This document shows, piece after piece, positions 1-64,000 of a DNA stretch of 64,000 bases. The notes under the pieces were generated by a model. The model was not told the DNA's origin, did not search any database, and saw only the letters and a list, made by a program, of their open reading frames with translations. Location of the stretch: the NCBI GenBank assembly GCA_037833965.1, contig AP031353.1, forward strand, positions 8,372,501-8,436,500, read 5' to 3'. Every line of letters begins with the position of its first letter. The stretch's first letter is position 1. This stretch comes from Marchantia polymorpha subsp. ruderalis (Eukaryota; Streptophyta; Marchantiopsida; Marchantiales; Marchantiaceae). Position numbers and translations under genes: made by a program.

Positions 1-380
1 TCCGATCGTTATGAAGGTTTTCCCTTTCCGCGCTAGCGGCGCATCGCCGAAGGCGCACTCATGGTCGGACGCCTTCAGAGGTCCGGACCCTTCTTCTGAC
101 GTCTTTAGCAAAACCTCCTCCTGAGGTGTCTGCGCCGGAAGCGTAGCTTCCTTATACGCTGGAAGCGCGTGAGTAGAGACACCTCAGAAAAGGAGCTTTT
201 GCCGAAGGCGCCGAAGACCTTGGCGTTGGTACATCCGACTACGCGATTCTTCGTGACCTCGTGACGATCTCATCAATCCACTTTATTTAACGTACCCTTT
301 TCTAACTACAAACACTGCTTCGGTACTAGTTTTCTAAAATTGTTTAAATTCTGCAAAAAAACAAAAAGTGTGTTACCACA
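1..380 (-). mobile_element. End fragment of a giant LTR (E family), cut by the window edge
   Basis: This segment is the same as 22438-22817 and is the reverse complement of the start of the complete LTR at 15469. Read on the minus strand it begins TGTGGTAACACAC, the LTR 5' terminus. It is the outer, non-coding part of the LTR, upstream of the LTR ORF, and contains GCCGAAGGCG-type short palindromes. The rest lies left of the window and cannot be seen. The junction with host DNA at 380/381 is the same as at 22817/22818. Confidence 0.8.
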
Positions 381-1171
381 AGCTCGAACCCCCACCTGGA
401 CTACAAACGCTGAAAGGAGTTTAGGCTCACATAGGTCAGGTTCATCTCATGATTATGCCCGGAATGTTTTTTATTTGCTATGGATCCTGTTAGAATACAA
501 GATAAGGGGAGTCTAGATAGACTGCCCTCTTTGAATCAAAACAAACTTACGACAGAAGGAAATTCAAATATCTTGTACGGGGTGATAGCATGAATCTAAA
601 CTTAAGATGAACACAGACTGAACATAAATGAATATCTCGTCACTCTTTGGCAGAGAACTGTTATTATGATCAGAAGCTAGATTCTAGGAAACCACGATGA
701 AATTGTTTATGTTGAGAGGTGATTACTTGGCGTGTCAAGAGATCCCTGACTAACAACAGTAACCACGGCCTTCCCACAGACACTTCAATAATTGAACGCT
801 TTGAGCCTAATCATAAGCTAAAATAATGAGCTTAATAATGGGCATGGATGCTACGGTTGCGAAAGAGGATAACCTTTCGGAGCCCTTTGAACTCGGGAAG
901 GTTCTTTTCCTTTTTCGCTTATTTGGATTGAATGAACTTTTCAGGTCGACGAAAGGCCCGTCAATCCCTCCATCGCTAGCCGAAAAGCGTTAGATGGGTG
1001 AATGCATCAAGAATCTTGAGCAAGACTTTGAAAACCGAGGACCAGAAAGGAATAAAATGCCGCAGAATGTTCGGTGCGATTGTATAGGTCAGTTGGAATC
1101 TAAATCTTTATTTTCTTCTGGTGGGGATTATCTGCGCATGCACCTCATCATCATGAATGGTGTAATATAGT
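381..1171. repeat. Dispersed flank segment, three copies in the window
   Basis: The stretch beginning AGCTCGAACCCCCACC recurs exactly at 22818-23608 and with several percent divergence at about 40763-41560. I see no credible coding capacity. It abuts the giant LTR on its left and the DUF247 unit head on its right. The diverged copy at 40.7 kb has no LTR at its left edge, so it is an independent copy of the same host or repeat sequence. Confidence 0.8.
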
Positions 1172-1580
1172 CAACGCTGGTTCTCAGGTCTGGTCTACTA
1201 CCAAAGTTTGAGTAGTCCAGTTGACCTTTTGATACGGCCGACGCAAATCAAGTGTAGCCTCTGTATACTTTTTCACGTGCTATGCATCGCGAGCTTTAGC
1301 TCTGTACAATGCTGACGCAAAAGGACAAGATTCCTACCAGATTTCCCGCATGTCACTTTAGTCAAAGGTGGGGTCCCTTCTCTCGCCACTCTCAGGACGT
1401 CTTAAATCCACAGTGAAAAAAGCTGGGATCCCACCTCTCGCCACTACTCCTCACTCTCAGGGTGTCGTAAATTCATATTGAAAACGTCAAGGCCGATAAA
1501 GTACGTACTTTGCGACTAGGATTTGGATGTCGACATGTCCGTATGTACGTGAAAGTATCTATGTTCATGTCGCGTCTAGT
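1172..1580. repeat. Head of the DUF247 duplication unit
   Basis: The first 224 bases (CAACGCTGGTTCTCAGG...) recur at 6852-7078, 23609-23832 and 29283-29509. The following part, to GTCTAGTAAG, recurs at 23833-24017 and 29510-29700. In the third unit (from 29283) it runs straight into the DUF247 upstream region, so this is the natural 5' end of each tandem DUF247 unit. No coding region is seen. Confidence 0.75.
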
Positions 1581-1583
1581 AAG

Positions 1584-3490
1584 GCTCCTCGCTAGAACAA
1601 CCCCGACCGTATGCTCTCCGGGCTGACGGTATACGTAAACCGTTGTCACCGTCACAGTCACCCAGCGGTTTTCACCGTCACCGTCACCCGGAGGTTCCGC
1701 GCTTCCTGCCCAAGACGAGACCGGCCGGCCTTTCGTCTATCATTTCTTGTGAGGCATTTCTCGGATTTGCGATGGCGGATCAGGCTAGCTCGGAGATGGC
1801 GATTTTTCGAATGATTTCTGCGTAATCGTGAGCTGCAACAAATATGTAATCACGTCTTCCGCTTCTGTTCCAAGTACACCTCGCTGGATGGATCCGATTA
1901 CAAGACACGGGATGCGAATTGCAGTGACCGATTTGTATGGATCGAAGGTCGTCAAGGCGGCTTGAACCGAAACCGACTCAGTCCACCTAATCTCGAGTAC
2001 AGCATGGCCGGGAAAGAGCCGTAGCGGCTTATCTTTGACTAACTGTAATTAGGAGGCGCAGGGCTTTGTATTTACATGTGCGCGAGAGGAGTGAAAACAG
2101 GAACCTTTTCTGGGGCAGTGATTGCAGGGTCCAAAGAAATCTGAACGTGTTCTGGACTGCCGGTCTCGAGTGGCTCGTCAACTGGGATGTATGGCTTAGG
2201 ATCTCGAATCAATAGTGCTGTTTCCTGGAATCCACTCGATTAAGTTTGCCGCTATCGAAAGAATCTGCTCTGATAATTGATTTTGAAACTCTTAGAAATG
2301 TTAGGAAACGCTCTCGACAAATCTCTCTTTCCCTGCTGACGTGCTGATGGTACTATACATGAACTCCGAGACAGAACATATGGTTCTCAGTGAAAACGTT
2401 TGCTCTTTAAACATGTGCAAACAACTGTAATCAAAATTTAGAGGTACAAGTTTGTTGTTGGTCTTAATCTGATACATTAGTGAAACGCTCAGCTCAGACG
2501 AGTGATGTCATGTGTGAATCAATGTAGGGATGATTGACTACAAAAACTTGACGAACTTCAAGAAATTCATAAAGTTAGCTGCAAGGAAATGTATAAAAAG
2601 ACTCAAACTACATTTTGTGAAAACATATTAAATCACTTGTCTATCTTTAGCTTTGTTCCAGAGTTGTCCACCGAAATTTGTACCCGTCGAAGGTGAACTT
2701 TTCTCGAAACTAGTGACTGAAGGTGGACGTATGGTCCTTCCACCCCGTGTAAATCTAAGCGAAGGATCTTAATAAAGATCAAAGACCACTGCAGTGGTTC
2801 CAATCCTTCATCCACGATTTGAGTTTTCAAGCGTTGGGATCAATTCGTCAAGGTGATTTATCATTAAATCTGACAAATTTGTATAAGCTTCGAGTGCGTG
2901 CTTACAGTAATGTTTCCAGGATTACTTTGCGACTCCACAAAATGAGATGTCTTCTACCGAACGTACCATTAACTAAAATGAAAACGTCCCATTCACACGA
3001 ACTTCTCCCCCTCTGAAACACATCTCCCTACTTCCCTCCCTCCCTCCCCTTCTGAAACATTACTCTATCTGGTATTCGTGTCGTGTCCTTCCTGTCTGCT
3101 ACATGATGGCCTCACTTTCCCTTTGCCCCGACCTGGAGGGCATGGTGAGCCGCGGGTTGCCGAATCGATGGCTACTCTGCAACGCGAGTCGCTTGTTGAA
3201 TAGCCACGAGTAGGAGCACGCAGGCAGCTCTGCGCTCGTGCTGCCTTGGCTTGCGTTGCTCGCTCGGCCTTCGGATTGTCTTGCCTCAAGCCGGGCCGGG
3301 CTCGCGTCGCTTTGCATCGCGCCGACACGTGTCTACCATCGGGTGCACATGTGTCGAATTTTGATAACAGAGGGTGCCCGCTCGACGGGTGACTTCTTGA
3401 GGCGACGGTGTAAAAGGAGAGACCGTCACAACGGTGACCGTATGCCGTCAGCGCACAGTCATACGGTCGGGGTTGTTCTAGCCTGCAGTG
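1584..3490. mobile_element. 1.9 kb non-autonomous TIR DNA transposon, copy 1
   Basis: The element is flanked by TAGTAAG on both sides (1577-1583 and 3491-3497). The paralogous locus at 29694-29700 has a single TAGTAAG with no insertion, which is a clean empty site. Near the ends lie 22-base inverted repeats, CTAGAACAACCCCGACCGTA at 1592-1611 (plus TG) and its complement at 3460-3481, followed inwards by weaker inverted similarity to about 75 bases. The outermost 8 to 10 bases do not match between ends. No transposase is evident. The 7-base duplication (9 bases if one mismatch is allowed) would fit a Mutator-like or hAT-like element, but I cannot assign the superfamily. Confidence 0.8.
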
Positions 3491-3772
3491 TAGTAAGCCA
3501 CGGTCTGGGTCAACGAGTTCCAGTTGCCCTAGGCGTCAGAGGAGCATAAGATGGATAGGACCGACCACAGGCAGTGAACAAACCGAGGACATGAGCAGCT
3601 CGAAGCCAATGCCACCACTTTGTGTAGTGAGACGTCATAGATCACAGTCAGTGAGATCGAATTTGTACTGAAATCGCCCTGAATTTGGAGCTGACCCAAG
3701 AGGACTCTTCTCTGTTTTATCATGACCTCATTCTGAAGGAGAGGAGCTTTCCTTTCGTACACTGAGCTCACA

Positions 3773-5410
3773 ATGAAGAGCAGTTCTATACGGACAGATG
3801 ACACGATGGAGGGGAGTTCTAGACCAGGACAGTCGGAACCGTGGGTTATGTCGATTCCTGACGAAGTTAACAAGCATGTCCATGAGATAAGGCAAGCGTA
3901 TGATCGTGATCAGGGTGGTCACGAAAAGACTTGCATGTACCTGATTCCCCGACGGATATGGGATGCTGGCAAAGACGATTATCGAGTGCAGATCATTCAT
4001 TTTGGATTGTATGGGAGGAACCAAGTTGAGATGGATATTATAGACAAAGTGAGGGTGCGTGTCGTCTCCAGCTTCATGGAACAGTTTAATTTGAAATGGA
4101 AAGGACTTTGCGAGAAGGTGGTGGGCTCAGAAGAGAACGCACAAACGTTCCTAGACTTGTACAATGAAACTTTTAGAGATAGACACTTGAATGCTTCGAG
4201 CGCCATGTCTAGTCTTACTCTGGATGCTGTATTCCTTACGGTGTTCCTCTGTACCAAGATCTGCTCCAAGCTGCGAGAACCCTCGGAAGGTCTCGAGCAG
4301 CTCCAAGAACTTCGACAGATCTTCACCGAGGTGGGTGTTGCTTCCGATCTTCACCAGATCTTCTCTGACGTCTGGCTAGTTAAGAATCAGATTCCTCTTG
4401 AGCTCATAGGGAAGGTTTTGAGTTTGGTGAAGGATGCTCCATCGCCAGAAGATCTCATCAAAGCCACTGTCGACGAGGCCCTCAGTAGGTTCAAACTTCC
4501 CTGTCCACCCTTTCGACGTGCTGATGTGACACTAGAAATCGAGAAGGCTGATGTCCCTCCTCGATTTCTCGATTGCAAGCACTTACTGGAATGTCTCTAC
4601 AATACCATGTGCCCACCTGGCGAGTCGAACGTAAGTACTCAGCACACTGAACGATTGTCAAGTGCTAACGAGTGTTGGACAACGTGCGGTCGTATTTGTG
4701 GATCGTGCACGAAACATGCCACAACTTCGTCCGGGACAGGGGAACCGCAATCGCAAACTGGATCTTTTCAGAAGACAGATAGATGGATATCGTTTAGGAA
4801 GGCATTGGAGCTGCAAAAAGCAGGCATCCGCGTGAGGGGCATCGATGCTTGCGTCACGGGATCAGCATTCGAAAGGTCGACGTTTCATTTCACTGCAGTT
4901 TTGTCGCTACCGAAGATCCACGTGACGGTCGATACGAGAAGGATTCTGAGAAATCTGTGCGCTTATGAGCTCGCAAAGACGACATCCCCTCACAGCCGCA
5001 AGCTCATCGGCTACCTCTCGGTGTTAGACCATCTGATCGACACCGCGGACGATGTGAGGTTCCTGAGAGAGCTTCACAGCTCTGTTCTCTCCGTCTCTCT
5101 GCCAGGAGACGATGCCGACCAGCAAGTCGCTGATCTGTTCAACAATCTGCTGCGAGGCTATTCCAGTACTGATATCCAGTACACGGACGACCTGCGGAAG
5201 CTCCACAACGACGTGAGTTTTCTCTTCGAGAACGAGCTCAGAAACATCTCCATACTATATTTCGGAAGAATCCGGCGCGAGGCCGAGCGCTTCCTCCGCA
5301 GGCTTATAGACAGGCCGTGGCTTATGATTTCGCTATCAGCCGCCGCTTCCCTTCTGGCCATGACCTGCGTTCAGACAACGTTCACCGTCCTCGGCTACTA
5401 CTTGCGATAG
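3773..5410 (+). CDS. DUF247 domain protein, copy 1 (intact)
   Basis: A 545-residue protein read from one uninterrupted frame starting at an ATG after CTCACA. Features typical of the plant DUF247 family are visible: an IPRRIW motif followed by YRVQIIHFGLYGRN near residues 60-80, the SSLTLDAVFLTVFL segment (about 144-157) matching the family's conserved D-x-x-F block, KNQIPLELIG (about 203-212) matching the NQIPF block, and one C-terminal hydrophobic helix after DRPWLMISL (about 515-540) that would anchor it in a membrane. DUF247 has no established biochemical function; some grass members act in self-incompatibility, which need not apply here. The gene sits in a tandem array, with an identical copy at 26210 and a broken one at 29962. 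Confidence 0.85.
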   Translation: MKSSSIRTDDTMEGSSRPGQSEPWVMSIPDEVNKHVHEIRQAYDRDQGGHEKTCMYLIPRRIWDAGKDDYRVQIIHFGLYGRNQVEMDIIDKVRVRVVSSFMEQFNLKWKGLCEKVVGSEENAQTFLDLYNETFRDRHLNASSAMSSLTLDAVFLTVFLCTKICSKLREPSEGLEQLQELRQIFTEVGVASDLHQIFSDVWLVKNQIPLELIGKVLSLVKDAPSPEDLIKATVDEALSRFKLPCPPFRRADVTLEIEKADVPPRFLDCKHLLECLYNTMCPPGESNVSTQHTERLSSANECWTTCGRICGSCTKHATTSSGTGEPQSQTGSFQKTDRWISFRKALELQKAGIRVRGIDACVTGSAFERSTFHFTAVLSLPKIHVTVDTRRILRNLCAYELAKTTSPHSRKLIGYLSVLDHLIDTADDVRFLRELHSSVLSVSLPGDDADQQVADLFNNLLRGYSSTDIQYTDDLRKLHNDVSFLFENELRNISILYFGRIRREAERFLRRLIDRPWLMISLSAAASLLAMTCVQTTFTVLGYYLR

Positions 5411-6851
5411 CAGGCCATAGCAATGGTGAACTCTCCGTCTCGAACCCAGTAACCTTTCAGAGCTGGCCTTCCGCAAATGGACACGACATGGTTGGTGTCG
5501 CAGTCATGTGCTTCATAGATAGATGTAAATGTCGTTGTAATATGCACCATTCAAAGAGCAAGGAGTGCTCCAATATCTGCTCGATTGAGCTCGATTGAGC
5601 GATTGATGAAACCATGAAGCTCCTGCATCGATTGAAAGAATCATGAAAACTGTGTTTGCGTTATTAAGTGTGTGGAATGGGTTACTACCGTGATGACTGT
5701 TGAAACTCAAGGGCCATTCACAATTGACCATGTCGACCACAACAGTCCAATGTTATAGAGCAGAGTTATGTGGATTTTCTGCTTCGATTTAGTGCATAAC
5801 ACGTTATTTTGGAGGATTATTTCTGGGAATTCAGTTATGGTCAGAACCGATTGCGTTAGTGAACTAGATAGATAGTGTCTTGATTATTTATAACCTTCTT
5901 TTCTTTCGAGTTTTTATTTTAATCTCTATGTTATCTTTTGTTTGGCACTAACTTGAGTGTATAACTAGTTAACATTAAGTTAAAGTTAACCCTAGGTTTA
6001 GCTATCAAATATATATATATATATATATATATTCATTCATATTGGCTTCTCTAATCTTTTGACGCAGCATTGAACCTCGATCCCATCAAGAGTCTTCTTG
6101 TTGATCTTGTTGTACCTTCGTTCATCACACACTCTTACAGAGACTGCAACTTTACAAGCACATATTTGGCAATTTAAGCCTGCTGATTGATACAAAGAGG
6201 AGCAAGCACTGCGTCATTGATTTCTAGTGTGTTTGTATCATCAACAGCAGCAGTGAATTTAAACCCACCTCCGGTGGACGATGGGAATGAGCTTGAACTC
6301 TCACGGGGCCCCTTAGGCGGAGCTTAAAACAGAGAAGGAAAACCCAACCAGCGATTATACAAATTTACGATATTTTAGACCTAGCTTAAAGTTATTGCCT
6401 AGAAGAGGAACGAACAAAATTAGAGGTAGTTTTAAAGATCATCTTAAGAAGAACGAGACAATACGAAACACCTCGCGGATTCTCTCATGCTCGATGAAGG
6501 TTGCTTAATGTCAGTGGTTAGCAAGATCATATGCCAGCAGTGTTTAAGCAAGAGGAACATATTTGAAAGAGGCTTCTACAAAATGTACCACGACCACCAC
6601 ATGTATACCCTGCAGACTTCAAGAATCCGGACCCCAACAGCCCATTTCGTGTCAGTTGCACTCGAGCCGAGTCTTGAGCGATTCCATCTGATCAAGCTTA
6701 AATAACCGTACAGAAGCAAAAGCTGATCTTCCTCTGCTCAGTTGGACAACGCCGTTCAACGACTAGGATATCAGTGACGGACCATCGCACTTGTCATGAT
6801 GCGTCACAGCCAAAGGAAGGAGAAAGTCGTGTTGGAATCTGGTAATCGAAG
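5411..6851. other. DUF247 3' flank with a TA microsatellite, no gene seen
   Basis: This 1.4 kb has no convincing coding region. It contains a TA dinucleotide tract near 6009-6032, which is six bases shorter in the copy at about 28446. The first roughly 600 bases are also recognisable, with divergence, after the third DUF247 unit (31533-32125), again ending in a TA tract, so they belong to the duplicated unit. Confidence 0.7.
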
Positions 6852-7078
6852 CAACGCTGGTTCTCAGGTCTGGTCTACTACCAAAGTTTGAGTAGTCCAG
6901 TTGACCTTTTGATACGGCCGACGCAAATCAAGTGTAGCCTCTTTACTTTTTCACGTACAATGCATCGCGAGCTTGAGCTCTGTACAATGCTGACGCAAAA
7001 GGACAAGAGATTCCTACCAGATTTCCCGCATGTCACTTTAGTCAAAGGTGGAGTCCCTTCTCTCGCCACTCTCACTCT
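6852..7078. repeat. Head of a further DUF247 unit, truncated by an insertion junction
   Basis: It repeats 1172-1395. At 7078 the sequence leaves the host repeat (CTCACTCT) and enters the retroelement, whereas the sister copy at 29509 continues into the third DUF247 unit. This is the right-hand breakpoint of the 7 kb duplication. Confidence 0.8.
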
Positions 7079-7086
7079 GCACTGCA

Positions 7087-7193
7087 CGGAAGATTGGCAG
7101 GGTAGGGAGTTAGTGCGCGGCAGTCCGCCGCGCAGGAGACGTAGCACAGGTTCCGCGGAGTGTAGTGTAGCGTGGTTCCGTGCAGGCGTGTAG
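7087..7193 (+). pseudogene. C-terminal scrap of the giant-LTR ORF
   Basis: The last 35 codons (EDWQGREL ... SPPRRRRSTGSAEC ... FRAGV) match the C-terminus of the full-length ORF at 11014-13887. It is open only because the upstream host sequence happens to be in frame. It proves that the ORF terminus lies inside the LTR, upstream of its promoter. Confidence 0.8.
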
Positions 7194-7229
7194 CGTAGTG
7201 CAGTGTAGTGCTAGGTAGGACTTAGAAGG

Positions 7230-7236
7230 TATAAAA
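7230..7236 (+). promoter_or_regulatory. TATA box of the D-family LTR
   Basis: TATAAAA lies about 36 bases after the stop of the LTR ORF and upstream of the GT-rich U5-like segment, PBS and gag. The equivalent in the inverted LTR is near 10969-10975 (minus strand), and in the E family at 19415. Position and conservation argue that genomic RNA starts just downstream. Inferred, not measured. Confidence 0.55.
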
Positions 7237-8226
7237 TAGTTCCAGGCGTTTTGCCTGGGGTTCTTTCCCATCAGAAGTGCAGATCAGGAACCCATTTCCT
7301 TTGCGTGTTTGTGTCCTTGAGTTCTGTCACCACGCACGAGGAGTTACAACTTAGCGTTCCGCATTTTGTAGCTGAAGGCCTTCGGCCGAATGTTCAGAGC
7401 TAGTACATTGGTTAGAGACTTGAGTAGTTCGGATCTGCACCTGCGGGTGACTGCCGATGCTCAGAGCCAGTGACTAGTTAGATACTTGAACAGTTTCGCC
7501 CCTACACCCTCGAGTGTTTCTTTCTGATTGTACTCCTTGGGATTTTTCCCCTGAATGCCAAAGTGAAGTTTTGCTACTTCGTGTAAGCCTTGGTTGTAAA
7601 TTCAGGTTACGCTGCAGCAGGTGCCTTGAGGGTAACCCCTGTAGTATTTCTAGGAATGACAAGTGCCTGAGAATTCAAACTCTTCAATAGACTGTTGCTG
7701 TGTTACTGGAATGTTTCTCAGTGAGTCCTTCAGTGCGGACATGTGTTCTCTGCGCGTTTTGTGAGTTGAGAGTGTTGTTCACCGCGTAGGAGTGACTTCG
7801 ATCCGAAGTAGGCAGTCCAAACCGGGTTTCCTACACTAGCAGCAAGCTAGTGGAAGTGTTGTAAAAGCCGGAGTTGGAAGTCACTGCCCGCAGCTTTGCC
7901 GAGTGTGCTCGCGAGAGACTATCCCCCTGAAATCTTGAAGTAGAGGTCCTAACGGATCTCTGGGTTGTGTTTCTGTAGTTTCAGGTGTGTGTGTGTGTGT
8001 GTGTGTTATGCTGCACTGTGCGACCTCCGAGTGCGCTCCGAGTGGACACTTGCAGTATTTCTGGGAGTGACAGTTGCCTGATAATTCAAACTCCTCAATA
8101 GTCTGTTAAAACGTGACACTTTGTACCCTGTGTGTTCCTCTGTCCCTGTGGGTTCGACCTTTCTACCACTATATAGCAGTTTTAGCCTTTAGTGGGTTAT
8201 TACATAAGAAGCCGACAACTTCTTTT

Positions 8227-8244
8227 TGGCGCCGCTGCCGGGGA
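8227..8244 (+). promoter_or_regulatory. Primer-binding site, tRNA-Asp type
   Basis: TGGCGCCGCTGCCGGGGA closely matches the PBS of plant Athila/Tat-like Ty3 elements, which is complementary to the 3' end of tRNA-Asp including its CCA. It lies 22 bases after the inferred LTR end at 8204, a longer gap than usual. An alternative is that the LTR extends a little further than the TG...CA rule suggests. Confidence 0.7.
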
Positions 8245-8290
8245 CAGTTGCGTCAACACCGGGGTTTTTACGAGCAGCCATGCTCGGTGA

Positions 8291-9400
8291 ATGTCGACTG
8301 GAGCTAGCGGGAGCAACCTAAGTGCGAGAGCTGTCCGCAGGTTCCGACGAGATTCAGAGAAGGCTGTGGAAGAGACACGGCGTCAAAACAAGAAAACACC
8401 AAAAAGAGTACCTAAGCCTAGTTCGGCCGACATCCTTGGGGAACCTACCCCCGGCGACTCGGAACCAAACTTGGTGCTTACAGTTCTACTAGATATTCCT
8501 TGCACGGACCCTCCTCGTGATTTAGAAACGACCGCCCGAGAACCGTCGACAGACACACCGATGGCGGACGGACAAGCCAATGTGCGGCTACCTCAGCCGA
8601 TTACTAAACATTCCTACCCAAAGTATAAAGGGAGTGGGGATGACGACGATGCAGATTCATACATTAAGTTGTTCGAATCGGTGTCTATTGCCAATCGCGA
8701 GATCGCAGACGACGACCGACTAAGGATCTTTCCAAGCCTTCTGCGGAAGAAAGCGAGGAGTTGGTACAATCACGAGAGCATCGATCCGACTGGGTTGACA
8801 ACATGGGCCCAGCTGAAGGAGAAGTTCCTTCGCCGCTTCCGTGAGCTCGGCTATGACAGTCGGGTATTGACAAAGTTACGTAATTTGCAGCGAGAGAAGA
8901 AGGAGAGTCTGCGTGACTACACTGAGAGATTTCTGGACCTCCTTGACAGAATACCGAAAACAGGACCAGGGTCCCCTTTCTCGGTACAACAAGCTGTGGA
9001 TTGGTACGTGACCGGTTTAACTCGGGAGATGGAGACTTTTTGCCGACGCAGCAAGTGCGACACTATTGAGGATGTGATTGCATCGGCAGAAGCCTTCGAA
9101 ACTTCCACTCTCAACCGAAGAGGGAGAGAGATACGGGAGTCAAAGGAGCGAAAACCGAAGGGAGGGCGAAGACGACGTAGAGGTACAACTCCGTCATCGG
9201 AAGAATCGTCTTCGGACGAGAACCGTTCCTCATCCGAAGAAGAGGAAACCTCATCGTCGGAGGAGGAGAAGAAGAGGAAGAAGCATGGGGCAGCGAAGAA
9301 GAAGGGCACCCGACGAGTGACTATGGACAGAGCGCCGGGAGACATAGCCTCGAAGATGGAGACCCTCGAGACCCAGCCCCACTCGGGTGTACTCCTGTAA
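8291..9400 (+). CDS. Ty3/gypsy gag (369 codons), D element
   Basis: The ORF starts 46 bases after the PBS. Residues roughly 110-290 form a Retrotrans_gag domain: SYIKLFESVSIAN, ARSWYNHE, TTWAQLKEKFLRRF and LRDYTERFLDLLDRIP are characteristic. The C-terminal third is basic and serine/glutamate-rich (repeated SSSEEE), with no CCHC zinc knuckle. The capsid protein would assemble retrotransposon particles. The frame ends GVLL-stop where an internal deletion joins it out of frame to RNase H, so everything normally between (zinc knuckle, protease, RT) is missing. The gag itself is unbroken up to that point. Confidence 0.85.
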   Translation: MSTGASGSNLSARAVRRFRRDSEKAVEETRRQNKKTPKRVPKPSSADILGEPTPGDSEPNLVLTVLLDIPCTDPPRDLETTAREPSTDTPMADGQANVRLPQPITKHSYPKYKGSGDDDDADSYIKLFESVSIANREIADDDRLRIFPSLLRKKARSWYNHESIDPTGLTTWAQLKEKFLRRFRELGYDSRVLTKLRNLQREKKESLRDYTERFLDLLDRIPKTGPGSPFSVQQAVDWYVTGLTREMETFCRRSKCDTIEDVIASAEAFETSTLNRRGREIRESKERKPKGGRRRRRGTTPSSEESSSDENRSSSEEEETSSSEEEKKRKKHGAAKKKGTRRVTMDRAPGDIASKMETLETQPHSGVLL

Positions 9401-9971
9401 AAAGTTCCGTCACTACCTAATCTATTACGAGTTTGTGTTCCATGTGGACCACTACGCATTGCAACACCTAGTCAAGAAAGCCGACCTATCCGGTCGGATC
9501 GCCAGGTGGGTGTTGTTGCTACAAGAGTTCACCTACACAGTCCAGACCAGGAAAGGGGTGCACCACGAAAATGCGGATTACTTGTCCCGATTATGGACCC
9601 AGCCGACAGAGGAGGAATGGGTGGACGATTTTCCAGATGAAGAGTTATTTCAGTTGTCTGCGGGGCATGAGTCCCGCTATGCCGACCTGTATCGATATCT
9701 GCTAACCCTTCAGTGTCCCGTAGGCATGGATTTGGAACAGCCAACTATCTTTATTCATAAGGCAGGCCCGTACCAACTCCAGCAGGGGGTTTTGTTCAAG
9801 AAGATGGCAGATGAGCGCTTATGCAGAAGCCTGGAGGAATCAGAGGTACCAAGAATAGTGAGTGCGATGCATACACAGGAGGCGGGTGGACACTATGCCA
9901 CCAGGAACACGGTCACAAAGATTCTAAATGCGGGGTATTGGTGGCCGACCATGGTGGCTGACCATGTTTAA
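9387..9971 (+). pseudogene. RNase H C-terminus plus start of integrase, deletion remnant
   Basis: This frame overlaps the end of gag and contains the last part of Ty3 RNase H (KKFRHYL ... VDHYALQHL ... GRIARWVLLLQEF ... ENADYLSRLW) and then the beginning of the integrase H2C2 zinc finger (MHTQEAGGHYATRNTV ... GYWWPTM). It stops at 9971, before the two zinc-binding cysteines, because the inverted PBS/LTR begins there. It is a pol remnant left by one large internal deletion (RT lost) and one inversion junction (most of integrase lost). It has no initiation codon of its own. Confidence 0.8.
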
Positions 9972-10002
9972 GCGGCGCCAAAAAGAAGTTGTCGGCTTCT
10001 TA
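9971..10002 (-). other. Inverted PBS stub and LTR-PBS spacer
   Basis: AGCGGCGCCA followed by AAAAGAAGTTGTCGGCTTCT is the exact reverse complement of the LTR-PBS junction at 8205-8236. The first ten bases of the PBS are retained, showing that the reverse arm extends past the LTR into the primer-binding site, as in a 5' LTR. Confidence 0.75.
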
Positions 10003-13000
10003 TGTAATAACCCACTAAAGGCTAAAACTGCTATATAGTGGTAGAAAGGTCGAACCCACAGGGACAGAGGAACACACAGGGTACAAAGTGTCACGTTTTA
10101 ACAGACTATTGAGGAGTTTGAATTCTCAGGCAACTGTCACTCCCAGAAATACTGCAAGTGTCCACTCGGAGCGCACTCGGAGGTCGCACAGTGCAGCGTA
10201 ACACACACACACACACACACACCTGAAACTACAGAAACACAACCCAGAGATCCGTTAGGACCTCTACTTCAAGATTTCAGGGGGATAGTCTCTCGCGAGC
10301 ACACTCGGCAAAGCTGCGGGCAGTGACTTCCAACTCCGGCTTTTACAACACTTCCACTAGCTTGCTGCTAGTGTAGGAAACCCGGTTTGGACTGCCTACT
10401 TCGGATCGAAGTCACTCCTACGCGGTGAACAACACTCTCAACTCACAAAACGCGCAGAGAACACAGGTCCGCACTGAAGGACTCACTGAGAAACATTCCA
10501 GTAACACAGCAACAGTCTATTGAAGAGTTTGAATTCTCAGGCACTTGTCATTCCCAGAAATACTACAGGGGTTACCCTCAAGGCACCTGCTGCAGCGTAA
10601 CCTGAATTTACAACCAAGGCTTACACGAAGTAGCAAAACTTCACTTTGGCATTCAGGGGAAAAATCCCAAGGAGTACAATCAGAAAGAAACACTCGAGGG
10701 TGTAGGGGCGAAACTGTTCAAGTATCTAACTAGTCACTGGCTCTGAGCATCGGCAGTCACCCGCAGGTGCAGATCCGAACTACTCAAGTCTCTAACCAAT
10801 GTACTAGCTCTGAACATTCGGCCGAAGGCCTTCAGCTACAAAATGCGGAACGCTAAGTTGTAACTCCTCGTGCGTGGTGACAGAACTCAAGGACACAAAC
10901 ACGCAAAGGAAATGGGTTCCTGATCTGCACTTCTGATGGGAAAGAACCCCAGGCAAAACGCCTGGAACTATTTTATACCTTCTAAGTCCTACCTAGCACT
11001 ACACTGCACTACGCTACACGCCTGCACGGAACCACGCTACACTACACTCCGCGGAACCTGTGCTACGTCTCCTGCGCGGCGGACTGCCGCGCACTAACTC
11101 CCTACCCTGCCAATCTTCCGCTCGACTGCGCAGTCCCAAACGCTGCAACGCCGCGGACACCTCCACTTCGAGGGCGGACATAGTATCCTGCGCCTTGGAC
11201 AGAAAAGCATCGAGCTTCTTTGCTACCTTCCGCCGACTCCTACTGTCGCCTGACAACAACCCGGCTGCGCGAAGTTCAAACTCACGCAGTGTGAGTTTCT
11301 CCTGCGCCTTCACTTCCCAGTGGGCGTAGCCCTTGAGACAGTGGGCGACACGCCTCGCCGTCTCCACCTTCGTGCGATCTGCCTCCTTCCTGCGATCCTC
11401 TTCAATTATCACTAATTGCGATTCGGCCTCAGCACGTTGCGCTCTCAATTCGCCACACTCTGACTGTAACCTGCGGATTAACTCCTCATCCGCCTGCCGT
11501 GCGAGCTGACATTGTTCCAACAACCGCGTCTGTCGCACGAGCTCCTCTGACAAAATCCGATTCTGGGCCTGCTCAGAAATTAGTGCTTCCTTGACCTTCA
11601 CCTGCTCCTTGGTGAGCTCGTCCAGTTTCTCATCCCTCACCTTCTCGGAGTACTTGTAGAATTTCTGATTAAGTTTATACTGACCCCACAAGCATGCATG
11701 CTTCTCCTTCAATTCCCTCAACTCCTGGTCCACTCTAGCTAACAGCTTGCTGGTGTGGACTTTAGTGCGAGTCTGCCTGCGCACTAACTCGATGTAAGAT
11801 CCCGGCTGAAGTGGGTCGGCGTATTTATCGACCTTGCGATCCAAGTACCTCAGCAACGGAATCACCTGCTCAGAGAGCGCCGCCGCCGGCGCTCCAACAA
11901 TTTCCTCCTCCTCCTCCTCGGTGTCCTCTGCTCCTGACATTTCTTCGGTGGAGCCTCCGTCGTCATCATCCGAGTGGAGAATTTCAGTCGCCATTGATTG
12001 CGTCGGCGACTGACCCGAGTGGGGCTGCACGTCGTCGACGTGTGCTGCCTGCGAAGGAACGGCTGCAGCCTCGCTGCTCTTCGCCAAAATGTCTAAGGCG
12101 GTAGGCGAATGTGCCCGTGCGGCATCCCCGCCGCTCGCTTGTTGGTCGTCTACCGTGTCCTCTCTGCCGCCGACGCCCGCCGCCGAAGGCGATCGTGCGG
12201 AGGGTGGCTGCGCGGGGTTTGATTGCGCATCGCGCATCGAAATTTCATCCCGCGGACAGTCACTCCGCTCCTCCGTCTGTTGCTGCTCTCTTGATCGGTC
12301 CGCGGGGGCTGTGCTTGGCCTGTGCGCAGGCGCAAATGCCGGCGCCTTGTCCGCCGCAGGCGCAGCGCCGAAGGCGTCTATCGCCAAAGGCGACATAGCC
12401 GGGGGCCGCTCGCCCGATGTCCCTTGGCCTATAGGCCCTACCGCCGAAGGCGCATCTATCGGCGGACTACCCGCCGATGGTGCGGCCTCAGCACGCTCCC
12501 TGCTCGTATCTCCTCGGCTCGAAGGCCCTGGCGCCGAAGGCGCAAATTGCGGCGCGTGGTGCGCCGGAGGGTCTGGCCCCGAGGGCCGGTGTCTCGTAGG
12601 CGGCTCTTCCGCCGGCTCCTTCCCCTTCCTACGTTGGAACGGGGGTGATTCCTGCCTGTGCACAGGCAGCACGTGTGGAGGCGACCTGTGCACAGGCGAG
12701 CGCCTGTGCACAGGCGGACTGCTCCTTCCCACGCGTAAGCGTAGATCTACGTCCACTTGTGATCGCCTGTCCGCGGAGGCTCGTCCGTCCGCGGAGTCTC
12801 GTCTGTGCGCAAACGGAACATCTGTCCGCAACGCACGTGGTAACTCCGGAGGCCCTTGGCCCGTAGGCGGCCTCTCGCCCGTCGAGGCTGCAGCGTGGTC
12901 CGTTGCTCCTGCGATCGTCTGCGCTTCCTCATGCTTCTCTGGCGACGCACTTCCTTTCTCCGTCGCAATCGTCGCCGTGTCCGCACTGTTGGCTGGTAAC

Positions 13001-15382
13001 ACCAGTCTGCGTGCCTTCTGCTTCGGCCGGCTGTATGACTCGTACAACGGCCGCGGTCGAATGGGAGCAGAGGGTTCTTGATGCTGCTCCTCTTCGGACT
13101 CTTCTCTCCATCGCCGCTTCCGCGGCACTCGCGCTGCAGGAGTGTTTCTCCCTTCGTCCCTCCGCCTTGATGGGGTAGAAGTCGGTGACTCCTCTGCATC
13201 AGTGTCGACCTCATTCTCCCGCACATACTTCCCGGGATGGTCGACGGACAACGGCGGAAAATGCTCAAGCTCCGCCGCTGTCAAACAATTCCGCTGTCGA
13301 TAAAAATTGATGAGGAAAGGAGAGAGATGGTTTAGAGTTCCCCCCTTCTCCTCAAAAGCGTGCTGTCGCATCACCCTGTGCAGGATGCTCGCCCAGTGAA
13401 TTGGAGTTCCCTCGATGACGCACTCCACAAAAGAGACCTGCCACAATGTGATGTAGCAGGCGCGGTGTGGCTGCAGTAATTGCATCAGCGCCGCGGACAA
13501 AGTCCGGCGAAATCGATCCTTGTAATCACGGGTCCTGTACCCATTCTTGGTAGACCTCCCGGTCTTGAACAGCTCCACAAATTGCGCCTCTTCCTGCTTG
13601 GTCACCTTGATGCTCTCACTGTCGAAAAGGAGATGCCCTGGCATGCCGGCACATCTTCCCAATGCCTACGCCCAATCTTGGACTGTCCACCGATCAACAT
13701 GCGGACGCAATCCGCGCGAGGGTGGTCCCTGTGGCTCTAGCCACTCGCGCACCATATTCGCACAGATGTAGTTCCATCCCCATAGCAAGAAATCGAGCTT
13801 TCTTGCTATTAAGCGCTCCTCGAAAGCGCGCAGCCCGTTCTGTGGTAGGCGAAGTGGCACCATCCGCAATCTGCCCGGTCTCGTCATTGCGTTCCTGGAG
13901 TTCGCTCGCCCGCTCATTCTACTTCCGTACCGCCCGAGCTCCTTTCTCTCTCGGCAAACTCTAATCGCCCTCAATTCCAAATCCCGCGCACTCACTTCTC
14001 CCTCAATCACCAAGAAATCCCCTGTGCGGCGACGTCGAGAATGTTTAGCAGCCAGCAGATGGATGCGCGCAGGGCGCACAAGAGATTGGAATCGCGAATT
14101 CAGGAATGGGACGCTCTCCGCCGCCCGGTCGAAGGTCATGGTCGGCTCTTGCTCGTGGAGGACGTCTCACTTGATGGCCGCGCCGGCTCTACGCTGGAAC
14201 GGTCTCCGCTCTCACGCGCGGCTTCACGCTCCGCCGTCGTCGATTAAACTCTCACGCTCGAATTGGCGGATTTGAACTCCGCGAGCGTATTACCCCGCGG
14301 ACATGGGAGCGTAGCGCCGAAGGCGAGTTTTCCGCCTTGCGCGGTACACTTGTTCGTACCGCCCCTCGGCCAATCCCCTTCTGCTTTGACGCGTGTGTCC
14401 GCATGTCGGACAAAAGTTCAACTCCTGCCTGTGCGCAGGCAGACTCCTCGGCGGATTCTCCGCCGGCGCGGAACTTCATCCTCCTGTGCACAGGCGCTCG
14501 CCTGTGCGCAGGCGAATGCCGTGCGTGGCGTCGCGCTGGCGCGGAAGGCGTTGACCGTGGTCAGCCGTCTCCGTCCAGTCTGTCCGTTCCTTGTCTCTTC
14601 GTCGGCGCTTCCGCCGCCGCACTCCGTCCGTCCCAGAGCGCATCCACCCTTCCCGTCCGCATGGTCCGTACGGATTTGATTACTCTGGCGGCTCCTTGCT
14701 CGTCCGCGGCGCCGCGCTGGCGCAGAAGGCGCCGTACACTTTCTACCTCACAAGGCGCATTTCTAGGGCCCAAGGCGGATTTTCCGCCGACGCCGAAGCG
14801 CCTGTGCACATGCGAACGCCTGTGCGTAGGCGGACTTCGCGCCTCCCCAAACCCTACTTCGCCTGTGCACAAGCGAACGCCTTCGTCCGCGCATAGGACA
14901 AAACTTGATTCCCCCTTCCGCGTAGGCGGAATTCCCGCCGGTGGCGAACTCCTTCCGCCGAAGGCGACCGTCTCCGTATCTTCCAATAGTGATAACTCCC
15001 TAAGTCCTCATCCGTTCCAAGCGTTCTTGGACTCGTTGGAATCAGTGCGTCGAGCTCTTTCCAACGAGACCCTAACTTGGTCAAGGCGCCCGAGGGTTGA
15101 CCTAATTATGGAGGATTTCCCTACCGCCACGGACGCAACCTCCGAAGGCGGGTTTTGCGCCTTGCGTCGCAGGGATCCTAACTGCAGAGCTCGCAGGGAG
15201 GGTGGTGCCTGTCTTTACTGCTGCACCCCAAATCCTAGATTCTACAAGATCCCTCGAGAATCCCCGCGATCTTCCGGATTCACTCCGTTTTGATGTACCG
15301 AAGGCTATTTACAATGCTGCCAAGGTACAGTTTTCCAAAAATGTTTTAATTTCCTCAAAATTGCCAAAAGTGGGGTACCACA
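10003..15382 (-). mobile_element. Complete giant LTR (D family), 5.4 kb, inverted
   Basis: On the minus strand it begins TGTGGTACCCCAC (15382) and ends GGGTTATTACA (10003), respecting the TG...CA rule with partly matching inverted ends. Its order is: 1.5 kb non-coding region rich in short palindromes, a 2.9 kb ORF, TATA box, GT microsatellite, terminus, PBS. Its inner end is almost identical to 7087-8204, so the two LTRs belong to one rearranged element. An 86-base spacer (15383-15468) separates it from the next LTR. Confidence 0.7.
11014..13887 (-). pseudogene. ORF of the D-family giant LTR, one premature TAG
   Basis: Starting at the ATG at 13885-13887 (context matching the start used by the E copy) the frame runs 957 codons with one internal stop, TAG at 13666-13668, where the E homologue has Gln (WAQVLGRCAG). 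Residues about 1-260 form a Trp-rich conserved domain (LPQNGLRAF, DFLLWGWN, LGRCAG, DYKDRFRR, HWASILHRVMRQH, LNHLSPFLINFYR). A 380-residue disordered stretch rich in Pro, Arg, Ser and Ala follows, then an acidic block (EEEEEE type), a long coiled coil (about 690-880) and a basic RRRR tail. The N-terminal domain vaguely recalls plant transposon-associated or plant-mobile domains, but I cannot assign it. No enzymatic motif is seen. Confidence 0.7.
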
Positions 15383-16825
15383 GTTAGGCACCCGCGTGAA
15401 CGGATGGCGTCTGAAGAAATACCACGTGTAAATGTTCGCGTGGGCGCTCACAATTGAGGAGGGGGGCATGCGGTAACACACTTTTTGTTTTTTTTGCAGA
15501 ATTTAAACAATTTTAGAAAACTAGTACCAAAGCAGTGTTTGTAGCTAGAGAAGGGTACGCTAAATAGAGTGGATTGATGAGATCGTCACGAGGGCACAAA
15601 GAATCACGTAGTCGGATGCACCAACGCCAACGTCTTCGGCGCCTTCGGCAAAAGCTCCTTTTTGAGGTGTCTCTACTCACGCGCCTCTAGCGTATAAGGA
15701 AGCTACGCTTCCGGCGCAGACACCTCAGGAGGAGGTTTTGCTTAAGACGTCAGGAGAAGGGCCCGGACCTCTAAAGGCATCCGACCATGAGTGCGCCTTC
15801 GGCGAAGCGCCGCTAGCGCGGAAAGGGAAAACCTTCATAACAATCGGGATACACGGTAGATCCAGTTGGTTGAAGTTGCATTAGAAAGAGCTCGGGACGC
15901 TCGTTCTAACGAGTCCAAGAGCGTCGGAGATGGATCAGGAATGGAGAAGTTATGAGCGTCGGAAAACTCGCAGCCGGACATGCGCCGTTCGCGCTAGGGT
16001 TCACATCCGGAAAGGATTCCCGTACGCCCTCGGCGATGCGCCTTCGGCGGAATCACGCGCTCACAGGAGGAAACCAACTCAGTGTCGGAAGCGCCCTTGG
16101 CGGCTGTTCATGGAAGGAAAGCGCCGGTCGGATGTACGCCTCCGACGTGGCGCTGACGGCCGGATGCGCTGGCATGAGTTGCGCTGACGGATATGCGCCG
16201 GCAGCAACGGACGAGGCATAAAGGACAAAATAGGCGGTACGACTGCGCGCCGGCGTAATTCGCTCCGGCTGGATGTGCGCCTCCAGCAAGGCGCCGACGG
16301 ATAATGAACGCACCAGCGGCGACACGCCTCCGGTGAAGGACGGGTTAGGAAAAGACAACAGGGCCGACGTATACCCTGCAGCGGACTCGAGTCCGGAAGG
16401 TGGCGGCGGCGGGAGAATTCAACGTTTAAGCATGCGAATGCGCGCAATGCGGAGACGTGAATTCGCGCATGCAAAGGGTGAACCGTTAAGCCGTATAGCC
16501 GGCTGCGTACGTTGCAACCAGTAAGAACGTTGGACGTTCTTGAAATCGGAGAAGAAAAGACTGCTCTCCAGTCTCATTCTCTCATTCTTGACTTTGCGAT
16601 TTCCAGTTCCAAGATTACGCGCAAGGGCGGAGCGACCTGCAGTGAGAGTAGAGAGTGCGGAGACGAGTTGCGCAAGGATCTTGGCGGACCTTGAAAGAAT
16701 TGTGAGTAGCGATCTTGAACGAGCGCAGAGAGAGTGAGCAGTCAGTGCTTGAGTGGCCGACGCGCAGTGGCGATTGTGAGAGAGCGAGCGAAAGGGAGAA
16801 CGTTTGTGTGTGTGCAGGCAACGCA

Positions 16826-19381
16826 ATGTCGAAGGTTCCCCAGCTGCGAGTGTCTCCACTCAGGGTGCCGCAGATCGGTCTACGCGCATTTCAAGATGTG
16901 CTGTTGAGGCTCAAGCTCGATTTTCTCCTATGGGGGTGGAATTGGACATGTCCGGAGATGGTGCGCGAGTATCTGCAGGAGAGACACAAGCCTTCTCGCG
17001 GATTTCGCCCACACCCAGAGAGATGGGACATTTGCAATTGGGCGCAGGTGTTGGGCAGGTGTGCCGGCGAGGAAGGGGATCTCCTCTTCGAGGCCGATAG
17101 CGTGAAGGTGTCCCAGGAGGAAGAAGTCTCTTACAATGAGCTCTTCAAAGTGGCCAGACATCCCAAGAACGGTTTCCGGACACGGGATTACAAGGATCGA
17201 TTGCGGAGAAATGTCGCGACGGCATTGCTGCAGATATTGCAGCCGACCAAGACCGCTTACATGCATGGTTGGCAGGTAGAGTTCGTGGAGCTAGTGCTGT
17301 CAGGAGCTCCGGTGCATTGGGCACGGCTCCTGTGGAAGGTGACGCGCCAACATGCGCAAGAAGAGAGGGGAGGAACCCTCAATCATCTATCGCCTTACTT
17401 AATCGTGTTTTACCGGGCGATGGGATGTTTGACGAATGCTGAGAAAACTCGATTTCCGCAACTGACCCGGACTTATCCAGGAAGATATTCGAGGGAGGCC
17501 GAAGTAGACACAGATCCGGACGAGGAACCTGCCAGTACGCCTCCGGCTCCGGCTCCAGCAAGAGCAGCAGAAGAACGTCGAAGTGAGCGCATTCCGCGAA
17601 AGCGGAAGTGGGATGAGAGACCTGAGGACAGGCAGCCGGAAGTGCCAGCTGCGCCGACTCGTGGTCGGCCCACCCCCGAGCCTCACAGTCGACCAAAACA
17701 GAGGGCACGCAAAATGCCAACTGTTACTGAGGAGACCAGGCGAACTCCGACCCGGCGGAATCTCACACAGGAAGAGATAATCGCTCAGATTCTAGGGAAG
17801 ACGGCAGATACCTCTGCACAGAAGGCACCACGGCCTTTGGGAGGAGATGGACGGACTGACAGCCGGCCGACTGCGAGTCGGATGACTGAAGGTCGACAAG
17901 CGGAAGGAAGGCCAACTGAACGGCGCGTTGAACCGGATAGCAGGCCGGAAGCAGAAGAGAGTTTGGCTGACGAGCCAACAATCCTCAGAGGGTCGTCTTC
18001 GGCGGAAGGCACTTCTGGAAGAACGCCACCAACAAGCAGGCCAAGTGGAGTCAAGACGCGCAGGGTGTATCCGACTCCCAGTCGGACAACTGCTGGTCGG
18101 CCGACTGCGAGTCGGACAACAGAGAGTCAGCCGGATTCGCCGACTGCGAGACGGATGGGGCCAACGACCAGTGTGCGGACGCCTTCGGCGGACGCACCTT
18201 CAGCAAGGACACCTTCCGCGCAGATTGCGCCGGAAGGACAGGCAGCAGAAGCGGGCGGTGCAAGAGTGACAAAAGTCACTGCGGCGTCGACCCCTTCACA
18301 AACCGAAGATCGAGCCGGAACAGGGGCTCAAGCAGTGGGATCTCCCACTGCCCTGGATATTTTAGCAGGCAGTGGAGCAGCAGTCGCAGCGGAAGCTGCT
18401 GCGCGCCACAGTTCCAGGGAGTCGCCAAGGGATTCGGTGGCGACTGAAATCCTCGAAACTGAGGATGAGACGAGCTCGGAAGAGCAAGAAGCGGATTCGG
18501 TGCAGAAAACGCCAATAGGGGTGCTGTGCGAACAGATAGTTCCACTCCTGCGATATCTGGATCACAAGACATCCAAATACGCAAGTGCTTTAAAACCGCA
18601 GTCTTATGTGGAGACTATCAGGAGAAGGACGAGGAGCAAGGTGGCAAAGTGGGCCTCTAGGTGCGGAGTATATGTGGATAGGAACACCGCCCTCCGACAA
18701 CACCTGGCGGTCACACAGAAGCTATACCAAGCCTTGCAGCAGCAGAGGGAGGAGGCGGCGACGAAAAGTCAGGCGGATGCCGAGCTAATACGGGCAAAGA
18801 TCGAGTCGGAATTGCAGGAGGAGCGGAGACAGAACAAAGTCCTAGCAGCCGAGCTTGCGCGCCAGACGCGCGCCTTAGAAGAAAGTCAAAGAGCCCGCAA
18901 GGAGGATGAGGAGTTGCTGTGCAACTTGCAATCCGAGTGTTCGGATTTGAGGGCACAACGTGCGGGATTAGAAATGCAGCTGGCCGAGGTGGAGAGCAGC
19001 TACAGGGCGCGAGGAGAGTTGGCGGCACAGGTGACTCGTTGTCTAAAAGGATACACCCATTGGGAGGTGGCAGCTCAAGAGAGGATCACACTCAGGGAGT
19101 TCGAGCTTCGGGCGGCGGCATTGACGGAAGGTGACAGTCGGAGTCGGCGGCGAGTGGCGAGAGAATTAGAAACCTTCTTGTCGGGTGCGCACGACACTAT
19201 GGCGCACTTGCAGTCGGAAGTCACCACAGCGCTCCGACGCCTGGGGTTACGCAGCCGGTCGGAAGACTGGCAAGGTAGAGATAGTAAGCGGAGCAGTCCG
19301 GCGCGCAGGAGGCGCAGCACCGGATCTGCTGAGTGCAGTAGAGTAGTTTGGTTTCGCGCAGATACTGCGAGTGGTAGATAG
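16826..19381 (+). CDS. ORF of the E-family giant LTR, intact (851 residues)
   Basis: The only uninterrupted member of this family in the window. I place the start at ATG 16826 (NAMSKVPQ), because homologues share similarity from there on and the D copy has ATG at the same point. Residues 1-235 are the conserved Trp-rich domain (VPQIGLRAF, DFLLWGWNWTCPEMV, WDICNWAQVLGRCAG, DYKDRLRRNV, HWARLLWKV, LNHLSPYLIVFYRAMGC). Residues about 250-590 are low-complexity, with recurring SRTT/GRPT-type units encoded by CCGACTGCGAGTCGG-like palindromes. Then come an EEQEAD acidic patch, a Glu/Gln-rich coiled coil (about 650-800) and a basic tail. Function unknown; structural, DNA-binding or regulatory roles are all possible. 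It lies inside the LTR, upstream of the TATA box. Confidence 0.75.
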   Translation: MSKVPQLRVSPLRVPQIGLRAFQDVLLRLKLDFLLWGWNWTCPEMVREYLQERHKPSRGFRPHPERWDICNWAQVLGRCAGEEGDLLFEADSVKVSQEEEVSYNELFKVARHPKNGFRTRDYKDRLRRNVATALLQILQPTKTAYMHGWQVEFVELVLSGAPVHWARLLWKVTRQHAQEERGGTLNHLSPYLIVFYRAMGCLTNAEKTRFPQLTRTYPGRYSREAEVDTDPDEEPASTPPAPAPARAAEERRSERIPRKRKWDERPEDRQPEVPAAPTRGRPTPEPHSRPKQRARKMPTVTEETRRTPTRRNLTQEEIIAQILGKTADTSAQKAPRPLGGDGRTDSRPTASRMTEGRQAEGRPTERRVEPDSRPEAEESLADEPTILRGSSSAEGTSGRTPPTSRPSGVKTRRVYPTPSRTTAGRPTASRTTESQPDSPTARRMGPTTSVRTPSADAPSARTPSAQIAPEGQAAEAGGARVTKVTAASTPSQTEDRAGTGAQAVGSPTALDILAGSGAAVAAEAAARHSSRESPRDSVATEILETEDETSSEEQEADSVQKTPIGVLCEQIVPLLRYLDHKTSKYASALKPQSYVETIRRRTRSKVAKWASRCGVYVDRNTALRQHLAVTQKLYQALQQQREEAATKSQADAELIRAKIESELQEERRQNKVLAAELARQTRALEESQRARKEDEELLCNLQSECSDLRAQRAGLEMQLAEVESSYRARGELAAQVTRCLKGYTHWEVAAQERITLREFELRAAALTEGDSRSRRRVARELETFLSGAHDTMAHLQSEVTTALRRLGLRSRSEDWQGRDSKRSSPARRRRSTGSAECSRVVWFRADTASGR

Positions 19382-19414
19382 GATAGCGTAGTGCTAGTTA
19401 GGATCTTTTGAGAG

Positions 19415-19420
19415 TATAAA
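19415..19420 (+). promoter_or_regulatory. TATA box of the E-family LTR
   Basis: TATAAA follows the ORF stop by about 33 bases, and the surrounding order (CAAGGCGTTTTGCCTTGGG, then GCAGATCAGGAAC) parallels the D LTR. It probably drives the genomic transcript. The ORF therefore needs a separate promoter in 15469-16825. Confidence 0.5.
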
Positions 19421-20344
19421 GTAGATCAAGGCGTTTTGCCTTGGGACTCTTCCAGTTTCGGAAGTGCAGATCAGGAACTCACTTTCTTGGCGTGTTTGTG
19501 CATTTTGGTCCTGGCACCACGTAGAGAAGCTGCAGCATAGCGAAGTTACCGTATGTTGTAGTTGAAGGCCTTCGGCTGAATGTTCAGAGCTAGCACCCGG
19601 TTAGAGACTTGAGTAGTGCGGATCTGCACCTGCGGGTGATTTCTGATGCTCAGAGCCGGCTGCGAGTTAGATACTTGAACAGTTCCCCCTTACTCCTTCG
19701 AGTGACATATCCTGAATGTACTCCTACGGGAAGTTTCCCCTGAATGCCAATGTGAAGTTTTATTACTTCGTGTAAACCTTGGTTTGTAATTCAGGTTGTG
19801 TGTGTGTTACTGGATCGTGTTTTCAGTAAGTTCTCAGTCGGGTCTGCACTCCCTGCGTTTGGTGTGATAGTCGAGGGTGACGTCCACGGCGTATGTAGAG
19901 GCTTCGTTCCGAAGTGGGAAGTCCAGTCCGGGTACCCTCGCTAGTTCCTGGCGGAAGGGCAGTAAAAGCCGGAGTGGGAGGCACTACCTGCAGAACCTCT
20001 GAGTGAACTTGTGAGACACTTTCCTCCTGAAATTCGAAGCGGAGGTCCTGACCGACCTCCGAGTTGTGCTTTTTGCCAGTTTCAGGTGTGTGTGTGTGTG
20101 TGTGTGTGTTGAGTGACCACGCTGTACCGTGCATCCTCCGAGCATCCTCCGAGTTGAGATCCTCCTCCGAGTCGAGCCTTCGAGTCGAGCACTGCAGTAT
20201 TTCTGGGAGTGACAGTCGCCTAGAATTCAAACTCTACAAAAGTCTGTTAAACGTGACACTTTTACTCTGTGTGTTGCCTCTGTCCCTGTGGGTTCGATCT
20301 TTTTACCACCATACTGCAGTTTTAGCCTTTGGTGGGTTATTACA

Positions 20345-22817
20345 TGTCCGGTTCAACGCGCCGTTCAGTTGGCCTTTCTTCCGCTTGTCGGCCTTCAGTC
20401 GCCCGACTCGTAGTCGGCCGACTGTCAGTCCGTCCATCTCCTTCCGAAGGCATTGGTGCCTTCTGCGCAGAGGTATTTGTCGACTTTCCTAGAATCTGCG
20501 CGATTATCTCCTCCTGCGTGGGATTCCGCCGGAGCGGAGTACGCCCGGTCTCCTTAGTACTAGTTGGCATTTTGCGTGCCCTCTGTTTTGGTCGACTGTG
20601 AGGCTCGTGGGTGGGCCGACCACGAGTCGGCGCAGCTGGCACTTCCGGCTGCCTGTCCTCAGGTCTCTCATCCCACTTCCGCTTTCGCGGAATGCGCTCA
20701 CTTCGACGTTCTTCTGCTGCTCTTGCTGGGGCCGGAGCCGGAGACGGACTGGCAGGTTCCTCGTCCGGATCCGTGTCTACTTCGGCCTCCCGTGAGTATC
20801 TACCTGGATAGCTCTGGGTCAGCAGCGGAAACCGTGTCCGCTCTGAATTTGTCAAACATCCCATCGCCCGATAAAACACAATCAAGTAAGGCGAAAGATG
20901 ATTGAGGGTTCCTCCTCTCTCTTCTTGCGCATGTTGGCGCGTCACCTTCCACAGGAGCCGTGCCCAATGCACTGGAGCTCCTGACAACACTAGCTCCACA
21001 AATTCTACCTGCCAACCATGCATGTAAGCGGTCTTGGTCGGCTGCAATATCTGCAGCAATGCAGTCGCGACATTTCTCCGCAATCGATCTTTGTAATCCC
21101 GTGTCCGGAAACCGTTCTTGGGATGCCTGGCAACTTTGAAGAGCTCATTGTAGGAGATTTCTTCCTCCTGGGACACCTTCACGCTATCGGCCTCGAAGAG
21201 GAGATCCCCTTCCTCGCCGGCACACCTGCCCAACACCTGCGCCCAGTTACAAATGTCCCATCTTTCTGGATGTGGACGGAATCCGCGCGAGGGCTTGTGT
21301 CTCTCCTGCAGATACTCGCGCACCATCTCCGGACATGTCCAGTTCCACCCCCATAGAAGGAAATCGAGCTTCAGCCCCAGTAGCACATCTTGAAATGCGC
21401 GTAGACCGATCTGCGGCACCCTGAGTGGAGACACTCGCAGCTGGGGAACCTTTGACATTGCGTTTCCTGCACACACAAACGTTCTCCCTTTCGCTCGCTC
21501 TCTCACAATCGCCACTGCGCGTCGGCCGCTCAAGCACTGACTGCTCACTCTCTCTTCGCTCACGCTCAAGTTCGCTACTCGCAATTCTCTCCAAGGTCTG
21601 TCAAGATCCTCGCGCAACTCGTCTCCGCACTCTCTCCTCTCACTGCAGGTCTCTCCGCCCTTGCGCGTAATCTTGGAAGCTGGAAATCGCAAAATCAAGA
21701 ATGAGAGAATGAGACTGGAGCGCAGTCTTTTCTTCTCCGAATTCAAGAACGTCCAACGTTCTTACTGGTTACAACGTACGCAGCCGGCTATACGGCCTAA
21801 CGGTTCGCCCTTTGCATGCGCGAATTCACGTCTCCGCACTGCGCGCATTCGCATGCGTGAATGTTGAATTCTCCCGCCGCCGCCGCCTTCCGGACTCGAG
21901 TCCGCCGCAGGGTATACGTCGGCTATGTTGTCTTTCCCTAACCCATCCATGACCGAAGGCGCGTCGCCGCTGGCGCGTTCCTTATCCGTCGGCGCCTTGC
22001 TGGAGGCGCACAACCAGTCGGAGCGAATTACGCCCGCGCGCATTCGTACCGCTTATTTTGTCCTTTATGCCTCGTCCATTGCTGACGGCGCATATCCGCC
22101 AGCGCAAATCATGCCAGCGCATCCGGCCATCAGCGCCACGTCGGAGGCGTACATCCGACCGGCGCTTTCCTTCCATGAGCAGTCGCCAAAGGTGCTTCCG
22201 ACTCTGAGTTGGTTTCCTCCCATGAGCGCGCGATTCCGCCGAAGGCGCATCGCCGAGGGCGTACGGGAGTCCTTTCCGGCTGTGAACCCTAGCGCGAACG
22301 GCGCATGTCCGGCTACGAGTTTTCCGACGCTCATAACTTCTCCGTCCCTGATCCATCTCTGACGCTCTTGGGCTCGTTAGAACGAGCGTCCCGAGCTCTT
22401 TCTAATGCGACTTCAACCAACTGGATCTACCGTGTATTCCGATCGTTATGAAGGTTTTCCCTTTCCGCGCTAGCGGCGCATCGCCGAAGGCGCACTCATG
22501 GTCGGACGCCTTCAGAGGTCCGGACCCTTCTTCTGACGTCTTTAGCAAAACCTCCTCCTGAGGTGTCTGCGCCGGAAGCGTAGCTTCCTTATACGCTGGA
22601 AGCGCGTGAGTAGAGACACCTCAGAAAAGGAGCTTTTGCCGAAGGCGCCGAAGACCTTGGCGTTGGTACATCCGACTACGCGATTCTTCGTGACCTCGTG
22701 ACGATCTCATCAATCCACTTTATTTAACGTACCCTTTTCTAACTACAAACACTGCTTCGGTACTAGTTTTCTAAAATTGTTTAAATTCTGCAAAAAAACA
22801 AAAAGTGTGTTACCACA
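20345..22817 (-). mobile_element. Truncated inverted copy of the E-family LTR
   Basis: The reverse complement of this segment matches 15469 to about 17935, covering the LTR start, leader and first 370 codons of the ORF. It breaks within the ORF (after RRVEPD) exactly where the plus copy's terminus GGTTATTACA ends. With 15469-17935 it makes a 2.5 kb foldback whose loop is the rest of the plus-strand LTR. Its outer part, 22438-22817, is identical to 1-380. Confidence 0.75.
20347..21458 (-). pseudogene. N-terminal part of a giant-LTR ORF, truncated by inversion
   Basis: Starting from ATG 21456-21458 this reads the same Trp-rich domain and the first part of the disordered region as the E ORF, with scattered substitutions (for instance SERTRFPLL for AEKTRFPQL). 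It ends at the foldback junction, after which a TAA comes from the neighbouring LTR. It lacks the coiled coil, so it is a fragment, although the conserved N-terminal domain is intact. Confidence 0.75.
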
Positions 22818-24020
22818 AGCTCGAACCCCCACCTGGACTACAAACGCTGAAAGGAGTTTAGGCTCACATAGGTCAGGTTCATCTCATGATTATGCCCGGA
22901 ATGTTTTTTATTTGCTATGGATCCTGTTAGAATACAAGATAAGGGGAGTCTAGATAGACTGCCCTCTTTGAATCAAAACAAACTTACGACAGAAGGAAAT
23001 TCAAATATCTTGTACGGGGTGATAGCATGAATCTAAACTTAAGATGAACACAGACTGAACATAAATGAATATCTCGTCACTCTTTGGCAGAGAACTGTTA
23101 TTATGATCAGAAGCTAGATTCTAGGAAACCACGATGAAATTGTTTATGTTGAGAGGTGATTACTTGGCGTGTCAAGAGATCCCTGACTAACAACAGTAAC
23201 CACGGCCTTCCCACAGACACTTCAATAATTGAACGCTTTGAGCCTAATCATAAGCTAAAATAATGAGCTTAATAATGGGCATGGATGCTACGGTTGCGAA
23301 AGAGGATAACCTTTCGGAGCCCTTTGAACTCGGGAAGGTTCTTTTCCTTTTTCGCTTATTTGGATTGAATGAACTTTTCAGGTCGACGAAAGGCCCGTCA
23401 ATCCCTCCATCGCTAGCCGAAAAGCGTTAGATGGGTGAATGCATCAAGAATCTTGAGCAAGACTTTGAAAACCGAGGACCAGAAAGGAATAAAATGCCGC
23501 AGAATGTTCGGTGCGATTGTATAGGTCAGTTGGAATCTAAATCTTTATTTTCTTCTGGTGGGGATTATCTGCGCATGCACCTCATCATCATGAATGGTGT
23601 AATATAGTCAACGCTGGTTCTCAGGTCTGGTCTACTACCAAAGTTTGAGTAGTCCAGTTGACCTTTTGATACGGCCGACGCAAATCAAGTGTAGCCTCTG
23701 TATACTTTTTCACGTGCTATGCATCGCGAGCTTTAGCTCTGTACAATGCTGACGCAAAAGGACAAGATTCCTACCAGATTTCCCGCATGTCACTTTAGTC
23801 AAAGGTGGGGTCCCTTCTCTCGCCACTCTCAGGACGTCTTAAATCCACAGTGAAAAAAGCTGGGATCCCACCTCTCGCCACTACTCCTCACTCTCAGGGT
23901 GTCGTAAATTCATATTGAAAACGTCAAGGCCGATAAAGTACGTACTTTGCGACTAGGATTTGGATGTCGACATGTCCGTATGTACGTGAAAGTATCTATG
24001 TTCATGTCGCGTCTAGTAAG

Positions 24021-25927
24021 GCTCCTCGCTAGAACAACCCCGACCGTATGCTCTCCGGGCTGACGGTATACGTAAACCGTTGTCACCGTCACAGTCACCC
24101 AGCGGTTTTCACCGTCACCGTCACCCGGAGGTTCCGCGCTTCCTGCCCAAGACGAGACCGGCCGGCCTTTCGTCTATCATTTCTTGTGAGGCATTTCTCG
24201 GATTTGCGATGGCGGATCAGGCTAGCTCGGAGATGGCGATTTTTCGAATGATTTCTGCGTAATCGTGAGCTGCAACAAATATGTAATCACGTCTTCCGCT
24301 TCTGTTCCAAGTACACCTCGCTGGATGGATCCGATTACAAGACACGGGATGCGAATTGCAGTGACCGATTTGTATGGATCGAAGGTCGTCAAGGCGGCTT
24401 GAACCGAAACCGACTCAGTCCACCTAATCTCGAGTACAGCATGGCCGGGAAAGAGCCGTAGCGGCTTATCTTTGACTAACTGTAATTAGGAGGCGCAGGG
24501 CTTTGTATTTACATGTGCGCGAGAGGAGTGAAAACAGGAACCTTTTCTGGGGCAGTGATTGCAGGGTCCAAAGAAATCTGAACGTGTTCTGGACTGCCGG
24601 TCTCGAGTGGCTCGTCAACTGGGATGTATGGCTTAGGATCTCGAATCAATAGTGCTGTTTCCTGGAATCCACTCGATTAAGTTTGCCGCTATCGAAAGAA
24701 TCTGCTCTGATAATTGATTTTGAAACTCTTAGAAATGTTAGGAAACGCTCTCGACAAATCTCTCTTTCCCTGCTGACGTGCTGATGGTACTATACATGAA
24801 CTCCGAGACAGAACATATGGTTCTCAGTGAAAACGTTTGCTCTTTAAACATGTGCAAACAACTGTAATCAAAATTTAGAGGTACAAGTTTGTTGTTGGTC
24901 TTAATCTGATACATTAGTGAAACGCTCAGCTCAGACGAGTGATGTCATGTGTGAATCAATGTAGGGATGATTGACTACAAAAACTTGACGAACTTCAAGA
25001 AATTCATAAAGTTAGCTGCAAGGAAATGTATAAAAAGACTCAAACTACATTTTGTGAAAACATATTAAATCACTTGTCTATCTTTAGCTTTGTTCCAGAG
25101 TTGTCCACCGAAATTTGTACCCGTCGAAGGTGAACTTTTCTCGAAACTAGTGACTGAAGGTGGACGTATGGTCCTTCCACCCCGTGTAAATCTAAGCGAA
25201 GGATCTTAATAAAGATCAAAGACCACTGCAGTGGTTCCAATCCTTCATCCACGATTTGAGTTTTCAAGCGTTGGGATCAATTCGTCAAGGTGATTTATCA
25301 TTAAATCTGACAAATTTGTATAAGCTTCGAGTGCGTGCTTACAGTAATGTTTCCAGGATTACTTTGCGACTCCACAAAATGAGATGTCTTCTACCGAACG
25401 TACCATTAACTAAAATGAAAACGTCCCATTCACACGAACTTCTCCCCCTCTGAAACACATCTCCCTACTTCCCTCCCTCCCTCCCCTTCTGAAACATTAC
25501 TCTATCTGGTATTCGTGTCGTGTCCTTCCTGTCTGCTACATGATGGCCTCACTTTCCCTTTGCCCCGACCTGGAGGGCATGGTGAGCCGCGGGTTGCCGA
25601 ATCGATGGCTACTCTGCAACGCGAGTCGCTTGTTGAATAGCCACGAGTAGGAGCACGCAGGCAGCTCTGCGCTCGTGCTGCCTTGGCTTGCGTTGCTCGC
25701 TCGGCCTTCGGATTGTCTTGCCTCAAGCCGGGCCGGGCTCGCGTCGCTTTGCATCGCGCCGACACGTGTCTACCATCGGGTGCACATGTGTCGAATTTTG
25801 ATAACAGAGGGTGCCCGCTCGACGGGTGACTTCTTGAGGCGACGGTGTAAAAGGAGAGACCGTCACAACGGTGACCGTATGCCGTCAGCGCACAGTCATA
25901 CGGTCGGGGTTGTTCTAGCCTGCAGTG
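24021..25927. mobile_element. TIR DNA transposon, copy 2
   Basis: The same element as at 1584-3490, with TAGTAAG at both flanks (24014-24020 and 25928-25934). Identical sequence and position relative to DUF247 show that it was copied with the locus rather than by a second transposition. Confidence 0.8.
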
Positions 25928-26209
25928 TAGTAAGCCACGGTCTGGGTCAACGAGTTCCAGTTGCCCTAGGCGTCAGAGGAGCATAAGATGGATAGGACCG
26001 ACCACAGGCAGTGAACAAACCGAGGACATGAGCAGCTCGAAGCCAATGCCACCACTTTGTGTAGTGAGACGTCATAGATCACAGTCAGTGAGATCGAATT
26101 TGTACTGAAATCGCCCTGAATTTGGAGCTGACCCAAGAGGACTCTTCTCTGTTTTATCATGACCTCATTCTGAAGGAGAGGAGCTTTCCTTTCGTACACT
26201 GAGCTCACA

Positions 26210-27847
26210 ATGAAGAGCAGTTCTATACGGACAGATGACACGATGGAGGGGAGTTCTAGACCAGGACAGTCGGAACCGTGGGTTATGTCGATTCCTGACG
26301 AAGTTAACAAGCATGTCCATGAGATAAGGCAAGCGTATGATCGTGATCAGGGTGGTCACGAAAAGACTTGCATGTACCTGATTCCCCGACGGATATGGGA
26401 TGCTGGCAAAGACGATTATCGAGTGCAGATCATTCATTTTGGATTGTATGGGAGGAACCAAGTTGAGATGGATATTATAGACAAAGTGAGGGTGCGTGTC
26501 GTCTCCAGCTTCATGGAACAGTTTAATTTGAAATGGAAAGGACTTTGCGAGAAGGTGGTGGGCTCAGAAGAGAACGCACAAACGTTCCTAGACTTGTACA
26601 ATGAAACTTTTAGAGATAGACACTTGAATGCTTCGAGCGCCATGTCTAGTCTTACTCTGGATGCTGTATTCCTTACGGTGTTCCTCTGTACCAAGATCTG
26701 CTCCAAGCTGCGAGAACCCTCGGAAGGTCTCGAGCAGCTCCAAGAACTTCGACAGATCTTCACCGAGGTGGGTGTTGCTTCCGATCTTCACCAGATCTTC
26801 TCTGACGTCTGGCTAGTTAAGAATCAGATTCCTCTTGAGCTCATAGGGAAGGTTTTGAGTTTGGTGAAGGATGCTCCATCGCCAGAAGATCTCATCAAAG
26901 CCACTGTCGACGAGGCCCTCAGTAGGTTCAAACTTCCCTGTCCACCCTTTCGACGTGCTGATGTGACACTAGAAATCGAGAAGGCTGATGTCCCTCCTCG
27001 ATTTCTCGATTGCAAGCACTTACTGGAATGTCTCTACAATACCATGTGCCCACCTGGCGAGTCGAACGTAAGTACTCAGCACACTGAACGATTGTCAAGT
27101 GCTAACGAGTGTTGGACAACGTGCGGTCGTATTTGTGGATCGTGCACGAAACATGCCACAACTTCGTCCGGGACAGGGGAACCGCAATCGCAAACTGGAT
27201 CTTTTCAGAAGACAGATAGATGGATATCGTTTAGGAAGGCATTGGAGCTGCAAAAAGCAGGCATCCGCGTGAGGGGCATCGATGCTTGCGTCACGGGATC
27301 AGCATTCGAAAGGTCGACGTTTCATTTCACTGCAGTTTTGTCGCTACCGAAGATCCACGTGACGGTCGATACGAGAAGGATTCTGAGAAATCTGTGCGCT
27401 TATGAGCTCGCAAAGACGACATCCCCTCACAGCCGCAAGCTCATCGGCTACCTCTCGGTGTTAGACCATCTGATCGACACCGCGGACGATGTGAGGTTCC
27501 TGAGAGAGCTTCACAGCTCTGTTCTCTCCGTCTCTCTGCCAGGAGACGATGCCGACCAGCAAGTCGCTGATCTGTTCAACAATCTGCTGCGAGGCTATTC
27601 CAGTACTGATATCCAGTACACGGACGACCTGCGGAAGCTCCACAACGACGTGAGTTTTCTCTTCGAGAACGAGCTCAGAAACATCTCCATACTATATTTC
27701 GGAAGAATCCGGCGCGAGGCCGAGCGCTTCCTCCGCAGGCTTATAGACAGGCCGTGGCTTATGATTTCGCTATCAGCCGCCGCTTCCCTTCTGGCCATGA
27801 CCTGCGTTCAGACAACGTTCACCGTCCTCGGCTACTACTTGCGATAG
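26210..27847 (+). CDS. DUF247 domain protein, copy 2 (intact)
   Basis: Encodes the same 545-residue sequence as the gene at 3773, with IPRRIW, VFLTVFL and NQIPLEL blocks and the C-terminal anchor after DRPWLMISL. Start and upstream context (CTCACAATGAAG) are identical. With the third, broken copy at 29962 it forms a real local tandem array; the first gene is its long-range duplicate. Absolute identity means the duplication is recent, or the two copies are an assembly or haplotype artefact. Function unknown. Confidence 0.85.
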   Translation: MKSSSIRTDDTMEGSSRPGQSEPWVMSIPDEVNKHVHEIRQAYDRDQGGHEKTCMYLIPRRIWDAGKDDYRVQIIHFGLYGRNQVEMDIIDKVRVRVVSSFMEQFNLKWKGLCEKVVGSEENAQTFLDLYNETFRDRHLNASSAMSSLTLDAVFLTVFLCTKICSKLREPSEGLEQLQELRQIFTEVGVASDLHQIFSDVWLVKNQIPLELIGKVLSLVKDAPSPEDLIKATVDEALSRFKLPCPPFRRADVTLEIEKADVPPRFLDCKHLLECLYNTMCPPGESNVSTQHTERLSSANECWTTCGRICGSCTKHATTSSGTGEPQSQTGSFQKTDRWISFRKALELQKAGIRVRGIDACVTGSAFERSTFHFTAVLSLPKIHVTVDTRRILRNLCAYELAKTTSPHSRKLIGYLSVLDHLIDTADDVRFLRELHSSVLSVSLPGDDADQQVADLFNNLLRGYSSTDIQYTDDLRKLHNDVSFLFENELRNISILYFGRIRREAERFLRRLIDRPWLMISLSAAASLLAMTCVQTTFTVLGYYLR

Positions 27848-29282
27848 CAGGCCATAGCAATGGTGAACTCTCCGTCTCGAACCCAGTAACCTTTCAGAGC
27901 TGGCCTTCCGCAAATGGACACGACATGGTTGGTGTCGCAGTCATGTGCTTCATAGATAGATGTAAATGTCGTTGTAATATGCACCATTCAAAGAGCAAGG
28001 AGTGCTCCAATATCTGCTCGATTGAGCTCGATTGAGCGATTGATGAAACCATGAAGCTCCTGCATCGATTGAAAGAATCATGAAAACTGTGTTTGCGTTA
28101 TTAAGTGTGTGGAATGGGTTACTACCGTGATGACTGTTGAAACTCAAGGGCCATTCACAATTGACCATGTCGACCACAACAGTCCAATGTTATAGAGCAG
28201 AGTTATGTGGATTTTCTGCTTCGATTTAGTGCATAACACGTTATTTTGGAGGATTATTTCTGGGAATTCAGTTATGGTCAGAACCGATTGCGTTAGTGAA
28301 CTAGATAGATAGTGTCTTGATTATTTATAACCTTCTTTTCTTTCGAGTTTTTATTTTAATCTCTATGTTATCTTTTGTTTGGCACTAACTTGAGTGTATA
28401 ACTAGTTAACATTAAGTTAAAGTTAACCCTAGGTTTAGCTATCAAATATATATATATATATATTCATTCATATTGGCTTCTCTAATCTTTTGACGCAGCA
28501 TTGAACCTCGATCCCATCAAGAGTCTTCTTGTTGATCTTGTTGTACCTTCGTTCATCACACACTCTTACAGAGACTGCAACTTTACAAGCACATATTTGG
28601 CAATTTAAGCCTGCTGATTGATACAAAGAGGAGCAAGCACTGCGTCATTGATTTCTAGTGTGTTTGTATCATCAACAGCAGCAGTGAATTTAAACCCACC
28701 TCCGGTGGACGATGGGAATGAGCTTGAACTCTCACGGGGCCCCTTAGGCGGAGCTTAAAACAGAGAAGGAAAACCCAACCAGCGATTATACAAATTTACG
28801 ATATTTTAGACCTAGCTTAAAGTTATTGCCTAGAAGAGGAACGAACAAAATTAGAGGTAGTTTTAAAGATCATCTTAAGAAGAACGAGACAATACGAAAC
28901 ACCTCGCGGATTCTCTCATGCTCGATGAAGGTTGCTTAATGTCAGTGGTTAGCAAGATCATATGCCAGCAGTGTTTAAGCAAGAGGAACATATTTGAAAG
29001 AGGCTTCTACAAAATGTACCACGACCACCACATGTATACCCTGCAGACTTCAAGAATCCGGACCCCAACAGCCCATTTCGTGTCAGTTGCACTCGAGCCG
29101 AGTCTTGAGCGATTCCATCTGATCAAGCTTAAATAACCGTACAGAAGCAAAAGCTGATCTTCCTCTGCTCAGTTGGACAACGCCGTTCAACGACTAGGAT
29201 ATCAGTGACGGACCATCGCACTTGTCATGATGCGTCACAGCCAAAGGAAGGAGAAAGTCGTGTTGGAATCTGGTAATCGAAG

Positions 29283-32125
29283 CAACGCTGGTTCTCAGGT
29301 CTGGTCTACTACCAAAGTTTGAGTAGTCCAGTTGACCTTTTGATACGGCCGACGCAAATCAAGTGTAGCCTCTTTACTTTTTCACGTACAATGCATCGCG
29401 AGCTTGAGCTCTGTACAATGCTGACGCAAAAGGACAAGAGATTCCTACCAGATTTCCCGCATGTCACTTTAGTCAAAGGTGGAGTCCCTTCTCTCGCCAC
29501 TCTCACTCTCAGGGCATCGTAAATCCACAGTGAAAAAAGCTGGGTTCCCACCTCTCGCCACTGCTCCTCACTCTCAGGGTGTCGTAAATTCATATTGAAA
29601 ACGTCAAGGCCAATATAGTACGTACTTTGCGACAAGGATTTGGAGGTCGACATGTCCGTATGTACGTGAAAGTATCTATGTTCATGTCGCGTCTAGTAAG
29701 CCACGGTCTGGGTCAACGAGTTCCAGTTGCCCTAGGCGTCGGAGGAGGATGAGATGGATAGGACCGACAGTGAACAAACGGAGCACATGAGCAGCTCGAA
29801 GCCAATGCACCCGCTTGTATCGAGACGTCATAGATTACAGTCAGTGAGATCGAATTCGTATGGAAATCGCCCTGAATTTGGAGCTGACCCAAGAGGACTC
29901 TTCTCTGTTTCATCATGAGCTCATTCTGAAGGAGAGGAGCTTTCCATTCACTGAGCTCACGATGGAGAGCAGTTCTAGACTAGAACTGTCGGCAGCGAGG
30001 GTACAGCCGGCACCGTGGATTCTGTCGATTCCTGACGAGATTAAAAAGGGTGCCATAAGAAAAGGCAAGCGAATGATCGGGATCAGGGTGGTCGCGGAAA
30101 GGCATGCATTAGCCCGGTTCCCCTACGGATTCTGAATGCTGGCAGTGAGGATTATCGCGTGCAGATCATTAATTTGGGATTGTATACGAGGAGCAGGGTG
30201 AAGATGACTGCCATGGACAGAGTGAGGTTTGATGTCGTCAACAGCTTCATGGAACTGTTTGAGTTGAGGTGGGATGTACTTTGCGAGAAGGTGGTGGGCT
30301 CAGAAGAGAACGCACATACGTTCCTAGACCTCTACGATGAAACTTTGAGAGATAGACACTTGGATGCTTCGAGCGCCATGTCTAGTCTTACTCTGGATGC
30401 TGTATTCCTTACGGTGTTACTCTGTATCGAGATATAATCCAAGCTGCCAGAACCCCAGGGAGGTCTGAAGCAGCTCCAAAAACTTCGACAGATCTTCACC
30501 GAGGTGGGTGTTGCTTGCAATCTTCACCAGATCTTCTCTGACGTCTGGGTAGTTCCGAACCAGATTCCTCTTAGGCTCATAGGGAAGGTTTTGAATTTGG
30601 TGAAGGATTCTCCATCGCCAGAAGCTCTCATCAAAGCCACTGTCGACGAGGCCCTCCGTAGGTTCAAACTTCCCTGTGCACGTGCTGATGTCCATCCTCA
30701 ATTTCTCCATTGCACGCACTTGCTGGAATGTCTCTACATTACCATGTGCCCACCTGGCGAGTCGAACGTAAGTCCTCAGCACACTGAACGATTGTCAAGT
30801 CCCAACGAGTGTTGGACAACGTGCGGTCATATTTGTGGATGGTGCACGAAGCATGCCACAATTTCGTCCGGGACAGGGGAACAGCAATCGCAACCTGGAT
30901 CTGTACAAAAGCAGTTTAGGACGGCATCGGAGCTGCGAAAAGCAGGGATCCGCGTGAAGGGCATCGATGCTGGCGTCACGGGCACAGCATTCGAAAGGTC
31001 GACGTTTCATTTCACGGCAGTTCTGTCGCCACCGAAGATCCACGTGACAGTCGATACGAGAAGGATTCTGAGAAATCTGTGCGCTTATGAGCTCGCAAAG
31101 ACGACACCCCTTGACAGCCAGAAGCTCATCGGCTACCTCTCGGTGTTGAACAATCTGATCGACACTGCGGACGATGTGAGGTTACTGAGACAGCTTCAGA
31201 GCTCTGTTCTCTCCGTCTCTCTGCCAGCAGACGATGCCGACCAGCAAGTCGCTGATCTGTTCAACAATCTGCTGCAAAACTATTCCAGTACTGATATCCA
31301 GTACACGGCCGACCTGCGGAATCTCCATTACGACGTGAGTTTTCTCTTCGAGAACGAGCTCCGAAACATCTGCATAAGAAATTTCGGAAGAATCCGGCAC
31401 GAGGCCGAGCGCTTCCTCGGCAGGCTTAAAGACAGGCCGTGGCTTATGATTTCGCTATTAGCCGCCACCATCCTTCTGGCCATGACCGGCATTCAGACAG
31501 CGTACACCGTCCTCGGCTACTACAGGCCATAGCAATGATGAACTCTCCGTCTCGAACCCAGTAACCTTTCAGAGCTGGCCTTCCGCAAATGGACACGACA
31601 TGGTTGGTGTCGCAGTCTATGTGCTAAAGTAATTGTAAACAGATGTAAATGACGTTGTAATATGCATCATTCAAAGAGCAAGGAGTGCTCCTATGTCTGC
31701 TCGATTGAGCTATTGTGATGAAGCCATGAAGCTCCTGCGACGATTGAAAGAATCATGAATACTGTGTATGCGTTATTGCGTTACGTGTGTGGAATGGGTC
31801 ACTACCGTGACGACTGTTGAAACTCAAGGGCCATTCACAATTGACAATGTCGAGCACATGTGATGCGATGTGTGAATATCTGGATTTTCTACTTTGATTC
31901 AGTGCACAAGACGGTACTCTGGAGGATTCTTTCTGTGAATTTAGTTATGGTCAGAACTTATTGCCTTAGTGAACTCGATAGATGGTGTCTTGATTATTTA
32001 TTAGCTTCTTTTATTTCGAGTTTTTATTTTAGTCTCTATTATTATGTTAACTTTTGTTTCGTCCTAACTCGAGTTAGTTCCTAATTAAAATTAAGTTAAA
32101 GTTAACCCTAGGTTTAGTTATCAGT
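29283..32125 (+). repeat. Third DUF247 unit (diverged), without the transposon
   Basis: It starts with the unit head (29283-29700), passes through a single TAGTAAG into the DUF247 upstream region (29701 onward equals 3498 onward), the broken gene and the diverged 3' flank, and ends at a TA tract. It preserves the pre-insertion state of the TIR transposon and shows the natural size of the unit, about 2.8 kb. Confidence 0.8.
29962..31532 (+). pseudogene. DUF247 pseudogene
   Basis: Aligned with the intact copies from ATG 29962 (CACGATGGAGAGC), the frame is lost by small indels after SIPDEI (about 30035-30150), recovered at about 30159, then stopped by TAA near 30435 where the intact gene has a Cys codon (TGC). 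Reading resumes in the same relative frame and continues through the NQIPL block and the C-terminal hydrophobic anchor to the stop at 31532. A shorter protein starting at 30504 would keep the C-terminal half and the anchor but lack the N-terminal DUF247 motifs, so I call it a pseudogene. Confidence 0.8.
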
Positions 32126-32816
32126 GTATATATATATATATATAAAAAGTCAAGAGACATATCGTCCTTGAACAAACATAATAAATTAATTTTGTGGTCT
32201 TATACTTTTGGGTGAATCAGGTCATTTTTGTGTGCTCTTGCGTGGGTTGAGATTCTCAATGTTTCTTGTTGCATTTCTTGAATTTTAATTAACAATGAAT
32301 CTATCAGAGAATTTTAGAAAGAATAATCAAGTTTACAATGCAATGAATGAGGGGAGAAGTTGGAAGTGAATGAATAAACATTCGCTTAATTTCGTATTTT
32401 TAAAACAAAATTTCAAGTATCAAAGCTATTTAGGTTTACTATCATCTAAAGTCAAACATGGTCAATTGTCTCTTGTTCTCAATTCGTTTGTGGGTGATGA
32501 CGACGGACCTAACATGTTGTACAATGCAACTAAGTCTAAAATGAATTTACTTAGCCTAATTAATCTGCTCATATAATGTTAACATGTTAACTCGGCCATT
32601 TCAATCTCAAGCTTAATACCACTCACGAAAAGTCGAAAAGTCGAAAGTAAAACGTTTAAGTTCCAGTACAGTACCTTGAAGTATATCAAATGAGATGAAG
32701 CATGTGAAGAGTCATCATAAAAGTCAATATTGTGAAAACAGCTTAGCATTGTTGGTATCAATGGATTGTTATCTCTGGAATTCCTCAACTCTTGATAAAA
32801 AATAGCAACAACCTAA
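32126..32816. other. AT-rich stretch without a recognisable gene
   Basis: It opens with a short TA tract (about 32126-32143) that closes the DUF247 unit. The remainder is AT-rich with no homology I can name. It may include the eroded N-terminal region of the hAT relic that follows. Confidence 0.4.
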
Positions 32817-33830
32817 GATAATTGCAACAATTTTATTTGTGAGGCAATTGAGAATTTTGTATTGTTTGAAGATGAATCGTTCACCATCATTGAATCAAAA
32901 GCATTTGAAATATTATTCAAATGCAAACACGACAATGTGATCATCTTGAAAGCTAATGCCTTTCGGATGGTATAATGAAGAGAGTTGAGGATATGAAAGC
33001 TGAACTTAAATAGGAATTGTCCAAAAGCAATATACATGTCATTGGATATGTGGTCATCTCCAAACCAATTCTCTTTTTGGCTATAATCATATATTTTATT
33101 GCTCCAAACTAGATTCTTCATCAAAAGCTTCCAATATTTAAGTACACGACTGATCACAGTGGAAGTGAAATGACAATAATTGTCTTGCAAACATTGGAGA
33201 AATTTGAAATTGTCGGGTGTGTTGGATGTTTAACTATGAACAATGTCTTAAATAATGAAACTTTAATGTTAACTTTGGAAAACTCTATTGACGATAATTG
33301 CATTCGTGAAAAAATATTGAAGGTTTGGAACGATGATGATTCAAGGATCCAATGTCTGCCACACATTATCAATCTTTCAATGAAACTGTTTTTGAAATTT
33401 TTGGAAAAAATTGAAGATATTTCAATCGACGATAAATATCTAACCAATGAAGCTTCTAATCTTATCTGAAGGCTTTGTTTATAGTGAAAAAATTGCGTTT
33501 TGATCCTCACCCAAGAAAGCAGTGCAATCTTGCCAAGTGTGAAATCTGATGCGGATCTTGTATATCTCAACACGTTTGAACTCAACATATTACGTGGTTG
33601 AAAGAGCAATTAAAGTTCAAAACGGCCTCAAGAATTGACTCCGTACCGATCCTCATATTGGAAGCATCAAGCTGGAACAGTCGGAGTTTAGTGATGATGA
33701 ATGATGAAGATTTCAAAGTATTTGTGATCAACTGAAAAGGTTTGAAGAGACCTTGTGATTAATTTTAGGGAAGAAATATCCAACGCTCTTTTTTGTAATG
33801 CTTGTGTTCGTCAAATTGTTCAAATTGTTC
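32817..33830 (+). pseudogene. Fossil hAT-type transposase
   Basis: Across shifting frames on the plus strand, a hAT transposase order is legible: IENFVLFEDESFTIIESKAF, then MWSSPNQFSFW, YFIAPN with LHQKL, DHSGSEM, LTMNNVLNNETLMLTLEN (33170-33290), RIQCLPHIINLS (33345-33380) and LYISTRLNSTYYVVERAI (33550-33605), where hAT elements have TRWNSTY; here Trp is replaced by Leu. These match the conserved D-containing, CxxH-I-xNL and RWxS blocks of the superfamily. Many stops and frameshifts make it non-functional. No ends or target duplications were found. It may be the remains of a captured or domesticated copy, but nothing supports function. Confidence 0.7.
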
Positions 33831-34616
33831 TCGTATATTGAAGTACAGGTGACTATTCTTAACGATCTGAAAACAATGAAAAATGCTCTGTACACTGCAC
33901 ATCAAGTCCTTTCCAAGTACCATTAGTTCACATGATTTTTATTTTTATATGATGTCTATAATTTTGGGTTACGATGTGAAGATCCTACCGTTGATCTGCT
34001 CGAATATGGAAAAGTTCATGAAATTTTTTTTTCCCTAATGAGTGCAATTGCAAAGTACTTTCTTTCTATACTAGGTTCGTCTCTAACCGTTGCACATATT
34101 TTCAATTGCGGTCATGATGTGATTGGTATGTGATAGCACTCTCTCATTGCCGCGATTTTTAATGCTTTGATAATTAGAAAAAGTGTTTTGAAATGATTTA
34201 TAATAAACAAAAAGTACAATTCGTTTCTCTCCATGATTTTGTTCGACTCTACCCAAATCGATCTGAACCCGACCCGGTTTATGAGTTTGGGTTGAAGGTC
34301 AAATCCGAACAAAAAATTCGAGCCTACAAATTAACATTTATCAGTCATGTCAAAATTATTCAATCATTTTTTCATATGATAAGTTGTGCATAGATCACCA
34401 AAGAAAAACTAAGTTATCAATGTATTGTTCCGAATCATGTCATGGAAAAAAAATGATTCAGACTAATGAAAATTTGAAAATGTATGATGAATGAGTTGTA
34501 TATTGTATTGAACTATATTTTTTTTAGATGTTATCACTCATATTCTACATAAAGAAAGTGCTGATTTTATGATTCTTGTATCATCATAACCTTGATTTCA
34601 AACCAAAAAACGCAAT

Positions 34617-34900
34617 TCATACAAAGTAGTAAACAAGCCCACACGTCCGTGGGCATAAGTAATCACCATGGCATCTATTCTTCCTCGTGGAAATGATCAT
34701 GCTCCTGGTCATGGTGAAAGATTGTGGCAACCAGAGGGAGATGGTATCTAGGAGAATCTTGACCTTATAGCAAATTGTGGTTATTATATTGCTCCAAGAT
34801 CCAAAGTCAAATAAACATCGTTTGCACATGTTGTTAGTGTTAATCATGTTGCACCAGGGTTGCATTAATAACTCGAGAGAGCCAGACTCCAGACGAATTT
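34617..34900 (-). pseudogene. Possible retropepsin scrap
   Basis: On the minus strand, a run including CNMINTNNMCKRCLFDFGSW and SNIITTI followed by LWLPQSF resembles the segment around the protease active site of plant Ty3 elements, where a D-(S/G)-G-S stretch is usual; here the catalytic block reads DFGSWSN. It is short, isolated and lacks flanking gag or RT, so the assignment is tentative. Confidence 0.3.
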
Positions 34901-35595
34901 CTTATCAAGCCAGTCACTTTATCCGAATCAGACTGGATGATTGATTAGCAATGAATTGTGAGTAGTGTTTTTGTGAGCGTATTGACAGGTCTGCGTGCGC
35001 ATCACCGTGGCAATGTTGTTGCATGGGTCTATCCTGGACTCAGTGATTGATGCGATGCGCTGGACTCTTTCCTAATACAGAAATATTTTGACGCGTTTCT
35101 GATATATGCACCTTCAGTACCCTCTGTACCATGAAAACTGGAGCAGTCATTGGTTGGCTGCTGTAAGGTTGGTAGATTAAATGCTTGAAACAAATCATCG
35201 ACAGCAATCGCCGACATTTCTTAATGAAAGAACTTGTCGTCTATACAATATTGAATTCAGAACTCGAACCATGCAGCCACTTTCTCCAACATTGTTACAA
35301 CAAGCCCGAAGACTGGCAGTAGTTTAATATGGGTCGAGGATCGAGGAGGACTTGAATCTCCTTCTTGTTATCCCTTCTCGATAACTAGACTGCCAGTCGT
35401 TGGGCAATTTTTTGATTATTGTGTCAATGAATGGAATCAATGAGGACATTTACACACGCAGCTAAGAGATAAAATCAGCAGATCTCGATCAACAACCACT
35501 ACCTTCAGAATCTAATTCCCCTAGAAGATCAATCCTACACACTACCAAGCCCAGCATCCACTTCTCCTATCCTCCGCCAGGACCTCAATTTAAAG

Positions 35596-36312
35596 TTAGG
35601 CAACAACAAGCTCAAACGAACTCGCTGACGCCTCGACGTTGTACGTAGCACCATGAGTGAACAACCAGAAAGCTTTATCCGACTTGGGCACGGCTGCAAG
35701 TTGCTGCATCATCGCAGCTTTATCTGCTTTGTCCACTCGAAGGCTCCAGATAAACTTCGTTGGATCTTCCCGGTAGTATATCACATTATCATCCACCTCC
35801 ACATGCCGCGTGCAATCCAGATCCGGCAGAACATTGGGGGATCTAAACTCGCTCAACAGAGCTCTTCGGCGAGCTCCAGGGATCGTCATATTGTTGGTCG
35901 CGTTACTCGTCCCATTGATAGTCAGGTTGGCGGCCGGAATCGGAGCCTCCACAATGGGCGTGCCATTGATGCATCTGCTCTGCCAGCTCGCCGCAGTGTA
36001 AGTGGGACCGCCGCTGTCGAAACAGATGGAGCCATTCTTCGTGTTTATTGTGATGTTTGCGGCACAGTCGCCGTCCTTGAATGCCGTGGTCCATTGGCAT
36101 CTGTCGCCTCGGACCTGCACAGATTGATAGGCATTGTCCGAGACACAACAGGTTCCGTTGCTGATTGAGGTGCAGAGACTCTGCACAAGCCCCGAGCAAG
36201 TAGGCCCGTCCCAGAAGAGGTAGTCCACGGCCTGCGCACCCTGGAGGACGGACACTGACAGAATCAACAAGGCCGAGGCCAGAAACAAGGTTCCTGTTTC
36301 GGGCTTTGCCAT
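35596..36312 (-). CDS. Secreted Cys-rich, N-glycosylated protein of unknown family
   Basis: A 238-residue ORF beginning MAKPETG. Residues 8-28 form a signal peptide with a likely cleavage after AQA (28). The mature part has nine cysteines (39, 47, 55, 56, 72, 83, 97, 114, 167), six or more N-x-S/T sequons concentrated between residues 86 and 143, an RRR stretch at 148-150 that could be a processing site, and no further membrane segment, so it is probably extracellular or apoplastic. Upstream on the minus strand, a TTGCAG acceptor-like site at about 36353 suggests an intron in the 5' UTR. I do not recognise the family. It stands alone between relics and is probably a real gene, judging by length, signal peptide and coherent composition. 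Confidence 0.65.
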   Translation of the reverse strand: MAKPETGTLFLASALLILSVSVLQGAQAVDYLFWDGPTCSGLVQSLCTSISNGTCCVSDNAYQSVQVRGDRCQWTTAFKDGDCAANITINTKNGSICFDSGGPTYTAASWQSRCINGTPIVEAPIPAANLTINGTSNATNNMTIPGARRRALLSEFRSPNVLPDLDCTRHVEVDDNVIYYREDPTKFIWSLRVDKADKAAMMQQLAAVPKSDKAFWLFTHGATYNVEASASSFELVVA

Positions 36313-38650
36313 GATTCGTATCAGAGTTGATGCCTTCTCGTGATCGGACCTGCAAGATCAGAGAGTGAAACTATTAGCAAACTAGCTGCTCAAAGGAACG
36401 GTAAAAAACACTCAGTTCTGTTTCTCGATAATGGACATGGAGGAAATATCACTGGCAGGAGAAAGTCCCACATCCAGCAACAAGCGAATTTTCTTCGTCC
36501 TTTGGCATGTACACTGGAATTGCATTACAGGAATTGAGTATTCTATCCTATGCCTGATGATTGATAAAACTTAGCGAATTATGGTGCATCAATCAGAATG
36601 GTGAAACGAAATAACGAAACAAACAAGTCTTTTGAATCTTCAATTGCATGGCATCTACACTTTCTTCAAAGCCTTGCCCGACTTTACCTTTGATCCGGTC
36701 AGAAACTGGACTCGCCAGTGCTATTCTGCCTATCAAAAGCTTGCACTTTATGACAGGTGAAGCACTGGATCGTATCGCTGCCTGCAAAAGAGGATGATTT
36801 CATTGGAACCCTCTTCAGCGTTTTATACTCGGAGAGTTGCAGCCTGGACGCTGAGAAACTTCTACATGTCAGTTCCAGGTCATCCCAGTTCAAACCATAG
36901 GCCTCCTTGCGCTGCATAAGATTCAACGGGAAGCTTCACGATTCCCGGACAATATTTGAGATCCTGTTACCAGACAGCACCAAACATAAATAAGTCGGTA
37001 TGATTGTTAATTGTCGTGCCATCTGCGTTAGCTTTTTGCGGTACCTATCAGAATATGCCCCAGGTCATGGTGACTGATAGATTTAGGATTTTAGCTGGTC
37101 CTCAGAAATGCTTGACCACGGACTGATGAGGACATTCAGCTCCAGATCTGAATCTTCAAGGTCAGATTCAGGCCATGCTCTTCGTTTATCCGTATTTGGC
37201 TTGCAAGAAATCCGGGCAAATGATGTGTTACCATGTGTATATTCTGTGGAATCTGTATGTCCAGATTACCCGATATCATTATTCCATTCGGCCTGATTCC
37301 AATCACTGTTGTGGACGCTCATGAGGAGCCCTTTTCCTTGTACTCCGTTCAATGCGCGTGAAGAGATGAATTTGGCTGAAGTGGTGATCGAAGAGTCACA
37401 AGATGTTGCATATGGCAGGTGGAAAAATATTGTTTTGACCCAGCAATACTGAGAAAACAATACACTACCATACTGACGGAAAAGGAAATGAGTGTATCGA
37501 ACACGCACATTTCTCACCTTATCCTTCCATTATCCGCAGTTTCTTGGTGTTTATTATTAATTCCTAGAGGGATCAAAGTTTATCACAAACTTCAACTAAA
37601 GCATTACTGAGCAAAATCGTGTTTTGTGAAGTGATTGTCTAGACGTATGGAAAGTAATGGCTGAATCAAATCCCGCGATGCGTTGATTGTGCTCATTTAT
37701 CGAGTGGTGGATATCGATGGACTGTGATCACGAAGCTTTTGTCTTCCTTCAATTGAAGATGAGATATATGTAGTACTTTCTCTGTGTCTGGAAGATCCCA
37801 TATTCATTTGGTGAACACTAGGTCTCTCATGCTTTTCAAAAACATCGCATGTGGCTATCTTGCTTGAAGCTTGGTGTATCTGCTTCTAGCAGGTATGTTG
37901 GGAGAGCACTGGTCTAAATCTGAACACGAAAGGCATTACGGTTTGCGAAGTGTCTCTGTGTGATGCGAATCATTTCCGCGAAAATTCTCTGAACACTTAA
38001 ATGACCAATTCGTTTGAGAAGTACGAGCTCTCGTGATCGAGGAGTCGAAATTCTTATAAAGTTTTCGTTCTCTCAATCACTCATGAGAGTCTCGATGTTT
38101 CAGAAGTCCGATTATTCAAATCAATGCCCAGGAATGCAATCACGTATCAGCTGTGGAAATTTACTAGCTTCCCTTCTGGACACAAAATCTATCAGAGAAG
38201 GGAGACGTACTGAACTTCACATTCCAGTTCTTTTGGAGATGTAATTCACATATTGATAACTCAAACCTCCACTCCTGATAGAACTTCTCGATGAGCTCCT
38301 CAATCAGGAAATTCTTCATTCCAAGGTCAGAAGTAGCGCCAGCCATAAGAACCGAAATAAATGGTTGTTTGTCGGATAGGGCTGCCAAGAGCTGCTAATA
38401 TCACAAGTCAGCATGAATCCACTGTATTGCGGGTCAACGGTCCAGGTCCCAGTCATTCCAGCATCAGATCGTACGCGGGAGTACATGACTTTGGCATCTA
38501 CTTCGAGCTAAGGTCACTTGGTTTTATCTTTCTCCGGACTACAAGTTGCTGGTTGTATTCGGAGATAGATTTCTGTGAACAACTCAGAGAAAATCCAATT
38601 CCTACTTGAAAAGAAGAAATAACTTGCTAGCGTATAAGAAGTGAGGTTGT
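36313..38650. other. Intergenic DNA, no gene identified
   Basis: The first part is probably promoter and 5' UTR of the minus-strand secreted-protein gene. The rest has only short frames without recognisable domains, and I found no RNA gene. Confidence 0.4.
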
Positions 38651-38659
38651 GAGTACAAA

Positions 38660-39800
38660 ACTATGTTCACATGTATTTTTATCATTATGAAAGTTAAAAT
38701 TTTGGATTTAAGCTCTTGCAAAGTTATGCTTGGGGTTTTTCTGAAAGTTTTGGCAAGATTAGGAGTGGGTGTGATGGTTAGGGGGCAAAAGGTGCGGAAA
38801 TGGCCTTCGGGTCAAGGTCTTCGACGAAGTGCCTCCGTTGAAATAACTTTGGGGAAAAGCCTTCAGCTAAACAGTGAAACCTTCATAACGTTTTCAATGT
38901 GTGACGCCTTGACTCAGTTAGTGTCTTGTTGGAAAGAACTCGCGACGCTCGTTCCAACGAGACCAATAACTCTTGAAACGGATGAGAAATCACTGAGTTA
39001 TGAGCGTAAAAAACGGCTGACATGGTTAAGCGAAAGTACTTCGGCGATAACATATAGAGGGGCCGTCGGCGAAACAATAAACGAACATATCTTTTTCAAT
39101 TATTGGCGGTTTGACTTGATTAGGGTTTCGTTGGAAAGAACTCGACGCGCTCGTTCTAACTAGAGCAAGAACTCTTGAAACGGATGAGAGATCACTGAGT
39201 TATGAGCGTCGAAAGCGGCTAACATGGTTAGGCAAAAGTATTTCGGCAATAACAGATAGAGAGTCCTTCGGCGATAACAAATAGAAATTCATTCGGCACA
39301 AAAAGTTGCGAGTAGGAAGCTTGCGCATAGGCGAGTTGCGCGTAGGCGGCCTGCGTATAGGCGAGTTGCGAGTAGAAAACCTGTGCATAGGCAAACGCCT
39401 TCGGCGGAAGAGTAAAACAGTGATAACTTTCTCAATTCTTAACGGTTTGACTTAGTTAAGGGCTTGTTGGAAAGAGCTCAACACGCTCGTTCCAACAAGC
39501 CTAATAACGTTTGAAATGAAGCAGGGATCTGTGAGTTATGAGCGTCGGGGTGACTATTATAGATAGGCAAAGGTGCGGACGAGTGTTTTAGGCAGGAGGA
39601 TGCCTTCGGCGGTGCGCGGAAGAAGATTTCGGACGGCGGATGTTGACGTGGTCATGAATAAAGAATGTACAGGTGTGGCAGTGGCGGCGGTGTGAAGTCA
39701 AGCGTGGGAAATAAGACGGCGGAGCATGAAGTCGCACATGGGAACCAGGCTGTTGCCCATCATCGCGGGAACGGCATTCACGCGGCCTGTGGGTGACGCG
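38660..39800. mobile_element. Diverged relic of a giant-LTR leader
   Basis: It contains three copies of a block built around TTGGAAAGAACTCG / GCTCGTTCCAACGAG / GAGTTATGAGCG (about 38930-39005, 39131-39206 and 39465-39545), the same motifs found once in the E-family leader (about 15884-15960) and in part in the D-family leader (about 15030-15075). Short units such as GCGAGTTGCG and GCCTTCGGCG add to the resemblance. No ORF of the family remains. Confidence 0.6.
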
Positions 39801-39899
39801 GCCCTTGGACATTGGTGAGGATTATTCGGCCTGCGAGCTGGGATCGTGTGGTGTGCCATTGTGCGGAGACGCTGGTGGGATCGGTAGGAGGAATAGAGT

Positions 39900-40540
39900 G
39901 TGGATGTGAGTGATTTTCGCAGGGAAGTGGTGAGAATTAGAAGGGAGTGTGGAGAATTTGAAGTAGGAGGGAGAGTACTCTCAAGGGTGGAGAGCCGACT
40001 CTTCGAGTGGGAGCTGAAATCAGAGTGGAAGATCTGAGAATGGGAGCTGAGAGTGAAGTGAAATCTGAGACTGAAATCTGACAGTCGGGATCTGAATTGA
40101 AACTGAAAAGTGAGAGTTGTATCTGAGAGTGAAATTAAATTAGGATCTAAGATTGAAGTGTAAAATCTGTGAGTGGTATCTGAGATTGAAGTGTAAAATT
40201 GTGAGTGGGATCTGAGAGTGAAGTGTAAAATCTGTGAGTGGTATCTGAGAGTGAAGTGTAAAATCTGTGAGTGGGATCTGAGAGTGAAGTGTAAAATCTG
40301 TGAGTGGGATCTGAGAGTGAAGTGTAAAATCTGTGAGTGGGAGCTGAAATCAGAGTGGAAGATCTGAGAATGGGAGCTGAGAGTGAAGTGAAATGTGAGA
40401 CTAAAATCTGACAATCGGGATCTGAATTTGAAACTGAAAAGGGAGAGTTGAATCAGAGAGAGGAATCTGGTGGGGTCTGAAGGTGGAAGCTGAGAAATCG
40501 ATACTGAAATCTGAGTAAGAATTGGGAGTGGGACTCGGAG
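39900..40540. repeat. Minisatellite with 33-base units and a higher-order period
   Basis: Between about 40140 and 40340 there are six to seven tandem copies of a roughly 33-base unit containing GAGAGTGAAGTGTAAAATCT. The flanking 95 bases at 40017 recur at about 40348, giving a higher-order period of about 331 bases. Open frames across it are by-products of a 33-base (11-codon) period. Confidence 0.8.
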
Positions 40541-40762
40541 CTAGGATAGACCACTGCGGCTGTGGTATTGAGAAAGTCACCCAGAGTTGGATTAGATCTT
40601 TATGTAACAAAGCGTTTGCCGGCTGCTCTTGTGGAAATAGCAGACATCAAGTTATTATTTTCAATTCTGGATAAATTGTCTCTGAAGAGCAAGTGTTTAT
40701 GATCTCATTGTCTTGAATACACTTTGACCACATGGTTGAGATCAGAGAAGTTAGATTATGGG

Positions 40763-41560
40763 AGCTCGAACCCCCACCTGGACTACAAACGCTGAAGGGT
40801 GGGGAGTTTAGGCTCACAGAGGTCAGGTTCATCTCATGATTATGCCCGGAATGTTTTTTTTTTCTATGGATCCTGTAAGAATACTGGATAAGGGGAGTCT
40901 AGATACACTGCTCTCTTTGAATCAAAACATACTTACGACATAAGGAATTTCAAATATCTTGTACCGGGTGATAGAATGAAGCTAAACTTAAGATGAACAC
41001 ATATTGACCATAAATGAATATCTCGTCACTCTTTGGCAGAGAACTGTTATTATGATCAGAAGCTAGATTCTAGGAAACCACGATGAAATTGTTTATGTTG
41101 AGAGGTGATCTACTTGGCGTGTCAAGAGATCCCTGCGTAACAACAGTAACCACGGCCTTCCCACAGACACTTCAATAATTGAACGCTTTGAGCCTAATCA
41201 TAAGCTAAAATAATGAGCTTAATAATGGGCATGGATGCTACGAAAGAGTATAACCTTTCGGAGCCCTTTGAACTCGGGAAGGTTCTTTTCCTTTTTCGCT
41301 TATTTGGATTGAATGAACTTTTCAGGTCGACAAAAGGCCCGTGAATCCCTCCATCGCTAGCCGAAAAGCGTTAGATGGGTGAATGCATCAAGAATCTTGA
41401 GCAAGACTTTGAAAACCGAGGACCAGAAAGGAATAAAATGCCGCAGAATGTTCGGTGCCATTGTATAGATCAGTTGGAATCTAAATCTATATTTTCTTCT
41501 AGTGGGGATTATCTGCGCATGCACCTCATCATTGTGAACGGTATAATAGAGTCAGTGTTC
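40763..41560. repeat. Diverged third copy of the 381-1171 segment
   Basis: It starts AGCTCGAACCCCCACC and matches 381-1171 with a few small indels and substitutions (for example an added GGTGG, and loss of GGTTG near 41240). No LTR lies at its left edge, so it is not part of the recent 7 kb duplication. Confidence 0.8.
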
Positions 41561-44450
41561 CTTACGGACGATTGACCCCCAAGTTTCACGGCTTAAAGCA
41601 GACGACGATCTGAAATCAAACAGTCGATACTTCTTTAGCCAATGTAGTTCAAAAATTTAATCTTGAAAACCATGAATTTTTGGACAAAGAACTATGATAA
41701 AAAAAAAAAGATCTCATGCAATTTCCCAAAAGATGTTATTGAATCTAAAAAATACTTGTATTTATAACATTTTTTACATTATAAATTTTTTAATATTTTT
41801 AGTTTCAAATATTTTAGTTCTTATGGAAAATGATAAATCTTGTAATATTAAAATCACAAGATTCAAATGTTTTGATGACATCTAACATACATTGAGTCAA
41901 ATTAGATTTAAATTCAATATTAAAAAAAATTTGATACTTTCTTCGGTGGATAGAATCAAAGAACATTGAGTGAAATTCTAGAAAGCAATGTTTGAGATGA
42001 GAGTATGTTATTGTCACGGATGTGACATAGTAACTACGATGGTGCGGAGTCAATGCCAACTTTTTTAACTACAAAGGCGATTCGAACTTTTCAAACTTTG
42101 AACTTGATGACAATTTTCTAATTTTTTCATATTCAGAGACTATGCTAATTTTCCAACTTCAAAGTTTACTAGTAATGTCTTAACAGTGTAAATAGATAAT
42201 CTCGGTATATTGTTTTTCACTTTCGTCAATATCAATTGTACCTACTCTTCCAGTTATCAGAACTATTTATAATTTTCACAATTTGAATGATATTTTAAGT
42301 CGTGTATAAAATGATTTTTCAATTTTTATCCATTTTGATTTTACTTGAGTTATATGCTCAATTTAATTTTTTATTCTATCATGGAGTTTCCGTCCGCAAA
42401 ATGATAAGATGATGTTAAGAGGTTGCAAACACAAAGTTCTATACATGGTAGAGTTCATAATTATTTCTGATGAATCAATTTTTACTAAATCTCAAGCTGA
42501 AATGCCTCATGTATGACAATCTAGACTAGTATATATGAGAGATGGGTGCATGATAATTCTGGACAATAAAGTCTTATTACTTGGCATTGATATAGTTGTC
42601 TTAGACTTTTATGAACATTATGTTATGAACAAGGATCATGAGTAAACTTTTGAAGTTACAACTCACAATTACAAGATTATTTGAGTATGTACATAATGGT
42701 GTTTGCGTATATTGTTTAAAAGCTTCATTCTCTGAAAAATTATACAATATATCATTTACTGATGATTATTTCAAGTTTGTATAAATCTACTGTCATACAA
42801 AAATATTTAAGATGTTAATGATTTTTAAAGATTCAAATTGAGACAAAAAATTGTCAAAAGATGACATATTTACATATAGACTTTGATGAAAAGTATAATT
42901 TTTTTTGTTTTGAATTTATTGCAAAAAAAATTATATAATTTGTCATCTCACCTTGATTTATATATCGCAACAAAAAGTTGTTGTTGGAAGCTAGATCAAA
43001 CTATGTTGAAGTTTGTATGAAGTGTGTTGAGCCAATTCAATTTTTCATGTGAATTTGGAATAAGAATTTTACCAACAAACTTTTTGTAAAGTCTAAAAAA
43101 ATATGTTTCAATTTATGCATTTGCTATGATATTTGATCCAATATGGATATTATAGATGTAGTTACAATATTTTTCTATGAATCTATAGAGAAAAAAATTA
43201 ACATGAAACAATCAGTTGATTTTGATAAAAAATTAAAAAATATTGATTTGTAGATTTTTGAAATCATTGTATAGATTGAAACAAGATATTGCATAGTGGA
43301 ATGTGAGATTTGATAAGTTCATGAAATGATAAATAAAATCACGGAATATATATATGATCTTTGTGTAAACATGAAAAAAAATTGAAATCTTCAATATCAT
43401 TATTCTAGTACTCTATGCATATACATGATTATTTTAGCAAAAAATCAATCCAATGTTGACATATGCAAGAACTAGATGAATTTTTCATTTAAAACAAAAG
43501 ATTTAGATAAGTACAAGAGCATATTAAAATGTATATTCATAAAAAATTGGAGATGAAAAGGTTATGATTAAATCAAGATAAGTAGGTTTAGCTTATGCTT
43601 GATAATTTTAGCATGACAAACTCTTCAGTTGTATAAACTCTAAAGGATTATACATTTCTTTGGCAACACAATTCAAATTTCTCTCATCTCAATATCTAAT
43701 CAATGATATTGACATTGAAAATTTATAATCCATTTTCATAACAAAATTTTGAAAAATCTCATATATTCGATAACATGCACAAGATTAGATATTGTGCTAG
43801 CTATGCACAAGTATAATATGAAATTCAAGGAAATTGCATTGAAGTGAATCTGTATCCATACAGATTCACTAAATCCTTGTGAAATAGTATAGTGAAATTG
43901 TATTTACAAATTTGATTTGTGTTTGTTTGATATGGATGCATTAGTTGGAAATTTATTTTGTAAAAGTGTTTAACTCAGTTCATAACGTACATTGAATATG
44001 TAAATGACACATAAGTAAAAGAAAAAAAAAATCTATTTGATTGAATAGATTTATCACTGAGATGGGATTAAAACAGTGAGTTTTCAATCTTCATTATAAT
44101 AATCAAAGTGAGTTTCATCAATGTGATTTCAAAAATTGAGACTCTTGTCACAAAACACCAATATCAGTACCAAAAGTCAAAGAAAACTCTACATCTGAAG
44201 ATGTCAAATTTATACATTAAGAAATTTAAAACATCTAGACAAAAAATAAATATTGCCTTTGTTTTATTCCTCCCAACTTCCTTAGAAAAATAGCTTGATT
44301 CCGGGTGAACCACAAGATATAAAAGTCTGTATGCAACATTGCTTCCTATCGTAGACTCAAGCCTATCTATTGGCTCAGTTCCAAAAGATGAGTTGTGAAT
44401 CGATTTTGCTCCAAAGGTTGGGAGCAATCAGGCGAGGAAAGATGAGAAAC
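41561..44450. other. AT-rich DNA without genes
   Basis: Nearly 2.9 kb of strongly AT-rich sequence with dense stops in all frames. I see no RNA gene, repeat unit or domain in it. Confidence 0.5.
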
Positions 44451-45119
44451 TACTCAACTTAATAGATAGACAGTAAGAGCGTATTTAATAACAGCAAATA
44501 TTGAATGGTATGTCACTGGTTGGAAAAAGTAAACCCTAACCAGGAGATGTTGCGTAGGAGTTCGTATAATATCCTTGTGGAAGCCAACATACACGCCATT
44601 GAAGCTTATGAATTGTACAACATATATTGGCGGATGGTAAGATTGACCCACATTCCTCACAAGGCACGAAAAAATTTAGCAGTCAAAGGCTCGGCAAAGT
44701 CACATGACTCGTCAATATTTTTGACCTGAGGAAGCCTCTTGTCCCTTGAATGAGGTCTTGAAGTATAAACCACATAATTAGTATCCCTATCACTGTAGGG
44801 ATGCCAGAAGGGACTTCAGTCCCAAGTTGATGACCTCACCAAAAAAGTCGAGCAACTCAAGGTCCAATGAATCAACATTAAAGAGAGACTAAAGTGCCTG
44901 ATGCAAGTAACGGAAAATATCTCGTTATAACCTGTAGGCATAAACTCGCCTTTTGAGGAAAGATAAAACGCAGTATATTTGGTGGGGCATGAAGACTGGG
45001 GAGCACCCAAGGTCGAGATTATAATAATGGGTTGCATGTTGAAGATTACTCATATACACTCGAGGACTGGAGTAAACATCATGAATAAGGTTACCATCGT
45101 AGCACTCGGGTATAAGAAG

Positions 45120-45340
45120 CATCAGGTCACACTCTGAGTTCTGAGATTAGCCCACTTATCAAGAAAGAAGTAGATGAGGTATTGAGAATTGAATTTCCAT
45201 GTACAGTATTTAGTTTTGGAGGAGAGAAGTCGTTAAAAGTCCTTCTTGAGATGCCATGGCTGTACAACGTCGACGTGTTGATGATTTGACAGAAAGGAAA
45301 AAATAACATTATCAGTCTTAAACCTAGAAGCAGATTGAGC
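45120..45340 (+). pseudogene. Possible retropepsin-end fragment
   Basis: A plus-strand frame reads FSFGGEKSLKVLLEMPWLYN and VDVLM, similar to the end of Ty3-type proteases, where LLGxPWLYxVDA is common. The frame stops soon afterwards and neither gag nor RT is recognisable nearby. A decayed retroelement scrap is the best guess. Confidence 0.35.
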
Positions 45341-46522
45341 ATGTAGAATGACATTCCAAGTGCCGAGGGAAAACTTCGTTAGACTCATCGTGGGTCAAAG
45401 ATCCCGGCGAAGAGGAGTCCAGGTTTCATCAGATTATCAGAAACTATTTGGCATTTAAACGTACTGAAGCACGATGTACATCCAAATTTTCACTACCTTG
45501 GAGAAATCTTCTGTGCATACATAGTACATCGGAGTACAATTTCTGCTCCCAGAAATTCATAAGTACTAATCTTGGTTGATAAGTACATTCATCCAAAGTG
45601 TCCAGTGGGGACTGAATGCCACCTTCCGACTTTCCTCATCTGACCGATTGGTACACACCTTCAGAATCATCTTGCAGAGAGCCCTCGGAGACGGTCGACA
45701 GGCCAACACCTTGCGTGTATCGACCCGGTGACAGTGAAGCATGGGTGTCGGCAGTCTACCGACTTGACTTAACTGCCGCAGAAGCCCACTGGCAAGCGGA
45801 AGCTTGAATGTCGTATACACTTCGGGCCGTGAACGTACTTAATTCCTCTGACAGCCGGGCACAACCCAACCTCGACCTGGCGGGGCATCTTGAGCAGTTA
45901 GAAATGTGGAATGGAAACGCGGGCATGTGTTCCTTCCTCTCCGCTTGTGCAAACCGCAATCGACCATTCAAATTGGTGCTACGAGCGGTCAGGATATCAG
46001 AATTCGTTTGCAGAATTGAATGAGGGAGCGTCCTCCAGCCAAACACTAGAACTCGCAGGCCACAGTAATTACGACCTTTCGTGCTAAACCAAGGAAATTT
46101 TCTTTTGCCGTCAATTTTTTTGCGCCCCGTTGCAGCGATCCACCTCAATCCTTCGCGACTTGTGACCTTCTTGGCGATAAATCACAGCTCCTGCTGCTTT
46201 CTTCACTGTGCTGCACAAAGTAGTGCTGCGGGACATCGTTAATCCCACTGGACATGGGTCGAAGAACGTCCTGCCTGGAAGAAAATTCACTTGAGGCACA
46301 AAATGTATCAGACATTTGGAAGAGTTACAATCACAGTTGCCGGAATGCCATCGTTTGGAAAAGGCCAGACAGAGATCCTCAAGAATCTGCATCCAAGTTC
46401 GAGCTACTGAGACTAAGGTCGCATCCCTACGCTTCTACGGGGCAGGGATGGAGAAGAGAATGACAAAGGAGGCAATCCTGTGCCGCTGACTCTAATCCAT
46501 AAAAATGTGCTCAAGCTCAAGC

Positions 46523-47458
46523 TCAAGCTCGCTCATAAAGAGTTCTGTAAATCCTTCCGCCTTGAGTTAGAACGTGAACCTCTCGCTCACTGGGCAGTCC
46601 CAGAGGATTGTCTACAACCCAGCCTTCGGAATCACAGGGAGCAGAAGAGCTCCTTACTAAGGTCAACCCTAAATGCTCGTCGAATTGCTTTCTCATGTCA
46701 ATGGCTACTTCTTTCACGTCAGACTGGATGAAAAGTTTTCCTTTGGGGGCCAAATGCCGAATGATGGTGTCCACGAGCTGTTTCTGCACCACCCTCCGTT
46801 TGTGGTGCCTCTGCTTGAAGTGAGGATCCGGGCACAGAATTGTCACATATGCAAGAGGGCCAGGGTACGAGGCGAGCAATGTGTCCAAATGGACGGTGGC
46901 GTTGGTGGTGACGAAATGTATGTTGGTAAGGTCGAGCTCCTCAGCCCACTGTTTCGCTCGGTCCACCAGCCGCTCTCGGACGTCGATGCCCAGAAAATTC
47001 TCGGCAGAGTTTCTCTTAGCGAGGACCATGACGAATCTGCCGCTTCCACATCCGATATCCACCGTGAGAGGCCGAGAGCAATCTGTGAAGACCTCGTCCC
47101 AGTTTGGGGTTTTCACAGGCGCCATGAGAGAGGCCTTCAAAGGGTTTACATGCTGCCTGATGCGACATCCTCCCACCTGCTCCTGGACGGGCTTGAGCTC
47201 CAGCTCGGCGAATGTCAGCTCAATTTGTTTCGCACTAATCAAGTGTTTGGATCCGCCGCCCCCACCCCCTGCTGGGGCCTTGACATTGGCATTGGTATTA
47301 GCATTAGCAGGCTCCGTGTGAATGCATGCGCTGCACTCTCGCGCTCGGGGCGGCGTCGCCTTGCAATTGTACGAAACGTAAGAGGCTAATCCGCGAGAAG
47401 ACAATTCACAAGTTCGCCTGGCGTTCCAAAATGAGCCTGCTCTCTGTACCAGCGCCAT
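46523..47458 (-). CDS. tRNA (guanine-N7-)-methyltransferase, TrmB type, probably organellar
   Basis: Transfers a methyl group from S-adenosylmethionine to N7 of a guanine in tRNA (m7G46 in the family). From ATG 47456-47458 the protein has 311 residues; an in-frame ATG at 47500 would add 14. The N-terminal 75 residues are Arg/Ser/Ala-rich without acidic runs, as in a plastid or mitochondrial transit peptide, followed by a Gly stretch. The catalytic part shows the SAM motif VDIGCGSGRFVM, then NFLGIDVRERLVDRA, FVTTNA, the substrate motif CPDPHFKQRHHKRRVV and GKLFIQSDVKEVAIDM, all diagnostic of TrmB. The gene has no introns and lies about 1 kb beyond the end of the thioredoxin gene on the same strand. 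Confidence 0.85.
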   Translation of the reverse strand: MALVQRAGSFWNARRTCELSSRGLASYVSYNCKATPPRARECSACIHTEPANANTNANVKAPAGGGGGGSKHLISAKQIELTFAELELKPVQEQVGGCRIRQHVNPLKASLMAPVKTPNWDEVFTDCSRPLTVDIGCGSGRFVMVLAKRNSAENFLGIDVRERLVDRAKQWAEELDLTNIHFVTTNATVHLDTLLASYPGPLAYVTILCPDPHFKQRHHKRRVVQKQLVDTIIRHLAPKGKLFIQSDVKEVAIDMRKQFDEHLGLTLVRSSSAPCDSEGWVVDNPLGLPSEREVHVLTQGGRIYRTLYERA

Positions 47459-47500
47459 AGCTCCCGAATCTCTCGTTCTCTCTCGTTCCTTCGCAGTCAA

Positions 47501-48371
47501 CGCCGACGAACTCTCTTCTCAACGCCATATCTCTGGACCCGACATTACCTCCACCACCATTCGGTCCCTCTTCCTCTCTCCGAAACTTACAAGATTGACT
47601 TCAGCTCCACTACGTCGGTTCTCTTCGGCCACAGCTGTGCTCCGAAATTTGATTCCAGTAACTTTGCAGCTTCGTTGGTAGGGTTAGAATGGGCGCCGCT
47701 GGAGAATTTCCAACAATGTCTACGAGCTGCGGGCCCTGGCCAGACGCAAGGAGCCTTTTGCTCTTCACGTACAATGGGCGTTGAATATGGCCTGAGTCCG
47801 AGCTTACTCTCGCCCCTTCTACTCTAGTTTCAAAGGACGGGGCGCCCTGTGTTTCATATATCGTTGAGAGCTATTCACTCACCTACGCAGCGGGTCGGCA
47901 CATCTACGGCCCGAGAATGGAGGAGCATGTCCTTTTCGCTTTACATATTTTTTGGTCGATGTGTTATCCAAAACCAAAGCTAAAACGTCGAGAGTTGGCT
48001 ATTCCTATTTTTCTAGAACCCTCCAGAGTCTCACTTTTCCCGTGTTCGAGGTGAGGAATTACATTTATGTGTTTCGCTCACCGGCTCACAAAGATCTTTG
48101 AACCATGACAGTGCTGGTGATTAGGGCTGCGTACGGCTGCAATCCAGACTTGGGATCATCAATACAGAGGGTATTCGTAGATGACCCTTGCGTAATGCAG
48201 AGGTTACTATCGGAATCAAACACCGAAAATAGATGCCGAAAATTTAAATAGTCCTCGTGGGATATCAATCTCTTGCTGGGAGAGCAGGCTTGATTGACTT
48301 GATTGTTTGCATGCACACACTGATGGACACGGGAGAAAGGCGAGCGGCCAATTGTACATCGAAGAGTAATC
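47501..48371. other. TrmB promoter region and spacer to the thioredoxin gene
   Basis: Contains the upstream region of the minus-strand TrmB gene and the sequence beyond the thioredoxin polyadenylation signal. No further gene or RNA seen. Confidence 0.4.
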
Positions 48372-48377
48372 TTTATT
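48372..48377 (-). terminator. Polyadenylation signal of the thioredoxin gene
   Basis: AATAAA on the minus strand, about 112 bases past the stop codon, a plausible distance for a plant 3' UTR. Confidence 0.5.
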
Positions 48378-48488
48378 GAGCAGAGCTCATAAATACAGCT
48401 GGGAGTGAGACGCAAACCTTGTCCTACACTACTGCTACAAATCTCTCCTGGCGGAGTATAATACGTATAATAATTCGGATCAAGCCCG

Positions 48489-50619
48489 TTATAATTCTTT
48501 CTCGATGATGTTGCGGATGGTTTCAGTTGGCAGCAAACCCTCGGTGCGGATAGCCAGTTTTTCTGTGTCAGAACTGACGAATACCATTGTGGGTAAGCCA
48601 CGAATCTGTCCCGCCATAGAGACACACCCAGGTCACATGAAACGATTAGCATTCGGAAAAAACTGACTTGTGTAATCAATGACCTCCCACGATGCAGCGA
48701 AGAATGCAACAACTGCCTCCATTCAATCCGACGTTCTTTTCCTTCTACGAGCACTTACAAGGGACGCATGACGACCCCAAGACCGGGACAGGAACTCACC
48801 TCCATTTGAGTGGCAAGTTCATGTTCCTCGTCAGTGTCGACTTTCAAAAACCTCACATCGTCGCCATATTCCACGGCCAACTGCAACAGGATTGAAAAAC
48901 AAGTAAGCCTCAGAAAGTACGACTCGTGGTCGAGCAAGAAATCATGATGCAGACACGAGATACATAAACGACACAGCTTCATTGTTAGCATAAACTAACA
49001 AAAATGGATGGTGTACCCTTCCAACTTGCTGAAGTCCTCGCCACTCAGAGATAATGTTTCTTAAGTTTACTTCTAGTTGCATCTACTCCTGCATCCCCAG
49101 GAGGAAGAAGCACCTATTGCTTTCAATCCGTAATTCCTGATTGAAAGTAATAGGGCTAACCCACTCCTGTCGATAGACTGACAGAATGTATACCACCTTC
49201 ATCTCTACGTCTCTAATAAAATTCGTCGAAAGGTTCAGTTTATAAAATCTGTCCCGGGGCAGCTCGAAAGACCTGCCGGGATGACCAGCATTTACTTCGC
49301 GCTCTATGGCTCTGCGCTTAAGCCAATCACAAGGACTCCACAAAGCGCAAGGACAAATTAAATCTATGGCTCTGCGCATAAGCCAATCACAAGGACTCCA
49401 CAAAGCGCAAGGACAAATTAAATCAAACAGTACTCTCCAAGCCATACAACTACGTTCATCTCCACACTGCAAAACGAACTGAATTCCGAGAGCACAATCT
49501 TCGACATCGTGTTCCGCTGGATTCAAGAGTTCTTTTCCTCGAAAGATCGAGTTCATCGTGTTCATCGAGAGTTCCAGCTGCTCGACGATGCGACGATCCG
49601 CAGTCCGGACGACGCTGCTCGTGGTCATCTTCGAGTCTGCCGGCTCGAAGGCGTGTTCATCTATCACCTTAATCTCGACGTCTTTTCTCAGGAATCGACG
49701 TCGGACGCAGAGGCAGCGGGCGCTTCTTCTTTCAAACTGGCAGGCGCGTCGCCCCGTCTATTGCAACGTGCGATGCTTCGAACGAGGCTCCAATTTGCCA
49801 ACGCGTTGAGTTCGATGGTTCCTTTGCTACCCTATCCTATCCTCCACGTCAAGCTCGCGTTCCTCTGCGTCAGCTGGTTCTAAATCCTCAACATGGACAC
49901 TCCGCGGCTGGTCACCTTCAATTGACTCGGGCTCCCGTTCGTTCGAGGGCGATTTCTTGGATTGGAGAGAATGGTCTACCTACGGCGACCAGGAGATGAG
50001 AGGGTTGGGGGGGAGGGGCAATCAGGCAGCGGATGGAAACTCGAGAGCGTGAAAGCTGCGACTCACCTGTTCCAGCTGTTGCGCAAGTACTATACATGGC
50101 CCACACCAAGTCGCGTAGAAATCAATGATCATCGGAGAAGTTCTGGCGTTCGTAAGAATGTCGTCCAGCTCCTTCGCCGTTACTTTTTGCTGTTTCCGAC
50201 ACATTCGATTCAATTCAATTCAGGTCAGCGAGCGCAGCATTCCATCGGGCGATTAGCACAATCGGAGCACGATGCGGTCAGAGGGCCAGGGACGGGAAAA
50301 GAGTTGAGCTACCCACCACGAGCGCGGAGCGCGCAGAGAGAGGGGCTCGACGAGAGGCGCGGCTGGTGGAACTCGAAGTCGAGACAATCGGCAGAGTCAC
50401 CCCCTTGAATCCAGAGGTGCATGCGGGTGCCCCGCGCTGTTGAAGACTGCAACTCCCGGCTGAAATTCCGCCTCTTCTCGCAGAAGCTGACGATTTCACC
50501 GCGCAAGCCGCGGATGTGGAAGAACACGAAGCAGCATCGCTCGAGCGTGAAGCAGCTGCAGGAACCAAAGAGCTCCTCAACCCCGGCAACACCACCCCAC
50601 ATGCACTCAGGGCAGCCAT
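48489..50619 (-). CDS. CITRX: Plastid thioredoxin z (CITRX), four exons
   Basis: Minus-strand exons: 50317-50619, 50067-50189, 48800-48880, 48489-48605, giving 207 residues, all introns phase 0 with GT..AG ends (GTGGGT, GTGAGT and GTGAGT donors; AACAG, TTGCAG and GGACAG acceptors). Residues 1-100 are a Ser/Ala/Arg-rich transit peptide (MAALSACGVV...). The thioredoxin fold follows: QKVTAKELDDIL, DFYATWCGPC with the redox pair in exon 2, LAVEYGDDVRFLKVDTDEE in exon 3, and IRGLPTMVFV (cis-Pro) to the C-terminus LLPTETIRNIIEKEL in exon 4, very close to TRX z of seed plants. TRX z is a component of plastid-encoded RNA polymerase complexes in chloroplasts. An upstream in-frame ATG at 50707-50709 exists, but MAAL is the more typical transit start. 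The exon 1/2 border is the least certain. Confidence 0.9.
49304..49423. repeat. 60-base tandem duplication inside a thioredoxin intron
   Basis: CTATGGCTCTGCGCTTAAGC... (49304-49363) is repeated immediately at 49364-49423 with one visible difference (CTTA versus CATA). It lies in the 1.19 kb intron between exons 2 and 3. Confidence 0.9.
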
Positions 50620-51901
50620 TGCTCTCGCCCTCAGCTCACCTCTGCTCTCCGAGCTCGCCCACACCGCCTCACTCCCTCGCTGCCTGCCTGCGTGCCTGCC
50701 TGCGAGCAAATTTCCCGATTCTCTCGCTCCCTGTTCGTCGTGCTGCTCGTCCTCGTGCTCGTCCAGGTCCAGCCCTTCGTTCCTCGCCCGCTGCTGCTCA
50801 TGTTCTTCGTCAGACTTCGTTGGCAGGCGGGGGTACCAAGGCCTGCCACAGGTTGATTCGCTCGCTCTCGCTCTCCTTCGCTCGTTGCCATCTTCCAGAT
50901 ACCGTCACGCTAACACGTAGCATATCTCTCCGGACACCATCTTCTAGCGGGATATAAATAATTAAAAATCCGAAATAATTCCAACAGAGGTATAAATAAT
51001 AATAATAAAACATGGAAAATACAGAAGGTGGATGTTCTCGAGAATATACCCGGCTCCGCTTTAGGGTTACGGAGCCGTGCGTGCTTCCAGTTCTGGTGGC
51101 ATGTTCACACCGAAACAAACCCCGTCACTCTATATAATCGGGGCTGTCTGTTGTTGCTTTTGTACCTCACTCTTCTTCCCGTATTTATTATAATTCAATT
51201 TATTGAATTCCCCGACGATTACTTTTGGCCTCTTAATGTATCGGTATCACTTTGATATATCTCTTGTTTTTTTCCCTTTTAATATTCACAAGGCCCCGAC
51301 AAGCTTACTTCAATTACTTAAAGGAGGACTTCAATTTAAGGAGTACTTCAATTATTCCTGTTATATATTACTTCGTTCTGACACTTGTCGTGGCCCCAGC
51401 AGCTCTCGTCGGTAGCATTTACTCTAACACAGACTCCACTTCTTGAGATTCATTACTGCGTAAGTGAAGGCACCGTCCCCTGACAAAAATCCCGGCTGTC
51501 ACCGTGCGCGTTGTATCTTTGTCTTACTTACAGAGGTCCTTTACTCGTGGTTGACTATGTGCAACTGGTCGGACTCGTCGTACTCCCATGGTCGCAGTAG
51601 CTTCTCGTTGGGCGACACTAGCGGTAGCTCACGGCGGGAGGCCACTGGGATTACCGCGACTTGTCACTCGGTTCATGTTCGGCGGTCGAGATTTAGGGCA
51701 GCCATCGTTGCTTCGCTCCTTCGTACGAGTGGGCAGGTTCGGAGCTGTAAAAGGGGCCCAGTAGCGGAACCCCCGAGTTGGCTGAGATGGATATGCGGCA
51801 TAGCTATAACGGAAGATATGGACGGAAGACGAAGATGCGACGAGGAACTGTTGAATCTGTGGCGTGGGGTTTAATTTCCTCTCGCAGGAAAGTAGGGACA
51901 G
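50620..51901. other. Thioredoxin promoter region and intergenic DNA
   Basis: The 5' part (CT-rich, with repeated GCTCG/CCTGCCTG) is the upstream region of the minus-strand thioredoxin gene. The remainder shows no recognisable gene. The open frames here lack known domains. Confidence 0.4.
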
Positions 51902-51973
51902 AAGCCCATACCTCTCGGCCCCCACATCACCTAGTTGGGTCTAGGTTATGTGGGGGCCGAGAGGTATGGGCTT
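51902..51973. ncRNA. Near-perfect 72-base hairpin, possible small-RNA precursor or mini foldback element
   Basis: Left arm 51902-51934 (AAGCCCATACCTCTCGGCCC...) pairs with right arm 51941-51973 over 33 positions with a single mismatch, around a 6-base loop TTGGGT. It is GC-rich in AT-richer surroundings. Whether it is transcribed is unknown; a tiny inverted-repeat element is an equally good explanation. Confidence 0.4.
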
Positions 51974-54850
51974 AGAACGTACAGCTATGTATTCATTGCT
52001 AGAGGACCAACTCAGAATCTGTGGCGTTCGCTACCTGAAGAGAGTACCACATCTAAGGTTTTAAAAGATACAAAATGATATGATAGTTTTTCAGATTGTA
52101 TGGACTGTTTCGAGCGTCAATATTCTACCAGTTTTCTTGAAATAGCTGGAATTATTCAGTTGCACTTGGAATTCAGAATATTTTTGATTTTGGTGTGGTC
52201 TAGTACCATCAACTATTTTGACTTCATCTCTCTACACCTTGATAACATCTTCATATCTTTGGATTACAAAGCATTTCTCTTCAAAAAAACAATCTGAAAA
52301 AATATGGTTAAAAATCTAAAATGTAATAAATTCTTACAAATTTCAGTATCAATTTATATTAAATTATTTTTTACAGTTGTATAATGAAAAATGAAATTAT
52401 ATATATATATATATGTGTATTAGCAGAAAAGATAATCAATTTTTAAAAAATATTTAAAAATACGAAATATTTTTTATTTATATTTTTTCAACTTTGTGTA
52501 CACAAAGTTGAATTATTATGTAAAAAAATCATAAATTTGAACATGAGTGATAGCTTTCTGCATTGAATTTAATATGTTAAAGCAATTTGAATCTATTTGT
52601 AATAAAATTGAATATAGATTAACTTTTTTAACTAGAATTTATGTATATATTATTAAATTAAACATAAAATTTCAAAAATAATTTTAATATGTTTAAATTG
52701 TTTTACGTGTGTGAAAAATCACTTAAAATGTTAGAGTATAAAATATTTTTTTCACTGAAATAGCTAATATCATATTTTTTGAAACATGATTCAATTCAAT
52801 CATATCAAATACAATTGCTTAAGTGCGATATATAGTAAAAAATATATATTGTTATCTCTAAAATATTTTCAAAAGCTTTCAGACATAATTCATATTTTGA
52901 ACTTAAGATAAAATAATTCTATCAAAAAACTTTAAAAATCAAAGATTCAAAAAAATTCATTTGAATCACATTCAAAAATTAAATTACAATTGACTATTTA
53001 CATTGATATTTACAAGATTGATATTAATTATAGTAGATTACGATTAATTGTATCAAATAAAACATATCTAATTAAAATCATTAATGATGACATAAATGAT
53101 AACAAAAACTTTTAGAGAGCATGTTGGGCTTGTGACTCATGAATATAAGTGTCAAATTGCAAGATAAATCCAATCTAATAGCGCGTATACCAGACCTCCT
53201 TAAAAATGGCATTTTAGGAATAAATGCCACCTTTGCCACAATTAAAACTCCGCCGATGCCACAATTAAGGGTGATTGCGATTTTGGCTTTACGGCGTAAG
53301 ACCTTCAAACTTGGCACACAATACGTACAGTTTACGAAGTATCAGAAAAACTAGTCCTACGTGTCAACGTCTCAACTATGCAACGTGTTATTGTTACGCG
53401 TCTCAACGTTCGATGCCAACAGTTCTCAACTTTCGATGAAAACAAGAATAACAAATCTGTCACTTTTGAATTGCAACGTTCAACCATGAAAAACTGCAAC
53501 GTGTATGATGTTACCAACTGCTCGATGTCAAAATGTTTTACTCTCTCGATCATTTCGATCATGTTTGGGATAGTTCTTTCTTAGTTTTCTCTTGTGGTGA
53601 GTGCTTGTTTGCTTCTTTAGACCTTTCTTGCCTAATCTTTCGCCTGACTGTCAGGAATCAATTACTGCAAGATTTGACGACAAATTAGACGATCACGAAC
53701 GACATGTTTTCTCTACTTGTCAAATCAACTACTACACGTGACTGTTGCTTGATTTGACAATAATTTATACTGTCATTTGACTTGATGTTTTTACCTATGT
53801 GTCGAATCAACCACTGTCAGTAATTACTACCAGATTCAACGATAAATTTCACTGTCACGTACGATAATTACATGTGCTTACTCGTTGCTCTCAAATACAG
53901 TGATATCACAGTGGTATTACAAAAGCGTTGTCAACATAGATACTATAGAACATCAACTTAACAGCAGTTTATTTCTGCTAGATTTGAAAGCTTTCTTGTA
54001 AGTTTTTTTCTTCACTGCTGTGTACTTTCAGATTTGCATCGTTTCTTGTTTCAGTAGTTGTATATACACCTTTGTAGATGCTTCCAGTTAAGTCTTGATT
54101 ACACAGTTTTTGTACCTTTGAATTTCTGATTTGTATGAATATGTTTGCTGAATCTTTAAGAAGTGTATGACAGACCAGGAGAGGTATCGCAACGTGTGCG
54201 GAATTTCCAACAACTCGATGCCAAGTGAAACGCCATTCGGTAAAGTACATAAGATTCAATACGGTCTGAAGATTGCAAAATATTTTGCATGTGGCAAGAA
54301 GGTGGAAACAGTTCAATGTCAGTTTTCAATGAAAGGGAGAGTCGGGAAGGTGCAGGCGTGAAACAAAAACGCACTAAAAATATTCAACTATTTCACTTCC
54401 CGTTTCGACCTGAGCTATACAATAAACATCTTCAGACTCAACATGGAAGCGACTGAGCAGCGTATCAGCATTTGTCTTTTGAGGAGATGTGGTAGGCCAA
54501 TTTTTTCGTTTTTTCCAAAATTGAACTAATAGGATGGGAAATCCACGTTGTTTTTAACTCTTAGGGTAGAAGTAGTTAGATTATAATAGAATAGGTCTTT
54601 CTTACATAAAGTGAGGTAGTAGTAGTACCTCTGAGGGAAACTCAGCATAAGCGCCGGCCTCCAGAAGCGGTGAGATCCTAATTTGGAAGAGCAGATTTGG
54701 AAATCGGAAAACCTAGTTCCTTTGAGTTCCAAGGCGGGTTTTCGGATGAAGGGTATTAAGTATTCGCGATTGAGGACCTCGGAGCTTCCGCGGTCACATG
54801 AACGGGTAAAGGAGCTCTTTAGACGTAAAAGATAGTGCCGCACGGGAAAG
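51974..54850. other. AT-rich region without genes, degenerate short repeats
   Basis: 52.3-53.1 kb is extremely AT-rich with a TA tract near 52401. Around 53.6-53.9 kb, degenerate repeats of the type CAAATCAACTACT / GATTTGACAA recur, without coding potential. From about 54.5 kb the sequence approaches a degenerate giant-LTR ORF and may be its leader. Confidence 0.45.
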
Positions 54851-55007
54851 AATTTGAATGGCGGCATCTTCAATTCGCACAAATGGGAAACCGTTGCATC
54901 AGCGGGGTACACCCGAGGAGTCGAAAGCTCGCTACCCACATTTTCCGAACAAATTTTGCAATCGATGCGGAATTGGGACGCAGAGACACGAACGAGAGAT
55001 AGCAGCA

Positions 55008-55120
55008 ATGGCGCGACCGATCAAATTGCATGCTTTGCGAGTTCCTGAAGTCGGACTACGTGCTCATCGTAGTGCTTTAATTCTCTCGAAGATGGAATTC
55101 TGTTGTGGGGTTGGAATTCC
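55008..55120 (+). pseudogene. Left part of a giant-LTR ORF split by the methyltransferase element
   Basis: From ATG 55008 it reads MARPIKLHALRVPEVGLRAH, then LSKMEF, aligning with the start of the Trp-rich domain of the other LTR ORFs. A missing base before the expected LLWGWN shifts the frame, so this copy was already damaged. It is cut at 55120, where the methyltransferase retrotransposon begins; the domain resumes at 61091. Confidence 0.75.
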
Positions 55121-55413
55121 TGTCATGTAGTTACGAGTCGGCTCACGAAGTTCAGACACTTACTATATTTAGCCGTAAAGTTAGGGTTCCGGTCACGAGG
55201 GGTATACAGTCGGGGACGGCTCGAAGAACGTCAGTTTTTCGAGTCGAGCCTGGAAGCGTTGGGAGCGAAGAGTGACTTTCCCTTTTGCGTCGACCTGGAT
55301 TCTCCGAGTGTGGAGTGGGTTGGGCTTGACTCATGTTTGTGACGGTGACGGTTTATTGCCAGTAGGGTAATTGACCGACGGGAATTCCAGTGGGGAATCT
55401 CCCGTCTATTTCA
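55121..55413 (+). repeat. 5' LTR of the methyltransferase element, 3' part missing
   Basis: Matches 60680-60971 of the 3' LTR with about four substitutions. The remaining 119 bases of the LTR (the piece present at 60972-61090) are absent here; an inverted LTR fragment follows instead. Confidence 0.8.
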
Positions 55414-55493
55414 CTCGAAGAACTCAACGCTTCCAGGCTCGACTCGAAGAACTGACGTTCTTCGAGCCGTCCCCGACTGTATACCCCTCGTGA
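55193..55493. repeat. 69-base inverted repeat at the 5' LTR
   Basis: Positions 55193-55261 within the LTR are repeated in reverse at 55425-55493 with one mismatch; the loop is 163 bases. The reverse copy stands where the LTR end, PBS and leader should be. The local unit GAAGAACGTCAGTTCTTC inside each arm is itself nearly palindromic. Confidence 0.85.
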
Positions 55494-55506
55494 TCCCGAG
55501 AAATAA

Positions 55507-57261
55507 ATCTCACATGATAGCTCGCAGTTTGGAGTTCGTGCTGTGGTTACATCAGCAGAGTCATATGATGTGCTTGTTGGTGGAGTGGTGTTATACCCGA
55601 TGGGCTTTCGGATGGACTATTGGACGGAGATTGCCGCATATCGTCCTGGTTGGCAGTCAGGAGATGGACGTCTGAGCGAGCTGCCAGTGAGATTTATTTC
55701 TCGGTATCGACCTCTTGGATCTTCATCAGCGGTCTTGGCATCTGTTGCGGGTTTTAGCGGAGTGCTTACCTGGCCCGGTGAGTTGTTGGCGGGGAACATG
55801 TCTGCAGACGATACCTCACTCTACGAGGATGTGGAGGAGGTTGTGAGTTTCCCAGCGGCGGTGACTTCACCCTTAGATGTTCCACTGTGGAGTTCGTGCC
55901 AGGCACTACAGTTGGAAGCTGATAGGTTGGTAAAAAAGGCTTGGAGTGAAGCCTCGTTACCAGCAGAGCCAGAGAGGGCTTCAGATGATCGGCTAGTTAG
56001 TGGTTCTAGCGCATTGTCTCCATTGGTTACTACACCTATTGCATGGGAGTATTCCTCAGAGGGCGTTTGTTTGCTGGATCTTTTTGGTGGAATCAGCACA
56101 GGTTTGGCTGCAGTGTTGCAGTCAGGTATTCTCGTACGGAGATACTTATATGTGGAGAAGGACGAGACTGCACGTCGAGTCTCTTCACGACATGTTGCAC
56201 AGTTGATGCGGCGTTTTCCTTCGTTGTTGCCGCGATCAGCTGTCCGAGGATTCCAGAAGGCGTTGCCTTCAGACATTTCGTTGCTGGGGGCGCCAGACCT
56301 TGACCGCGTTGGCCATATTGATATGGTGATTGCGGGCTGGCCATGTCAGGTACACACACGCGCTGGACATGGGACAGGGTTGCATGATCCCAGATCTCGG
56401 ATGTTTTGGGAGATGATGCGAGTGTTACGTCATCTCCAAGTGCAGCAGACACGTTCTCCAGCATACATTCTGGAGAACGTACCATTGTTGGGTGACACTC
56501 GGGCCAAGTTGATGGCGAGTGTCCATCAAGTCCGAGCATGGATTGGATCAGCAGTACTGTTGGATGCTGCGAGGGTTGGATCACGGGCGCATCGTGCACG
56601 TTTGTGGTGGACCAACCTTTTGCCACGTGAGATATTGCGTCATGCCTATGATTCGGTGAAGCGTGATACTAAACTCACCGTTGACAGTATCTTGGATGTT
56701 TCCCGGCACTCTCAAGTAGTGAGAGTTGCTGACAGGTCACCTATGGCATTGGTGAACCGCGTAGGTCAGCCTCGGATGGCTTTACCTACATTTGTCAGTT
56801 ATCCGGCATCACACGCGTATCGTGATGGGGGACCTGGACTACTATGGGACAGTACCCTACATCAGTTGGTGGAGCCCAACGCTGATGAGAGAGAGCGTGC
56901 GATGGGGTTTCTTACTGGTGTGACCGCGGCTTCTTCAGTTTCAGAGGCGTCGCGTCGTCAGGTTTTGGGTCAGGCTATGGACCTGAACTGCTTGACGTGG
57001 ATTGTGAGCTTGGGTTTGGCCGAGCAACGCCGTTTGCGCGCAGATTTGGTGGTTGTAACACCACTTATTAGCTCATTGCCTACCGGGACGGTAGTAGCAA
57101 TGGCTGGGGGCGACAGGCGAGATATTTGTCATCCTTGGAGTTTATGGGACGTGACGAAAGGACTTGCCAGAGTTGCAGCCCATGCAGTTGGAGAGGATTC
57201 TCACGTGGAGGTGGCTACGAAGGAGGGTACGGAGAACCCTTCTTTGCAGTGTGTAGCGTAG
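55507..57261 (+). CDS. Retrotransposon pol, part 1: protease end plus DNMT3-like cytosine-5 DNA methyltransferase
   Basis: The frame is open from 55507 without a proper start (5' truncated); numbering below counts from the GTG at 55543. Residues 1-50 (SYDVLVGGVVLYPMGF, YRPGWQSGDGR) resemble the tail of a Ty3 protease. Residues 175-490 carry C5-methyltransferase motifs in canonical order: I LDLFGGISTGLAAVL (178-192), II VEKDE (204), IV GWPCQ with catalytic Cys268, VI ENV (311-313), VIII RVGSRAHRARLWW (344-356), ERAMGFLTG (451-459) and X GQAMDLNCLTWI (476-487). The phrases LFGGISTGL, SRAHRARLWW and RRQVLGQAM are closest to DNMT3 (LFDGIATG, SAAHRARYFW, RQRLLGRSW), not CMT or MET1, and unlike DRM the motifs are not permuted. 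No stop or frameshift interrupts it. It ends at a UAG of leaky type. Confidence 0.85.
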   Translation: MSHDSSQFGVRAVVTSAESYDVLVGGVVLYPMGFRMDYWTEIAAYRPGWQSGDGRLSELPVRFISRYRPLGSSSAVLASVAGFSGVLTWPGELLAGNMSADDTSLYEDVEEVVSFPAAVTSPLDVPLWSSCQALQLEADRLVKKAWSEASLPAEPERASDDRLVSGSSALSPLVTTPIAWEYSSEGVCLLDLFGGISTGLAAVLQSGILVRRYLYVEKDETARRVSSRHVAQLMRRFPSLLPRSAVRGFQKALPSDISLLGAPDLDRVGHIDMVIAGWPCQVHTRAGHGTGLHDPRSRMFWEMMRVLRHLQVQQTRSPAYILENVPLLGDTRAKLMASVHQVRAWIGSAVLLDAARVGSRAHRARLWWTNLLPREILRHAYDSVKRDTKLTVDSILDVSRHSQVVRVADRSPMALVNRVGQPRMALPTFVSYPASHAYRDGGPGLLWDSTLHQLVEPNADERERAMGFLTGVTAASSVSEASRRQVLGQAMDLNCLTWIVSLGLAEQRRLRADLVVVTPLISSLPTGTVVAMAGGDRRDICHPWSLWDVTKGLARVAAHAVGEDSHVEVATKEGTENPSLQCVA

Positions 57262-57267
57262 CAACCA
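57259..57267 (+). promoter_or_regulatory. Candidate readthrough stop UAG-CAA-CCA
   Basis: The stop ending the methyltransferase frame is TAG CAA CCA, which fits the UAG-CAR-YYA consensus of tobamovirus-type readthrough. The same frame continues open into RT. The other in-frame stop of this pol (58606, TAG TGG TTG) lacks the consensus. Confidence 0.5.
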
Positions 57268-58608
57268 TTGACAGTGTCGCCTCCCTCTAGTGTGCCTATG
57301 GAGGAGGAATGGGAGCCATTGATTGGTTCCCAGATCACAGGAGGAGAGAGGCGACGATTGACACAATTCCTACGAGATTATAGGAGTTGTTTTGCTTTCA
57401 GTATGAAGGAGTTGGGTGCGTTGATTGGACCCGGTATACGGATAGAATTGGCTAGTGATACGCCAATCTTCCGTCGTCCTTATCGATACAGTGAGATGGA
57501 GAGAGATTTGATTCGGAGTAGGACGTTGGACCTACTGGAGGCTGGACTAGTGGAGTTATCGCATGGTGAGTATGCGTCAGCCACTGTCATGCCGGTGAAG
57601 AAGGATGTACATGGCAACTACACGGATAGGCGCATGTGTGGAGACTACCGTCCTATCAATCGGCAGACGAAGTCCGATAAGTATGCCATGCCTACACCTG
57701 AGGAGATCTTCGATGTGGTGGGACATGCGAGGATTTTTAGTACTTTGGATCTTCGGGCAGGATACCATCAGTTGCCAATTCGGGAGGAGGACAAAACCAA
57801 GACAGCGTTTTGGGGCGTCAACTCCCATGGCAAGGATTGTTTGTATCAGTGGCGATTCTTACCCTTTGGGTTGAAGAATGCACCTGCCGAGTTTCAGAGG
57901 GTTATGGACAGAATCCTGGCGGGGCTGGATTTTGTCAGATGTTACATTGATGATATCTTGGTGTTTAGTGACACTGTGAAGCAACACCAGATACACTTGC
58001 AGATTGTGTTTGAGCGATTGAGGGCTCATGGTTTGAGGTTACATCCTGGGAAGTGTAAGTTCTTCCAGGAGAAGGTTGAGTACTTGGGTCATGTGATATA
58101 CCCAGGTGGTTTAGGAGTTCAGCAAGCAAAGGTGGAGGCTATTGCACGCATCCCTCGTCCCACGGATGTGAGTAGAGTTCGTGCATTTATGGGTTTAGCG
58201 AACTACTATCGGAGGTATGTGAAGGGGTTCAGTGCTATAGCCAAGCCTTTGAACCAGTTGCTGAAGTCAGATCAGGAGTGGCAATGGGGAGATGAGCAGG
58301 AGAGAGCTTTTGTTGAGCTCAAGGCCAGGTTGGTGGCCGCTCCCATCTTGAGGAGACCTATCAGAGGTCGTCCATACCAATTGCACACTGATTGGAGTAT
58401 GTTGGGACTTGGAGCGGTGTTGACGCAGCATGATGATGAGGGCAAGGAGTTTGTGGTTGCGTACGCTAGTCGTTCGAACAATGCAGCGGAATCGCGGTAT
58501 AGTTCGTACGAGGGAGAGTGCTTGGCAGCGGTGTGGGCTGTGGCGCACTTCAGGTGTTACTTGTTTGGTACGCAGTTCACCCTTGTTACTGATCATCAAC
58601 CGCTCTAG
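57262..58608 (+). CDS. Retrotransposon pol, part 2: reverse transcriptase and most of RNase H
   Basis: In frame with the preceding methyltransferase. First Met codon is 57298; the more likely expression is by readthrough of the UAG. RT blocks are complete: FRRPYRYS, VMPVKKD, RMCGDYRPIN, FSTLDLRAGYHQLPI, FLPFGLKNAPAEFQRVMD, the catalytic CYIDDILVF (about 57939-57965), KCKFFQEKVEYLGHVI and FMGLANYYRRYVKGFS. RNase H follows with HTDWSMLGLGAVL and YEGECLAAVWA. It ends at TAG 58606-58608 in the motif TDHQPL-stop-WLM, where relatives have a basic residue, so this second stop looks like a simple inactivating mutation. Confidence 0.85.
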   Translation, partial: QPLTVSPPSSVPMEEEWEPLIGSQITGGERRRLTQFLRDYRSCFAFSMKELGALIGPGIRIELASDTPIFRRPYRYSEMERDLIRSRTLDLLEAGLVELSHGEYASATVMPVKKDVHGNYTDRRMCGDYRPINRQTKSDKYAMPTPEEIFDVVGHARIFSTLDLRAGYHQLPIREEDKTKTAFWGVNSHGKDCLYQWRFLPFGLKNAPAEFQRVMDRILAGLDFVRCYIDDILVFSDTVKQHQIHLQIVFERLRAHGLRLHPGKCKFFQEKVEYLGHVIYPGGLGVQQAKVEAIARIPRPTDVSRVRAFMGLANYYRRYVKGFSAIAKPLNQLLKSDQEWQWGDEQERAFVELKARLVAAPILRRPIRGRPYQLHTDWSMLGLGAVLTQHDDEGKEFVVAYASRSNNAAESRYSSYEGECLAAVWAVAHFRCYLFGTQFTLVTDHQPL

Positions 58609-60390
58609 TGGTTGATGGAGTCCGACAAGCTTACAGGGAAGCTTGCACGGTGGGCTCTCATCTTACAGGAGTACGACTTTCAGGTGGTGCATAGACCTGG
58701 AGTTGCGAACCTAGATGCCGATGGTTTGAGTCGAAACCCATGCACTAGCCAGGAGGATGACACTGGAGCTAGATGGCATGGTGAGGTTGATGAGGAGATG
58801 GTGCCTGGTTGGCATGCATCTGCCTTCATGTGTTGGTTACGTGGGAACTCCAGCAGAGAGGATCATCTGACATCTTACTCTAGTCAGAGAGTAGATGGTC
58901 GATCTCCAGATCCTGAGGTTGAGGATGGTGGTGTGGATCAGCGTGATGTACACGATGATGCATTGGTGTTGGAGTTCCTACGGACCAGCATGGTGCCTGG
59001 CACAGTGGGTGCCAAGGAGCGAGATCGTGTTCTCCAACGGGCCAAGAGGTACCGATTGGAGGGATCACATGTTCTCCGAGTATGGGAGGACGGTAGGGTA
59101 CGAGTAGTACCACATCCAGCCCAGAGAGCACGCATTGTGAGGCATGCTCATGAGGAGTTGGGACATTTTGGAGTGAAGCGTACATACAGCTTACTCCTTG
59201 GTCAGTATTGGTGGCGTGGTATGCATACTCAGGTACAGCAGTTGGTATCACGTTGCATGGTTTGTGATCGAGTGAGGGCATCATTCAATGCCCCGACACC
59301 AGTGTTACATCCATTACCCATCATGGGGTTGGGTTACCGTTGGAGTTTGGACTTTGCTGGACCACTACCTTTGACTGTACGACATCATCGGTATGTGTTG
59401 GTGATGGTGGAGCATTTCTCCAAGTGGATTGAGTTGGTGGCATTACCTGACAAGGCAAGTGAGGGAGTAGCGTATGCTTTTCTTGACCGAGTGCTTAGTC
59501 ACTATGGTGCACCAGCTGAGGTGTTGACCGATCAGGGAACGGAGTTTCATGGTGAGTTTCAGGTCTTGTGCGACAAGGCACTGATTGATCATTGGACCAC
59601 GTCGCGAGATCATCCAGAGGCGGATGGTTTAGCTGAACGTGTTGTACAGACGGTGAAGAGGGCGTTGCGCAAGTATGGCCTCCACAAAGGTCATCTTGGG
59701 GACTGGGATATCCAGTTACCGTGGTTGGCCATGGGATATCGGTTCAGTCGGCAGGCATCCTTGGCTTCCTTCTCACCATATTTTCTATTGTACGGCCGAG
59801 ATCCAGACTTGCCAACATCGATTCGTCGTGAGTCTAGCGAGGTGGTGAACCTTGATGACCCGAATATGTGGGTGAGAGTATGTTCTCAACGTGCAGAGCT
59901 CTTTCGAAGAGTTATGCCTGCAGCGTTTGAGAATCTTGCGATTGCTCAACATAGAGATACGTTGCGGTATGCAACCATTCGGGGAGGAGGTTATCGACCA
60001 TCAATTCGTAGATTCCATGTGGGAGACTACGTCTATATACAGCAGACTGCACCGACGACATTGGATGTGACGGCGGGACGCACCATCTTGCGGGTGCGGG
60101 AGGTGTTACCTTCTGGAGTTCTCCTGTTGGAGGGTCGTGACGGCGTTGTTTGGAAGGATCATGTGCGCAATTGTGCGCCATGCCACCTCCCAAACGTAGA
60201 TGGCACTATGGACCCAAGCTTAGCGATAGTACGTGCTAGCTTGAGGTGCATGCTGTGTGGGTCGGCTGGTCAAGCGGCCCGTATGTTGGTGTGTGATAGG
60301 TGCTCTAGGGGATGGCACATGTCGTGCCTAACTCCGCCTATCGTTGTTATTCCGGCTGGACGATGGGTTTGTCCTCGATGTACTTCATAG
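58609..60390 (+). CDS. Retrotransposon pol, part 3: RNase H end, integrase and C-terminal PHD finger
   Basis: Continues in the same frame after the 58606 stop. It opens with the RNase H end (GKLARWALILQEYDF, DADGLSR). The integrase has an intact HHCC finger (HEELGHFG ... CMVCDRV, about 59143-59275), then the core D,D,E positions in SLDFAGP, LTDQGTEF and PEADGLAERVV (59340-59645), and a C-terminal segment with FHVGDYVYI. The last 48 residues, from 60244, form a PHD finger: C-x2-C, C-x2-C-x4-H-x2-C, then WVCPRC. PHD fingers read histone H3 tails; Ty3 elements more often carry a chromodomain at this place. The frame is otherwise unbroken to TAG 60388-60390. Confidence 0.85.
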   Translation, partial: WLMESDKLTGKLARWALILQEYDFQVVHRPGVANLDADGLSRNPCTSQEDDTGARWHGEVDEEMVPGWHASAFMCWLRGNSSREDHLTSYSSQRVDGRSPDPEVEDGGVDQRDVHDDALVLEFLRTSMVPGTVGAKERDRVLQRAKRYRLEGSHVLRVWEDGRVRVVPHPAQRARIVRHAHEELGHFGVKRTYSLLLGQYWWRGMHTQVQQLVSRCMVCDRVRASFNAPTPVLHPLPIMGLGYRWSLDFAGPLPLTVRHHRYVLVMVEHFSKWIELVALPDKASEGVAYAFLDRVLSHYGAPAEVLTDQGTEFHGEFQVLCDKALIDHWTTSRDHPEADGLAERVVQTVKRALRKYGLHKGHLGDWDIQLPWLAMGYRFSRQASLASFSPYFLLYGRDPDLPTSIRRESSEVVNLDDPNMWVRVCSQRAELFRRVMPAAFENLAIAQHRDTLRYATIRGGGYRPSIRRFHVGDYVYIQQTAPTTLDVTAGRTILRVREVLPSGVLLLEGRDGVVWKDHVRNCAPCHLPNVDGTMDPSLAIVRASLRCMLCGSAGQAARMLVCDRCSRGWHMSCLTPPIVVIPAGRWVCPRCTS

Positions 60391-60558
60391 GGGTAGATGA
60401 CTTGATCTTCACATGTTATGAATTGCAGATAGGCGACTAACGATGGGGCGACATAACACCCGGCCTACTGGTTCGCGCACCCACGAAGGTGTATAGCATG
60501 TAGTTGTAGATGGGGCTACCTGGGAGTCAGAGGGACCTGACCGCCAGCTAGGGGGGCG

Positions 60559-60677
60559 AGTTGTGACATTTGAGTGTGTACTCTCTCGCGCCTTATATGT
60601 GTGCATGTGTGTGCGTATGTGTATGTGAGTAGCATGTCAGCGATGTAGAGTGTATGGCGATATGTATTCGCACGACA
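60559..60677 (+). repeat. Extra copy of the LTR terminal piece before the 3' LTR
   Basis: 119 bases (AGTTGTGACATTTGAG ... CGCACGACA) identical to the end of the 3' LTR (60972-61090). It is joined to the 3' LTR by two bases, GC, forming the palindrome GACAGCTGTC. A purine-rich run, AGGGGGGCGAG, just before it could be the polypurine tract. Confidence 0.85.
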
Positions 60678-60679
60678 GC

Positions 60680-61090
60680 TGTCATGTAGTTACGAGTCGG
60701 CTCACGAAGTTCAGACACTTACTATATTTAGCCGTAAAGTTAGGGTTCCGGTCACGAGGGGTATACAGTCGGGGACGGCTCGAAGAACGTCAGTTCTTCG
60801 AGTCGAGCCTGGAAGCGTTGGGAGCGTAGAGTGACTTTCCCTTTTGCGTCGACCTGGATTCTCCGAGTGTGGAGTGGGTTGGGCTTGACTCATGTTTGTG
60901 ACGGTGACGGTTTGTTGCCAGTAGGGTAATTGACCGACGGAAATTCCAGTGGGGAATCTCCCGTCTATTTCAGTTGTGACATTTGAGTGTGTACTCTCTC
61001 GCGCCTTATATGTGTGCATGTGTGTGCGTATGTGTATGTGAGTAGCATGTCAGCGATGTAGAGTGTATGGCGATATGTATTCGCACGACA
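60680..61090 (+). repeat. 3' LTR of the methyltransferase element, 411 bases
   Basis: Runs from TGTCATGTAG to CGCACGACA and ends exactly at the target duplication TTCC. The first 292 bases match the 5' LTR, the last 119 match 60559-60677. Confidence 0.75.
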
Positions 61091-61560
61091 TTCCAGACTA
61101 TAGTCCAAGAGTGGGATAACAATGGGTTGCGGAAGCCGCCGGGTTATCGAGGCAATCCTGATACATGTCAGATCTGGAATTGGAAGAAGGTCCTTGGTTG
61201 GTGCGCGGGAGATGACGGCGATCTTACCTCTGACAGCGAGAATGTCAAGGTAACGCGAGAAGAGGAAAGAGCCTACGTCGCACTGTTTAAGCATCCTCGC
61301 ACCGGGAAGAATGGTTATCGCACCGTCTGGTACCACGACTGATTGAGGTGGAACGTGACGATGGCATTGATGCAAATTCTCCGTCCGTCTCGACCCACTT
61401 ACATGATGACTTGGCAGGTCGGATTTGTGGAGAGAGCATTGAGGGGAGACCGCATCCATTGGTAGCGTATCTTCTGGTTTGTAACCCGGCAACACATTGG
61501 GCTAATTCCAGAGGGTCTTGCAACCTCCGGGCTGACTCTCACTCAGGTTTAACTCCAATG
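61091..61560 (+). pseudogene. Right part of the split giant-LTR ORF, degenerate
   Basis: Resumes the Trp-rich domain: QTIVQEWDNN, WNWKKVLGWCAGDDGDL, ENVKVTREEERAY, then a TGA near 61340 where homologues have Arg or Lys, MALMQILRPSRP, WQVGFVERALRG and HW followed by TAG. With 55008-55120 it is the N-terminal domain of one LTR ORF; the disordered and coiled-coil parts are not recognisable downstream. Confidence 0.75.
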
Positions 61561-62000
61561 GCTTTTCGGTAGCTCATCATGGTTCTAGAAGACTAAGATT
61601 TCTCTTCATAATCATAACTCAAGCACTCTCTCACACAATCTCTCAAGGTATCACTCCAACTCACACACATATTGATACTTCAAGGTACTGAAAATTCTTC
61701 ACTATTTCATATATGAAACAAGTCTCTACATATTAACTCTCCAAACTTGCTTGAGAGGCTATTCCCTACCTCTCTATATATATTACTTGAGAATTTACCA
61801 TAGTAACAAATGTTAATTTCTATCTAACTTACTTTTACAAAGATCAACCATAGTAAGGTTGACTAGTTATCAATATGTGTGTGATGCCTAGTTTTTTAGT
61901 TTTTTTTTTTAAATCAACAAAACTAAAAGATATTTGTTAAGAAAGTAGTTGTTAGGGTTAGAATGAGCAGATCCTGAGGAGAAATGATAGAATTAGTGAG
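61561..62000. other. AT-rich spacer, no gene seen
   Basis: Roughly 440 bases of AT-rich sequence with CACTCTCTCACACAATCTC-type low complexity. It separates the broken ORF from the next ORF; LTR borders could not be located. Confidence 0.4.
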
Positions 62001-62303
62001 AATTCGTCTACGTCCGAAGATCTTCGGATCTTCGTGTCTTCGGCGGAGCCTTTTATGGATGTACGAAGAGCTACGTCTTCGGCGAAGACATTGGAATCAA
62101 TTTCAAATCACGCAACGGGCCGGACAATGTTCACACGCGTCGGGAGTTCTACTGGGCGCGGGAGAAGGCAATGTTAGGGCTTCGAAGGTAAGGGCAGTAC
62201 GAGGAGACTTCGCACCGACATTGCGATATCGAGCAAGAACGAGCGAGAGAGAGAGGAAGTGAAATCGAGCCAACCCGCAATTAGCGAAACCCAAATTGAA
62301 GAA

Positions 62304-64000
62304 ATGGCGCCCAAGAAGAGTGAAAAGGTGAGGAAATTGGTTCCCTTGAAGGTGATTTACAAGGAATTGATACCCTTCAGAAGCGAGTTCAGTGAATTGC
62401 GGCTTGAATTCCTTTTGTGGAATTGGAATTGCGTCTCGGCGAGTATCTGCAAGGAGGTAATGGACAAGAGCACGATCGAAGGCGAGGAGCTCCGCGGTAA
62501 TCCCATGCTGTGGACTATCGAACATTGGACGACAGTACTAGGATCCTGTGCGGGCAGCGAAGCAGATTTGCTATTTGAGAAGAATAGCGTAGAACTTACG
62601 CGCGGCGAGGAATTCTCTTACAGGCCTCTCTTTGAGTCTAGAAGACAGGGAACGAATGGATGGAAGACTGTCGATTACAAAGATCCGAAGAGAAGTGTGA
62701 TCGCGTTGAGTATCATGCACATCTTATGGCCGGCACACACGACTTATGTGACGGCTTGGCAAGTGGGGTTCTTTGAACGCATTCTGAAGGGACTGCGAGT
62801 ACATTGGGCAAGGATCTTTCACGATCTTGTCTGGGTGAATGCAGGCTCCCGGTGGACGGGACCGTTGACCAATCACATCACTCCCTTCTTAGTGAATTTC
62901 TATCGAGGGATAGGATTGCTTACGAGAGAGGAGGAGAAGCGATTTCCGAGAGAGCGGGAAATCCTGACATTTGAGTCCAGTGAAGGAACCGAAGACGAGA
63001 ACCGGCTTCCCTCAATCCCAACACACACAACAGCTCGAGGACCAGTTCAGGTGGACGTGGTTCAAAGACGGGAGAAGCCAAAGAGACGATTGGCAAAGAG
63101 AAGGAAGGTCGTGAGTGATGACGAGGAGGATTTGGCCCACGAAGTAAGAAGGATGGATATGGATGAAAGTGGAGCGAAGCAGCACAGAGCTCGCGCAAGA
63201 CCAAAGAAGAGGGCAAAACGGAGGATGATGACAGTTGAGGTGTCGGACAGTAGCGTGGAGAAGACGGTGGCACCAATTGTAAACACATCCGAAGTCGCAG
63301 CTAGCGAGGTAATGCGGCCTGTGGAGATAGGAGTACCTTCGGAGGTGACAGTCGAAGTCCTAGCAGACATATAGGCAGAACCTTTGAAGGAGGAAACGGA
63401 ATTGGTAAGTCCGGTTTCTTTGTTTTCGAAGCAGACGCGGTCTGCGCAGGGCGAAGAGACACCACAGATGAAGATGAACGAGGACTTGGAGAAGGAGTTC
63501 ACTTTGAGCGAGGAGATTCTGGAACAGGTTGTCGCACAGATAGGAGTAACGGTGGTAGAAGCTGAGGGCATTACACTGCCGACATCTCCGGTAAAAGAGG
63601 TGAGACTCGAAGAAGGGAAGAAGACTTCGGGCAAAGATGTGAAGACATTAGAAATTACATTTCCTAAATTCTTGCAGGATAGTGTAGTTTCATTGTTGAA
63701 GTACTTGGACGGGAAGAGAGGGAAGTATGCCGTAACGGAGGAGCCAGGATTCTATGTATCGATGATTAGGAATAGGACGAAGCTTAAGAGAGCAGTTGCA
63801 GTAAAGAGGGAGTGGAATTCCGCAACTGCATTGGTATGGGAGCGAGAAGCCCAGTTTCGGGAGAAGGAAAATGAGTGCGAAGTGCTACAGTTGAATCTAG
63901 AGAAGGAATCCGGGCGCTGTGAAGAGTTGGAGGAGACATGTGGAGGACTTCGTATCTTCAATGAGAATGCCCAGAAGGTAACAGTGGATTTGATGGCGAG
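62304..64000 (+). pseudogene. Another giant-LTR-type ORF, one premature TAG, cut by window end
   Basis: From ATG 62304 (MAPKKSEKV) the frame encodes the Trp-rich domain in a diverged form (ELRLEFLLWNWN, WTTVLGSCAG, DYKDPKRSVIAL, HWARIFHDLVW, NHITPFLVNFYR), then a Lys/Arg-rich middle (KRRLAKRRKVVSDDEED, RARPKKRAKRRM). TAG at 63372-63374 interrupts, after which the same frame stays open to 64000 and encodes LQDSVVSLLKYLDGKRGKYA and a coiled coil aligning with the D and E ORFs. One point mutation therefore separates it from a full-length ORF; it could also be read as a 356-residue truncated protein. The 3' end is outside the window. Confidence 0.7.

Follow-up and report, generated by a model that had tools for sequence, protein, structure and literature searches.

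A Ty3/gypsy retrotransposon family of Marchantia with a DNMT3-type methyltransferase on the Gag side of a presumed leaky stop

The genome of the liverwort Marchantia polymorpha subsp. ruderalis, whose genus is used for laboratory genetics, harbors a large, multi-copy and, judging from its sequences, recently active family of Ty3/gypsy retrotransposons that has incorporated a DNMT3-type cytosine methyltransferase (DNMT). A defective copy of this family lies in the 64,000-nt stretch analyzed here (contig AP031353.1, positions 8,372,501–8,436,500; hereafter the window). On balance, we lean towards a reading in which the DNMT is produced at the level of Gag by means of a leaky UAG, is packaged, and methylates the element's own cDNA before integration. 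Judged by its sequence, a genomic parasite here seems capable of setting the methylation mark with which plants usually silence elements of its kind; the reason for encoding that mark was left open by the 2018 paper on related elements (PMC5890265). Here the DNMT sits in a family with many intact copies and before a presumed leaky stop, and hence is probably packaged. If cDNA were indeed methylated before integration, part of the de novo methylation on new insertions would be attributable to the element instead of the host.

The window copy (55121–61090, with all stranded features on the plus strand) is a damaged Ty3/gypsy element. Its ORF at 55543–57261 comprises a C-terminal remnant of retropepsin (55543–55690; borders set by eye against the full-length P0081 and L025), the active-site part being deleted, and a complete DNMT3-type C5-cytosine methyltransferase domain (56065–57033; catalytic Cys codon at 56344–56346). 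The sequence TAG CAA CCA (57259–57267), which matches UAG CAR YYA and is presumed to be a leaky-stop context between the Gag-PR-DNMT and RT-INT frames, is followed, in phase with the DNMT frame, by the reverse transcriptase and first part of RNase H (57262–58605), a nonsense codon in RNase H (58606–58608), and the remainder of RNase H, an H2C2 zinc finger and a DDE integrase (58609–60387) that ends in a PHD finger (60247–60381; PF00628, E=4e-10). Gag and the active-site half of the protease are gone; sequence comparison places fold-back junk at the deletion point (55425–55525), consisting of inverted pieces of repeat B (55193–55261) and of the protease region (55676–55708). The residue following PCQ is also unlike that of all 20 other copies examined. 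Having lost gag and the protease active site and acquired a nonsense codon in RNase H, this copy is dead, and functional conclusions are therefore drawn from the family and not from such a wreck.

Elsewhere in the window, a 7-kb direct duplication (1–7078 and 22438–29509; 99.9% identity) carries the same 557-aa ORF at 3737–5410 and 26174–27847, and a pair of inverted 2.5-kb repeats (93%) occupies 15472–17937 and 20347–22814. Related-looking long ORFs lie at 11014–13665 (−), 16706–19381 (+), 20340–21761 (−) and 62259–63374 (+), the last of which has no Pfam match. By eye, a Gag-like ORF of another retroelement was recognized at 8291–9400, and a minus-strand ORF at 46523–47518, probably a host gene, resembles a TrmB-type tRNA methyltransferase; a fragment at 9387–9590 shares 38% identity with the RNase H part of P0014.

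A protein search of the 241-Mb genome returned 870 first-look candidates, 76 of which were scored; the matched segment is free of stops in 43 of these, and in 23 an uninterrupted frame reaches at least 1,350 aa, sufficient to encode gag-PR-DNMT. The sequence-only reading had suggested a search for full-length copies of this kind. Twenty of the 23 long-frame copies were fetched, giving a set biased towards intact ORF1: in every one the stop-to-stop ORF1 frame measures 1,351–1,365 codons and codon 63 or 85 is its first ATG, and ORF2 is open to 1,042–1,045 codons in 15. The proposal of a DNMT-bearing retroelement in a land plant is upheld, and the domain is present genome-wide. When the RT served as the query, 95 of 3,711 first-look candidates were scored, and 77 have a listed DNMT match within 5 kb upstream; in the remaining 18 (320 nt fetched from each), the DNMT/linker tail was matched over at least 318 nt in 14 and over 41–294 nt in four, including L113, in which the match lies in the linker only. 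A few decayed copies may, on this sequence evidence, have lost the DNMT; a clearly DNMT-free subfamily with a close RT was not found among the 95 scored RT copies of the 3,711 candidates at this RT identity. In L030 and L028, the two B repeats match at all 293 nt; in L024 they show three differences, and in the window copy 4 of 292 positions differ. Being identical or nearly so, the 5′ and 3′ copies indicate that some insertions are recent.

The full element consists of two in-phase ORFs, Gag-PR-DNMT (~1,300 aa from the first ATG) and RT-RNaseH-integrase-PHD (~1,045 aa), with UAG CAR YYA between them. The DNMT is thus on the Gag side of a single TAG, with the RT frame in phase beyond it; the sequence-only reading, which had described an uninterrupted methyltransferase within one continuous protease-to-RT frame, was right about the methyltransferase and mistaken about the single frame. 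Its placement of the DNMT between the protease and RT of a Ty3/gypsy element agrees with the domain order: RT-RNaseH-integrase was assigned by Pfam, and PR-RT-RNaseH-DDE integrase is the Ty3/gypsy order. The retropepsin in L025 is not recognized by Pfam, and its DSG motif was seen by eye. The tyrosine recombinase that is the hallmark of DIRS elements is absent, an rve integrase with H2C2 standing in its place, and a PHD finger closes the integrase of L025 and L001 as it does in the window copy.

Across the 76 scored copies (the window copy included), which are related and not independent, the stop context is exactly TAG CAR YYA in 70, TAG CAA CAA in 3, and rearranged or not found in 3; a further 18 copies, likewise related, comprise 16 exact cases and 2 without the stop. 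An independent case is provided by L001, a complete element on a 9.2-kb contig with identical ends, which has the same ORF layout and TAG CAA TCA at 48% DNMT identity. The predicted full-length proteins P0084 and P0086–P0090 end ~100 residues past the DNMT, before any RT. In P0174 and Closterium P0272, the DNMT continues into RT without a stop, so the UAG arrangement is a feature of this branch and not general to its relatives. The sequence CAR YYA after UAG is described as essential for TMV-type readthrough in plants, and the rice gypsy element RIRE2 is cited there as a readthrough candidate (PMC2754532).

Were the UAG leaky, the DNMT would be made at the level of Gag and RT-INT at a low readthrough level; the DNMT would then be packaged with Gag and, ahead of insertion by the DDE integrase, could methylate the cDNA of the element in its linear or circular form, and the PHD finger may contribute to the choice of chromatin. 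For DIRS elements, methylation of cDNA by an enzyme carried in the particle was proposed (de Mendoza et al., 2018, PMC5890265), and this is also our best guess as to the likely function here. Alternatively, the DNMT could work in trans, with the host genome as its target, or could mark new insertions once they have integrated, such that the element would blend with methylated chromatin or damp itself to a tolerable level. DNMT3 enzymes work on chromatin, which speaks for this alternative, as does the PHD finger that the element also encodes. Slowed transposition has, moreover, been discussed as a benefit (de Mendoza et al., 2018, PMC5890265). That the DNMT is linked to Gag by way of the presumed leaky stop nevertheless suggests a particle-bound enzyme and not a free nuclear one, and we consider action in trans or after integration unlikely. 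The ratio of observed to expected CpG is 0.70–0.75 in the ORFs of four copies, 0.82 in the window copy, 0.98 in the first 55 kb of the window and 0.80 to 1.13 in 6-kb window blocks, a comparison confined to this family and the window; host methylation may be the source of the depletion in the element ORFs.

The C5-methyltransferase motifs stand in canonical, unpermuted order with PC and ENV, and the two host DRMs fetched have a permuted order (judged by eye). DNMT3 enzymes make up 29 of 30 sequence matches among solved structures and the top 34 of the 50 rows shown in a structural search, so that both the motifs and the nearest relatives in sequence and fold support the DNMT3 type originally assigned. 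All five motifs are present in 19 of the 20 fetched copies (chosen for open ORF1), the other differing in the last motif; together with the DNMT matches upstream of 77 of the 95 scored RT copies, this is not the genome-wide absence or decay of the domain that the sequence-only reading had named as evidence against it. Purifying selection acts on the DNMT: between two subfamilies, dN/dS (Nei-Gojobori; intact ORF1 copies only and, for ORF2, the 15 with an open frame) is 0.12 for DNMT, 0.15 for gag, 0.16 for PR, 0.06 for RT and 0.10 for RNaseH-INT, and within subfamily 1 it is 0.24 for DNMT and 0.25 for RT. Constraint on the DNMT is accordingly about that of gag and integrase and weaker than that of RT, the between-subfamily ratio being twice as high. 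The domain might have been kept for nucleic acid binding, or as a structural part of the Gag polyprotein, and not for catalysis; in this direction points the Glu found in place of Pro in motif IV (GWECQ) of six relatives (P0163, P0172, P0174, P0177, P0175 and P0179). Against it, all 20 fetched copies (chosen, again, for open ORF1) retain the catalytic Cys, the ENV motif and the AHR motif without change, and an alignment of 29 diverse rows shows no variation in the Cys and Glu columns, which leaves a non-catalytic role distinctly improbable.

Full copies are arranged as B-coding-A-B-A, their outer borders being the start of B and the end of A and not two identical terminal LTRs. In the window copy, the 5′ repeat B (55121–55413; beginning TGTCATG and ending TTTCA) adjoins the left target-site duplication (TSD; TTCC, 55117–55120), a border with a TSD that recurs in six other copies. 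At the 3′ end, a polypurine tract (CTAGGGGGGCGAG, 60548–60560; near-identical in L039 and L001) is followed by the inner copy of repeat A (60562–60677; TGTGACA...CACGACA), the dinucleotide GC (60678–60679), the 3′ copy of B (60680–60972), a terminal copy of A (60975–61090) identical to the inner one, and the right TSD (TTCC, 61091–61094). A perfect 4-bp TSD was found in all seven copies with both borders seen, which represent two subfamilies (TTCC in the window copy, GGTT in L024, TGTG in L030, AGGC in L028, TCTT in L029, TGAT in L038 and TCTT in L039). Two of them, L029 and L038, have the form B-coding-A and are bounded by the same ends as full copies. No 5′ B was seen in the stretch fetched for L036; L027 runs on into a tandem unit, and the 3′ end of L033 is an irregular A-B-A-B-A array, arrangements that may stem from recombination of circular forms.

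The outer ends, TGTC...GACA, when joined with GC, equal the inner A/B junction CACGACAGCTGTCA, a sequence that holds the palindrome GACAGCTGTC and shows conservation in L039 and L001. Because the polypurine tract lies directly before A, the inner B/A junction (TTTCA-GT-TGTGACA) resembles the end-joined ends of a classical A-B LTR. In our model, an A-B-coding-A-B cDNA would be circularized and then reopened at the A/B junction; the B-coding-A forms fit the product of a one-LTR circle, but equally later recombination between two A copies. That B-coding-A-B-A is instead an ordinary LTR element altered after insertion, with no special integration form, could be argued from the tandem and irregular repeat arrays of L027 and L033; exact 4-bp TSDs at the start of B and the end of A in all seven copies of two subfamilies, and the description of DIRS-like repeats in KnitGypsy as well (PMC5890265), make such an explanation very improbable.

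The 11 nt after the 5′ B, CTCGAAGAACT (55414–55424 in the window copy), form a putative self-primer binding site: in L030 and L028, AGTTCTTCGAG at offset 112 of B is their exact reverse complement, and the complement in the 3′ B of the window copy is at 60792–60802. The match is kept over 10–11 nt in L039, and complementary 10–13-mers occur across L030, L028, L039 and L001; in L024, self-primer complementarity was looked for and no match was found. In L001, the site CTTGACAAAGAT after the presumed U5 end pairs with ATCTTTGTCAAG; as the arrangement is the same with other letters, both partners have changed together. These pairings suggest that the cDNA is probably self-primed as in Tf1, and on its way it would pass through an intermediate opened between A and B.

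The 5′ leaders of six copies (2.8–4.3 kb) have only their final 0.6–1.6 kb in common, and in four of them (L029, L039, L038 and L024) most of the upstream leader was covered by a genome search. About 1.07 kb of the L029 leader (L049:1006-3100) matches C6:26133212-26134799 at 96–100% in four blocks, between which three stretches are missing, as introns would be, and it contains a 390-aa ORF antisense to the element. The L039 leader (L048/L039) matches C9:6906466-6907778 over ~1.3 kb at 98–100%, and its antisense ORF bears a weak resemblance to nucleoside transporters (E=7.6e-5), which falls short of the curated cut-off. The L038 leader (L050) is pieced together from several loci, with a gap of 63 bp in one of them, and the L024 leader is common to two other places, no clear single source having been found in the genome. 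Capture of a host transcript is well supported by these alignments for L029 and appears likely in two more copies; as a general rule it is unproven.

Proteins named Marchantia, Calypogeia, Sphagnum, Riccia and Closterium, along with many JGI/ENA clusters, were matched in protein searches (two of them listing the best 120 of 261 and of 205), and no protein named Klebsormidium was among the matches listed. The DNMT precedes RT in Marchantia, L001, P0174 and Closterium P0272, follows RNase H in P0201 and lies directly before the integrase in P0175, P0179 and P0182; P0179 additionally has a G-patch domain. The GWECQ form with Glu before the catalytic Cys comes from Calypogeia and other sources, and Sphagnum P0240 likewise has it. 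Identities of DNMT/RT to the Marchantia element are 93/95% for subfamily 2, 48/65% for L001, 38/53% for P0174, 39/45% for Closterium and 30/45% for P0201; the DNMT identities rank nearly as the RT identities (six elements; not a formal test), which fits a long shared history. L001 (CADCWO010000201.1) is filed as a cyanobacterium and P0094 as Obscuribacterales; these are plant-type retrotransposon sequences in bacterial metagenome bins, probably through binning errors.

A tree of 29 rows with an arbitrary root unites the 23 element DNMTs in a single clade (99/96) and leaves one host DNMT3, two host DRMs and three viral-contig rows outside it; seven of 11 viral-contig loci had been taken as possible outgroups, and four of their frames were dropped beforehand as apparently misframed. 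The clade is not placed inside host DNMT3 by this tree, which has too few host taxa to show a donor; the host DNMT3 (L054, identified by eye from motifs) is 26–28% identical to the Marchantia element DNMTs. A scan of viral contigs for DNMT relatives gave 11 loci with weak matches only (24–40% identity), and a BFVD fold search yielded phage and giant-virus C5-methyltransferases with a TM-score by query length of at most 0.63 in the rows shown, and no clear origin. The genome_contigs scan gave two loci, the eukaryotic-type element L001 and a weak 34-residue match (L002). Accidental fusion of a host DNMT3 gene at one locus, or a decaying passenger domain, which the broken window copy might bring to mind and the sequence-only reading had named as a possible undoing of its claim, is rejected as having virtually no chance of being true, given dozens of copies genome-wide with the same junction, purifying selection, relatives in other bryophytes and this low identity to host DNMT3.

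A wider synthesis can be offered tentatively, as possible but short of probable. Across green plants, and not in Klebsormidium alone, a Ty3-like lineage may for a long time have retained a DNMT in linkage with its RT; within the Marchantia branch, a particle DNMT made at the level of Gag via a leaky UAG would methylate cDNA before the DDE integrase inserts a circularized, self-primed form opened at the internal repeat junction, and the same route would repeatedly pick up host messenger fragments beside the primer site.

Among known systems, the closest is KnitGypsy-Dnmt3 of Klebsormidium nitens, described as a Dnmt3 inside the Pol ORF of an LTR Gypsy element with DIRS-like repeats, purifying selection and intronless copies; in yeast it gave no detectable methylation, a result that the authors themselves regard as inconclusive (de Mendoza et al., 2018, PMC5890265). 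The Marchantia element is alike in its Dnmt3 within Gypsy Pol, its DIRS-like repeats, its purifying selection and its intronless copies. A DNMT3 in Gypsy Pol with DIRS-like repeats is already known from Klebsormidium, and the novelty that the sequence-only reading had attached to the DNMT3 type itself does not hold. Compared by description only, the Marchantia element differs in its land plant host, in having the DNMT on the Gag side of a TMV-type stop, in its PHD-tailed integrase, and in the documentation of TSDs and a putative self-priming site; the words PHD, readthrough, Gag and protease are absent from the main text of the KnitGypsy-Dnmt3 paper (PMC5890265). SymbioDIRS-Dnmt3 of Symbiodinium, both tested copies of which are reported to methylate CG de novo in yeast (PMC5890265), shares a Dnmt3 within a retrotransposon and split repeats; unlike the Marchantia element, it has a tyrosine recombinase and belongs to an unrelated retrotransposon class. 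A 2025 survey mentions DNMT3-Gypsy elements in streptophytes, citing the de Mendoza paper (PMC12344493). In the open-licence literature, no report was found of a DNMT-bearing retrotransposon in bryophytes, nor of a Gag-side leaky-stop layout or a PHD-tailed integrase with a DNMT. TMV type I readthrough at UAG CAR YYA (PMC2754532) involves the same six bases after UAG, whereas in the Marchantia element the presumed leaky stop parts a methyltransferase-bearing Gag-PR product from RT-INT. Self-priming is predicted for the chromoviruses Tf1/Sushi and for plant Tcn1 (PMC6317226), and the Marchantia element has a similar predicted layout; the chromoviruses of that paper mostly have chromodomains, and its main text does not contain the words methyltransferase, PHD or Marchantia. 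New relative to the literature found are the position of the DNMT on the Gag side of a conserved UAG-CAR-YYA, the B-coding-A-B-A structure with 4-bp TSDs and a PHD-tailed DDE integrase, the apparently Tf1-like priming, and the host sequence in some leaders, spliced and antisense in one of them.
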